In this document: positions 1 to 64,000 of the stretch, piece after piece
Layout of the letters: every line of letters begins with the position of its first letter
How positions within the stretch are numbered: position 1 is the stretch's first letter
NCBI GenBank assembly: GCA_963693315.1
Contig: OY856186.1
Coordinates: 386,430,865-386,494,864, forward strand
DNA from: Diogma glabrata
Taxonomy: Eukaryota; Arthropoda; Insecta; Diptera; Cylindrotomidae
Reading direction: 5' to 3'
DNA length: 64,000 nucleotides
The notes under the pieces: model-generated
What the model was told of the DNA's origin: nothing
The model's input: only the letters and a program-made list of their open reading frames with translations
The model's database searches: none
Position numbers and translations under genes: made by a program

Positions 1-393
1 CCGTTTATTAGGTTATTAAAAATTGTATCAATAATATAAATATTTCACGTATCGTTTTAGTAATGATATAAACAACCGAAAGAGATAGCTTATCATCAAT
101 TACAATCTTTATCGAAGCCGTCAATGACTTGTTTGTATGTTAAATAAAAAACAATTGGAAATTATTTGCTGGAATGCAAACTACATAAGAAGAAATACTT
201 AGCATTATCAGATTATATTTATAAGCCAAATATTATATTTTGGATTAAATAATACTAAAGTAACGAATTTGAACCTGGTTAAAGTTTACAGAACCGGTCG
301 AAGTATTTCTGGAGGTGATGTAGCACACTTTTTTAAAGATTTCACAAATTAAATTCAAACATTTGTACTGAGGCAATTAGTATTTGCAGCATA
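1..393. other. No gene seen
   Basis: AT-rich sequence without a supported reading frame, RNA gene or repeat that I recognise. It ends at the TA dinucleotide (394-395) that flanks the following Tc1-like element. Confidence 0.6.
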
Positions 394-766
394 TACAGTC
401 AGCGTCAAAAAAAAGTGTACAGCAAATAGTTCAACATTTACGGACTAATATATCTTAAAAGAAGAATGGAAAAATAAAATACATTTCATTTTTAAAAAGT
501 GTATTAAGTATTAGTTTATTTTAACAAAAACAAAAATTCAATTATTTGTTGTTATCCTTGTAATTTTAAAAAAATTGCAAAATGCTCTGATTTTACGCGT
601 CAAAAAAAAGTGTACACTCTCACATTGTTTGATTGTTTTTTGTTATAACTTGATTTCCGAATTTTTCAACTAATTTTATTTTGTTTTGTTGCATTGTCGA
701 TACCTTCATGTCAAAGATCCGTGCAGTTATTATTATCCCAATAATAATAATTTAATATTATTCAAC

Positions 767-1228
767 ATGGCCAAACAAACTACAATAGAAATACGTAATT
801 TAGTGGTAAAATTAGCATCTCAAGGCAAATCTCTGAGGGAAATTGCTAGTATTATCGACAAAAGTCATAATATTGTGAAAAAAATACTATTCAAATTCAA
901 ACATTTGAGAAGTGTAGAAGATCTTCCCTGTTCTAGCAGGCCGCCAATTTTGTCAGTTGTGGACAAAAGAGCGATAGCGCCAAGGGCTAGAGCTAATCCC
1001 TCTAAAAGTGCAGTCAGAATAGCTGATAAACTCACAGAAACATTAAGAGCAGGAATAAGTGCCTACCGTTTGCCGTGCTCTGCATGAAAATGGGTTACAT
1101 GGTAGAACTCCGAGAAAAAAATCAGTTAATTCTAAGAAAAACCAAAAAAAGCGTCTCGAATATGCAAAAAAGCATATATTTGAAGACATTACTATTTAAA
1201 ATAAGTGCTTATTCAGTGACGAGTGTAA
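767..1228 (+). pseudogene. Tc1-like transposase, N-terminal half, frameshifted (left arm)
   Basis: Starting at the ATG at 767 (MAKQTTIE...), the product has the paired helix-turn-helix DNA-binding region of Tc1 transposases. The first helix-turn-helix includes SLREIASIIDKS, and a basic linker SSRPPILS follows. I prefer this start to the upstream in-frame ATG at 686 because Tc1 transposases normally begin just before the first helix. Compared with the right arm, two bases are missing near 1061, which shifts the frame before the second helix ends. Beyond the shift the reading reaches an LFSDE motif at about 1212-1226, which would contain the first catalytic aspartate, after an in-frame stop. 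The remaining catalytic residues are absent. A dead DNA-binding fragment. Confidence 0.82.
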
Positions 1229-1664
1229 AATAGACATTTTGTAAAATATAAATATGCTTTTTTGCATATTCGAGACGCTTTTTTCGGTTTTTCTTAGAAT
1301 TAACTGATTTGTTTCTCGGAGTTCTACCATGTAACCCATTTTCATGCAGAGCACGGCAAACGGTACTGGCACTTATTCCTGCTCCTAATGTTTCTGTGAG
1401 TTTATCAGCTATTCTGACTGCACTTTCAGAGGGATTAGCTCTAGCCCTTGGCGCTATCGCTCTTTTGTCCACAACTGACAAAATTGGCGGCCTGCTAGAA
1501 CAGGGAAGATCGTCTACACTTCTCAAATGTTTGAATTTCAATAGTATTTTTTTCACAATATTATGACTTCTGTCGATAATACTAGCAATTTCCCTCAGAG
1601 ATTTGCCTTGAGATGCTAATTTTACCACTAAATTACGTGTTTCTATTGTAGTTTGTTTGGCCAT
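1209..1664 (-). pseudogene. Tc1-like transposase, N-terminal half (right arm)
   Basis: Mirror copy of the left-arm fragment, starting at the ATG complementary to 1662-1664. It keeps the reading frame through both helix-turn-helix subdomains (SLREIASIID and ISASTVCRALHENG) and a basic stretch (KNRKKRLEYAKKH), then runs into unrelated codons and stops near 1209. All catalytic DDE residues are missing, so it cannot transpose anything. If expressed it could at most bind the terminal repeats, as N-terminal Tc1 fragments can. Small differences from the left arm (the 2-bp indel and several substitutions) show that the arms have diverged since the palindrome formed. Confidence 0.82.
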
Positions 1665-2180
1665 GTTGAATAATATTAAATTATTATTATTGGGATAATA
1701 ATAACTGCACGGATCTTTGACACGAAGGTATCGACAATGCAACAAAACAAAATAAAATTAGTTGAAAAAATCGGAAATCAAGTTATAACAAAAAACAATC
1801 AAACAATGTGAGAGTGTACACTTTTTTTTGACGCGTAAAATCAGAGCATTTTGCAATTTTTTTAAAATTACAAGGATAACAACAAATAATTGAATTTTTG
1901 TTTTTGTTAAAATAAACTAATACTTAATACACTTTTTAAAAATGAAATGTATTTTATTTTTCCATTCTTCTTTTAAGATATATTAGTCCGTAAATGTTGA
2001 ACTATTTGCTGTACACTTTTTTTTGACGCTGACTGTATCTATTACCAATTTCCCACAGAACACCTTGTGTAAAAACGATCTCAAAGAATTACTCAACTAA
2101 ATGCTCAACATGCCGCTAGTAAAGAAACTGATACTAATCTTTTTGAATTTTGTAACAATAAAAGTTTAGAGATTAAAGTC

Positions 2181-3640
2181 TTAGAAAAACCAACTCACTA
2201 CCCAAAAAGAGATGTCACCTAACTTAGCCCCGCCATTTTTAAGAAAATTAAAAACAAAGATTGTGCTGTATTGTGCTACAGTTGTGCTGAATGTGCTACT
2301 CAGAAAGAATGCCATATCACCAGTGGAAAAAAGTTGGCACGCTGAAACAATTTTTCGAGCAGAAGTTAGCCCCGCCATTTTGAAATATCTGAAAAACAAA
2401 GATTGCCCTGTATTGTCCTCGAGTTGTGCTGGTTGTGCTATTTAGAAAAAAATTTCATATCCCTAGTGGTTTTCCACTAAATCATTTTGCGAGTAAAAGT
2501 TAGCCCCGCCATTTTTAAAAAAAGAAAAACAAAGGGTCTGCTGTACGGTGTTAGAGTTGTGCTAGTTGTGCTATTCAAGAACAAATTTGTACCACCAGCA
2601 GAATAATTTAAACTCGCTAAAACGATTTTTCGAGTTGAAGTTAGCCCCGCCATTTTGAAAAAAAAAATTAAAAGCAAAGGTTGTGCTGTATTGTGCTAGA
2701 GTTGTGCTGGTTGTGCTACTCAGAAATAGTTCCATATTATCAATGAACAAAAGTTGGCACGCTGAAACGACTTTTCGAGCAGAAGTTAGCCCCGCCATTT
2801 TGAAAAAAAAAAAGAAAACCAAAGGTTGTGCTGTATTGTGCTCGAGTTTTGCTGATTGTGCTACTTAGACAAAACTTTCGTAGCCCTAACAGAATTTTTT
2901 ACAAAGTTAGCATCATTTTTTTCGAATAGAAGTTAGCCCCGTCATTTTGGAAGAAATCAAAAACAAAAGAAGTGCTGTATTGTGTAATAGTTGTGCTGGT
3001 TATGCTACTGAAAAAATATCCTATCACCAACAGAATAATTTACACTACGCTAAAACCATTTTTTGAATGAAAGTTAGTCCCGCCATTTTGTAAAAATCAA
3101 AGAAAAAAGGTTGTGCTGTATTGTGCTACAGTTGTGCTGGATGTGCCACTCAAAAAGAATCCCATATCAACAATGAATAAAAGTGCGCACGCTAAAACGA
3201 TTTTTCGAGCAGAAGGATATTTTCGAGCAGAAAGCATTCGAGCAGAAGATTAAGCAGAAGTCAGCCCCGCTATTTTGAAAAAAATGAAAAATAAAGGTTG
3301 TTATGTATTGTACTCTAGTTGTGCTGGTTGTGCTACTCAGAAAGAATTGCATATAAGCAATGAATAAAAGTTGGCAGACTAAACCGATTTTTCGAGCAGA
3401 AGTTAGCCCCGCCACTTTGAAAAAAATAAAGAACAAAGGTTGTACTGTATTGTGCTTGAGTTGTGCTGGTTGTGCTACTCAGACAAAAATTTCGTTTTCC
3501 TAACAGAAAAATTTTATAACGCTAACATCATTTCTTCAAATAGAAGTTAGCCCCGCTAGTTTGAAAAAAAAACTAAATTGAGTGCTGTATTGTGTTAAAG
3601 TTGTGCGAGTTGTGCTACTTCAAAACAAATTCGTACCCTC
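2181..3640 (+). repeat. Satellite-like tandem array, block A
   Basis: About eight diverged monomers of roughly 150-200 bp. Each carries a stretch like agttagccccgccatttt followed by an A-run and then a short GTGCT-rich part (ttgtgctgtattgtgct). Several monomers differ consistently from one another, and the same order of variants appears in reverse complement in block B (13.5-22.7 kb). This suggests a higher-order repeat duplicated as a unit. Short frames across the array arise from the repeat and resemble no known protein. Confidence 0.85.
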
Positions 3641-3739
3641 TTAAGTCATATTTTTTCCCAACTTACTTTTTTTGCTGAAAATGGTTCCTTAAAGGGAGAT
3701 GCGTATTCTGGGTAAAAACCACGTAAGTCGATAGCGATA

Positions 3740-4165
3740 GCATTCCTGCATTCCTGCGTAGTACGAGAGGAACCGCAGGTACGGACCCATGGTTCAATAC
3801 TTATTCGAGAGAATAGTGGAACAACGATCGTTGGATTATGCCTGAACGCCTCTAAGGTCGTATCCTAGCTAGTCTGCGAAAATTGAAATGGGGTTTTAAC
3901 AATCTGTTAAGCAAAAACCAGTAATTTACTTATTATTCGATACTTTTGGATTAATTGATGCTAATGTGTATATATTTTGGTTTAAGACTGTTATGATCTA
4001 TATGAATGTTCATAGTTTTGCCAAAGATCAGTATAATACAAATCTTTAGTATTGCCACTGTAAAAACCCATAATCAATTGCAAACGACATTATTATCGGT
4101 GGAGACGTTGTAAAGGGTAAAGCCGTCATACTGCGATCCCTTGAGACTCGTCCTCTTTTCGAGAA
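3740..4165 (+). rRNA. 28S rRNA 3'-end relic (rRNA pseudogene)
   Basis: The sarcin-ricin loop core agtacgagaggaaccgcagg is present at about 3759-3778, followed by the expected 28S 3'-domain segments tggttcaatacttattcgag, cgttggattatgcctgaacg and cctctaaggtcgtatcc. A terminal segment near 4130 (ctgcgatcccttgagactcg) also resembles the 28S 3' end. Upstream 28S sequence is missing, and the join at about 3740 shows a duplicated cattcctg. No 18S, 5.8S or remaining 28S is visible, so this is a dispersed fragment rather than an active rDNA unit. Confidence 0.85.
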
Positions 4166-4460
4166 CTCGTATATATATGAATTATATACGTATTATATAT
4201 ATGAATTAACTCTATCCTATTCGTATTATATATGAATTAACTCTATGAATAATTAAGAATGATGGAGAATATGACTATGTACCATAAAGATATTAAAACA
4301 TGACAAATTAATACATGCAAAATGTTAATAAGATTATTTTTAAGTGTAATTCTCAATAATAAGCCAAAAAAAGTGATTACTACGGTTGTTTTGGTTAATT
4401 TTTTACCACTAACCCTATTTCTTGCTAAAACCACATAAGTCAAGACTTGTTTTTCAGGTT
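4166..4460. other. AT-rich spacer with short tandem duplications
   Basis: Contains two or three copies of tatatatgaattaactcta-like sequence near 4170-4245, then unremarkable AT-rich DNA. No gene was supported. Confidence 0.5.
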
Positions 4461-4583
4461 TTAGGTAGATTTCATATAAAATCTACTATTGCAATGGGCT
4501 TCATCTCGGAATTTCAGAAAAATTTTTGTGCCAAACGATTATGTATGATAAGCGTAGACGAAAAAACAAAAAAAAAAAAAATT
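4461..4583 (+). repeat. Dispersed repeat family L (copy 1)
   Basis: Begins aggtagatttcatataaaa with a short inverted partner (atctac) and continues through gcttcatctcggaatttc to a gataagcg-agacgaaaa segment, then a TA microsatellite. The same order recurs at 29264-29376. Shorter matches to its first part occur near 31963 and 51250. It is probably one end of a non-autonomous element that carries an internal TA array. Confidence 0.7.
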
Positions 4584-4792
<209 letters not shown>

Positions 4793-5161
4793 TGGCGGGC
4801 GGTACGAAGAAAGCAGGGTCATACCTGCTTACCCAAACAAAATTTAAAATAGTCTTAACAAAAATTTAAATTAATTAAAAGAATATAAAAACATTCTAAA
4901 TCGATTAATAATATCATTTATTTATTAACGATTATTCTAATGTCTAATATTCCAAAAATCTATACTTACATGTCAGCCTTTTTGAATTTTCAACACTCCA
5001 AATCTAAAATGCACATTTAAATAAAATATAAAAAAAATTTTCTTTTTTGGCAGATTTTATCTATTTCGTTATTCTTTCGTCATCAGTAAAATTTCTGCTT
5101 TCAATTGCTATGTATTAGTTTGACTTCCTTAGAAGTGGTATTGAAAAACAAACAATTAAAG

Positions 5162-5527
5162 CAGGGTTGTGCCGTAGACAAAATAGATTACTTTACATGT
5201 ATAGATTAAGCATAGATTACGTGTAAATTACGCGAGATATTTTCGTGTAATCTATAATGTAATCTATTTAATTGATATGCGTTAATTCTAAAATTTTTTA
5301 GCAATAAATTAACTTTTTTTAAGATCGCAAGATCTTGTTTTTGACAATATTATTGATCATGTCTTTTGCGAAAAAATTTTCAGTAGGGATAATACAATAT
5401 TTCCACATATTTCTTCTTAAATCAAAATTAATAGATTACGCCAAATTTAAAAAGATGACATAGATTACATTACATAGATTACATGTAATGTAATCTATTT
5501 TAGATTACGCGTAAAGGAACAACCCTG
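5162..5527. mobile_element. hAT-type MITE with 8-bp target-site duplication
   Basis: The 366-bp element starts cagggttgt and ends acaaccctg, which are inverted copies. It is flanked on both sides by the 8-bp direct repeat aattaaag (5154-5161 and 5528-5535). CAGGG-type ends with an 8-bp duplication are the known signature of hAT transposons. The interior has many copies of the palindrome-forming motif tagattacatgtaatctat. There is no coding capacity, so mobilisation would depend on a hAT transposase elsewhere. Confidence 0.9.
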
Positions 5528-5809
5528 AATTAAAGTCCCAATAAAATGTGTGAAAATAAGCAGAAGATAATTCTGCTTTTAAAGTTTTTTCTTTGTGTGC
5601 ATTTTGTAACAAAAAGTTTTTTGGTTTTGTCGTATGAGCGAATATAAAGAAAATTGTTTGTTAGTTTTTTCCTGATAAGATTGAAATTATTTTTAATCTA
5701 TTTGTTGTGTTATTAAAATTAATAACATTATTAATTTATAGTTTTGATGGGTGTAATATTTCGTTTATTCAAATGGTGCAACCATTAAATAATATAGTTT
5801 CCAGTGGTT

Positions 5810-6832
5810 TAAAATTTAAATGATGAAATTATTCGATCTTTCATTGAAGGTTTTTTATGTATGTTTCTTGAAAACGGCTCATTAGATTTGGATGATTTAA
5901 ATTGTATTCTGTTAAGGTAGACTCCCAAGTGGTCAATTTTTTTATGACGTGAAAAATTCCGTTTTTCTATGATAGCAGAGGAAAAGTTTATTTTCAAGCA
6001 GGCTTAATCCCCTGTGAAAATGAGTTTTTTCCTCTAGTGTAAAAAGAATAACAAATTGTAGTTGCTATGTTATTTTCACATAATTTTAAAACAAAGCAAC
6101 CATATGTAAAAATAGAATATGACTTTTGAATGTTATTTTTTCGATTTCTAATTTAATAAATTCTAATAAATATCGTTTTTCTATGCGAAAATTAAACTCA
6201 CTAGTGTAAAAAAATAACAAATTATAGTTGCTATGGTTTTTCATATAATTTTACAAAGTATTTTAAACAACGTAACCATGAAAAAATAGAATATGAATTT
6301 TGATTGTTTTGTTGTCGATTTCTAACTCTATGATTTATAGTAAATATCGATTATATATATATATTACTATCATAGAAAAAATTGCATTTCCTACGCGAGA
6401 TAAAAACGTTTTTCGTTCGTAAACATGTTTCACTTGACGCTAGCGCGTCTCGTGAACAAATATTTACTCACGAAAAAAACAATGTTTTCATCTCTTGTAG
6501 GAAAATATACTATTATACATTTACTATCATAGAAAAAATTGTATTTCCTACGTGAGATAAAAACATTTTACGATCGTGAAATTGTCCCACTGGACGTTAA
6601 CGGCTCTCGTGAACAAATTTTCACTCACAAAAAGCAGCGCTTTCATCTCTTGTAGCAAAATGTACTATTTTCAGAAAATTGGAAAAACTATACATATTTT
6701 TTATGTACTTTCGCCGATTTCTCGAAAACAGCTCACTCGATTGTATTCAAATGTATTCTATTAAGATAGATGCCGAGGTCGTCCCATATATTTATATTAC
6801 GTGGAAAACGGTCGTTGTTCAGGAAATTGAAA
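5810..6832 (+). repeat. Cluster of local tandem duplications
   Basis: Three nested patterns are visible. A unit containing ctagtgtaaaaa and agttgctatg occurs at about 6035 and again at about 6200. A unit of about 160 bp, starting tactatcatagaaaaaatt, occurs at 6363 and 6522. A unit with gtattcta-ttaag-tagatgcc occurs near 5855-5960, 6690-6830 and again at 7225-7350, after the MITE. No protein-coding evidence. Confidence 0.65.
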
Positions 6833-7223
6833 AAATAGTTATTTGTTTAACTAGGCAGCAAAGTAGTAGATTGACTGCCGCGGCTGATAGTTCATAGCCG
6901 AGCGAGCGAGGCTAGGAATTCAGCCAAGGCAGTCAATCTACCTTGCTGCCGAGTTGAACATATAATTTTTTCTCCGATTAATTACAATGATATGTAATTT
7001 AATAATTATTACTTTAAAAATAAAGCAAAATTTTAAAAATGAAAAAAAAAATCGATTAAAAAAAATTTTTTTTAATCGCAATATCTGTTTATTTCTATGA
7101 AGTCTAATTATTTTGCTGCCTAGGCAGCAAAGTACTTGCTTTGCTGCCTAGGCAGGGAAAGTGCCACTTTGCTGTCTGAAATAAGTCTGCAAAATTTATT
7201 TTTGCTCTCTATCGGAGAAAAAA
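6833..7223. mobile_element. MITE family M, copy 1
   Basis: About 390 bp that recur almost identically at 31482-31873 with unrelated flanks, so the shared segment marks a mobile unit. It has GC-richer palindromic pieces: a hairpin around agattgactgccgcggctg with its partner cagccaaggcagtcaatct, and tttgctgcctaggcagcaaa. Its boundaries lie near atagttatttg and tcggagaaaaaa. No open frame. Its insertion separates copies of the surrounding local repeat. Confidence 0.8.
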
Positions 7224-7479
7224 TATATTTTTCATGTATTTTCGCCGATTTCTTTGAAACAGCTTAATCTATTTGGACGGTTTGAGTTGTATTTAATTGA
7301 TGTAGATGCCGAAATGGTCCTAAATTCCTTTTTATGACAGAAAATATCCCCTTTTTCAAAAATATGATAAATCCATGTTTGTTAGATTTTCATCGATGAA
7401 TGCTTGCCGCGATTTTAAGTTATTACTTCAAAAACACTTTCTTCGCCGCCTTTTGATTTTATGACAACACAAAATGAAA

Positions 7480-8030
7480 AAATAAATAAACTCTTTTAAA
7501 AAAATAAAACCGGTTTGAGATAGAGGTACAAAAAAGTGAAAAATAATTCAATTGTGCCTTTTAGAGACAAAAATACGTATAAATTTTGATTAATTTAATT
7601 TAATTATACTTAGTTACATGCAAAAAATTGCGCTTTTAAACAAAGATATTATATTGTAAAAGTTTTTTTTTATAATAGCTTTTATATTATGAAATTTATT
7701 TTCAATACAAAATGTTCGAAGTCGGTACCACCATTGACATCTCATGCTTGGCATCGATTTCCAACAGTTTTGTACTACAAATAAATCTTATAATATAATA
7801 ACTATTACAACAACTATAATATTTATTATAAAATATAAGTTTTATAATATAACATCTTTGTTTAAAAGTGTAATTTTCTGTAGTTAAGTATAATTAAATT
7901 AAATTAATCAAAATTAATTTGTATTTTTGTCTCTAAAAGCCGCAATTGAGATATTGTTCACTTTTTTGTGCCTCTTTTGTTGTTTCTGAAGTCTGTTTCA
8001 TTTTTTTTAAATGTTTATTTTATTTTCTAA
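7480..8030. repeat. Foldback (inverted repeat) element
   Basis: A left arm at about 7480-7690 is the diverged reverse complement of a right arm at about 7820-8030. Markers are ttttagagacaaaaata in the left arm and its complement near 7925-7940, and atacttagtta against tagttaagtat. A spacer of about 130 bp lies between them. No coding sequence is visible, and no clear target duplication was found. Confidence 0.75.
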
Positions 8031-8214
8031 AGAACCCCTTATTTAAACCTACGATTGGTTATCATAATTTGAATAATTTTTTTAATGCCGTTAGTAAACA
8101 CAAAGCCATATCAATCAATTTTTCAAATTATTCAGTAGTGTTATAATGTTGAAAGTGTTATCAGTATATGATCAAGAATGCGACACATTTTTATAGGAAC
8201 CCAAAGTATTTTTA

Positions 8215-8475
8215 GGCATTTTCAATCATATACAAAGTGATTTGAGTGAATCAATAGGTGTTGATCTAAAAAACTCAAATTTTTTCGAAATCAAAGATTG
8301 TTTATTTATTGCCATACTTCTTGATGAAACATCAGATATTTCTTATAAGTCGCAGTTGTCTACAATAGGACGATTTGTAACTAAAACAGAAGAAGTTTTT
8401 GAAAGACTCTTAGCTTTTACAGATATTATCACGTCATGCAATCAATACAATGGAAGAACAATCATGTGGCGATAA
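8215..8475 (+). pseudogene. hAT-family transposase fragment (ZMYM1/DUF4371-like)
   Basis: The translated segment contains LLDETSDISYKSQLSTIGRF followed by VFERLLAFTDI. This is the region around the first catalytic aspartate (DETSD) of hAT-type transposases and of the domesticated ZMYM1-like proteins built from them. The frame opens after a stop at about 8212 and runs out at 8475. Both the N-terminal zinc finger and the remaining catalytic and dimerisation regions are missing. The TA array at 8544 cuts the homologous region off. A decayed fragment. Confidence 0.75.
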
Positions 8476-8540
8476 ATTGAAAAATGGTCTGTTTTTTTTA
8501 TATAATCTGCTTACCGTCTATCGAAACTCACTGCACGCCA

Positions 8541-8658
<118 letters not shown>

Positions 8659-8699
8659 TTAAGAAAAAAGCAAACATAAATTTATTAAAGTCTCAGTTC

Positions 8700-9809
8700 A
8701 TGGATGCTGTTGAACTGGTTCTAAATAATTGTGTCTTCTCTTACGACAACAAAATTTATCAGCAAAAATTTGGATCTCCAATGGGCTCACCAATAAGCCC
8801 AATGTTGGCAAATCTAGTCATGGAACATGTAGACTCTAATGTTCTTACATCACTTGAGTTCAAACCAATATTTTTCTTCAGATATGTAGACGATATAATC
8901 ACGACTGTTCCAAAGGATAAAGTAAATATTTTCTTGAATAAATTTAACAATTTTGATACGAATATTCAATTTACATTAGAATCAGAGAAAGACGGTAAAA
9001 TTTCTTTCCTTGATACTCTACTAATAAGAAATAACGATGGTACCATCAGCACCAACTGGTACCATAAACCAACCTGGTCCGGTCGGTATTTGGATTTCAA
9101 GTCATGGCTACCTTTGAGTTACAAGAAAAATACTATATCCGTACTTACAAGGAAAATTCTTCAACTATCTGATGAGAAATACCACAAAGAGAATTTCGTT
9201 TTATTAGAAAAAACACTCAAAATTAACAATTACCCAATTAAACTGATTAAAAGGATCTTGAGAACAATAATCATGAAATATAATAATACCAATTTAATTG
9301 AACATCCAAATTCAAATCCACAAATTGATGATGAAACAAAATTCGTTTCACTTCCTTATGTTAAACATTTATTTGAGAACATTAAATCACTACTAAGAAG
9401 ATACAATATTGAAACAGTAGGAAGATCATATATTTGTACAGGCTCATCTATTTTCTCTAAATTAAAAGACCGAGATCCTATTAAATTTCAATCAGATGTT
9501 ATTTATGAAATAAAATGTTCATGTGAAAAAGCATATATAGGACAGACTTCACAATATTTGAATAAACGTTTATACCAACATACTCACAATTCTCCACCTG
9601 ATAATAGTTCATTATCTACACACATTAAAGACACAGATCATGTCGTCTCAATGGAAAACGTTAGAGTTTTGGAAAAACAAACGAATCAAAGAAAACGACA
9701 AATATCTGAAATGTTGTTCATCAAAAAAGGCAAACCCACACTCAATAGACAAATTGAATGTGATTTTCATAATATATATGATGGAATTATAAAATCAAAC
9801 AATATTTAA
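8700..9809 (+). CDS. Penelope-like element: reverse transcriptase C-terminal half plus GIY-YIG endonuclease (5'-truncated)
   Basis: The 369-residue open frame has reverse-transcriptase motif B-like GSPMGSPISPMLANLVMEH (about 25-43) and the catalytic motif RYVDDI (61-66). Then come the thumb region and, in the last 110 residues, a GIY-YIG endonuclease core (VIYEIKCSCEKAYIGQTSQY with downstream KRLYQH and the CxC pair typical of Penelope). RT followed by C-terminal GIY-YIG is the diagnostic order of Penelope-like elements, which use the nuclease to nick target DNA for reverse transcription. The first half of the RT is missing: the frame begins directly after a TA microsatellite. The surviving frame has no stops, so truncation was fairly recent. 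A second TA array follows the 3' region. Confidence 0.92.
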   Translation: MDAVELVLNNCVFSYDNKIYQQKFGSPMGSPISPMLANLVMEHVDSNVLTSLEFKPIFFFRYVDDIITTVPKDKVNIFLNKFNNFDTNIQFTLESEKDGKISFLDTLLIRNNDGTISTNWYHKPTWSGRYLDFKSWLPLSYKKNTISVLTRKILQLSDEKYHKENFVLLEKTLKINNYPIKLIKRILRTIIMKYNNTNLIEHPNSNPQIDDETKFVSLPYVKHLFENIKSLLRRYNIETVGRSYICTGSSIFSKLKDRDPIKFQSDVIYEIKCSCEKAYIGQTSQYLNKRLYQHTHNSPPDNSSLSTHIKDTDHVVSMENVRVLEKQTNQRKRQISEMLFIKKGKPTLNRQIECDFHNIYDGIIKSNNI

Positions 9810-10099
9810 AGTAAAGCAATTTAATAATTTTGGTTAAAGTAATCTCCCAAAACATTTCCAATCATAGTACATTGGTTAAAAAATTGTTTCTTTTTTTTAG
9901 TTTTAGTTTGATTATTAATAATTATTGTTTTTGTTTTGTTGTTTCCATAAATAATTTTTTTTTATTATATTATACAATTAAAATTTTCGCTTGAAGATGA
10001 TGCGGGAGTCGTATCGAAACGTAGCGATAACTAATTGAAATATTTTGTTTCTTTTATTAACTTCATCCACTAGAGCTAAACCCGAATAAAAATAACCAA
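9810..10099 (+). other. Penelope-like element 3' untranslated region
   Basis: Non-coding sequence between the stop codon and the next TA array. A segment near 9992-10030 reads gaagatgatgcgggagtcgt followed by atcgaaacgtagcg, resembling conserved 3'-terminal sequence of many Penelope-like elements. A GATGA...CGAAAC arrangement recalls the hammerhead ribozyme core known in such elements, but I could not build a convincing fold. Confidence 0.5.
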
Positions 10100-11220
<1,121 letters not shown>

Positions 11221-11808
11221 TCCATAACTACGATTTCCAAAAACCTTATAACAGTCAATGAAAAAAAAATAAAAAGATTTGAATAGAAGAAATTAAGTTT
11301 TTTTCTTAGAAATAAACTATTTTGATATTTTGCAGTAATTGGAAGACATATGATATAGCGTAGGTATGTGTCATAAATTGTCACACACATGTTCTGTGGT
11401 AGATTTGATATTTGTTTGTTGCAAGGATAAATATAGTTTTGCTTATATGTAGCTAATTTTCTTTTTAAAATCTGTTTGAAATTAGTTTGTGTTGTTTAAA
11501 CTAATCTGATACATCAGATTCTACTGGCACACAAAACTGTCTGATCTCGAAATCTATCTATTTCTAGCGGATATACGTGCCGCTTGGACTTTTTTTTCAT
11601 TATTTCTATTAATAAACTGTAAAGGTTATTCGCTATTTTAATTTTTTACCACTCAAATACTAAATTAAACATAAAAAAGTCCTTTGAAACTCATTTGTTT
11701 GTGTATGAAACAGTTTTTATTGATTTATGAAAAATTCTAATTGAGTCTTATGAGGTTTTTGAAATGACCGATTCATATACAAAATAGGCAAGATTCATTT
11801 ATGCTATC
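11221..11808. other. No gene seen
   Basis: AT-rich DNA between the family R array and the small MITE. No recognisable frame or repeat. Confidence 0.5.
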
Positions 11809-11984
11809 GGACACCAGGGTGGTTATTTTGTAGCGTTATCTCACTAGGTGAGATAAAAAGTGAGATAAAATATTTGTCTTTAATCGATTATATTAGATAA
11901 AAGAAGTCATTTAAACATAATTTTTTTATCTCACTATTTATCTCACCTAGTGAGATAACGCTACAAAATAACCACCCAGGTGTC
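11809..11984. mobile_element. Short palindromic MITE
   Basis: About 175 bp. The left end (gacacc-gggtggttatttt, then gtagcgttatctcactaggt) has a nearly perfect inverted partner at 11935-11984. The interior also contains repeated tgagataaaa. Such a structure folds into one long hairpin. The superfamily is unclear. Its right edge coincides with the left target duplication of the next LINE. Confidence 0.8.
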
Positions 11985-13357
11985 ATTTACATTATTTTTT
12001 TTTTCCTTTATCTCCATTTAGGAGCATAGGGCGTCTACTAGACTGGACCATCTGACTCTGTTCGGGGCAATCGCTTTCAGTTCACCCCATGTCTTGCCGA
12101 TTTGTTTTGCTTCAGCTAGCACCGTTTTCTTCCATGTCATGGGTGGTCTTCCAACTCTCCTTTTACCTTGTGGATTCCACTCTAGGGACATCCTTGTTAT
12201 ATCTTTAGCTGATTTCCTCAGTGTATGTAGTATCCATCTCCATTTCCTTTGTTTTATCTTGGACTCAATGTCTAACTGCTCTGTCTGCCGTAGAAGTTCC
12301 TGGTTACTGATGGTGTTCGGCCAGAAGCATTTGATCAGTCTTCTCAGGCATTTGTTCACAAACAACTGTATTTTATTTGTGATCTTCTTTGTGTGTTTCC
12401 ACGTTTCACACCCATACAGCAGTACTGACTTGACGCATGCATTGAACATTTGTAGCTTTGTCTTTCTTGACAGGACGGATGCATTCCAGATCTTGTGAAG
12501 CATATTGAACGTATTTCTAGCTTTGTTAATACGCTGATTGATATCTTCTTCAGTCCCGCCTGTTTTTGCTACAGTACAACCAAGGCACACAAATTTGTCG
12601 ACTTCATCCACTTGTGTATTGTTGATGGTAATTGGTGTTATCGTTTTGGTGTTCAATCTCATAGACTTTGTTTGCCTGATATTAATGTTGAGACCGACAT
12701 CATGTGCAAGGGCTGATAGCTTCTGTATTTTCTGATGCATGTCCGTATGTGTGTGTGTAAGTAGACAGATGTCATCTGCGTAGTCTAGATCATTGAGCTG
12801 GCTTGTTGTGTTCCATTGGATTCCATTTGGACTTGCATCATCGAGCTTTCTCATGATACTATCTAGTACTATCAGGAATAGTAGCGGGGATAGTACACAG
12901 CCTTGTCTCACTCCTCGGTGGTTGTTGTATTTATCACTTTGCTGTCCTTTGTATTGTATTCTGTTTGCAGCATCCCGATACATTTCTTTGATTAGATCAA
13001 CTTTCTCCGGGACGCCCATTTCACAAAGTGTCTTCCATATCGCGCTTCTGTTAATTGAGTCGAAGGCGCGTTCGAAGTCCACGAAGAGGAGATACAATGG
13101 TGAATTCCATACGTTTGATTGCTCTATGATGATACGGATTGTGTTGATATGATCGGTACAGCTTCTTCCTGGTCTAAAGCCAGCTTGTTCATTTCTTAGT
13201 TTCATGTTAATTGATGGAGATATTCTTTCGAGAATGATCATCGCTAGTATTTTCATTATTGTGTTGAGCAGAGATATACCTCTCCAATTTTTGCATTCTC
13301 TTAGATCACCTTTCTTTGGGATTGTTATGGTTAAACCTTCTTTCCATTTACATTATT
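11984..13357 (-). mobile_element. 5'-truncated LINE insertion with 13-bp target-site duplication
   Basis: The 13-mer catttacattatt occurs at 11984-11996 and 13345-13357, exactly bounding a minus-strand LINE fragment. A short T-run right after the left copy (11997-12004) is the complement of its poly(A) tail. The element runs from a truncated reverse-transcriptase frame at 13344 to the tail at about 11997. This is the standard outcome of target-primed reverse transcription with premature termination. Confidence 0.9.
12018..13344 (-). CDS. Non-LTR retrotransposon reverse transcriptase, C-terminal part (5'-truncated)
   Basis: Open from the truncation point (read as IPKKGDLRECKNWRGISLLN at the start) to the stop at 12018, about 440 residues. 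It shows RT motif 1 (NWRGISLL), motif 2 (EQAGFRPGRSCTDHI), motif A (LLFVDFERAFDSI), motif B (GVRQGCVLSPLLF) and catalytic YADDI, then CLGCTV. A C-terminal region follows with LLYGCETW and a basic KRRVGRPPMTW segment ending in WSSLVDALCS. This C-terminus resembles a family common in marine invertebrate and arthropod genomes; I cannot assign its clade (RTE- or Nimb-like) without a search. The endonuclease part is absent. No internal stops, so the insertion is fairly young. Confidence 0.9.
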
Positions 13358-13479
13358 AGTACTTATAAATTAATGATTAGACTGATTCCTACAAGAATAA
13401 ATGATGCTAGCGTAAAAATATTTTTCATTGGGTATATATAATCTATCTCTAAGCAGCCAGCTCAAACAAAATTTCATAC

Positions 13480-14035
13480 CACTACATATACAAAATTTTT
13501 GTTTTTCATTTTTTCGAAAACGGCGGGGCTAACTTCTAATCAAAACATCGTTCTTGCGTACCAAATTTTTGCATTGGTAGTATGGAATTTTTTTTGAGTA
13601 GCACAACTTGCACAACAATAGAACAATACACCACAGCATTTGTATTTGTTTTTTTTGCCAAATGGCGGGGCTAACTTCTGCTTAGCCTTCTGCTCGAATG
13701 CGTTAGGCTCGAATAATCGTTTTAGCCTGTCACCATTTATTTATTGGTGATATGGAATTTTTCTTGAGTAGCACATCCAGCACAACTATGGTACAATACA
13801 GCACAACATCCTTTTTTAATGTATTGTTAAATGGCGGGGCTAGCTTCTACTCGAAAAATCATTTTCGCGTGTTTAAATTTTTCGGTTGGTGGGTACAAAT
13901 TTGTACTGGAGTAGCACAACTCGCACAACTTTAACACAATACAGCACTCAATTTAGTTTTTTTTCCAAAATGGCGGCGCTAACTTCTACTTGAAGAAATG
14001 ATGTTAGCGTTATAAAATTTTTCTGTTAGGAATAC
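13480..14035 (-). repeat. Satellite-like tandem array, block B, left part
   Basis: Same monomer family as block A in the opposite orientation (gcggggctaacttct, gtagcacaac-gcacaact). The segment 13870-14035 aligns with the complement of block A near 3496-3640 and ends at aatac (14031-14035), where the LINE begins. Confidence 0.85.
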
Positions 14036-14291
14036 TTTTTTTTCAAGATGGCGAAAGAATAACATGTTTGGTTATTTCGGAGAAAAATTATTTTCATTTA
14101 TATTTAATTTGTCTAATATTAAATTTTGATTTATCTGATCATTTATCGATTGTGGTGATTGTGAATAAATTGTTACATAGTGTGCAATTATAATATCAAA
14201 ATTGTTTTGTTTTAACAATAAAGAAATTCAACAAAATAGTTAAAGTGAAAAAATTTAACGCTTAGTGCCATTCATTACATAACCTTATAAA

Positions 14292-15113
14292 ATGTCACTT
14301 TCATCAAACAAATTGAACTTCAAAACTTTGCGTAATGGTAGAACAGTCGAATCATCTGCTCCTATAGATCAGAATACTGAAAAAGATGAGGCGTTACTTG
14401 ATGATATTGATGAAATGAAACTATTTGAATTGAAAGAGCCAAATAATAAAAATCTGCTCGACGCCATTAAAAGTAGTGTAATTAATTGCACGAAACAAAT
14501 ATCGATGTTAAAATCTACATTATTATCACACATAAAAGAGGAAACTCATAAACTACAAGAAGCTCAAAATGAAACCAACGCTCGCGTTGCTGATTTAAAC
14601 AACGATTTAATAAAAGTAAAGCACGAATTGAATTTTCTGAAGCAAAAAGAAATGTTTAATGACGTTATTATTATGGGATTTCCAGATACAAATATGACTG
14701 CCAATGAAATCATTACTAAATTGGATTCTTTCTACAAATTTGGATTAGATAATGTAGCTTCTTCTCATAAAATAGTACTTGGGAAACGATCACATATTAT
14801 CATGCAATTAAATAGTGCAGAAACTAAATCAAGTATAATGCGAATGAAAAAATCATTGGGTCCATGCTATGTCCACCAAATTTTAACCAACATTAATAGC
14901 AATAATGGTAATAAAATTTATTTTCAAGATCGACTAACGAAGGAAAACCAAAAACTTCTAAGCGACCTGCGAGATCTTAGAAAAAACAAAGTTATTCATC
15001 ACTATTGGTATCGTCATGGAAAATTTTTCATCAAAGTTAAAGAAGGAGACCTTCAGTATAAATTTATTACAACAACTGACGACATCGTTACAAATGACGT
15101 AAATCATCCGTAA
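14292..15113 (+). CDS. LINE ORF1 protein with coiled coil and FP25-like (Baculo_FP) domain
   Basis: 273 residues. A charged N-terminal region is followed by a predicted coiled coil (about 85-118: heptad-like SHIKEETHKLQEAQNE... to LKQKE). A domain at about 120-255 then has NDVIIMGFPD near its start and YFQDRLTKENQKLLSDL followed by WYRHGKFFIK. The DRLT...LL...LR...G-FFIK layout matches the FP25/Baculo_FP-like domain known in ORF1 proteins of several CR1- and Jockey-related LINEs. It probably packages the element RNA. The frame is intact, and a 220-bp spacer separates it from ORF2. Start at the first ATG after the 5' untranslated region. Confidence 0.82.
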   Translation: MSLSSNKLNFKTLRNGRTVESSAPIDQNTEKDEALLDDIDEMKLFELKEPNNKNLLDAIKSSVINCTKQISMLKSTLLSHIKEETHKLQEAQNETNARVADLNNDLIKVKHELNFLKQKEMFNDVIIMGFPDTNMTANEIITKLDSFYKFGLDNVASSHKIVLGKRSHIIMQLNSAETKSSIMRMKKSLGPCYVHQILTNINSNNGNKIYFQDRLTKENQKLLSDLRDLRKNKVIHHYWYRHGKFFIKVKEGDLQYKFITTTDDIVTNDVNHP

Positions 15114-15333
15114 TCGAAATTGATGTTAATAATAATAATAATACAAAAATACACAAGCAGCTGATAGACAACAATAATATACATACCGTTTTTTTCCGAG
15201 GTAATACTGGATGTAGATAATATTATATTAATCTTTTTTTTAATTTTAGTCTTGAAAAATATTTCTGAAATTTGTGAACTCTCTAAGTAGAAAAAAAATT
15301 AATTTTCATATTACTGATTTTTAAACATCTAAT

Positions 15334-17571
15334 ATGTCAAACTTGGCAGAAAATACTCACTTTCTAAGTTTAAATAAATTCAAAAACAATATTGACACAA
15401 TTCAAGGAATAAACATTTTATATATAAATATTAACAGATTAAGAAATAAGTTAGAAAAGCTAGAAGAACTGCTATGTTCCTTACAGATTAACATAAGTGT
15501 TATAGTGCTTGTGGAAACGTTTCTACAAGAAAACGAGTTAAGCTATTTTAATTTGAATGGATATAAATCTTTTCACCATACTAGACAGGGAAGAAGTGGA
15601 GGTGGAGTATCGATTTTTACAAGTTTAAACCTAGATTTTGATTTCTGTTTTGCAGATTCCTTCAATGAAAATGATTTATTAGTTATTAAATCTAGGCAAA
15701 TTAAAATGACCTTAATTGCAATATATCGTCCACCCCATACTAATCTCAGTTTGTTTCTGAAATATTTTAATGATATTCTTGAAAAATATAAATTATCGTT
15801 TATAGTTGGTGATCTAAATATTAATCTATTAAATGACATGGACACACAGACTAATAACTATAAACAAATCATTGGTATGAATGGATTCAAAATTATAAAT
15901 AAGATTCATGAAAATTTTTATACAAGAAAATCGATCTCTATAAAAACGCTACTGGATCATGCAATGACTTCGGTGTCTGATAAGTTTTTGGTTTATCTTG
16001 GTGATACACATTTAAGTGACCACCGATTTATGGTAATAAATAAATCAAGAGCAAAATTGGATAATAATTTAATTACAATCAATAAAGTTAATGAATCTAA
16101 TGTTATTCAACAAATATCTGAGCTTAACTTTGAAACCCTATGTTTTGAAAATTTACACAAAATTCTAGTAAAAACTATTGAGCATAATAAAACAACAATA
16201 TTAGCTAAAAAAAAATATCAATTATATGAAAAGCCTTGGTTTACATCGTCCTTAAAACGGTCAATTAAAATACGAAATAAATTTTATAAACTGTCCAAAA
16301 AATATATCCAGAACGAATATTTTCGTATAAAATTTCTAGAAATGAAAAAATTTGTTAAAATTAAGATATTTGAACTAAAATCTAACTACTATTCCAAAAA
16401 ATTTGAAAACAGTACGAACAACCCTAAACTGTTTTGGACCTTGATCAAAGAGGTATTATATAATTCTCCTATGAACGATTGCGAAAATTCTGCATTAATA
16501 TCATTAAAAATTAATGGAATAATTGATAGTGATCAACAAAATGTAGCAAATGCGTTTAACAAATTCTTTGTAAATGTGTCAAATAACATAACTATGGGTA
16601 TAAATTATGAACAACCTAATTACTTAATTCCTATTATATCCAATGCAAATAGTCTCAATGAATTCTCACCAACCTGTTCAAATGAAATCTCTGACATTCT
16701 TGTTCAGATAAATGCAAACTCTTCAATTGGGTGGGATGGCATATCAACTAAATTATTGAAAAGCTTACCAGATCTCTCAGAATTTCTAAGCAACTCAATC
16801 AATTTATCATTTACTAATGGTATATTCCCTGATCAATTGAAAATTGCTAGAATCAAACCACTTTTTAAAGCGGGAAATAGATTAGAATCGTCTAACTATC
16901 GACCTATTTCCATTCTATCGGTCATGTCAAAGATATATGAAAGAGCAATTCATACACGTCTTCACAGTCATCTAATTTCGAATAACATTGTTCACCCAAA
17001 TCAGTTCGGATTTACCAAAAAAAGTAGCACATTATCAGCCACACTTAATTTTATGGAACAAATCTATGACCATTTAGAAAGAAAGTACTTTACTGCAACC
17101 ATGTGTCTCGATTTGAGGAAAGCATTTGATTGCGTCTTTTATGAGATTCTTATAGGAAAACTTATAGTGTATGGTGTCAAAGAGACAGCATTGGAACTGA
17201 TAATAAATTATTTAACAAATAGGAAACAATTTGTTCAAATAAATAACATAAAATCTAATTATGAATCAGTGCAATCTGGGATCCCACAAGGATCAATTTT
17301 AGGCCCAATTCTTTTTATCATTTATATAAATGATATTTTTAAGCTTAATCTAAATGGTACTCTACAACTCTATGCAGATGACGTAGTGATTATTTACAAA
17401 AATCAAAATATTGAGCAATTAAAACAAGATATGGAAGACGACTTAAATACTCTTACACAGTACTTTGATGCGAACAAATTGAAAATCAATTTTGAAAAAA
17501 CGAATTTCATAATTTTTCAAATCAAAACAGACAAAACTAAGCATTTCGATAGCATTTTAATTGGAAAAAAG
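15334..17571 (+). CDS. LINE ORF2: apurinic-type endonuclease and reverse transcriptase, 5' part
   Basis: The endonuclease domain occupies about residues 25-240: ILYININRLRNKLEKL, VLVETFL, SGGGVSIF, AIYRPPH, FIVGDLNINLL and SDHRFMVI. The RT domain starts near 470 with IKPLFKAGN and SNYRPISIL. It continues with HPNQFGFTKKSST, MCLDLRKAFDCV (motif A), SGIPQGSILGPILFIIYIND (motif B) and LQLYADDVVII (catalytic), then the thumb region. Coding continues as open frame to 17589, but the last codons belong to an inserted element that begins near 17572. The rest of the protein resumes at 20910. ORF2 is therefore split, not frameshifted. Confidence 0.92.
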
Positions 17572-17849
17572 TCAGACAAGTGCGAATAAAATTCGCTCGT
17601 CAAGGGTTCCGTGAATGTAAAGAAAACAATATCAAAATAATTTACATAAAGTTGTGTTGTAAAGGGTTTATATTGCCAGACCATAGACACATAAAAACTA
17701 AATGGTTCATCGTAAATATCAATAGTTAATGTCAATCTCATCTATATTGATCGAAATGATATAAAAAATATTACTTTAGGTTAAATTATATCCATAGCTA
17801 TTTATGGTAGCTAAGGAACGACTCAATTCTGTTAAACAACGACGAAATT

Positions 17850-20400
17850 TAGGGGTGGAGTGGTGTTAACGCTAAAAATAGGACTTTTTTGACAATAATT
17901 CAAAAACTGTGCATCGCAAGATTCTAAAATAATTGTAATGTTTCTTAATTTTGGTGTTCTTTCAAATGACACTCATGCGAGCCAAAAAACCTTTTTTTCA
18001 CGATTCCCCACTCCTATCCCCTAAACACGTAGAATTAAAACTACTTGAGGCTTCGCTATATTTTTCGTTAAGGGTTTATTAAATTTCCTATCTCTATGAA
18101 TTTTTTCAAATTTTTCTGTCAATCAACGAAGAAACGTATAGGGAGGGGGGACCAACCTTTTGTTGCACTTTTTTGAGAATAATTCAAAAACGGTGCATCG
18201 CAAAATTCTAAAAAAACTGTATTGTTTTTTAATTTTGATGCTCTATCAAATGACATCATGCGGGTCATGCGGGTCAAAAAAACAATTTTTCACCCTTCCC
18301 CACTCCCATCCCCTAAACACATAGAAATAAAATCACTTGAAGCTTCGCTATATTTTTCGTGTTCCATAGAATTATAGGCTCATCGCTTTACTAAAATTTT
18401 CAGTTCTTTCTATAGCAACAATTTTTTTGTGTTAGATTACATAAGTTCGACATTTGAGTCGGTGCTTGAAAAACAACGTATAATTTTAACAATATTTAAA
18501 ATTAACAAAAGATCAATGTTTGACTTAAACAATAGCATATTAAACAAATATTAACCCTAAAATAATTGCAGGTTATCGAACTTACCATTCAATTAAAACT
18601 CAACATTTTCTAAAGTTATACAAGAAATTTATTAAACCAGTAATTATGAATGGATTACAAACGTGGATCTTAACACAAACTAACAAATCACATCAATCTG
18701 ATTTGAACCTTGAGAATTTACGCCACCTTTTGGGCCCACTTATGGCATACAATACAATAGATAGTAAAGGACCGTGATAATTTTAAAAATAAAGTTCTTT
18801 CTTTTGGATAACTGGTTATATTCACTCTAAAAAAGTTGCAAAATTAAGAATTGCTCTAAGAATCAGTACAAAGGATGACATGACTAAAAATGTACACGCC
18901 AGTCCCACTCAATATTGCTTTTCGGGTTAAAAAGCTTTATTTCACCTTACCATTCCTACCCTTTCAAAACGATTAATAAATATTTGATACACGGGGAGAC
19001 GGTCTGAATTTTGAACATTTTTGATCATAACTCAAAAACTGTGCACCGCAAAATTATAAAAAAAATTGCAATGATTTTTAAAATAGGTGCTCTTTCAAAT
19101 GACACTCCATTCGCTTGGGTCAAAAAAAGTTTTTTTTTACCCTCTCTTCCCCGGTGCCCTAAACACACAGAAATATAATTATTTGAGACTTCGGTATAAT
19201 TTTCATACAAAATTTACCAAATTTCCTAGCTCTGTGAATTTTTTCAAATTTTTCTGTCAATCAGTGTCGGAACGTAGGGGAGGGAACGGTTTGAATTTTG
19301 CAGTTTTTTGTCCATAACTCAAAAACTGTGCACCGCAAAATTAAAAAAAAAAATTGCAACGAATTCTAAATTAGGTGCTCTTTCAAATGACACCCCACTC
19401 GCTTGGGTCAAAAAAGTTTTTTTTTTACCCTCTTTACCCCGGTCCCCTAAACACTCAGAAATATAATTATTTGAGACTTCGGTATAATTTTCATACAAAA
19501 TTTACCAAATTGCCTAGCTCTGTGAATTTTTACAAATTTTTCTGTCAATCAGTGTCGAAACGTAGGGGGGGGGAACGGTTTTAATTTTGCACTTTTTTGT
19601 CCATAACTCAAAAACTGTGCACCGAAAATTTCTAAAAAAAATTGCAACAAATTTTAAATTAGGTGCTCTTTCAAATGACACCCCACTCGCTTGGGTCAAA
19701 AAAGTTTTTTTTTTACCCTCTCTACCCCGGTCCCCTAAACACACAGAAATATAATTATTTGAGACTTCGCTATAATTTTCATACAAAATTTACCAAATTG
19801 CCTAACTCTGTGAATTTTTCCAAATTTTTCTGTCAATCAGTGTCGAATCGAAGGGGGGGGGAACGGTTTGAATTTTGCACTTTTTTGTCCATAACTCAAA
19901 AACTGTGCACCGCAAAATTATAAAAAAAACTGCAACGAATTCTAAATTAGGTGTTCTTTCAAATGACACCCCACTCGTTTGGGTCAAAAAAGTTTTTTTT
20001 TTACCCTCTTTACCCCGGTCCCCTAAACACACAGAAATATAATTATTTGAGACTTCGCTATAATTTTCATACAAAATTTACCAAATTTCCTAGCTCTGTG
20101 AATTTTTCCAAATTTTTCTGTCAATCAGTGTCGAAACGAAGGGGGGGGTAACGGTTTGAATTTTGCACTTTTTTGTCCATAACTCAAAAATTGTGCACCG
20201 CAAAATTATAAAAAAAACTGCAACGAATTTTAAATTAGGTGCTCTTTCAAATGACACGAAGGGGGGGGGAACGGTATGTTTTTGACAATAACTCAAAAAC
20301 TGTGCACCGCAAAATTCTAAAAAAAATTGCTATGATTTCTAAATTAGGTGCTCTTTCAAATGACACCCCACTTGACCACATTTTAAATAGTGTTTTTACC
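17850..20400 (+). repeat. 288-bp tandem repeat inside the nested element
   Basis: Monomers share cataactcaaaaactgtgca, ggtgctctttcaaatgacac and a run of 6-9 G in gggaacggtttga. Two diverged units lie at 17850-18430. After a gap with a LINE scrap, units start near 18991, 19280, 19570, 19858 and 20146, with a shortened one at 20266. Adjacent units in the second block are about 90% alike, so it expanded recently. Short frames on both strands simply mirror the monomer. Confidence 0.92.
18568..18778 (+). pseudogene. LINE reverse-transcriptase C-terminal scrap
   Basis: A single open stretch reads AGYRTYHSIKTQHFLKLYKK, then FIKPVIMNGLQTW, and ends LRHLLGPLMAYNT. The order K-LYK-.IKPV...G-.TW followed by L-R.LLGP is the connection region found after the RT domain in Jockey- and RTE-type LINEs (usually IRPV..YG.ETW...R..LGP). 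Only about 70 residues survive, embedded between satellite monomers. Confidence 0.65.
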
Positions 20401-20909
20401 CCTCCTCATTTCTACCCCCTTAATAAATCTAATTATGAGAATATGACACTTTTATATATTTTTTATTAAAACTGTACTAATTTTTCTATCATTCCAAATA
20501 CATTTGAAAATTTTCGATCAGTTAGGTTCGGAGCTAATCGAGTTAAGAAAACACGAAGAAAACGTCATTATTCAGAATTATACAAAAAATGGTGAGTTGT
20601 AAAATTCCAAAATAAATTTTTAAGAAATACTGAAATGAAGCCCTTTCATATGATACCCTACTTGAATCTATAAAAAAATCTATTTTCTCAAAGGTCTCAC
20701 ATCGAACCCCTGTAAACCAAACGAAAACCACTTTAGTTTTATTTGTATTCGTCATTTCATGTGGACAGATTAGTTTTATACACATGCCAAATTTCAATTC
20801 CATAGCATTTATAGTTTACGAGATAATCGATATAATGTGAAAAACTCGTTTTACTCTCACCAATAGTGTTCCGTATAAAAAACGGAACCCTAAAAACGAA
20901 ATAAAACGC

Positions 20910-21542
20910 GTAAATTCCATAAATTTTTTAGGGTTGGAAATAGATTCAGCGCTTAGTTGGAAAAATCATATTGGTAATATAGGTAAAAAAATTATTCCAT
21001 TTGTTTGTACTTTAAATCGGGTAGGGAAATATCTTACACAGCATGTTGCCGATGTTGTGTATTTTTCGCATATATTATCTCACATTTCATACCTAATATC
21101 AATTTGGGGATCAGCTTATCCCTCAAACTTAGGTTTATTGCAAACTTTACAAAATAAAACCATTAAAGCCCTTCGAGGATTGCCCAACTCAACTGCAAGC
21201 AATAAACTGTATAGTACAACCATACTTCCTATCAAACAACTGATTAAATTTCATTACATGGTGACCTTGTTTAAAATTCAAAACAGTATGCTAAAATTTA
21301 ATAGCACCGTTATAAAAAATTTTGATATAACCAATCGCTCAACCAGAAGCGCTTCAAATATACGATTACCAAATTATAAATTAAAACTATCACAGAACAC
21401 TATTTTCTATTCTGGAATAAAATTATATAATAATTTAGAAGAAAACTACAAACATAAAAAATTAAAAGATTTTAAAGTGTCATTAAGAGAACAATTGTTT
21501 ATTGAATTCTTAGAAGAGTATAGCCTAACACATAATATTTAA
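20910..21542 (+). pseudogene. LINE ORF2, 3' part (after the nested insertion)
   Basis: Resumes in frame with a VNSINFLGLEIDS segment (the FLG-.-D motif after the RT domain). It continues through LSHISYLISIWGSA, IKALRGLP, LYSTTILPIKQLIKFH and a basic tail to the stop at 21540-21542. About 210 residues. Together with 15334-17571 it accounts for a normal LINE ORF2 length of about 950 residues. No frameshift or stop is seen, so the only lesion is the inserted element. Confidence 0.88.
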
Positions 21543-21785
21543 CTTTTGAAGTTTTGTTTGTTTAATTATCTAGTTAGTTTAATCTTTACTAATATCTTTA
21601 GTTGTCTATGTATTATTTTCCTATTAGTTTTTTGTAAACTTCTTTTTTTAGAATTAAGATTTGAATTATTTTCTAATTAATTATTAAGTAATAATTTTTT
21701 TTTTTTTTTTTTTGGTAGAGAGTGTATTAATTATTATAAGATTTTTTCCATGTATTATAAAATTAATTTTTTTTTTGGAAAATTG

Positions 21786-21814
<29 letters not shown>

Positions 21815-21818
<4 letters not shown>

Positions 21819-22692
21819 GAAATTTTTGTCTGAGTAGCACAACCAGCACAGCTTAGGCACAATACAGTACAACCTTTGTTTTTATTTTTTTATAAGAGGC
21901 GGGGCTAACTTCTGCTCAAAAAATCGGTTTAGTCTGCTAACTTTTATTCATTGCTTATATGCAATTCTTTCTGAGTAGCACAACTAGCACAACTAGAGTA
22001 CAATACATAACAACCTTGGTTTTGCATTTTTTTCAAAATGGTGGGGCTAGCTTCTGCTTAATCTTCTGCTCGAATGCTTTCTGCTCGAAAATATCCTTCT
22101 GCTCGAAAAATCGTTTTAGCGTGCCAACTTTTTTTCATTGTTGATATGGGATTCTTTTTGAGTGGCACATCCAGCACAACTGTAGCACAATACAGCGCCA
22201 CCTTTCTTCTTTGATTTTTACAAAATGGCGGGGCTAGCTTTCATTCGAAAAATAGTTTTAGTGTGGTGTAAATTATTCTGTTGGTGATATGATATTTTTT
22301 CAGTAGCACAACCAGCACAACTATTACACAATACAGCACTTCTTTTGTTTTTGATTTCTTCCAAAATGGCGGGGCTAACTTCTATTCGAAAAAAATGAGG
22401 CTAACTTTGTAAAAAAATTCTGTTAGGGCTACGAAAGTTTTGTCTAAGTAGCACAACCAGCACAACTCGAGCACAATACAGCACAACCTTTGGTTTTCAT
22501 TTTTTTCAAAATAGCGGGGCTAACTTCTGCTCGAAAAGTCGTTTTAGCGTGAAAACTTTTGTTCATTGATAATATGGAACTATTTCTGAGTAGCACAACC
22601 AGCACAACCCTAGCACAATACAGCACAACCTTTGCTTTTAATTTTTTTCAAAATGGCTGGGCTAACTTCAACTCGAAAAATCGTTTTAGCGT
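21815..22692 (-). repeat. Satellite-like tandem array, block B, right part
   Basis: Continues the array exactly where the LINE interrupted it (aatacgaaatttttgtct). About five monomers align, in reverse complement and in the same order, with 3495 down to about 2625 of block A. They share a diagnostic variant with cttctgctcgaa repeated three times (22066-22120). The array breaks off at 22692. Confidence 0.87.
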
Positions 22693-23122
22693 TATTGTTA
22701 AACGGATTACTAAACATATATCAACAAATTATACATGCACTTTATGTCAAGAAAGTAGTAAACCAAAAACAAATTTAGTAATTCTTCGTATAATAAACGT
22801 ATAGTCAAAATTTACAAATGCTAAGAGGGCTTTAGAATTAGTGATGGCATCAACTAAATCAATGATTCGTTCTGAGTGGATCGTTTGTTTGCAGTTACCA
22901 ATTTAAAAACGTTGGTAATCGTTCAATTAGTCACTTTAAAGGAACGTAAATGTTTAAGTAAAAAAATGCGAATAAAAGGCTAAAAACCATACATCTAATT
23001 AAAACGCAAATTAATTCTATATTTTGTAGTTCCATACTGCCCAACCATAATACTATACTACTAGTATTCATACTACTACATACTACCAACAAAAATAAAC
23101 AATAATCAAATCAATCTATTGT
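22693..23122. other. No gene seen; possible 5' part of the next LINE
   Basis: Between the array edge and the first recognisable codons of the next LINE. No convincing frame. It may be decayed LINE sequence, but I cannot show this. Confidence 0.4.
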
Positions 23123-24689
23123 AACCCTTTAATGACAAACAAATAAATTATTCAAGTATAATTGCACAACTTAATGAAATTGACTGGGACTCTGAGCTTA
23201 ATTGTTCTCAAATGACAGTTGATATGGCTGTTAACGTTTTGTACTCCAAGTTGAATCCCTTCCTAAATTTTAAACACAGTAAAAGTAATACTAAATCTAA
23301 ATTTCCAGTTTGGTTCTCTTCAAATTTACGATACCTCATAAGATGTAAACATAAATACCATAAGCTTTATAAAACATACAATAATGCTAATGATTTCAAA
23401 ATATTTTCTAGGTATCGTAGACAGGTTAAACAGGCAATTCGAACCTGCCATTTAAATTATTTGAAAGAAACTGAACAAAAGATTAAAGAAAATCCTAAGT
23501 TACTGTGGAATTTTACAAACTCCCTAACATCCAGAACCTTTTTTCCTGCCACTATGAAATTAAATACAGTTGAAACTCATGACAGTTCGCATATTTGTAA
23601 TTTATTTGCAGATTACTTTGATTCTGTCTATAAGTCTATTCCTTGCCCTCCTGATTCAATTAATACAGCTGCAGGTCAACTTATAAACTGTAATACCGTT
23701 CACATATCTTCTGATGACGTTTATAATGTTCTCAGGTCTCTTGATACTAACAAAGGTCCTGGTCCTGATTTTCTGTCGAATTATTTTATTTATCAATTAA
23801 AAGATCAACTAGCTAAACCACTGGCAATAATTTTCAATATGTCATTGAATTCTGGTATTTTTCCAGCAAAATGGAAATATGCCTACCTTATACCAGTGTT
23901 TAAGAATGGTGATAAATCTGATATAGCTAATTATAGACCTATCTCCATATTGAACTCGTTTAGCAAAATATTTGAAAAGTTGGTTCACGGTCTAATTTTC
24001 CAAGAAGTTAAAAACAGCATAACGATCAGTATTAACTAATTTGGTTGAGTTTTCTAGCTATGTTTTTGAATGTGTAGATCGAGGGTATCAGGTTGATTGT
24101 ATTTACACAGATTTCCAAAAAGCATTTGACACTGTTTCAGATGAAATATTAATTGAGAAGTGCAATCAAGCTGGTGTACCTAAGTTCTTGTGTAAATGGA
24201 TATCTTCACATCTATATGAAAGAACTTTAAATGTTAAATTTAACGGATATTTATCAAGGTCGTTTACACCTACCTCTGGCGTTCCACAAGGCTCTACACT
24301 AGGACCATTACTGTTCATTATATTTATAAACGATCTCTCTAATATATTAGAATGTTCCCATCTTTTCTATGCTGATGATTTGAAAATATACAAATCTGTC
24401 ATTAACGTTACAGATTCTCATGCACTTCAAACTGATCTTTATAAATTACAATATTGGTGTAAACAAAATAAATTGAACTTAAACATAAAAAAATGTTTTG
24501 TGTTATCATTCACAAAAAAACCTGCCCTATCGAATTTGCTTATAATATAGAGGGGAATGTTCTGACTAGGGTAAATGAAATCTGTGATCTTGGGGTAACC
24601 TTTGACTCAAAATTGTGCTTTGATAAACACATTGAACTAATTTGTTCCAAAGCATACAAAGTTCTTGGTTTTATTTGCCGCAGTGCTAG
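23123..24689 (+). pseudogene. Decayed Jockey/CR1-type LINE ORF2, 5' part
   Basis: Recognisable pieces are NYSSIIAQLNEIDWDSEL (23140-23195), then FPVWFSSNLRYLIRCKHKYH, NKGPGPDFLSNYF, KYAYLIPVFKNGDKSD and NYRPISILNSFSKIFEKL. The frame ends at 24039. A deletion of roughly ten codons with a frame change follows, removing the QHGF...G-RST motif. The next frame (24041-24550) holds VDCIYTDFQKAFDTV, SGVPQGSTLGPLLFIIFIND and LFYADDLKIYK. A second frameshift near 24525 leads to ICDLGVTFDSKL. At 24689 the gene is cut by a Ty3/gypsy element and resumes at 44410. No endonuclease domain is recognisable upstream. Confidence 0.88.
24686..24689. other. Target-site duplication of the gypsy element (left copy, CTAG)
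   Basis: The tetramer ctag directly precedes TGTTATG of the left LTR. An identical ctag follows CATAACA of the right LTR at 44406-44409. Four bases is the usual duplication length for Ty3/gypsy integrases. Confidence 0.9.
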
Positions 24690-25296
24690 TGTTATGCTTA
24701 ACATAATTTTTTACATATTATTAAAACACATAAATACATTATTTAATTATTATTTAATTATTTATTTGTATTGATATTTAGTTTTTAATATGTTTGGTTA
24801 GTACTGCTGGTATACAACAAATGTGTTGTTATCCAACAAATGTACTACAATCTACTGTTAGTATTCAACGTTAGTTGATATCTAACAAATGTAGATTTTG
24901 TTCGTTTTAAGGACTTGTCTTGTCCGAGATTTATCTGAATCTGAAGTTCTGATTTCAGTTTCGTATCGAACAACATTCTGTTTTGTTTATTTAATTTATT
25001 GTAGTCAAAACAATTCATAGAAGAAACAGAATGCTGATAGATAACGAATAATAAAATGTTAATAACGAACAAATATTTGATACATTGTTATCAAATATTT
25101 GTTTAGAAATATTTATTAATATTTCTTCAATTTCTCTTATTCTTATTTATAAAAACAATAAAATTATATTTCTTGATTCTAAGAACTGTTTGCAATATGA
25201 AGTTATATTTTGTGTAGCATGCAAAACACAATCAATGTTATGATGCTACGTGCTACGAACACTAAAAGTATTATATTTAGTGTGTTCCTCATAACA
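24690..25296 (-). repeat. Left LTR (3' LTR of the gypsy element)
   Basis: 607 bp, starting TGTTATG and ending CATAACA (7-bp inverted termini). Virtually identical to 43799-44405: the differences I see are an A/G at a tccarcaaatg site and a T/C near the end (tatatttag versus tatattcag). It contains an internal tandem similarity around acaacaaatg / ccaacaaatg. It supplies the polyadenylation region for the element transcript. Confidence 0.96.
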
Positions 25297-25311
25297 CCTT
25301 CCCTCTTATTT
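25297..25311 (-). promoter_or_regulatory. Polypurine tract of the gypsy element
   Basis: On the minus strand, aaaataagagggaagg directly precedes the 3' LTR (TGTTATG). This is the expected position and composition for priming plus-strand DNA synthesis. Confidence 0.75.
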
Positions 25312-25408
25312 TTAAAAAATTTGAATTTAAAATTTTTTCATTACTCAACAGTTACATATTATTAAACATTAATTATTTAGAAAAAGGTATGGAAACATAT
25401 ATTTATTT

Positions 25409-25970
25409 TTAAGGTAAAAATCCTTCACCACTATCAGTACTTCTTTCTGTAGGTGAATGTGATCTTGGTCTAATTACAACATTTGAATTTTCATTATCAT
25501 TATAATATCTAATTTCTTGACAAACTGGTTTCTTTTCTTTTTTATTAAAACATTTGTTAAACAAGTTAAAAGTGTTACGTCCTTTAAAACATTTACAGGT
25601 AAAGTATATGATTATTAATGACATGAACAGACCAAAACTTCCACAAACTGTATAATGTACATGATCTGGAATATTTTTTAATGATTTGGAAACATTACTT
25701 TCTTGATTTTGTAATTCTATATTTAAATCTTTCAATTTTTCCAATTTATTAGTTTTAAGTTTTTCAATATTATTTAAAGGTAGGACGTTCTCTAATTTAA
25801 CATTAAGACAACAATCGTCCATCCCAATGGGATAAACATCATCATAAGATATTAACTTAGTATTATTAGCTTCAGTTTCAATTAGAGTATCTACTGTATT
25901 AAATTTACAATCATTATTCAAAACCAAAATCCCTACATTACTTAAAAAACCTTCTTCTAAACTATTTCCT
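25409..25970 (-). pseudogene. Gypsy env, C-terminal part with transmembrane anchor (split gene)
   Basis: About 187 residues of F-like envelope glycoprotein downstream of the nested insertion. The ectodomain end contains a CC pair and a charged, probably helical stretch. A hydrophobic anchor follows (about VCGSFGLFMSLIIIYFTC), then a cysteine- and lysine-rich cytoplasmic tail ending SGEGFLP. The first codons seen in an uninterrupted reading (25971-25993) belong to the inserted element, not to env. The break lies exactly at the TTA duplication (25971-25973). In this family such proteins mediate membrane fusion; here the gene is physically split and so non-functional. Confidence 0.85.
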
Positions 25971-25973
25971 TTA
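25971..25973. other. Target-site duplication TTA (left) of the 11.3-kb element
   Basis: tta directly precedes the element end aggagcctgtaaac. The matching tta lies at 37279-37281, after ggctcct. A TTA/TAA triplet is the known preference of PIF/Harbinger transposases. Confidence 0.8.
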
Positions 25974-26806
25974 AGGAGCCTGTAAACGAGCAACTATTGC
26001 CGGGCAATATTGCTGAAAATATTGCCCGGCAATATTTTCGGCAATGTGTTGCCGAAAATATGGCCGGGCAATATTTTCAGCAATATTGCCCGGCAATGTT
26101 TTAACAAAACCCTTGTAAAATAGCATGTAAACGAGCAACTTTTTACGGCAATGTGTGGCTGGCAATCATTGCCGGGCAATATTGCCCAAATTCAAAAACA
26201 TTCTCGGCAATATTTTCGTATTGCCCGGCAATATATCTGTATATTTCGGCAATATGGCCAGTATTGCAACTAATGGCTGGCATGTTGCTGTTGATATCGC
26301 TCATCGAGCGAAAATATTAAACATTGCCCGGCAACTATTTCGATTTTTGTTGATGTTTTTATTGAAATTGAGAATGTAGTACGTTTTGAAGATTTGTTAA
26401 TGTGAAAACAAAATTATTTCATATAAAAATTTGTTTGAATTAAATTAAATGGTTGGTAAAAAAAGGGATACTGAATTCGGAAATTGTTTTGGTTGTTGTA
26501 AAATAAGAAAAAAGGTAATTTCTTTCTATTCAGATGTTATGGTTAATTAATGATTGATGAAAGGTGGGTTAATAATATTTTTTGTTGTTTTTAATGATTG
26601 TGATTCTGTTTTGAGAATGAGTGCACTTATTTTTGTTTATAAATCGTTTAGTATTTTGAATGGAGAATAAATATGATGGTTTTTTAGTAAAAATTTGTAA
26701 GACTACTGCAATGGAAAGCCTTTCGGCTTGATGAATTAATTATTAAAGTAATTAAATTATTATTCTTTTAATGTCTAAAACACCCAAGGTCTTATAAATA
26801 TTTTTT
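25974..26806 (+). repeat. Left long inverted arm with subterminal ttgccgggcaata repeats
   Basis: 25974-26125 is an extra, hairpin-rich segment (attgccgggcaatattgc and relatives). 26126-26806 pairs with the right arm. The inner edge is near aggtcttataaatattttt. At least eight copies of gccgggcaat or its complement occur in the first 370 bp, probably transposase-binding sites (inference). Confidence 0.88.
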
Positions 26807-27400
26807 GAAGTAAAACTTCTTTAGTGTTTTAAGAATTGTGCAACGGAAGTATAAAAAACGAATATAATATTCGGCAAATAAACGATACAATTCGATTATG
26901 ACACACATATTTTAAATATTCACTGGTTTTTGGTGCATTATAGAAATAGTTTATTGTATTTTTCGATGCTTAAAAATTTAACAGAAATTCAATTCAAAAA
27001 ACATAATTTTGAATTAAATTTAATGATTTTCAATCCGAATTTTTGGAGTATTTTCATTTAATTAAATATCAGTTTTCAAAATATTATATGTCTGTTCCAG
27101 TTTTGTTTACAATGGATGCTTAGACTCGTAAATTAATAAAAATGGCAGCATATTTGGCTTTTTTAAAGGCAGAAAAATAAGTTGTCGCAAATCTTGGTAA
27201 ATAGCAGGCATATATAATGAAATATAAGATGACAAAAAGCTCCGTTTTGAAATTTGAGCAAAATCGAATAACTGGTTGGAGCATGTTTGGTGGATATTTT
27301 TGGTTTGTATGGTAAAGTTATTCATTTGTTCATTTGTTATTATATTTTTTATTCACTTATGCAGTCTTGTCCTAAATGTTATATGAGTTGGATGTGTCGA
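26807..27400. other. Cargo segment, no gene seen
   Basis: AT-rich DNA just inside the left arm. No supported reading frame or known repeat. Confidence 0.5.
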
Positions 27401-27404
27401 TTGT

Positions 27405-28110
27405 AGATGGTGGTCATGGTGGTCATGGTGGTCATGGTGGTCATGGTAGTCATTGTGGTAATTGTGGTCATGGTGGTCATAGTGGTAATGGTGATCACGG
27501 TGTTCACGGTGGTCATGGTAGTTATGGTGGTCACGGTGGTCACGGTGATCGTAGTGGTCATGGTGTTCATTGTGGTCATGGTGGTCATAGTAGTCATGGT
27601 GGTCATAGTGGTCATGGTGGTCATGGTGGTCATAGTGGTGATGATGGTTATGGTGGTCATGGTGGTCACGGTGGTCATGGTGTTCACGGTGGTCATGATG
27701 GTCATGGTGGTCAAGGTGGTCATAGTGGTTATGGTGGTCATGGTGGTAATGGTGGTCATGATGGTCATGGTGTTCACGGTGGTCATGGTGGTCAGGGTGG
27801 TCATGGTGGTTAGGTGGTCATGGTGGTCATGGGGGTCATCGTGGTCATGGTGGTCATGGTGGTCATGGTAGTCATAGTGGTAATGGTGGTTATGGTGGTC
27901 ACGGTGGTCATGGTGTTCACGGGGTTCATGATGGTCATAGTGTTCACGGTGGTCATGATGGTCATGTTGGTCATGGCGGTCATAGCGGTCATGGTGATCA
28001 AAGTGGTCATGGTAGTCATGGTGGTAATGGTGGTCACGGGGGTCATGGTGGTCATGGTGTTCACCGTGGTCATGATGGTCATGGTGGTGTCACGGGGATC
28101 ATGGTGTTGA
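27405..28110 (+). repeat. Minisatellite, 9-bp unit ggtggtcat
   Basis: About 700 bp of ggtggtcat units with point variants (ggtgttcac, ggtagtcat). All frames are open for long stretches on both strands because the unit is a multiple of three without stops. One frame would give a His-Gly-Gly repeat of about 130 residues (27376-27813), others Val-Val-Met or Thr-Thr-Met. No splice, start or conserved flanking context supports a protein. A His/Gly-rich peptide gene cannot be fully excluded but looks unlikely. Confidence 0.93.
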
Positions 28111-28570
28111 GAGTTTACATCCAGGGCTTTCTCGTGCGGGAAAAAATATTTGTGTTGATTAAATTTGTTTTGTTAAATAGAAAATGAGTGCGTGTAATCT
28201 TTGCACGCGGTTGAAATAAATTTCTTTGGCTACTGTGGGAGGTATTAATAAAAAGATGAAATATAAAATAAATATGTCATATTGCAATTTAGAGTTGCAT
28301 TTCTTGATAATATAATTTACTGTGTAATAAAATGTAACATTTACATAATGTATTACAAACTCAATTCAATTTATTAGCATAATTGAAATATGAAATTAGA
28401 GGTTTATGACAAATTTGCTAAATTTATTGAAAAATGCATCAATTGTTGCACCAATTGTTAAATTAAGTGGACATGTATTCATCGTGAAATTTAATTTGTA
28501 ATACGTTGTAAGACTTTATAAAACATGTAAATATGGCTTTTATTACACATTGTTATAAACTATATTATCA
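28111..28570. other. Cargo segment, no gene seen
   Basis: AT-rich spacer between the minisatellite and a small hairpin element. Nothing recognisable. Confidence 0.5.
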
Positions 28571-28577
28571 TATATAA

Positions 28578-28742
28578 TATCACGAGTCGTCAAATAATAG
28601 TCGATTATTTTTCATAATCATTATTACGAATGTCATTTGAGGTCCCGAGTGCGCGTAGCGCACGAGGAAAATATTTAACCTCAAATGGCATGAGTGGTAA
28701 TGTTGAAAAATAATCGACTAATAATTTGGTGACGAGTTGTAT
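28578..28742. mobile_element. Small palindromic MITE
   Basis: About 165 bp with inverted halves. The left has gtcgattatttttca and catttgaggt; the right has the complements (acctcaaatg, tgaaaaataatcgac) around a GC-rich centre gagtgcgcgtagcgcac. The ends acgagtcgtc and gacgagttgt also pair. No target duplication was resolved. Confidence 0.75.
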
Positions 28743-29263
28743 TTAGCAGACAGTTTAACGAACAGAAATAGTAACATTATTTCATACAACATAATCATAC
28801 ATAGTAAAATATTATTTCATCTTAGTAGGCGCATAAATGTTATAAATTTGTAATTTATTTTTGACAAATAAACATAAACATGCAATCATTTATGAATGAA
28901 AACGGACATTTTTACTATTTGCAAATTGCATTTTCACATAATTTTGTATGTGAATTTTTGTTTTAAATTAATATATTAAGTAGGCGGAAAATATTCGAAA
29001 ATATTCGCTGTTCCTTCCTACCAGAAAAAAATAATCGAAACAAATCGTTTTGATTTGCTAAAAAATAGTAAATGAAGCGTTTTTATTGGACCTTATTGAA
29101 ACTTTATTTAGTGAGTTGAGTTGTCAAGAATATTACAAAAGAAACTCTAAATTTCAATATAAGATATCTATTTTATTTTATATTTAATATTTTTAGTAAT
29201 ACCTGCTGCAGTTGCCAAAGAAGTTTTACTTCAACAGCGTGTAAAGATTACGCACTTCATTTT

Positions 29264-29700
<437 letters not shown>

Positions 29701-30177
29701 TCCGTTTGAATCATAATATTTTAATAAAATTTATAAATATTGAATATTTGAACATATTTCTATCATTTTTATCCAAATGACAACTTTGACGTTCCAGGTT
29801 CCTGCAAAATCAGCTGTTTTAAAAATTTGCCAATCTTTTTTGTCCTTGATCTAGCTGAAATGGCCAAGCTCACACTTTTTTATTTAACTAAACTTTAAAA
29901 ATATTGTTTTGTATTTTATATTTATTTAAAAATAAAATTAATTTTTTCTTACTTTAAAATCACAAACAATTTATAAATTTGCGTAGTCTAAAAGAGATTC
30001 ACACAAAAAAAATACTCAATATTCACAAAAACAACATTTAAATTTTTATTCAATGACACCCGATGACTAATTAAATTGAAACAGTAATAACGATCAACCA
30101 TAACTGACCGAATAATGTGTTTTTAAAAAGGTCCCAGCTAAAATCTTTTTCTTCATATGTATCTTCGATTTTCTTAC

Positions 30178-30663
30178 TATAGTAGAATTTTTTTGCCAGC
30201 GAATTTTTGACAGCTAGGACGCAGCAAGAGACAAATAGATGAGACAAAAAGTAAAACAGAGATGTATTATTTATTTTGGGATAAATTTGTTTTCAAAACA
30301 ATTATGTTTATTAAATTTCTACTTCTAGTTCGTACCATTTGTTTGTTGTGATATTTGTTTCCATAGGCGTCGTTAGTTTTATTATATTTATTTTTAATTA
30401 TCAAAATTTTGTTACATTGCCAAAAAAATCATTAATATTTTTACTAGTTTTTGGTTTTCTAATATAATTGGTTGAATTTCAATAGTAATTTATTAATTTT
30501 TATGCGTTTTTTTGTCCATTTCAATGGGACCCCAATAGTTTTTTTTAATATTTTAATCGAGACACTGAATGTGCAAACAATATGCGCATGTGCATGCGCA
30601 TGTGCAAACAATATGCGCATAACAAACAAATTTTGTGTTCGCTGGCAAAAAAATTCTACTATA
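30178..30663. mobile_element. MITE-like unit with 26-bp perfect terminal inverted repeats
   Basis: The left arm tatagtagaatttttttgcc-agcgaa (30178-30203) is matched by its exact complement at 30638-30663. The 490-bp span between them holds only AT-rich non-coding DNA and a small GC-alternating stretch (gcgcatgtgcatgcgcatgt). TA-rich flanks suggest a Tc1/mariner-type target, but the superfamily is unproved. Confidence 0.65.
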
Positions 30664-31481
30664 CATACATGTATTTATTATATTACTATTGTTTTTATTT
30701 TTTTATAAAGGATGCAAAAACTAGAAAAAAATTAAAAGAGGATTAACCAACCGACCACCATAACTAATATTAATGGTGACTGATCTTCTGTCAAATCGTT
30801 TTTTTGTTTGTTTGTTTTCCTTTATTTCTCTGAGAGAGAAACCGGTTTGTCTTCCCAAAGACGTGCGAAAATTTTTCATTTGATTCAAAATTGTACAATT
30901 ATTGCAAATTTCTTTTAAATCTATAAGAAAAAAACCTACCACAAAAAAATAATAGTTTCTCCCTCACTGCTACTATATAAAAAGAAATAAGAAAAATGAC
31001 AGATTAGGATTTGATTCTAACCAAACATATAAATTTTAATCTTTTATCTATTAAAAATAAACTACGCAATAATGAAAAGTTGGTCGCCAGCTAGTTTTCA
31101 TAATATACTTTCAGGATGTATACATAACTTAAATATTTGAACATTGGCATTATAAAACAATAAAATATTCACTATTATAAAATCACTGGAAATAACACAA
31201 TAAATGTAAAATACTCTCGTAATTATTTTCATTCATTTTATAAAAATTAGCACAACTAAAAATAATAGATTGTACTTTTTGTTTTGTTTTAAATTATTTA
31301 ATTGTTTTTAATTTATAATTTAATACAATAGTTGGTTGTTGTAAATAAACAGAAATGCAAATGGCGAAATGAGAAATTGAATATGACATTTTTGTGAACA
31401 CGATTTCTTATGTCTCTCTTCATACAATTTTAAAGTTATGTTCTCTCTATATTTATATATACTCTAAGGGATTAACCTAAT
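30664..31481. other. Cargo segment, no gene seen
   Basis: AT-rich DNA between two MITEs. Short frames show no recognisable motif. Confidence 0.5.
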
Positions 31482-31873
31482 AAATAGTTATTTGTTTAAC
31501 TAGGCAGCAAAGTAGTAGATTGACTGCCGCGGCTGATAGTTCATAGCCGAGCGAGCGAGGCTAGGAATTCAGCCAAGGCAGTCAATCTACCTTGCTGCCG
31601 AGTTGAACATATAATTTTTTCTCCGATTAATTACAATGATACGTAATTTAATAATTATTACTTTAAAAATAAAGCAAAATGAAAAAAATGAAAAAAAAAA
31701 TCGATTAAAAAAATTTTTTTTTAATCGCAATATCTATTTATTTCTATGAAGTCTAATTATTTTGCTGCCTAGGCAGCAAAGTACTTGCTTTGCTGCCTAG
31801 GCAGGAAAAGTGCCACTTTGCTGACTGAAATAAGTCTGCAAAATTTATATTTGCTGTCTATCGGAGAAAAAAA
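31482..31873. mobile_element. MITE family M, copy 2
   Basis: Near-identical to 6833-7223 (the same tgactgccgcggctgatag hairpin and tttgctgcctaggcagcaaa palindrome), with only a handful of differences and unrelated flanks. It lies inside the 11.3-kb element, so it arrived before that element moved or soon after. Confidence 0.82.
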
Positions 31874-32659
31874 TATTTTTAGCAAAATAATAATTTTGGC
31901 GCCTAAATTAAATCCTTTTACATTTTTATTGTTTCAAAGTGTTACTATTGATAATTGCTATTTAGGTAGATTTCATATAAAGATCTACCTATTTTATTAT
32001 CTGTTGTTTCTATTTAAAAAGATGTTTGGAAAAATGGTCAGTAACCTTCATTGGGTATTGTATTTGAGCTAGATTTCATATAAAAACTTACTTTTTGTAA
32101 TTAACATGCGTCATCACGGGAATTCCCAAAAATTTTCTTGTCAGTTTATGAGCTACCATCTTTTTATGATAAAAGATGACGAAAAATCAAATCAAACATA
32201 TTATATATGTACGTATATTATTATATAGTGTGTATATTATTTTAGATTGTTGATTGGATTTGATAATTTAATTTAAAAATAAAATGTTACTTGGAGATTG
32301 TCAATTTATTGTTTGATTAAATAAACAAAATTGTTTCAATATCCGTATCAGCTGGATTAAGTAGTGGAATGTGAATCAACAAATATTTTTATTTGATTCA
32401 ATATATTAAGGTTTATAAACGTTGCTTAAATAAAATTCAATAATCTCGTAATATAATTTGAAAATAGTTTAATAATAATATGCACAAATTGATTGATGAT
32501 TATCGCTCGAGAGCTTATATTATAGAAAACGATATTTTGCAAAATGATGTATTTTTGTCGGTAAGAATTGAACGTAATTGAATTAACTTTATTATTTCAA
32601 TTGATTTGTACAAACAGTCAAACTGTTGAGATCACTCACCGTCATAGTAAAAAAATGCA
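31874..32659. other. Cargo segment with partial family L matches
   Basis: Two partial copies of the family L start occur: aggtagatttcatataaag at about 31963, and a diverged one at about 32068 followed by a cgtcatcacgggaattccc-like stretch. No gene otherwise. Confidence 0.55.
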
Positions 32660-32885
32660 AAAGGACCTCTTTGTTCGTACATCGTACAATGGAATGCTTT
32701 GCTCGAATCAATAGTTTCGGGGGCGTTCAATCCACACAAAAATAAAATTGCGTCCACTAAATCTTCAGAACGCATATTGTTGTGGGACCTAGGTCTTAAA
32801 AGGTATCTATGTATGTGTTATTCTGACACACATTGTTATTCCTATAACAAAACACTTTATATAAAAAACAAAATCGATAGTTCAT
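32660..32885 (+). repeat. Dispersed repeat family D (copy 1)
   Basis: Carries tggaatgctttgctcgaatc, aattgcgtccactaaat and gacctaggtcttaaaagg. Counterparts lie in reverse complement near 46140-46300 (ccttttaagacataggtctc, gattcgagcaaagcattcta) and partially at 51610-51665 (aattgcgtccatcaacacg, gaccttggttttaaaagga). Probably a piece of an old LINE or DNA element. Non-coding here. Confidence 0.65.
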
Positions 32886-33960
32886 AGAGTCCCTGTAGTT
32901 TTAGTCGGTAAGAAGGATGAAATTATTAATTTCTGCATTGATTACAGAAAACTGAATGCAGTAATAAAAAATAGCTACCCATTACCTCAAACTGATGATA
33001 CCCTGGATAAATTTGCAGGTGCCAAATTGTTCTCAACAATAGATCTGCAAAGTGCTTCATGGCACGTAGAAATCCAGGAAGAGGACCGATAATTGACAGC
33101 GTTTAGTATGGGTAGTGGGTTGTGTAATAGGAATGTGTGAGGGGAGGGCTGCGTAATTTCTCAGGGCTGTGTAATGCCCCAGCAGCATTTGAAAGTTTAA
33201 TGGAACGTGTCTTGCGTTATTGAACGATATTATTGTAACGGTCATAGACTTGAAAGATCATTTGAAAAAAAAAATAGAGAAACCTTCGAAAGAATTCAAG
33301 CAGCAGGACTCGTAATAAGTCCAAAGAAATATACACTGTTTAGAGAGAAAGTACAATACTTGGGGCGCAAAGTGACAACAAATGGTGAACACCCAAATGC
33401 CCACCCAGAGCTTTGTAGTTGTCTAGGATTTTGCACTTACTACCAATGTTTTGTACCAACATTAGTTAACAGGAATAAAAAGGCTCTACGTAAGCTAACA
33501 AGGACGGATAAAGCATTTAAATGAACAAAAAAGCAAGAAGATGCGTTAGTGGAAATTTAAAAAAGATTGTGCTCTGCACCAGATCTGGCTTACCAGATTT
33601 TAAATTCATATTTGAAACTAAAGCTAGCACTGATGTTACAGGAGGAGTGTTATTTCAAGAAATGGATGGGGAAAAGAGTAATGGCCCATATTAATAGAAG
33701 AAACTGTCCAAGCCAGAAAGGAATTATTGTTTAACCTGTAAAAAATTGTTGGCTATAATGGAATGTGTGAAACATATTTCCACAAATACTTGTACAGTTA
33801 AAAATTTCCATTTGAGAACTGATCATGGAGCATTAAGGTGATTGGTACGATGGATTAAACGCTTGCAGGCTTATGATTTTGAAGTGCTCATGGAAATGTT
33901 GACGCATAGTCGAAACTTCGATGGCAGGTAAAATACAAGCACTGTAACCGAACCGGAAGT
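32886..33960 (+). pseudogene. Heavily decayed Ty3/gypsy pol (RT-RNase H)
   Basis: Reads in pieces. RT motifs are VPVVLVGKKDEIINFCIDYR, NSYPLPQTDDTLDKF, LFSTIDLQSASWHVEI (motif A region) and GLCNAPAAFESLMERVL. Later comes ISPKKYTLFREKVQYLGRKV, and near 33815 an RNase H remnant LRTDHGALR. The catalytic YLDDV region is lost, and there are several stops and frameshifts. It is clearly older than the intact-looking gypsy element around it, and from a different lineage judged by the motif sequences. It lies inside the cargo of the 11.3-kb element. Confidence 0.85.
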
Positions 33961-34144
33961 AAGGAAAACATTATTGATGCCAGGCTTCCTCTAGCGTGAA
34001 GGGTCGATTTGGATCGATTATGATCAATGTTGATCTACGGGTCTGACTACCCCGCGTACTTCTGTCCCTGCCATTGACATTTGAGTTAGCGTGAGATATC
34101 ACATACCACTGGCAATGGCAGGAGATATCATTAGCCAAGATGAT

Positions 34145-34480
34145 ATCTTACGGTACTGGCGGACGAACTTTAATTAGTCAACGGCACCACTCCCAGTCTT
34201 AGCTAGGCAGCGTTCCGTAGTAGTATGGCTCATTAGCTCTTCCGAGGAATCAGACCAAAATAAAGTTATTTGGGCTTTGTGCCTCGATTGGGGTGGTGAA
34301 AGGTGCATCTGGGGTGCGCTGTATCAGCTGGATTATTGGCAATTAGTTTCGTTATTTTTTCTGCAAATTTCTAACAATTTGCTTTTCACTTATAGTTTTG
34401 TTATTATTTCTTCATCTTATCATGAAATATTGGCATATGTCGTATTTTATTGCATGATAAGGTTTTTTGCTTAGTTATCC
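34145..34480 (+). repeat. Dispersed repeat family E (copy 1)
   Basis: Matches 51270-51600 in order: ggtactggcgga-gaactt, agtcaacgg-acca, gtcttagct, ctggattattgg, ttagtttcgtt, then atcatgaaatattggc-tatgt. Non-coding. It lies immediately upstream of a dead LINE and may be its 5' region. Confidence 0.65.
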
Positions 34481-34622
34481 ATTCTTTAATAAAACATAAA
34501 AAAATAAACCTTTTGATACAACAGAAACGATATACGTCTGCAAGTAGTAAAGTAAATATGCGCAATCCACCCGCCCATAAAGCGGCATGTCCACGGTATT
34601 TGCAGGGACAACACATATATGA

Positions 34623-36530
34623 ATGAAAAAAAAATTTAGAATACATGTTCAAAACATCTGCGGATTAAACGCTAACCATGACCACGTGCAACATCATTAT
34701 GAGCACGACATACTGAACTTTCTTTTCCTTACAGAAACACAAGTTTCTGTAAACTTTGAAAACGAGATTAGAGCAAAGTCCTCTAATTGTGAGGTTATCA
34801 TTACCGGTGACTTCAACTTTCACAACAAATCATGGTTGGAATTCTTCAAATCGACCGACGATATTGACAATAGTGGAAAACAGGCAAACATTTTGCTGCG
34901 TCTATCCCAAATTGTTAAAAACCCAAATTTCACTCCCCGTAATGGCGGTGATAATAGTTTTCTTTTAGATCTCTATCTTACCACAATGCAAGATATTACG
35001 AATGTCAATGTCGCGAAAGGTAGCATTGGAAATTCTGATCATTATTTAATGTCATCAGTTATCAAAACTGATTTACCCCTTTTTCCATAGTAAAACCCAA
35101 ACAAAAATACATACTTGCATTCAAAAGCTGCCAAAACGGCACTTAGAAACAAACGTAGATCATTTAATATTTGGATTTATAACAAAACTCCCACTAATCG
35201 ATCCCAATATCTAAAGGCCAACAAAATATCTAACCAGATAATCTCTAATCTAAAACTTCCGTCTATGTCTATTTCTGACAAGAGTTTCTACAGTGCCATT
35301 AATTCCTTAGATTTTGGTACAAAATCTTCCTATTATTGATGGTGATTCAATCGTCAATGATCCCGCAAAAAAATTTAACTTGTTCGCTGAACGCTTTGCT
35401 CTGAACTCCACTGTTTTGGAAACTTCTAAAGAAATACTCCAAATACAGTCTTCAGGAGTTAATATGAACGAACTCCACTTCAAACCCAAAATAGTCGCTA
35501 AACTTCTAAGGGGGTTAAACACCAACAAAGCCTTAGGAATGGTAAAACATTCCACGCATTATTTTAAAAACCTTTTCTAAAGACCTTGCACCAACTTTGA
35601 CTAAAATATTCTACCAATCCTACAAATCTGGTATATTTCCCTCGTGCTGAAAGTTGGCAAATGTCCAGCCCGTCCCCAAAAAGGGACCAAAATCCGATAT
35701 CTCAAATTATAGGCCTATAGCATTTCAAAATTTTTGGAAGTAAATCATTTAATAGCCGACAGCCAATACGGTTTTCGAAACAAAAGATCTACTACCGATC
35801 TGTTATGATAAAGGCTTGATAAAGGTTGTGAAACATACGTTATCGCTTTAGAAATCTCCAAGGCATTCGATCGAGTCTGGCATGCCAACTTAATCAACAA
35901 GCTCGTTGCGTATGGGTTTCTTCCCACTTTTGTGAAGCTGATTCAAAATTTTCCAACCGATACAATTCAGTCTCCTTAGACGGCTTATCATCTGAGTCTA
36001 AACTAATTAAGGCTGGTTAATGAGCCTCAAGGCTCAGTATCGTCCCCAACACTATTTTTGATTTATATCAACGAATTGTTGAAAATCACCAGCAACCCAA
36101 TAAATAGTTTTGCAAATGATAGTACTCTGCACAAATCATTCGAGTCCTTCCCTTAAAAATTAAAATGCACGAACGAATTAATCCCGCCCGGAGAGACGCT
36201 GCCATAAACGTCAATAACGACCTAAAAAAGTCGCCGATCGGGGTGATCAAAACCTGATCAATTTCAACTCTGCCAAAACACAGCTATTGATTATTTCCAG
36301 ATCAAAGACCGAGTTCCCCAAAGATATTTTATTCAGCATGTGTGATGAACCTATAGGTGAATGTAAAAACATTGGGTGTCACAGTTTCAAATGACTTACT
36401 CTGGAACGATCATGTAATGGCAATGGCAAAAATCGCGTATAGAAAACTTGGCCTCCTAAATAGATGCAAAAAAATTTTCACTCCATACCAATTGCTCCAT
36501 GTTTATCCTACAAGCCAATTTAAAAAAAAA
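34623..36530 (+). pseudogene. Decayed Jockey-type LINE (endonuclease and RT pieces)
   Basis: The first frame (34623-35090) is an endonuclease domain with an internal deletion: IHVQNICGLNANHDHV, FLFLTETQV, VIITGDFNFHN and SDHYLM survive. Downstream pieces give LRNKRRSFNIWIYNKTP, LLRGLNTNKALGM, KIFYQSYKSGIFPS, VQPVPKKGPKSDISNYRPIA, YVIALEISKAFDRVW, LINELLKITSNPINSFANDS and LGVTVSNDLLWNDHV. Many frameshifts and stops mark it as old. The relic at 46490-47800 on the other strand is the same family. It lies in the cargo of the 11.3-kb element and ends close to the right arm. Confidence 0.87.
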
Positions 36531-36610
36531 ACTTCTTGTCTTTCCACTTATATGGAAACTTTCAGCATGCTCGTTTATCAACTCATTATCCCTCAAACGA
36601 AATTATTTAT

Positions 36611-37278
36611 TAAAAAATATTTATAAAACCTTGGGTGTTTTAAACATTAAAAGAATAATAATTTAATTACTTTAATAATTAATTCATCAAGCCGAAATGC
36701 TTTCCATTGCAGTAGTCTTACAAATTTTTACTAAAAAACCATCATATTTATTCTCCATTCAAAATACTAAACGATTTATAAACAAAAATAAGTGCACTCA
36801 TTCTCAAAACAGAATCACAATCATTAAAAACAACAAAAAATATTATTAACCCACCTTTCATCAATCATTAATTAACCATAACATCTGAATAGAAAGAAAT
36901 TACCTTTTTTCTTATTTTACAACAACCAAAACAATTTCCGAATTCAGTATCCCTTTTTTTACCAACCATTTAATTTAATTCAAACAAATTTTTATATGAA
37001 ATAATTTTGTTTTCACATTAACAAATCTTCAAAACGTACTACATTCTCAAATTCAATAAAAAAAACAACAACAAAAATCGAAATAGTTGCCGGGCAATAT
37101 TTAATATTTTCGATCGATGAAAAAAATCAACAGCCATTAGTTGCAATACCGGCAATATTGCCGAGCTATACAAATATATTGCCGGGCAATACGAAAAAAT
37201 TGCCGGGAATGTTTTTGAATTTGGGCAATATTGCCCGGCCACACATTGCCGTAAAAAGTTGCTCGTTTACAGGCTCCT
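36611..37278 (-). repeat. Right long inverted arm
   Basis: Complement of 26126-26806. Its outer end, agttgctcgtttacaggctc, continues ct into the TTA duplication. Subterminal ttgccgggcaatat-type motifs lie at about 37086, 37147, 37180, 37199 and 37224. It lacks the extra 150-bp tip present at the left end. Confidence 0.9.
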
Positions 37279-38568
37279 TTACATTTACATTTATATTTAG
37301 TTTCCATACTAATAACAAAAATATATTTTTGGTTATTTATTTTATGAAATATTTCAATTTCATTTGGTATATAATTCAAATTACAATATTTATTTGTTCT
37401 TTTCATAAAAATATTTGTTACACATTCATTATCTCTTAAGGTGCTTCCTAAATTAGTTTCTTTACAAATAAAATATGTTTTCAAATTGTCTAAATATTGT
37501 TTACAATCTTTCATATTTGTTCTTAGATTATATTCTTCTTTATCCTTACTTATTAGCAAAATATTTTCGTCTCTTTCAACTTTAATTATTGACCATTGAT
37601 TATTAACTTTAAAAGGTATTGGGATAATTTCGTATGTTTCAATAATAATGGGTTTTAAGGTAGGTATAGATAATATTATATTAATTACATTATTTTTATC
37701 GAAAGCTTTAATCGTTAGTTCTTTTATTAGTAAATGATAATTTTCTAACGTGGGAGAAAATAATAAATGTTCTTCATTTTTACTATTGGCTAAAACATTT
37801 ATAAGTTTTTCGGGTTTTATTATAATAGGATGTATTACATTAGTTTGAAGAAACAAAATAGCATCTATAATTTTTTCAAGTTCAATTTCTAATTCAAAAA
37901 GTTTTTCAGTTATTGAAATTTGTAAATTTCGTAAGTATATCGTAATTGTGAATTTTTTTGTTAATTCATTGGCGTTTTCAACTACTTTGTTTACCTGGTT
38001 TATGTTATTAATAACTTTAGATTCTATTATATGATAATTATTAGTAAGTATTTTATTTTGTTCATTAAGGCTTTTCATTATTTTTACTTCTTCTTTTAAT
38101 CCATTGTGAATGAATTCCTGATTTTCCTTGAGTGTAGTAATAACATTATCATAATGTTCTGCATCGTCATTACTCATTGTTCCGAATAATACTTTTAAGC
38201 CTCCGCCAACTAAATTGATCAATCCCCTAGTTATTCTAGTCTTCTTATTTCCTAGAAGTGAATGTATTACATCTACCTTATCTATTAATTTATTAAAATT
38301 TTGCTTCGCGTCATTCTGAAACTTATTACATTCTTTTAGATGATCTATACATGCTTGATTTATATTATTTAATTGATTTAAAACGACGTTAATTGTTTCC
38401 TCTATATCGTTCATGTTTATTTGATTAATAATCGATATTTTCCCATCTATTATCCTAGTTTCCCCTATATTTTTAAAATAAACACCATTGTGATTGTCTA
38501 ATGAATAAATTTCCAGAGTTGTAATAATTTTGATGTAGACGAATATTAAGGCTAACCTAAAAATGGTT
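37279..38568 (-). pseudogene. Gypsy env, N-terminal part (F-type envelope glycoprotein, split gene)
   Basis: The frame is open from about 38568, overlapping the end of the integrase frame, and includes a hydrophobic LALIFVYIKII stretch that could be a signal peptide. Env of insect errantiviruses is made from a spliced RNA, so an acceptor near here is expected. The first in-frame ATG is at 38414, downstream of that stretch. The ectodomain has a basic cleavage-like site (TRITR) followed by a glycine-rich fusion-peptide region and FGTMSNDDAEHY. This arrangement is known from baculovirus F proteins and errantiviral env. Helical, Asn-rich segments follow. The frame is broken at 37279 by the 11.3-kb element, whose TTA duplication it contains; the anchor part lies at 25409-25970. 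Confidence 0.85.
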
Positions 38569-39487
38569 TTATATGTGATTTATTATATTTAACTCTTTTC
38601 TTATTTTTTATAACTACTACGGAATTTGTATCGACTAATATTATCTTAAAAGGACCTCTATATACGCTATCTAGAACACCGTTACGTTCATTTCTTACCA
38701 AAACTCGGTCACCTTTTTTATATTTATGTTGTTTCCCTAAGTTCCTATCGTATCTTATTTTAGATTTAACTTTTGTGGACTCTAAATTCCTATTTGCTTT
38801 AAATTCCATTTCTAATAATTTTGTTTTAAGTTCTTCTGCATAATCATTTATTGTATCCACAACTAAGAAATCTATCTCGCTTGGTTTATTTGCTTTTCTA
38901 CCGAATAATAATTCATATGGAGTAAATCCAGTGGAGTTATGAACTGTTGTATTATAACAAAAGCTTGCGTATTTCATATGCTTATTCCAATTTTTGTCGT
39001 TTTCTAAATTTTTTCCAACTAATTTTAAATATTCCTTTAGCCTTGCATGTGCTCGTTCAATACTGCCGTTCGCTTGTGGATATGCCACACTTGTTGTTAC
39101 ATGCTTAAAACCAAAGAGTTTAGAAATTTCGTCCATAAGTGAATTACAAAATTCAGATCCATTATCTGATAAAATTATTTTTGGTAAACCAAAATTTAAG
39201 ATCCACCCTTCAACCAAATTCTTAGCTACGGTTGTCATTTCTTTATTACGAATTGGAATAAATTTTATATATTTTGATAAATCATCTTGAATCGATAACC
39301 CGTATAAGTTTTTATCTTTCGTTTCTTTAAAAGGACCCGTTAAATCAATCGCAATATTTTCTAGACAATGTTTTGCATTACTTACTATTTTCATTGGGTT
39401 TCTATGAGGATGTCTATTAATTTTTTCCATTTGACATGCTTTACATTTTTCTATATATTCTATAACATCACGATTTAAGCTTTTCCA
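38552..39487 (-). pseudogene. Gypsy pol, integrase region (downstream of a stop)
   Basis: Continues the pol frame after a single TAA at 39488-39490. The zinc-binding region is split by that stop: the H-H half (HNSLVGGH) lies before it and the C-C half (EKCKACQ) after it. The core domain has the D,D,E residues in AIDLTGPF, ILSDNGSEF and NGSIERAHARL, followed by HNSTGFTPYELLFGR. A GPY/F-type C-terminal module with YRGPFKIILVD ends at IKPFLG. The frame overlaps the start of env by a few bases. The premature stop is the only coding lesion I see in pol. Confidence 0.9.
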
Positions 39488-39490
39488 ATT

Positions 39491-42304
39491 TTATTTTTCT
39501 TTAATTTTTTGGATTGTTGCTTTTTGACCTGAATGGCCACCAACTAAACTATTATGATTTTCTTCTATAATCTTTTTCCTAAGTTCAAGATTTTCTACTT
39601 CTTCTGTGTCATGACTAATATTTGAATTATTTTCAATACTATCGTTTTCTACGATTTCTTCATTATTTTCACTACCAAAAATTTCTTCAATTTCTTTTTC
39701 TAAACGTTCTTCTTGTTCTCTAGTAATATATACGTTTCTACTTAATTCATCAGCAACTTTGTTATCACATCCATTTTTATATTCAATTTGATATTCATAT
39801 TCCTCTAATAGCAATCTCCATCGTACTAACATCGATCCTGGATTTTTTACGTTGAATAACCATTGTAATGGTCTATGATCGGTTCTAACTATAAACTTCC
39901 GTCCGTACAAATATGGTCGAAATTGTTTTATTGCCCAAATTATTGCAAGACACTCACGTTGAGTGGTATCATAGTTTTTTTCAGCATTATTTAGCGTTCT
40001 ACTTATAAACTGTAATGGTAAATCTTTATTTTCATGATTCTGACTTAGTTCAGCACCGATTCCATCTTTACTTGTATCTGTTGTTACGATAAATTCTTTT
40101 GTAAAATCCGGATATTGAAGCATTGTGAAATTAATCAATTCCTGTTTTAATTTCTCAAAGGCTTTTTGATGAATTTCATCCCATACAAATGGTTCATTTT
40201 TCTTTAACAATTTATTTATTGGACTTGCAACCATACTACAATTTTGGATAAACTTCCTATAGTAACCTATCATACCAAGAAAAGATTTTACTTCTTTAAC
40301 ACATCGTGGAGGAGAAAATTTTTGAATTGCAGCAACTTTATTAGGATCTGATTCTACACCCTTATCAGTTATTATATGACCCAAGTAGCTGACTTTTTTC
40401 CGAACAAATTCAGATTTATCTAATTGAAGCTTTAGGTTAGCTTTCTGTAACTGAGTAAATACTTTAATTAACCTATCATTGTGTTCATCTAATGTAGGTC
40501 CATATATAACAATGTCGTCCAAGTAGACGAAGCAATCGACCCCTTGTAGGCCAGATAAAACTGTATTCATTAATCTTTGAAAACATGCCGGAGCATTTTT
40601 CAAACCAAATGGCATTTTTGTAAATTCATAGTGACCCGTTGGAGTGCTAAACGCCGTTTTTTCGATGTCATTATCGACTACTGATATTTGATGAAATCCT
40701 GATGTTAAATCTAACGTTGAAAAGTATTTTGATTTCCCTAACTGATCTAGTATCTCTGATATATTTGGCAATGGATAATTATCTGAAATAGTGATGTCGT
40801 TTAATTTCCTATAATCTATTACCATTCTCCATTTAGCTTTTCCTGATGCATTCTTTTTTTTTGGCACTACCCAAATAGGTGAATTCCACGGTGACTGACT
40901 ATCTCTTATAACACCATCATTTTTCAATTTCTTTATTTGTCTAGCAACTTCTTCTTCATGAATTTTTGGATATCTGTACGTTTTCGTGTAAATTGGGTTA
41001 CTATCTTTAGTCCTAATATGATGTTTAACTACATTTGTTACTGATAATTTCTCATTTTCTAAACTAAAAATTGATTGAAAATCTCTAATAATTTTCATTA
41101 CCTTTTCTTTTTCTTCATTATTTAAATGATCTAATCTCAAACTACCTATTATTTTCTTAAATCTTTCATTAATATTCTCAAAATACATTACTTCATGATC
41201 ATTATCTGATTGATCGTTTACTTGGTTAGAATTCCCTAAAGACATTCCAGTTGGTAAAGAATCAACCTTTACTTTCTTAAATCTTTCATTAATATTCTCA
41301 AAATACATTATTTCATGATCATTATCTGATTGATCGTTTACTAGGTTAGAATTCCCTAAAGACATTCCAGTTGGTAAAGAATCAACCTTTACTTTCTTAA
41401 ATCTTTCATTAATATTCTCAAAATACATTATTTCATGATCATTATCTGATTGATCGTTTACTAGGTTAGAATTCCCTAAAGACATTCCAGTTGGTAAAGA
41501 ATCAACCTTTACTTTCTTAAATCTTTCATTAATATTCTCAAAATACATTATTTCATGATCATTATCTGATTGATCGTTTACTAGGTTAGAATTCCCTAAA
41601 GACATTCCAGTTGGTAAAGAATCAACCCTTTTACTTTCTTTAGCATTTTCTAAAAATGAATGGTTTTGCACCAGATTGAAATCCTCTAAAGGTATTCCAG
41701 TTAGTGAAAAATCAATTTTATTATTTTCTTCTAAAATATTACAAACTTTAATATATGCTAAACCATCTTTTCTTATTTTTGCAATACAATTCGGAATTAA
41801 AATACCATGTCTTTCACATTTTTCAATCACTACATCTTCCGAACTTTTTCCATTAACATTTATCTTTACTAATCTAAATACTTCTGTTCTAGCCGCGATT
41901 TCTCGATCTTGATTTCTAAAAATCAAATCAACTTCTTCATTTCTATTTATTAAGCAATTGTTTTCAAAATTAATACTGAACTCGTTTTTCCTCAGAAAAT
42001 CGTTACCTATTATACCATCATAATTATCCAAAATATTTTCATTAATTACCTGAAAAGGTATTCTAAAACATCTCTTATTTTTACTATTCAAGAAAATTAT
42101 CCGAATATTACAACTGCCAAGGCTATTCGTTGTAGATTCAGACAAACCTTTAAATTTAATTATTTCCGACGCAACAAAATCTTTCTCAAATATACAATTA
42201 TTTTTAATTAGTGATATAGTCGCTCCAGTATCGACTAAAATTTTATATACTTGATTTTCGTACACCATATTAATGTAGGGACTTTCAGAATCTGGATCAG
42301 ACAC
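39491..42304 (-). CDS. Gypsy pol: aspartic protease, reverse transcriptase, RNase H
   Basis: About 937 residues. Protease at 10-110 with LVDTGATISLI (DTG at 25-27). A linker of four 40-residue repeats spans 227-386. RT at about 430-640 has WRMVIDYRKLNDIT, YFSTLDLTSGFHQI (motif A), KMPFGLKNAPACFQRLMN and FVYLDDIVIYG (catalytic, about 593). RNase H at about 720-850 has FIVTTDTSKDGIGAEL, RECLAIIWAIKQFRPYLYG and VRTDHRPLQWL. The chromodomain-free end leads into the integrase zinc finger. Gag lies upstream in the same frame, separated by several stops. The first ATG is used here for coordinates only; the true pol start, after cleavage or recoding, is unknown. Confidence 0.95.
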   Translation of the reverse strand: MSDPDSESPYINMVYENQVYKILVDTGATISLIKNNCIFEKDFVASEIIKFKGLSESTTNSLGSCNIRIIFLNSKNKRCFRIPFQVINENILDNYDGIIGNDFLRKNEFSINFENNCLINRNEEVDLIFRNQDREIAARTEVFRLVKINVNGKSSEDVVIEKCERHGILIPNCIAKIRKDGLAYIKVCNILEENNKIDFSLTGIPLEDFNLVQNHSFLENAKESKRVDSLPTGMSLGNSNLVNDQSDNDHEIMYFENINERFKKVKVDSLPTGMSLGNSNLVNDQSDNDHEIMYFENINERFKKVKVDSLPTGMSLGNSNLVNDQSDNDHEIMYFENINERFKKVKVDSLPTGMSLGNSNQVNDQSDNDHEVMYFENINERFKKIIGSLRLDHLNNEEKEKVMKIIRDFQSIFSLENEKLSVTNVVKHHIRTKDSNPIYTKTYRYPKIHEEEVARQIKKLKNDGVIRDSQSPWNSPIWVVPKKKNASGKAKWRMVIDYRKLNDITISDNYPLPNISEILDQLGKSKYFSTLDLTSGFHQISVVDNDIEKTAFSTPTGHYEFTKMPFGLKNAPACFQRLMNTVLSGLQGVDCFVYLDDIVIYGPTLDEHNDRLIKVFTQLQKANLKLQLDKSEFVRKKVSYLGHIITDKGVESDPNKVAAIQKFSPPRCVKEVKSFLGMIGYYRKFIQNCSMVASPINKLLKKNEPFVWDEIHQKAFEKLKQELINFTMLQYPDFTKEFIVTTDTSKDGIGAELSQNHENKDLPLQFISRTLNNAEKNYDTTQRECLAIIWAIKQFRPYLYGRKFIVRTDHRPLQWLFNVKNPGSMLVRWRLLLEEYEYQIEYKNGCDNKVADELSRNVYITREQEERLEKEIEEIFGSENNEEIVENDSIENNSNISHDTEEVENLELRKKIIEENHNSLVGGHSGQKATIQKIKEK
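41147..41626 (-). repeat. Four 120-bp in-frame tandem repeats in pol
   Basis: Four copies of a 40-residue unit beginning VDSLPTGMSLGNSN and ending NINERFKK sit between the protease and RT. The middle copies are identical at nucleotide level and the last is slightly diverged. The period of exactly 120 bp preserves the frame. Confidence 0.97.
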
Positions 42305-42370
42305 CCTAAAGAAATCTAATCCTGGTTTCGAAAATTCACTTTTCCAAAATGTTTGGTTAATTCATTAACT

Positions 42371-43138
42371 TTATTTATTATTACTATTTCGATTTTCGTT
42401 AAAATTTTTATTTTTTTGTTCATAATTTCTATATAAACCTGGTCGATTGTACTGATACGCATTCCTTCTGTGGAAACATTGATTGACTTTGTGGTTCGGT
42501 TTCCCACAATTATAACATTTGACGATTTTCATGTGATTTACCCTGTAAGAATTCCGGTTAGTGTAATCTCTACTTCCTTCTTTATTAATTGTCAAAAGCC
42601 TACTCTCCTCTTCGATACCATATTCACTTGCTTCTTGTGGCTCATTTGGTTTCCTTGTATTTACGTATGTACTGATTCGTTCATTCAATCCGTTGATAAA
42701 AGCACACAAAACATTTGTTTTAATGTACGAACATTTTCCATCCCAATTTTTATCTATTGTTTCCATTTTTTCATTTTGTAACAATCTCCGTTGTAATGTT
42801 TCGCACTTCTGTAGAAATTGTAAAACATTTTCGTTCGATTTTTGTTTTAATGAAATTAATTCTCTATACAACTGTAAATTTGAATGAGTTTCCTTATAAA
42901 CTTTATTTAATTCCGTTTTTAAATCACTCCATAATGCAACGTTTTTATTCATTAAAATAGTGGATGCATTTCCACTAATTCGGGATTTAATATACGATAG
43001 TAAAATTAGTCGCTGTTTTATATCAGCTAACGAATTTGCATTTTCGCAACTTTGAATGAATTGGAAAGCTTCCGAAGCTTCTCCAGAAAAGGAAGGTATA
43101 AAACGAAATAGGACATTAATATCAACTGGTTCAACCAT
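42371..43138 (-). CDS. Gypsy gag with CCHC zinc knuckle
   Basis: About 255 residues from the ATG at 43138 (MVEPVDIN); an upstream in-frame ATG at 43165 is possible. The N-terminal part FIPSFSGEASEAFQFIQSCE and the central WSDLKTELNKVY resemble the retrotransposon capsid fold. Near the C-terminus CYNCGKPNHKVNQC is a CX2CX4HX4C RNA-binding knuckle, followed by an Asn/Arg-rich tail. It forms the virus-like particle and packages RNA. The frame is intact. It ends in TAA, and stops follow in the same frame before pol, so how pol is expressed from this copy is unclear. Confidence 0.9.
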   Translation of the reverse strand: MVEPVDINVLFRFIPSFSGEASEAFQFIQSCENANSLADIKQRLILLSYIKSRISGNASTILMNKNVALWSDLKTELNKVYKETHSNLQLYRELISLKQKSNENVLQFLQKCETLQRRLLQNEKMETIDKNWDGKCSYIKTNVLCAFINGLNERISTYVNTRKPNEPQEASEYGIEEESRLLTINKEGSRDYTNRNSYRVNHMKIVKCYNCGKPNHKVNQCFHRRNAYQYNRPGLYRNYEQKNKNFNENRNSNNK

Positions 43139-43165
43139 TTTTATATAACTTAAGAACAGAATCAA

Positions 43166-43798
43166 AGAAACAATTCAATTTCACTAAACTAACATATAAT
43201 TTTATCAAAAATATCTGTTTCTCTTTATATTTATAAAAACACAATCAAAAAAATTAAATTATTAATTAAAATGACTTACAGTAACATCTTGATTGATGAA
43301 AAGTTGATCCGCCAAATATGAATTGAGATTAATTAATTTTAGTTGATGTTGATGTATTGTATTTTTTTTTGTTGTTGCTCAATTTTAACAGCTTTTTCCG
43401 AAATATAGTTTAAATGACAATTCTTCACAATTCACGAAGAATTAAATTTTGTTTAAAATTTCAATTTAAATTTTACTTGTTTAATTAATAAACACTTTTT
43501 ATTTGAACAGCTTTTCTGTCCGAAAATATAATTTCAATTATAATTTTCCACAATTATGATTCACCAAGAATTAAATTTTTCTTAAAATTTCAATTTAAAT
43601 TTTACTTGTTTAACTAATAAACACTTTTCATTTGAACAGCTTTTCTGTCCGAAAATATAATTTCGATTATAATTTTTCGCAATTATGATTCATTTAGAAT
43701 TAAATTTCAATTTAAATTTTTCTTTAAAATTGCACTGATTTAAATTTTCTTTAAAATTTCACTGATTTTTATATCTTTACCGCTGTCACCATTTTTTA
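43166..43798 (-). other. Gypsy leader with tandem repeats and putative primer-binding site
   Basis: The untranslated leader between the 5' LTR and gag contains units of about 128 bp with gaacagcttttctgtccgaa (43505 and 43633) and a partial copy near 43388. Near the LTR, the minus strand reads tggtgacagcggtaaaga, starting seven bases inside the LTR edge. The initial TGG fits pairing to a tRNA CCA end; which tRNA is not determined. Confidence 0.65.
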
Positions 43799-44405
43799 TG
43801 TTATGCTTAACATAATTTTTTACATATTATTAAAACACATAAATACATTATTTAATTATTATTTAATTATTTATTTGTATTGATATTTAGTTTTTAATAT
43901 GTTTGGTTAGTACTGCTGGTATACAACAAATGTGTTGTTATCCAGCAAATGTACTACAATCTACTGTTAGTATTCAACGTTAGTTGATATCTAACAAATG
44001 TAGATTTTGTTCGTTTTAAGGACTTGTCTTGTCCGAGATTTATCTGAATCTGAAGTTCTGATTTCAGTTTCGTATCGAACAACATTCTGTTTTGTTTATT
44101 TAATTTATTGTAGTCAAAACAATTCATAGAAGAAACAGAATGCTGATAGATAACGAATAATAAAATGTTAATAACGAACAAATATTTGATACATTGTTAT
44201 CAAATATTTGTTTAGAAATATTTATTAATATTTCTTCAATTTCTCTTATTCTTATTTATAAAAACAATAAAATTATATTTCTTGATTCTAAGAACTGTTT
44301 GCAATATGAAGTTATATTTTGTGTAGCATGCAAAACACAATCAATGTTATGATGCTACGTGCTACGAACACTAAAAGTATTATATTCAGTGTGTTCCTCA
44401 TAACA
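43799..44405 (-). repeat. Right LTR (5' LTR of the gypsy element)
   Basis: 607 bp, TGTTATG...CATAACA, followed by the CTAG duplication (44406-44409). Nearly identical to the left LTR. It would contain the promoter for the minus-strand transcript. Confidence 0.96.
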
Positions 44406-44409
44406 CTAG

Positions 44410-44902
44410 ATTATTTCGTAACCCAAATCTCTCCATAATACTTTTCAATTGTTTGGTAAGAAGTATAATTGAATACGCCTCACAAATATGGAATCCTTTT
44501 TATGACTAGTATTGTGATCAACTTGAGCGTGTTCAAAAACGGTTTACTAGACTTCTTGTTTTTAAATTTGTTCCTTTTGCTGGCTACATACCGTACGAGA
44601 AAAGATTGAAAATTTTCAATTTAACGAATTTGTGTAATAGAAGGATAATTCTTGATGAGGTACTTCTGTACAAAATTTTAAACTACAAAATTGAATCCCT
44701 CTCTGATATTATGCTGTATATCCCTTCCTATATGACTAGAAATACCCAGCTATTTTTACCAAAACCTTCGCGTACTAATTTAGGCTTTGCCAATCCTCTG
44801 CCTAGATGTCAGCTAAGCCACGATGAACTCTTTAATTCGTTAGATTTGTTTCATTTGTCGCTTGATCAATACAAGTCTTGTCTTTTCAAGCTACTAAATT
44901 AA
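44410..44902 (+). pseudogene. Decayed LINE ORF2, 3' part (after the gypsy insertion)
   Basis: Resumes the LINE cut at 24689. Pieces read LFRNPNLSIILFNCLVRSII, EYASQIWNPFYD (the LVRS.IEYAS-.WNP motif), ERVQKRFTRLLVFK and YEKRLKIFNLTNLCNRR. One open stretch (44606-44902) then ends YKSCLFKLLN and a stop. This is the usual C-terminal region of Jockey/CR1 ORF2. An in-frame stop interrupts it just after the WNPFYD segment. Confidence 0.87.
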
Positions 44903-45240
44903 ATAATTAAATATATTTTCTTTTCCTAATTTATTTTGATAGTAGTGCGTGCTGTTAGATTTTTTTGATATTTGTATTGGAATCTTTACAATGTTGAAGT
45001 ATTAATGATTTATTTGTTTGTAGTTACCTACTTTGGTTATTGTATAATGTTATTTTTTTTGGTTTTTGTAATTATTATTGGTTTTCTTTTTTGCTATTTT
45101 TTTTTTCTATATTAATTGTAATTTCAAATTGTATTAATCAAAATGTAAATATAATGTAGATATATTGTGGAACACATAATAGGACTCTGTCTGTGTGTTC
45201 TCCTTAGTGGAAATAAATAAATAAATAAATAAATAAATAC
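44903..45240 (+). other. LINE 3' untranslated region and AAATA repeat tail
   Basis: AT-rich 3' region ending in (aaat)n from about 45210 to 45239, the short tandem tail typical of CR1/I/Jockey-type LINEs that lack a pure poly(A). The region after 45240 is unrelated. Confidence 0.75.
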
Positions 45241-46135
45241 TTACTCTCAATTCGATAAACTCAATTCGCAAATCTCCTTCTGGGTTCGATCACTAATTAG
45301 TAAGCAAAAACACCAGGTTTTATTAAGCATTCAACACAGCTATTGTTCCACAATAACAGGAAACCAATACAAAAAACAATATTGCTATCTAGAATACATT
45401 CTTACAATAGCTACAAAAACGCCAACGGTTGCTTTTAGAAATTTCATGTATATGACAGCGTCCAAAATAATACACAAGATATTTCTATTGAATAACACTC
45501 AAAGCTTAATTTACAAAAACTAAAATTTGACTTCTATTTACATGGTTTTATATTCACGATACAGCATTTCGCTTACAATTAATTAATTCTGTCTAAAAAT
45601 ACCTGCTTAAATACTATTCCGTATAACCTAGAAAAATCGATCACCCGACCGTTATTCTAAACATCTGTAATCCGGAATGTTCCTTTAAACAAAATAAGAA
45701 ATAATTTTTGTTTGTCCCGTAACTGTAAAAAAAGGAAATACAATAACAATACTATGTGTTTTATGATCATTATTGTTTTTTTTTATAAATCATTTTTTTA
45801 ATGTCTTTGCTAAGGAATTTGATTTCGTAGTTCTGCTATAGGATATTTCATTTATATTGAATTGAATTGAGTTTTATATCGTTTTTTCGTTATGATGTTG
45901 TTATAACTGTAACACTATATATACAACCACTTGCACCTAAACTGGTTTTTGTTCTGAGCTATCATAATCTGAAAAATACTAAACACTTAGTTCTCTGTTT
46001 TATAAGCAATTTTTTCAAGAACGAATAAGTTTTGTTTTTAAATCGGTCTTTCTTTTAGTAGCAGTTGTTCGTTCTAAACAAAAAGCAATAAGCAATCATT
46101 TTTTCCAAAGAAGTTTTTTTTAATAAAAAGTGTTA
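45241..46135. other. No gene seen
   Basis: No supported coding sequence or repeat in this stretch. Confidence 0.5.
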
Positions 46136-46139
46136 TGCT

Positions 46140-46300
46140 ATAGAAACTACAATATTTGTTACAACAACACATAGATTCCTTTTAAGACATAGGTCTCACA
46201 ACAACTTGCATTCTGAGGTGTTGATGAATCTTTTTTAAGCTTTTATATGGATTGAACGTCCCCGAAACTTTTGATTCGAGCAAAGCATTCTATTTGTACG
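46140..46300 (-). repeat. Dispersed repeat family D (copy 2)
   Basis: Complement of the 32660-32885 repeat (ccttttaagacataggtctc, gattcgagcaaagcattcta, attgaacg-cccccgaaac-like). It lies downstream of a minus-strand dead LINE. Confidence 0.65.
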
Positions 46301-46489
46301 ATTTGTACAAAAAAACCCCTCTGAATTATGTAAATATGAGAGTGAGTGGTCTCAACATCCGAGCACTGCTGGTGACGAAATTTATAAAAAAAACGAGATC
46401 AGCAACAGTGCGACAATGTTGTATAGGGAAGCAAAATTTGATGTTAAATATCGATCACCCATAATTCGCATAGCACGAACAGAGTCCAA

Positions 46490-47800
46490 AAGAGCTAGGA
46501 TGAACACAGATGTAGCGCTCCAGACCTAACAATAATGCTCCATACAGAAACGAATACAGGACTTATAAATGTAGAGTATTGATGCGGAGTGAAATAGTTT
46601 TTACATCTAATAAGGAGGCCGAGTTTTTTTGACACGCTTTTTTCCATCGCCATTATGTGATCGTTCCAGAGTAAGACATTGGAAATTATGGCTCCCAGTA
46701 AACGAATGCTTTCACGTTTTTCTATTTGCTCGTCACACATATTAGTTGAAATATCGTTGGGAAACACAATCTTTGATCTGGAAACTATAGCAATAGCTGT
46801 GTTTTAGTGGAATTAAAATAAACAAATTTTTGTCACCCAAATCGGCGATTTTTTCCTAGGTCTTCGTCTACATTTATCTCTGATTTATTCGTTCGTGCTT
46901 TTAACCCTTTAAAAATATGGGGACGAATGACTTCTGCAGTGTACGATAGTCGACATCATATGCAAAACTATTTATCGGATTACTGGTGTGTTTATATAAA
47001 TTAAAAATAGACTCTGGAATAAAACTGAGCGTTGGGGTACACTAGCCAATCGATGGATACCGAAATGTATCGGTCGGTGAGAAAATTATGAATCTTACGA
47101 CTATGGGTTGAAATACGTACGCAACGAGCTTGTTGATCAGGTTGGTACGCCAGATTCGATCAAATGCTTCTAAGATGTCTAATGCGATAACATAAATTTT
47201 ACAATCTTTTTCAAGTGTTCTGTTCCAATGATGTGTGACATAGTTCAATAGATCGGTTGTTGATCCTTTGTTGCGAAAACCGTATTGGCTGTCAGATTTC
47301 AAATGGGTACCTTCCAAAAATTTGGACATGTGTGCATTAATATTATGCTCGTTTATTTTAGATATGACTATAAGAATAAGGTTATTGATATATAATTTGA
47401 AATATCACATTTTGCAAAATATTCATTTCTTAGGAACGGGCTGGACATTGGATAACTTCTAGCAGTAACATGAAAGAAAAAAATACCAGATTTATAGAAT
47501 TTGTAGAAAATTTGGGTAAGAGGAGGTACAAGTGATGATCTTTTATTTCCACTCCTGAAGACTGGATTCGGAAATGAACATGGTAGAAATTTTTTCGCTT
47601 TCACTCTGTTAATTTATGATTTTTTTTGGATTATCTGGTTCGATATCTTATTGGCCTTTAGATATTGGGAACGATTTAAGGGTTTTTGTTATGGATCCAA
47701 ATGTTACATAACCTACGTTTGCTTCTAAAGACCAATTTGGCTGTTTTGGAAAGCAAATATTTTTGTTGGGATTTCATTAATGAGAAGGGAACGAATTTAT
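46490..47800 (-). pseudogene. Decayed Jockey-type LINE (RT and C-terminal pieces)
   Basis: Minus-strand pieces in order: a basic RSKRRLCNIWIHNK-like stretch (about 47720), IFYKFYKSGIFF, DSQYGFRNKGSTTDLLNYVT, YVIALDILEAFDRIW (motif A), NKLVAYVF and LLGAIISNVLLWNDHIMAME, then LLIRCKNYFTPHQ. The motif-by-motif match to the relic at 34623-36530 shows the same family in another state of decay. Motif B and the catalytic YADD are lost in frameshifted sequence between 46800 and 47040. No target duplication found. Confidence 0.82.
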
Positions 47801-47872
47801 GGAAAACATTCTAGTCAAACAAAATTTATACTATTTTATTATTATATTATTATTTTATTTTAATATTTTTTT

Positions 47873-48010
47873 AACTCAGATAATGGACCAACCTACCAGA
47901 GTTCCTGACAATCCTGGCCAAAGTGCTTTTTTTGACAAATAATGTTTAGTTGGTTCAATTTCAGAGTATCAGAACTTTTTGGTGGATCAGATCATAATTT
48001 GATTTTAACA
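47873..48010 (+). pseudogene. LINE endonuclease scrap
   Basis: Reads TQIMDQPTRVPDNPGQSAFF, a frame break, then VSELFGGSDHNLI. The QP-TR-PD....LDL...S.LG.SDH.LI order is the end of a LINE apurinic-type endonuclease domain. It lies on the opposite strand to the preceding LINE relic and is therefore a separate element. Confidence 0.65.
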
Positions 48011-49030
48011 TATTTAAATTTATAAGTTCCTAAACATTAAATTTGATCCGAGTCTTGTTTGGAATTATAAAACTGCAGATTAGTAGGAGCCAAATAATTT
48101 AAACATTTCTGCATATACTTCTCAGAAATAATACACGTGGGAATGGGCAAGTTTATTCCAATAGATCGTTCCGAAGACTGATATATGGGTTTCGAGTAAA
48201 TGTAAAAATGTAATAAAATTTAAAAAAAATGCTTTTCAAAAGTGTAACTAAAACAAACGTGTTGAAAAACTTAGATTATATAACATATAGAAAGAAATTA
48301 GCTTGATTCCTTGTATGTCGATCATTAAACATAATTTTACAAATATATTATAGATGAACGGACGTTTGCCTCGATCAAATCGATTAAGCCTGAGCCTGCA
48401 AACTTCGCACGTTACACCAGAGTATCAATAACAGCCCATATTTTACGGTTCAAGTGACAAGCTGTAGAACTTTCGCTTTTCAAAGATAATTTTCAACAGA
48501 GCCTGGCATATCTCTGAAATGCCTTACCGGCATGAGTCTACAATGATAATTTTTATCCTCAAAACTTTAAAATTAGCGTTCCAATAATCCTCAAAAAAAA
48601 TTGATCAATACTAACAAATTATAGTTCCATAGTTAGCATAGTATCTTCTGATATTCAGAGACGTTAATCTATAATTTATTATCACTATATACACTATACA
48701 ATATCTAAGTTTAAATTAAAAAATACTGCAAAATTATCGGTTAGGGGGGGGGGGGGGGGTCAGTAGGATAGAAATTACAGTACAATAGAAATTACAATAT
48801 AGTACATTAATCCATAAATAACTTTTAAGACCTACCTAGGTCCCGCAGCACATGCGTTCTATTTCTAAGGAATTTGAATGGATATAACTGAACCCAAGTA
48901 GTAAAATATGACAGCGCAATATTTCATGTTACACAGCACTTATTTTTTATTAAAAACAGTTATGTATAAAGAAACTGACACCAAAAACATACAAATAATG
49001 ATTTTTTACTGTTTCTACTTCCTTATTATT
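48011..49030. other. No gene seen; 16-base G run
   Basis: AT-rich DNA without a supported gene. An uninterrupted run of 16 G lies at 48744-48759, unusual in this composition. Confidence 0.5.
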
Positions 49031-49034
49031 TACT

Positions 49035-49985
49035 ATAAGAGCAATTTCACGAAGATTCAACATCGTTTTGACTTGACCCCTTTTAATTTTGATTATTTTT
49101 TGTTTATAGATAGTCTTTGATAAATAAAAAATACCAGTTCTCTTAGAATTTTTTTTTTCGACCAGGGGTCTTCACAGGGTGCCCCACAATTTTTGTTATT
49201 TTGTGATGTGAGTGCATTTTGACGAGCGATTGTAGAGTTTTTCTATTTTGGTCTATATTTAAAAAAATTCTACTTGAAGCCGTATTTTTCATTTATCAAA
49301 GGCTATCTAAAAACCGAATATAGACCAAAATAGACCAAATTAAAAAGGGTCGAGTCAAAATGTCGCAAAATTTTGCTGAACTTGACTGAAATTGCTTTTT
49401 AAAAAGTTCATTTAATAATAAAATATTTGATATTTAACATAAAAAAAAAATCTGAATCTAAAAATCGCCATTTTTATATTTTTTCTTCAGAACAAAAAAA
49501 ACTGATTCCCGACAGTCATATGCACAACGAATTTTATCTCTAAAACAAAAAATGATGCTAGTCCTAAACTTTCACAAGTTGTTAGATATAAAATAAGCTT
49601 CAATTTAGTTTAAAAAAAAAAAAAAAAAAAAAAAGTTAATGCCATCTTTTTTTCAATTACACCATTTTTTTCTTATGTTACACCGTTAAAAATTATTTCA
49701 CAAAATTAACAGTGTACATTTTTAAAAACTTTGTTCTAATACCTATTCAACGACATATCATTTATGAAAATCGATTGAGTAGTTTTTCTACAATCGCTCG
49801 TCAAAATGCACTCACATCACAAAATAACAAAAATTGAGGGGCACCCTGTGAAGACCCCTGGTCGAAAAAAAAAAAATTCTAAGAGAGTATTTTTTATTTA
49901 TCAAAGACTATCTATAAACAAAAAATAATCAAAATTAAAAGGGGTCAAGTCAAAACGATGTTGAATCTTCGTGAAATTGCTCATA
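49035..49985. repeat. Foldback element with arms of about 200 bp
   Basis: The left arm 49035-49240 (agcaatttcacgaagattca ... gacgagcgattgta) and right arm 49786-49985 (tacaatcgctcgtc ... tgaatcttcgtgaaattgct) are near-perfect inverted copies. A third, diverged copy of part of the arm lies inside at about 49290-49400 (tttatcaaaggctatctaaa, gggtcgagtcaaaatg). The interior is non-coding and includes an A-run at 49612-49634. Probably a non-autonomous DNA transposon. Confidence 0.85.
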
Positions 49986-51110
49986 AATAAATGAAGTATG
50001 CATGTATACTGCATACACACACACTATTTTTTATTAGTGCCTGAGAGCTACAATGAAGTTAAGATAGTGAAATAATATAGGAGATCTTAAGTGAAAAAAA
50101 AGTTTGCAATTTCAGTAAACAAAACAAGGTCAATTTCGATTGATTCATTAATGTGACACTGATTAAGCAGCTTAACCAAAGCTCATTACAAATATTTTCT
50201 TTTCCATTGAATTTTAAATTTGTTTAATAAATATTGATAAAAAATTTTCAATCAAAACAAATTGATCAAACTGTTGTCGTAACTTAATTTGACAATTTGT
50301 TTTTATCAATAAGCAATTATGTTCAATTAAACTGAAAAAAATTCAATAATCGCATTTTAATTCTGACCTTAACTTTTAATTTATATATAAAGTTATTTAT
50401 TTACAATATAGTGTCGTAGGTACGTACGTAAGTACATACCATACGTGTCGTATGTTCGTAATTAATTTACGTAATTGACTTATACAATAAAACTTAAAAC
50501 TGTTTATTTTGTAGTAATTTCTATCCATACTTCCTAGCTGGCTTTAGATGTAAGCTTATATGTGAGCGTTGATTAAAGTGTAAGAGTTTTCTGTTCAAAT
50601 AATCAATAATGTCATTTATTGTTAATCTTCTTTTGGCAGATTTGTTGTTTGCCTGATGCCAGTACTTTTATAATAGTTTTCAGGGTTTAAGGTTTGTGAC
50701 AAGATATACTATGTGACCGTGGTGTTGACATAGTGTTATTCTTATATCAGATTGTGTAATAAAATACTGGTTGTGTGAACACATGTCCTCACAAACGCAA
50801 CTCAGTGATTGCGTGCAATGTTTTCTAGATCTATGTTGTAATCCCATACTAGTTTTGAGTCCAATACGATCAATTTCGTTCTACAATTTCATCTTTCAAG
50901 ATGGCATTCAGTCAAAGCAGTGATCAGGGAAGCTCTCTTGGGCACTCCATAGAAACAACAATCGCCACTGAGCTTTTTGACGCATTTCAATTTTATTATT
51001 AAACAGATGTTATCGAAGGCGTATTGTGTTGTAAATCCGTAAATTTGAATAAAGTTCTTTCTTATGGTGTATCTATTGCAGATCGTCCACGTAAATGCCC
51101 CGAAATGATA
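49986..51110. other. No convincing gene
   Basis: One long minus-strand frame (50889-51203) has a faint RT-like look but no diagnostic motif. Nothing else was recognised. Confidence 0.45.
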
Positions 51111-51119
51111 GGTATCCTG

Positions 51120-51245
51120 CAAGGCTGCGGAGTCGGAGTTGAGAAGTCGGAGTCGGAAGGAATTTTCTAGTAACTGGAGTCGGAGTCGGAAGAAATAATC
51201 CAAACATTTGTCGACTCCAACCTTTTGAGGATTATATATTGTTTT
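51120..51245. repeat. GGAGTCGGAGTC-type repeat (copy 1)
   Basis: aaggctgcggagtcggagtt and following ggagtcggagtcggaag units. A related sequence in the opposite polarity lies at 59555-59665 (gttggagtcggcatcagagt ... gaccccgcagccct). Such ggctgcggagtcggag ends are familiar in arthropod non-autonomous elements. Confidence 0.6.
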
Positions 51246-51261
51246 TTAGGTAGATTTCATA

Positions 51262-51600
51262 GAAAAATATCTTAGGGGTGCCGGTGGATGAACTCTATTC
51301 AGTCAACGGTAGCACCTTCAATCTTAGCTATTCCTTGATGATACCACGTTATTACTTACTCAAAGAATCGAGTTTTCATATAACTCTTATGTATGGGGTT
51401 TAATCAGGAAATATGCCACTAGCTGGATTATTGGCCACCACCTCTTAGTTTCGTTCCTGCAAATTGTTAAAACAAATTTGCCGCTTACCTTTGGTTTTGT
51501 TTTCATTTTTTATTTCCTATCATGAAATATTGGCCTATGTTGTATTTTTTATGTGATATGAGTTATTGTTTAGTTATCCCTTCTATGAAAACAATATACA
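51262..51600 (+). repeat. Dispersed repeat family E (copy 2) preceded by a family L start
   Basis: A short aggtagatttcat piece at 51249 is followed by sequence matching 34145-34480 (gtgccggtggatgaact, agtcaacggtagcacc, ctggattattggcc, atcatgaaatattggcctat). A partial family D match follows at 51610-51665. Confidence 0.65.
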
Positions 51601-51849
51601 AAAAAAAACAAAATTGCGTCCATCAACACGTTGTTGTTGTGAGACCTTGGTTTTAAAAGGACTGACTTCACCACAGCTCTGGAAACATAGTGTTCTGGAT
51701 ATATAATGAGCTAATATCCATAAAATACTTTAATTAAAAGCTAACCAATATTATGGACTTCGTAGTTCTAATAATAAAAATATTAAAGCAGGCAGTAGTA
51801 TCCCAACAAACATAAATTCTGTTGTACGAGAAAAAGTAAAAAAATTTTA

Positions 51850-54420
51850 TCGGAAGTGACAAAGCGGAAGTTAGGATGCAGAACTGTTGTAAACCGTACT
51901 AAATGTGTATGTACCAAATTTCATCCAACTCGATTATCAGGTACAGAAATTATTGAGCTTCCAAGATAACAGGTGCTTGGAGAACCCTCTACCACTTTGA
52001 TCACTATCGCTAAAAAAACTAATCAGTTCCTTGCCATACATATTTGCATCTTTTTGCAAAGTGTAATCAAAATTACTTAACGAACGAATGTTGTATGCTT
52101 CCAACAAACATTGAAACAATAAACAGGTGTTCGGAAGGACCCCACCACTTATCCCAATATTGTCCAAAAACTAGTCAATTCTTTGTCAATAAAGTCTTTA
52201 TCTTTTTTCAAAGTGCCATTAAAATTTATTAATGAATGAAATCTGTATGCTCCCAACAAACTTTAAAAACAAAGTGTGAAAAGTCAGCAGTTGTATGGTA
52301 GATCCCCCGCCACTTTGATCAATGTGTCCCAAAAGATGATAACTATCTTCTTACACTAATTGAAACCTTTCCATAAGTTTTATCATAATCACTTCATTAT
52401 TGTAGGCTGTAGTGTGCATAAAGATACTGAAAAAACTGCCAACAATTAAAAAATTTTTTTTACCGGAAGTAAAAAACCGGAAGTTGGGATGCAGAATTTT
52501 TGTAAATCATACTAAATGCTTATGTACAAAGTTTCATCCAACTCGATTATCAGGTACAGATGTTATAGAGCTTTCAAAATAACAGGTGCTTCAGGGACCC
52601 CCCACCACTTTGTTCACTATCGCTCAAAAACTAATCAGTTGCCATACATGTTTGCATCTTTTTCCAAAGTGTCATCAAAATTCGTTCACGAACGAATGCT
52701 GTGTGCTCCCAACAAACATTGAAAAAAGTGTGACACATTAAACAGGTGTTCGGGAGGACCCCCACCACTTATTCCAATATTGTCCAAAAACTAATCAGTT
52801 CTTTGTTACTTAAGTCTCCATCTTTTTCCAAAGTGTCATTAGAATTGATTAATGAATGAAGTCTGTATGCTCCCAACAAACTTTAAAAACAAAGTGTGAA
52901 AAGTCAGCAGTTGTATGGTAGACCCCTCGCCACTTTGATCAATGTGTCCCAAAAGATGATAATTATCTTTTCACACTAATTGGAACCCTATTCCATAAGT
53001 TTCATCATAATCACTTCATTATTGTAGGCTGTAGTGTGCATAAAGACACTGAAAAAACTTCAAAAACGTACAAAAAAATTTTTTTTACCGGAAGTTGGGA
53101 TGCAGAACTATTTTAAACCGCACTACATACTCATGTACCAAGTTTCATCCAATTCGCTTATCAGGTACAGAAGTTATAGAGCTTTCAAAAAAACAGGTGC
53201 TCCAGGGACCCCCCACCACTTTGTTCACTATCGCTCAAAAACTAATCAGTTCTTTGCCATACATGTTTGCATCTTTTTCCAAAGTGTCATCAAAATTCGT
53301 TCACGAACGAATGCTGTGTGCTCCCAACAAACATTGAAAAAAGTGTGACACATTAAACAGGTGTTCGGGAGGACTCCCACCACTTATTCCAATATTATCC
53401 AAAAACTAATCAGTTCTTTGTTACTTAAGTCTCCATATTTATCCAAAGTGTCATTAAAATAAATTAATGAATGAAGTCTGTATGCTCCCAACAAACTTAA
53501 AAAACAAAGTGTGAAAAGTCAGCATTTGTTTGGTAGACCCCCCACCACTTTGATCAATGTGTCCCAAAACATGATAATTATCTTTTCACACTAATTGGAA
53601 CCCTATTCCATAAGTTTCATCATAATCACTTCATTATTGTAGGCTGTAGTGTGCATAAAGACACTGAAAAAATTTTTTTTACCGGAAGTGAAAAACCGGA
53701 AGTTGGGATGCAGAACTATTTCCAACCGTACTACATACTCATGTACTAAGTTTCATCCAATTCGCTTATCAGGTACAGAAGTTATAGAGCTTTCAAAAAA
53801 ACAGGTGCTCCAGGGACCCCCCACCACTTTGTTCACTATCGCTCAAAAACTAATCAGTTCTTTGTCATACATGTTTGCGTCTTTTTCCAAAGTGTCATCA
53901 AAATTCATTCACGAATGAATGTTTTATGCTCCCAACAAACATTAAACTTTGTGGAAAAAACCACCTGTTGTATGGTGGACCCCCCAACTCTTTACCCAAT
54001 GTGCTCCAAAAGCTGATAAAATCTTTCTCATGTTATTTAATAGCTTTTCGCAACATTTCATGAAAATCGATCGGTAATTGTAGGCTACAGTAGGGATAAA
54101 CACCTGGAAAAAAAACTTTTTAGCCGGAAGTGACAAACCGGAAGTTGGTATGCAGAAACATTGGAAACAGTACTAAAACCTTATATACTAAGTTTCAATA
54201 AGATCATAGCTCGGGATCAGAAGTTATTCAAGATTTAAACTTAGAGGTGTTCGGGAGACCCCCCGCCATTTTGTCCAAATTTAAAATGAATCCAGATCTT
54301 CTATTTTCAAGTGAACCTGTATCATTTGCCAAAGATTCATCAAGATCCTATGCAGAAAACTCAACCACCCACCCACGCACACACAGACGTACACCAAATT
54401 TTTTTTTGGCTATTTAGATA
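51850..54420 (+). repeat. Tandem repeat with a unit of about 600 bp (ccggaagt family)
   Basis: Units begin with a duplicated ccggaagtgacaaaccggaa motif (51857, 52463, 53086, 53682, 54124). Each contains tttcatccaactcgattatc, caggtacaga, gggaccccccaccactttgt and gctcccaacaaac. The spacing is about 600-620 bp, and the last unit is shorter. The array ends with a cacacacagacgtacacc stretch near 54380. Short frames that recur in each unit are by-products of the tandem structure. Confidence 0.9.
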
Positions 54421-54939
54421 GAGGATGGTCCAAAACAAAAGAAAAAATAAAATTTGGGGTATGTAAGATTTTTTTTTTTCACGATAGATTGCATTACTTC
54501 ACACAATTTAAAATTGTGGTGAAGTAAAAATCAATTTGTGGTAAAATCACAAATTTTGTTTTGTTTATGTTCCATGTAGAATCGTTGGCGAACTAACCAG
54601 CTTCGAATAAACAACACGGTAATTTGACAGTGGCTACAGCACTATAAAAACTATTACATCCGATTTTTTTAAGGTCGTTCATTACGTCAATGTCTGATTG
54701 CAGTTATGGTCTACCTTCATCTACTCTCTAGGGAACTGACGTTAATTATTTGAATAATTCCAGACTCTCAACAAGTTCTACGTTTGTGACCCAAACATAA
54801 TCACTTGTCTAATCAATATATTGTATATCTTGAGTTTGTTGTTAGTTAATTGTTGAAACATAAAGTGATTTAAGAAGAGTTTCAATCGAGTAGATGGTTC
54901 AATGGTTCATTTAAGATATGTAAGTATACTGTTGTTTTA
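54421..54939. other. No gene seen
   Basis: Transition between the tandem repeat and a LINE relic. Nothing recognised. Confidence 0.45.
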
Positions 54940-55570
54940 GTCAACTTTTAATTCCAAATAAATACTCTTTCGATGCCATTTTCGCCGCACATCAAAACTT
55001 TTTTGCAGTCTCTTTTAAAAAAGACCAATTCCCGGCCAATTTGTCTATCTCCTTTCTCAAGCGACTTGAAGTCTTACTTATTAAGGCTTGACTTCAAGGA
55101 TGACAATATCATCAGCGTAGGCGGTCATGTGTACTGGATTTAATGCCAAGACATTGTTTTTAATCGGTATAATTTCCTTTAACGGCACAAATATTTCATG
55201 ACCAGATTGAAAAGTATAAAAGAAATAGCACTTGGACTTAATCCAGAGTCAACTTTAAAAACTTTTAAAGTACTTTGTACTTCGTTCTCTGTCCGTGCGC
55301 AGCATGGAGGTTCCTGTATAAATTTTGAATAATGATGCCAGTTTATCAAGGATTTCTATTGATAATGGAACCGCCATTAGAGAATCCCATTCGAGAAAGT
55401 CGTAGACCTGCTTGAGAGGTAGAGAGATATGTTGAATTCTCGACATTCAAAATCATCCTTGAATTTCAAAGTTCATCTATGGTACCTCAACCTTGCCAGA
55501 AACCACACTGATATACTCGAAACAGTTGTACAGTAAAAGGATTGATTTTGGTTAGGAAATAGACTTATAA
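54940..55570 (-). pseudogene. Decayed LINE RT, C-terminal pieces
   Basis: Minus-strand reading gives YQCGFWQG-GTIDEL near 55470-55520 (RT motif 2), then YDFLEWDSLM followed by LDKLASLFKIYTGTSML (motif A and following helix). Next come LSPSAISFILFNLVMKYL (motif B remnant) and PVHMTAYADDIVIL near 55092-55140 (catalytic YADD), then KEIDKLAGNW. Many stops and shifts. The N-terminal RT motifs of what is probably the same element lie at 59240-59525. Confidence 0.82.
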
Positions 55571-57682
55571 CCGTCCTGTTTTAAACGGGACAGACTATTT
55601 CGGTAGTTGAATATCTCGTGTTCCGACGCTACTATGAACTTGGTTTGTATCGTTTCGTTAAAAACGAATTTTTGTGTGAAAAATGTTGTCTGACAACAAA
55701 GTATTAAAATTCACAAAAGTCTGACCTTTTTGTGAAATGAATTACACACAGTAAAGATGAAACTTTGATTCCAGAAATCACTATCAAGCAGATTTTCGAT
55801 TATGGGTCAAAAACCTATAATCTATAAATTTATTACCAAATTACGGTGTAACTCATAAAGCATGTCTATTTATATGACATCCGGTTTGACCACCCCTGAA
55901 TTATGTTAAACTATTCCCATTCTTAGCTGCACAAGTTAGAGAATTATGAAAAATAGGCCGCTCTCTAACTCTTTAGGTAAATTTTAAAATAATTTATGAT
56001 TTAGTGACTTGTAAGTTTTCTTCGTTGTTTACTTTTGGATCTATGGAATGAGTTATTGGTAATTATTGGTAATACGTATATTAAAACCAAACAACACTCA
56101 AACTAAATAAAAAGTGGTTAGCTTTTTTAAAAACGTCAGCCTTTTATATGATACCATTCGTCTGCACTGGGTGACAAATTTCAGAGAGGTCGCTACAGTT
56201 TTAATAACGTATTAAAACACACAAACCACATTTATCTTTAAAAAGCTGTCAATACTTAAGGAGTCAAATATTAATAAAAAGCTTTGTTACTTAAAAAAAT
56301 CAACCTTTCACTTAACACCATCTGAATGACGTCAAAACAGCTTTTTTGGTTTTCTTATACGATTTTTTTCTCCATAAAAACGATTTTGTGATTTCCTTGA
56401 CGTAAATCACTTATTTGCCAATCCGATATTTCAGTTCAAAAGAGCTTATAGGTTCCAAGAAAATGGATTGTGAAAGTAGGGCACTCACTAGAATTCTCTT
56501 CGTTTTACTTTTCAAAATACGATACTCTAAAAATTTATATCAAAGCGATGCGGTAGATCGCTGTTCGTGAAAAAAAATAGCGATTACCACTCTTGCTTAT
56601 TTACGCTGAACCTAGTAGACATAACCTCAAAAAAATGATTTGATATAATGTTGTTTAACATATATGAACTTATGACGAGTTTTGTAACATAAACTCACCT
56701 TTAAATTTTAATTTGAAATAGATTTTGTACAATAAACCGTATTCAAAATTAATTAAAACATAAAATTTCGAAAACGATTATTGAAAAAGGAAATTTCAAC
56801 AAGAATATATATTTAGACGAAAATTTATTCATTCAAGTGATTTTTTCATTCAAGCCATCTATTGTAAATTTATTTAAAATGTAAATGTAAATAGCTAAGA
56901 CACTTTTTTTAAAAATAAAAACATTATAGTTTGATCTTTTACTGCATATTATGACAAAAGAATACAAATAAATTTAAAGGCTGATTCTGATACTAGCTAA
57001 TAAAGATTTGTCTACAAAAATATTATCAAATGTAAATTTACAAATGTAAATTTATCTAGCAAATTTGATCCAAATAACTTTTTTTCCAGGGTTGCAATAA
57101 CTTTTTCTAAAATGTTACTTAGATTCTGTGTAAACGGTTTTAACTAAGACAATTTTTTTTTACAAGAAATGTGTTGAGGTTTAGGTGTGTAGGTTGTCAT
57201 AAAAACATTATTAAAATTTGTTTTACTGCGAATGAGAGAATAGGATGGCAAATCGCATAGTTTCAGTCGATTGTCAGATACAAATAAACAAAAATTTTTA
57301 CCGTAATAAGTGGTTAAACGTTTGTTGAATCTTATTTTGAAATATGTATTTATATACTTTGAAAATTATTTTTAATTCAAAAATAGTTTTATTAAAATTA
57401 GTTTCCAGTTTAATAAAACAAAAGTGGGACAATATAAATTCAGTATTTGTATACTGAAAAATCACAATGAAATTAATCTTAATATTAAAGAAATATGAAA
57501 TTAATATTAAAGCAATGATACTTAAACTAAATCTGTTTCTTACATTTTTTTATAGTTCTAAGTCATGTTTAATATCGAAAGTTAATCTGAAGGCGATAAC
57601 CAAATTATTGTAGAATCTGGACCAAGTAGCATAGATGAGGAGACTTTTATTTTGGTTTTACATCATATGCTTAATCAATTCG
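55571..57682. other. No gene seen
   Basis: About 2.1 kb of AT-rich DNA without a supported gene. It separates the two halves of a LINE relic, so it may be part of an insertion. Confidence 0.45.
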
Positions 57683-59137
57683 GGTATACTACTCAAAAAG
57701 TTTTGTGGTAATATGTGAGGTTCATCCAACCAACCCACACCACTAGATAAATCTTTGACATAAATTATATATCTTGCGAATTATTGGGTATGGTGTTTTT
57801 ATAAATGCAGAAAAATTGGAAATAATTCAGTCAACCGTTGAAGTTAGTATACAAATAAAGCGATGATAAAAATTCAAATTGCTTATATCAAAATGAAATA
57901 ATTACCTATTATTAATTTTATTATTTATTTCATTATAGTCCAAGCTCAAAAAATTTATTATTTACTACAAAAAATCGTGATATCAGTACAAAAAACATCA
58001 AAAATGTAAATTTTAGTTCGTGAAAAGGTGCAGTTTAAAATTTAATAGTCAAAACTATCTCTCCACTAAAAAAAGAAGTGATATCCTGTGTCAAGCAGAA
58101 ACGAGTGTAAAACAAAATATTTCCAAATAATTAGGTGTTCTACATGGTTCGAAATACTTACTTTGTCACTCGGATTAGAGATTAGAATAAAACAACTCTA
58201 ACTTACTAGGTATTAAAACAAAAGTTTCTAGTAAAAGTAAAAATCAAAAATAATATTTATTTATTTATTTATATTCGAATGAAAATGTGGAATGCGATAT
58301 TTATACGATTGACTGAATCGAGAGAAGTGCGGAACCATCACGAAACCTCAGGACTAACAGATTATAACTTTAATGAACATGATTTTCAAATAACATGCTC
58401 TTAATCTACAAACTGCAGTATAAAATACTAACTAATAAATTAGCTTGCATTTCTTTTATAGAATTTTCGTTTTGTATATTTCTCATTAAATAAAAGTCTT
58501 AGCTCTCACTGAGGTTTCGTGATTGTTCTGCACTTCTCTCGATTCAGTCAATCGTATAAATATCGCATTCCACATTTTCATTCGAATATAAATAAATAAA
58601 TAAATATTATTTTTGATTTTTACTTTTACTAGAAACTTTTAATCTCTAATCCGAGTGACAAAGTAGGTATTTTGAATCATGTAGAACACCTAATTATTTG
58701 GAAATATTTTTTTTTACACTCGTTTCTGCTTGACACAGGATATCACTTCTTTTTGTAGTGGAGAGATAGTTTTGACTATTAAATTTTAAACTGCATCTTT
58801 TTCACGAACTAAAATTTACATTTCTTGATGTTTTTTGTAACTGATATCACGATTTTTTGTAGTAAATAATAAATTTTATGAGCTTGGATTATAATGAAAT
58901 AAATAATAAAATTAATAATAGGTAATTATTTGATTTTGATATACGCAATTTGAATTTTTGTCATCGATTTATTTGTATACCAACTTCAACGGTTGACTGA
59001 ATTATTTCCAATTTTTCTGCATTTATAAAAACACCATACCCAATAATCCGCAAGATATATAATTTGGGCCAGTCTAGTGGTGTGGGTTGGTTGGATGAAC
59101 CTCACATATTGCCACAAAACTTTTTGAGTAGTATACC
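57683..59137. repeat. Large foldback repeat, arms about 650 bp
   Basis: The left arm 57683-58353 (gggtatactactcaaaaagt ... cgaaacctcag) pairs with the right arm 58509-59137 (ctgaggtttcg ... gtatacc). A spacer of about 155 bp separates them. The pairing includes a perfect-looking stretch around atattcgaatgaaaatgtgg and a shared (aaat)n run. The few mismatches are scattered. No coding capacity was found. Confidence 0.9.
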
Positions 59138-59239
59138 TAAATTACAGTTAATTTTCAATTTTTAAAATTTTACTGTTGGTTAAAGTAAATCTCTAATTTC
59201 GCTTAAGCTAGAAGAGAATAAATGTAAGTTGGTGATGTA

Positions 59240-59525
59240 TATTTGAAAAGGATGTTAATCTACTATAAAAAAGTATGAAAAAATCTTAAATAACGTGCAG
59301 GAGAGGAGAGCGATTTCTCTGTAGTTTGCAGACGATTATCATTTTATGGATTGGTATGAGCATACATGAATTCCAGTCCTATGGCACAATTTAAGTCCTA
59401 CAGATCATTTAAACAAGTTCAAACAATCTTGAAGATAGAGTTTCACCACCTTCTACAATCATTTCGAATGTTATTTCGTCGATACCAGGTGCTCTATTAC
59501 GTTTTGTGGAAATAATAGTTTGGGA
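59240..59525 (-). pseudogene. Decayed LINE RT, N-terminal pieces
   Basis: Minus-strand KRNRAPGIDEITFEMIVEGG at about 59460-59515 is the RT approach motif (K...APG.D.I). Near 59290-59350, SANYREIALLSCTLFKIFSY is motif 1 (NYR-I-LLS). The frame differs between the two. Order and strand fit the piece at 54940-55570, about 3.7 kb further downstream on that strand. Confidence 0.78.
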
Positions 59526-59554
59526 GTGAAATTAAAATATTTTCTATTAAATAT

Positions 59555-59665
59555 AGAAATGGGAGTTGGAGTCGGCATCAGAGTCGGAGTCTGATTTAAA
59601 ATTTATAAAACTTGGATTCTTAGGCGGATTAGTTTAATTTTGGCACCGACCCCGCAGCCCTGAAT
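59555..59665. repeat. GGAGTCGGAGTC-type repeat (copy 2)
   Basis: gttggagtcggcatcagagt, then gagtctgattt and an end gaccccgcagccctg. Counterpart of 51120-51245. Confidence 0.55.
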
Positions 59666-59669
59666 TCCT

Positions 59670-61265
59670 GGTTCTAATTGAGAGAGTTTTGCTTAAAGCA
59701 TATGACAAAAGTGATGCAAAATTTTTATCGAATAAAAAACGTAACAGTGATTGGTTTGGTTGGTTTGTTTCTTCCATGCTTTAGATATGAAAATTATCCT
59801 CGAGGTTAAAACTTACTTTGAACACGCTATAGCAATATGAAAGGATGATGCTAAAATCAATTTGCAAGAAGAGGAAATTTTATTTTACGAAGCTATGTAT
59901 GAAACAAATATTTCGATTGTCAATCGTGTTCTGTTAAGGGTGAATATTGTATTACCTATTTGGCTTGCAATCTTTAAAGTTGCAGGATCCAGAATTATGT
60001 AGTTTTTTTCTAATTGATTATTTCACAATGGCAGTTACTGAGCAAATCTCAGGATTTGTTAAAGAGTGTCTAGGGAACCATTACCATTGGTAGATATAGA
60101 TTATATCCGGTTTACTTAAGGGATCCATGGATGTGTGTGGTTCTCTTTGATGTGGTTTAATTCATCAATCAAGATTATTTACAGGTGTGTGGAATTTATG
60201 GTGCAGGTGTGTGAAAATTCTATGTTGATGTTTATGTGGCAGTCGATTGAATCAAGAAAGTTTTTAACCAGCTATCCAGGCTTTAAAACTTTAGATAATT
60301 AATTAATGGCAACGGAACGGTATCGTTCGAAAAAGCCGACATGTCCAACAACCTAGAGCTCTTAGTTTTTTTAAGCTCGCTGCTTGAAGTTTCTGATATA
60401 TTCATAGAACCGGGTAAGCTATTTTTTCTCTGCCCGACAAGCACTTTGTTCAAGCAGACTCTTCTATGATTTGTGCTGGCTCTAATAGGACTATTTAATC
60501 CTTATCCGAATCTGAGCTGGCCCATGTCAGTGTTACAAAAAGCGGATCCGGACCGAATTTGGGATCATTAAATATGATGATAATTAGGTTGTCGACCTTG
60601 ATTCATGTGTTATCTAACTAACGCTACAATCAATCGGACACAGTCCTCATAGTCAGAGATTGGTTATGATAGAGATAAAGACAGAGATGTAATTTCTATA
60701 AACTTATTTATTATTACTAATTTTGTAATTTTTCAAAGCAGAAAATTTTCACTTAGTTTGAATTTTTTCAGTTTTTTCGTTAGGGAAAGCCTGAATTTAG
60801 TAACGACCTGATCAGTCCAGAAAAGGCAAGACTTATTAGGGCAATATGATGTGGACCTGTTCCGGACCTCATTTGGAATACTCTTTTAGGGTTAACCTTA
60901 ATTGAATATATTCGGCCCTGATTTGGGGTTGTTATGATCTAAATGAGATACACAAAAAACGGACATTGTTTTAATGTACAATAATAAAATTATGAACATA
61001 TATGTTATTCGATGTGTTCAAATCTGTGATTATGTTAAAGACCAGTCTTTAATTGTTTATGACATTTAGCAAATATGACTCAATCCAACCGAAGTTTCTT
61101 TCTGGCAAAATTAAACAAGTTATCGTTAACATGCCCCGGTTCGCTAAAAACAATTAATTCGATCAAAAAACTTTAAAAAAATATCATCCAGCAATCTAAT
61201 GCATCCCCTTCTCTATGCTGGATGAACTTTAACTGCTTTTGCCAACACAAAAAAACTAATCTAAA
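59670..61265. other. No gene recognised; possible location of the missing first exon
   Basis: No frame with a recognisable motif. The first exon of the downstream transporter gene should lie here or further upstream, but I could not identify it. Confidence 0.4.
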
Positions 61266-61269
61266 CATT

Positions 61270-61458
61270 AATACAGAGTAAAACAACGTCTTTTTTCACT
61301 TCAAAAACTTTTTATTGTAACACCAAATATTTTCTGTCTCTAAGAGACCTTCTTCTTGGGTTAATTGTTTTCTAAACTGGTCTCTTAGAGACAGAAAATA
61401 TTTGGTGTTACAATAAAAAGTTTTTGAAGTGAAAAAAGACGTTGTTTTACTCTGTATT
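61270..61458. repeat. Perfect 80-bp inverted repeat with 29-bp loop
   Basis: The arm 61270-61349 (aatacagagtaaaacaacgt ... taagagacc) is, base for base as I read it, the complement of 61379-61458. The loop is 61350-61378. It ends 62 bp before the splice acceptor of the first recognised transporter exon. Confidence 0.95.
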
Positions 61459-61520
61459 ATTGCAATCACTTCAAGTAGTTCACACAAGAAAATTATATAA
61501 TCTAAACATTTTTAATTTAG

Positions 61521-63030
61521 CCTCGAAATATGGAATTCGTCATTTAGAAATATTTCTGCTATTTTTACTTTTATCAATAACATTTTCAAATCGCGTAAAT
61601 TTATCTGTAGCAATTGTGGCTATGGTCGATGATACAGAAAATATACAGTTTAAGGTAACATTATCATTAAATAAATGTTATTCTAGTTATAATCGTTAAA
61701 TTTTCTTTTAAGCAATACGATTGGGATACATCAATACAGTCAATTGTTTTAAGTAGTTTTTTTTGGGGATATATTACATCACAGCTTCCAGCAGGACCAT
61801 TATCTCAAAAATATGGAGCAAAAATATTACTTCTAATTTCATGTGTTATGAGCTCATTGTTGACTCTACTTACTCCATGGTTTGCTTCATTTGGAGGATG
61901 GAAAATGGTGTGTGCTATTCGTGTTCTGATTGGCTTAAGTCAAGGATTTGTATATGCATGTACAAATACATTATTAACGAAATGGGTTCCACCTACGGAA
62001 CGAAGTAGTCTTTCAGCAATTGTTTATGCTGGAGCACAATTTGGAACTGTAGTAATGTTAGCAGTTGGTGGGTTGTTAGCAGCGTCAGTAGGATGGCCTA
62101 GTATTTTTTATTCTTCCGGTGGTTCTGGTTTAATTTGGTCTGTTTGTTGGTGGTTTTACGGCGCCGAATCTCCATCTGATTATAAAAATATTTCAAAAGC
62201 GGAAAAGGAATATATTGAGAATTCAAATACAGATAGCTTAGATAGAAATTCTCATTCGTTAACTGTTCCATGGATTGCTATTTTTAAAAATGTACCATTT
62301 TTGTCATTAATTTTTGTCCATTGTAGTAATAATTGGGGATTTTGGACTCTTCTTACTAATATTCCAACATATATGAAAAATGTTTTAGATTTTGACATAA
62401 AAAGTAACGGACTTCTTTCTGCATTACCCTATTTTGTGATGTGGATCTTAGGAGTTTTCTTTGGATTTTTATCCGATTTTCTTATAAAAAGAAAATATAT
62501 TACACAAACAGCCGGTAGGAAAATATTTAATTCAATTGCATTTTGGAATGCAATGATAATGCTTATCGGATTAGGTTATGTAACGAAGGAAGAAAAGGAA
62601 ATTGGTGTATTATTACTGACACTTGGTGTTGGAGTTTCATCAGCAGCATATGCTGGCTTTATGGTATATAAATGAAATATGTACTTCAATCGATTTCCAA
62701 TTTTTTATGTATGTTTATTTTTCTTTCAAGATAAATCATATGGATTTATCACCAAATTATGCTGGTACGTTGATGGGAGTTACAAATTGTGTTTCAAACA
62801 TAATTTCAATTATCGCACCGTTAGTTGTTGGAATAATTGTTACAGACGAGGTGCGTTGAATTGGTAAAAGTTTTGTGATAACAATTTTATAAAACTAGAA
62901 CTTTCTCTTTTAGAAAGATCAAACAGAATGGAAAGTTGTGTTTTTTATATCAGCAGGCATTTATTTCATTGGAAATTTAATTTTTATTCTGTTTGGAAAA
63001 GCAATGATACAACCTTTCAACGATGCGTAA
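61521..63030 (+). CDS. SLC17-type major facilitator anion/phosphate cotransporter (four exons; N-terminal exon not found)
   Basis: Exons 61521-61654, 61713-62663, 62731-62850 and 62914-63030, each with GT/AG borders; the three introns are in phase 0. About 440 residues. The first exon opens after atttttaatttag with two bases of a split codon, then SKYGIRHLEIFLLF and RVNLSVAIVAM (first membrane helix of SLC17). Exon 2 has QYDWDTSIQSIVLSSFFWGY, QLPAGPLSQKYGAK, RVLIGLSQGF, WVPPTERSSLSA and WPSIFYSSG, all hallmark SLC17 motifs. Exon 3 has LSPNYAGTLMGVTN, and exon 4 holds the last helix with FFISAGIYFIGN. These are 12-helix plasma- or vesicle-membrane transporters of organic anions or phosphate, commonly Na+ or H+ coupled; the substrate cannot be told here. 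No stop or frameshift, so it looks functional. Closest insect relatives are annotated as putative inorganic phosphate cotransporters. Confidence 0.93.
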
Positions 63031-64000
63031 TACAACAGGAACAAAAATTGGCAAATCTTAATAGAAATGATTTGACTTTAAACATTACATAATGTCAATA
63101 AATTTAGACTTTAAGCATTGAAAAACAAAAAAGAATATAAATAAAATAAATTAAAAATAACATATATTTAAATTCACTTATTAAAAAAATCGCTCGTATT
63201 TCATTTACACTATTTTATGTACACTATTCAGCATACCGGGTATAAATAATTTTTTGTAACACATGCATAAAAAATATGCAATTTTGTACTAGAATAGAAT
63301 AAAAGAAAAACTACTTTTTTCTACTTCAAGCTACGAAAATTTCATTTTAATATATAGTAAAACCTATGTGAAAGGGAAACTTTTTCTAAGTAGTGACTGA
63401 AAATGTTTTCAGTCACTAGGACTGAAAGTAAATAAGTTTCGGTGGTCGCCTACAGGTTGTGGTTATTTAAAGGATTGAATATTTGATTGAATATTTGATA
63501 TTGAATTTGATTTACTGTTTCTGTTGTTGTTTCGGTTGCTGTGTTTATTTCTGTCAATATCGCAGTATTTTGAAGGGTTGAATATTTTGAATATTTTGAT
63601 CGAATCGAATCGAAACTAATCATTATATCAATTGTGTGTAATTAATTAATTAAACTAATAATGAGTGTGTTTTTTATCTATATCGGAGAAATCGGAGCGA
63701 TAAAATAAAATTTGTATCAGATATATCGTATAATTTTTTCCTCCGATAATTAACTGTCAGATATAAAATATATTCTCTGAGTTCTTTCCGCAAAAAAAAA
63801 AAATATAAAAAAATTTATTAAATAAATAAATAAATTTTATTAAAAAATTTATTTTTATTTGTTTTTAATTGAAACTTTACCTACAATTTTTTAAATTTAT
63901 ACTTTAAACGATGACTTCCAGTCGGTAAAAAAAATATCTGTAATATCTGTAAAAGTTTTTAGAGAAAATATATGAACTATTTTCATTATTCATATTGTCA
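63031..64000. other. 3' flank of the transporter gene; AT-rich, no further gene
   Basis: Candidate polyadenylation signals aataaa occur at about 63097 and 63140. Near 63680-63790 a ctatatcggaga ... cctccgataa pair resembles end motifs of MITE family M. Nothing else supported. Confidence 0.5.

Follow-up and report, generated by a model that had tools for sequence, protein, structure and literature searches.

An 11.3-kb member of a dispersed giant-transposon family, likely PIF/Harbinger, inside the env gene of a young retroelement in Diogma glabrata

The window, a stretch of 64,000 nucleotides from Diogma glabrata, contains an LTR retroelement that carries gag and pol together with an env of Baculo_F type, and a second element lies within the env of this host. 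The host LTRs are nearly identical, as a sequence-only reading of the window had remarked (99.67% over 608 bp), and both have CTAG on their outer side if the LTR end is set at CATAACA. The two env parts, also rightly described there as otherwise intact, are free of stops over 433 and 187 codons, the Baculo_F domain being found with an E-value of 2.1e-24 in ORF 37140-38579, and they align side by side (0-6 residues apart) to six of the nine homologues found. The host is not wholly intact, since a stop splits its pol into two ORFs. Below, A and B denote two types of related copy elsewhere in the genome.

24690-25297, minus strand: host LTR (3' LTR in its own sense), 99.67% identical to 43799-44406
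25412-25973, minus strand: host env, C-terminal part, 187 codons, aligning to the C-terminal parts of homologues
25974-26806, plus strand: left arm, 833 bp, with an outer palindrome (25996-26097) and a direct second end motif (26126-26140)
27407-28088: 9-bp minisatellite (ATGGTGGTC)n, present in the seven A-type copies compared
28181-29263: old MITE-like element with inverted ends of about 120 bp, 80% alike; common to A-type copies
29261-29877: dispersed repeat containing a TA array (29382-29517)
29876-30179: core, first part; matches the inverted repeats around the transposase block of a 21.6-kb copy (L030/L031)
30180-30661: window-specific insertion, missing in all seven A-type copies compared
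30661-30751: core, second part; in both types, 90-92% identical to B and 100% (30662-30748) to A
30749-31867: window-specific insertion(s), missing in the same seven copies; includes most of a MITE
31868-32889: core; in the A type, and in the B type as pieces 31869-32152 and 32597-32889
32886-33960, plus strand: dead gypsy-type pol fragment, seen in translation; 72-74% to the B type
34623-36500, plus strand: dead LINE with endonuclease and RT remains (Exo_endo_phos_2, E 2.3e-08)
36612-37278, minus strand: right arm, 667 bp
37279-38579, minus strand: host env, N-terminal part, 433 codons
43799-44406, minus strand: host LTR (5' LTR in its own sense), paired with 24690-25297

The block at 25974-37278 is a clean 11.3-kb insertion with AGGAGCCTGTAAAC at both ends; its left and right termini (AGGAGCCTGTAAACGAGCAACT) are identical, and copies of TTA lie on either side at 25971-25973 and 37279-37281. 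A second copy of the host retroelement has the vacant target with a single TTA, which fixes the duplication at base resolution as exactly TTA, and a third copy is likewise vacant; these two copies share 99% identity across the 600 bp searched. These findings support insertion of the whole element, as a single unit, into the env of a young retroelement with duplication of a TTA target. Ends, TTA flanks, arms, the interrupted env and the contents of the interior all lie where the sequence-only reading placed them, and its proposal that a single unit had carried an old interior as cargo is supported. An exact search with the 21-base end found no match in viral and prokaryotic contigs, and an Rfam scan of the whole window at gathering scores returned nothing.

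Arms of about 0.67 kb had been described, and are present with 667 bp on the right and 833 bp on the left. Aligned to each other they give 643 matches, 21 mismatches and 172 gap columns, with near-identity over roughly the inner 430 bp and variation in GGCAATATTGCC-type palindromes in the outer portion. An outer extension on one side only, with an offset of 60-159 bp, occurs in 12 of the 13 A-type elements fetched, the one other being the element at 148.4 Mb, for which an arm-to-arm alignment was not obtained, and in five of six B-type elements. Searched with the end motif at up to three mismatches, neither arm shows an inverted copy at its inner side, and the sole extra end copy in the left arm is a direct duplicate.

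The end motif has 210 exact matches in the 1.33-Gb genome, compared to two for the reversed control. The first 100 of these 210 sites form 39 inward pairs, with 22 of the 100 unpaired, and 37 of the pairs span 8.3-21.6 kb (for instance, 12985 bp at 436.63 Mb). Identical TTA or TAA is found on both sides in 35 pairs and unlike flanks in four, a result with P = 1.7e-7 even on the assumption that each flank is TTA or TAA at random; together with the end counts and the empty site, this excludes a chance origin of ends and flanks. Copies in which each arm is a short element by itself, with a TTA duplication of its own, would have spoken against the sequence-only reading. None was seen: the sole short form among the 39 listed pairs, of 176 bp, has both family ends and TTA on each side. 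Flanks also agree in all eight of the larger copies fetched (12.7-21.6 kb), and a stretch of 63 kb (C1:59785081-59848336) has complementary B-type ends with TAA on each side. The large size of the bigger copies may stem from insertions after transposition. The family interior is mostly near 9.7-10 kb, and interior segments of the window element recur at 96-100% identity at no fewer than 55 loci. The window block, which has both ends, therefore belongs to a family of giant transposons dispersed through the genome, and the idea that it is a single jump of genomic DNA is not supported. When a donor locus was sought with 26830-27400, there were 1817 candidates; the 40 best were scored and, being all 98-100% identical, are family members. 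A diverged donor would escape such a search.

Among twelve elements fetched as a set, all seven A-type copies can be aligned with the window element from end to end, barring the two segments specific to the window; two of these copies (at 79.8 Mb and at C3 106.3 Mb) carry further insertions that are theirs alone. The claim of about 10 kb of old DNA accordingly holds for the shared interior and fails for 30180-30661 and 30749-31867, which were inserted later, since they are missing from every one of these copies; the MITE within the latter is 97% identical to window positions 6830-7232. The interiors of 11 A copies differ by 0.60-2.06%, mostly through private changes, and in the RT-motif frame of the gypsy piece 11 of 12 stops are common to all 11 copies aligned. 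The window copy has just 12 private substitutions in the 4 kb compared, in line with the identity of the host LTRs. By these alignments, the dead gypsy pol, the dead LINE and the minisatellite are shared among copies by descent. The diverged B type keeps left arm, core, gypsy piece and right arm in the A-type order with a different LINE, so that the fossils likely accrued stepwise, and the gypsy-type pol fragment likely predates the split between A and B. The dead LINE is 84.7-91% identical to a LINE copy inside e148.4M whose open frame spans 733 codons.

PIF/Harbinger elements target the motif TWA (TTA or TAA), and the AGGAGCCTGTAAACGAGCAACT ends may be of Harbinger type. The relation to Harbinger put forward from the sequence alone fits the target duplication, with mobilisation in trans being likely, and the family probably belongs to this superfamily. 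This assignment is based on duplication and ends, since neither the window copy nor the ORFs scanned from the A and B types yielded a transposase. PMC9710019 describes a 3-bp target duplication for the superfamily and two genes, a transposase and a Myb/MADF gene. A Harbinger transposase sharing the family ends had been suggested as a thing to look for, and the 21.6-kb member, in which about 12.5 kb of other DNA takes the place of the dispersed repeat, does contain one open DDE_Tnp_4 frame (E 1.9e-29) with HARBI1/ALP1-like relatives, together with a MADF_DNA_bdg frame (E 9.3e-15; L030:5385-5753). The transposase block there is enclosed by its own GG-starting inverted repeats (81% alike), and so may be a passenger, namely a nested Harbinger of another family. 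Neither solved structures (sequence match at E 0.001) nor phage records gave a match to the transposase. Its nearest genomic relatives, at 83-87%, are fragments; the one fetched, on C3, has neither arms nor core within its 4.5 kb.

The explanation that we favour, and hold to be very probable, is that the block belongs to a dispersed family of giant transposons, likely PIF/Harbinger, whose ordinary copies have no detected transposase, and that it was inserted whole into env with duplication of TTA. The sequence-only reading had instead proposed that two arm elements and some 10 kb of ordinary genomic DNA jumped jointly on a single occasion. Such an event would account for an old and mixed interior and for outer ends with a single TTA pair, but is very improbable, as neither arm has the inverted inner terminus that separate elements would show, and the supposed block of neighbouring DNA is the family's standing interior, at its many loci; macro-transposition may still have given rise to the very first ancestor. 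A misjoin or chimaeric contig, which might be feared from a single assembly of a repetitive genome and which had already been judged unlikely, is for all practical purposes excluded by the TTA duplication and by the vacant target, with a single TTA, in another host copy; the third copy is vacant too, and 39 similar pairs, 35 with matching flanks, are found elsewhere. LTR identity being merely a proxy for age, the insertion could also be older than it implies, if the filled retroelement had itself retrotransposed or its LTRs had been converted while the interior decayed inside env. We consider this very improbable: both of the other host copies found are empty, the interior lesions are common to copies at other loci, and the few private substitutions are consistent with LTR identity.

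The source of the transposase is a closer matter. The transposase and MADF pair of the 21.6-kb member is likely of the helper type, and that member is itself only a candidate helper. It is quite possible that the family is as we describe, with a different Harbinger acting as helper (families about 50% identical are present in the genome) and the transposase of the 21.6-kb member being a nested passenger. The internal inverted repeats around the block begin with GGWTAATCC, its flanks have no clean TWA pair, and most of the 148 genome matches to the transposase are at 35-52%. Against this, the sequence immediately next to the start of the transposase is retained at the same position in A copies, its outer part also in B, as would be expected if these copies had arisen by deletion from a native autonomous element.

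Several known systems share part of this picture. Maize Ac/Ds macrotransposons move the DNA between two ends jointly and consist of two complete neighbouring elements, whereas here a single family-wide unit has one end per arm. Between their ends, Polintons/Mavericks have genes for polymerase B and a retroviral-type integrase; in the selected ORFs scanned here the only domains were those of LINE, RT, Harbinger and MADF type, some ORFs having none, and viral or replication genes were not found. In the P superfamily, to which Galileo belongs, the target duplication is longer than 3 bp, in contrast to the 3-bp TTA/TAA of 35 of 39 pairs and of the empty site. Galileo-like, on the other hand, are the palindrome-rich inverted arms. 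Arm length is variable and the middle heterogeneous in the present family. Long inverted repeats with internal subrepeats, as here, are described for Drosophila Foldback/Galileo (PMC3688188). Pack-MULEs likewise hold foreign DNA between inverted repeats and are mobilised in trans, but they belong to another superfamily and have gene fragments as cargo (PMC6431247), compared to the nested dead transposons carried family-wide here; this source (for Polintons) and PMC10175614 (for Teratorn) provide other DNA transposons of large size. Tourist MITEs such as mPing (PMC10288884) share inverted ends, a 3-bp duplication and likely mobilisation in trans by a transposase together with a Myb/MADF protein, though mPing has 430 bp as opposed to 8.3-21.6 kb, and palindrome-rich arms of 0.67-0.83 kb and an interior of decayed retroelements set the present family apart. 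For Harbinger elements of giant or large size, of composite or nested structure, or with long TIRs, the open literature searched gave no evidently related report.

Mechanistically, everything between the ends would be excised and reinserted by a Harbinger transposase that is supplied in trans and works on about the terminal 90 bp. The shared order of parts suggests that retroelements and MITEs landed in mobile copies, decayed there, and were then carried and multiplied in later rounds. A young host would thus hold old DNA because the decay took place in earlier members of the lineage. In yeast, PIF/Pong/Harbinger mobility drops as size rises, and the small size of these elements has been argued for because excision and insertion both fall with size (PMC10288884). 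Dozens of copies of about 10 kb sit badly with this size dependence. It is conceivable, if rather doubtful, that long, palindrome-rich arms lift the size limit of the superfamily, so that whatever DNA lands between them stays mobile for good, making a self-loading carrier that over long periods accretes dead transposons and remobilises units of 10-20 kb, possibly 63 kb.

With so many copies of this size, the size rule for PIF/Harbinger (PMC10288884) becomes directly testable. More generally, a DNA transposon can multiply dead repeats and so mislead estimates of their age, and old-looking LINE and gypsy remains can occupy very recent insertion sites.

The host retroelement and the giant element inside it lie in the window (C1:386430865-386494864; genome size 1.33 Gb) as follows:

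24690-44406, host LTR retroelement with gag, pol, integrase and a Baculo_F-type env
25974-37278, window element, separating two env parts, ends AGGAGCCTGTAAAC, TTA on each side

The arms measure 833 bp (left) and 667 bp (right). The sequence-only reading had favoured insertion over an assembly misjoin, and its choice is borne out by host copies that lack the element. When the genome was searched with the env flank, six places were found, namely the window, two host copies that are 99% identical and three at 69%. One close copy contains a 131-bp stretch matching window 25910-25973 and 37279-37348 at 100%, the two matches overlapping by exactly one TTA; the second is likewise empty, with one base different in the target triplet. 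Because these copies are empty, the TTA is single and the env parts are stop-free and align side by side to six of nine homologues, the window element is a true insertion that duplicated 3 bp of its target rather than a misjoin. Elsewhere in the host, a 120-bp unit is present in four copies, 98% alike, within an open pol frame (41144-41640). The window also contains a phosphate-cotransporter-like ORF, nearest to sand-fly and mosquito proteins (up to 55%), which points to a dipteran as the likely source. Another stretch of 1.65 kb (393-2038) is 96% identical to its own reverse complement and includes a Tc1-type transposase HTH fragment (1212-1757).

The window element belongs to a family. Its 14-base end motif occurs genome-wide at 98 + 112 places, compared to 2 for the reversed control. 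The first 100 places among the motif matches listed gave 39 inward pairs and 22 unpaired places, two of which sit within paired elements.

Sizes of the 39 pairs, from the first 100 places among the motif matches listed
176 bp: 1
8.3-8.6 kb: 5
9.6-10.2 kb: 12
10.6-13 kb: 13
15-21.6 kb: 7
63 kb: 1

Flanks were read for all 39 pairs, and 35 have identical TTA or TAA on both sides (11/12, 8/8 and 15/18 by batch, plus the window copy; the 8/8 batch leaves out the 26.3-Mb element, already counted). The four unlike pairs are TTG/TAA, CAA/TTA, TAA/TTA and TTA/TAC. The 63-kb pair (C1:59785081-59848336) has complementary ends and TAA on each side. Both its arms are of B type, the right one truncated after 338 bp and the left one cut by a repeat, and the pair may be one greatly enlarged element.

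Twenty elements were fetched whole: 13 of A type, to which the window element belongs, six of B type and the 176-bp form. Two A-type elements, at 148.4 and 159.0 Mb, are rearranged. In one fetched batch, all seven A copies match the window element over its full length save for 30180-30661 and 30749-31867, so these two segments were inserted later; two of the seven copies also carry private insertions. With two interior probes, the A interior was found at 96-100% identity at 55 loci including the window, at the least, as each probe scored only the best 40 of 127 or of 1817 candidates. Across 4 kb of the interior, the 11 A copies compared diverge by 0.60-2.06%, with 7-37 private substitutions per copy and 23 shared two-state columns; the 12 private substitutions of the window copy are in line with its young host, whose LTRs are 99.67% identical.

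The load is older than this spread. In the RT-motif frame of the gypsy fragment, 11 of 12 stop codons are found in all 11 A copies and the twelfth in 10, though the fragment shifts frame and individual stops need not each be separate lesions; since the stops are common to the copies, the fragment decayed before the family spread. The dead LINE is 84.7-91% identical to another LINE, which has an open frame of 733 codons, and the split of the two is therefore several times older than the spread. This second LINE is housed in a mosaic member (C1:148.36-148.38 Mb) with inverted and repeated A pieces and a B-like right end.

B arms are 79-88% alike to A arms, and both types have in common, in the same order and orientation, 30661-30751, 31869-32152, 32597-32889 and the gypsy piece (72-74%). 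In B copies a different LINE separates the core from the gypsy piece, and the DNA adjoining the left arm gave no blastn match to A. On the simplest reading of these sequences, the common ancestor would already have carried the core and gypsy fragment, each branch gaining its own LINE later. Larger members are A or B types plus further insertions. The 363.1-Mb member is a B copy with about 12 kb inserted (several ORFs of 150-433 aa), running from L032:6518 to L034:4433 in the fetched stretches, and the three ORFs scanned gave no Pfam match.

The target duplication, the inverted ends and the same interior at many sites are observed; by inference, a PIF/Harbinger transposase supplied in trans would cut and paste the elements. 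As the 176-bp form keeps only about 90 bp per end, with TTA on each side, the transposition signals likely lie within those terminal bases. A candidate helper is the 21.6-kb member (C1:92.90-92.93 Mb), where two open frames are predicted exons of a HARBI1/ALP1-like transposase, one with DDE_Tnp_4, beside a MADF frame on the opposite strand. Of the candidates scored, none other matches this transposase as closely. Such a gene pair is carried by insect PIF elements (PMC9710019). The block is bounded by its own inverted repeats (81% alike, outer ends starting GG), which counts against its being native to the family; one repeat of the two is the core sequence retained in place by A copies and partly by B copies, which counts for it, and we lean modestly towards a native block. 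The same member has about 5 kb that is stop-free in all six frames (L029:3574-7806 and L030:1-800, in two fetched stretches), presumably a tandem array.

The PIF/Harbinger superfamily, with two genes and a 3-bp duplication, is familiar, and so are foldback elements with long arms, Pack-MULEs and the macrotransposons of maize. The distinguishing feature here is a Harbinger-like family of roughly 10-kb units multiplied with a common load of fossils; searches of the openly accessible literature, judged by their result listings, brought up no comparable family. In yeast, excision and insertion of PIF/Harbinger-type elements of 430 to 7,126 bp drop as size rises (PMC10288884); the units of about 10 kb have multiplied despite this effect.
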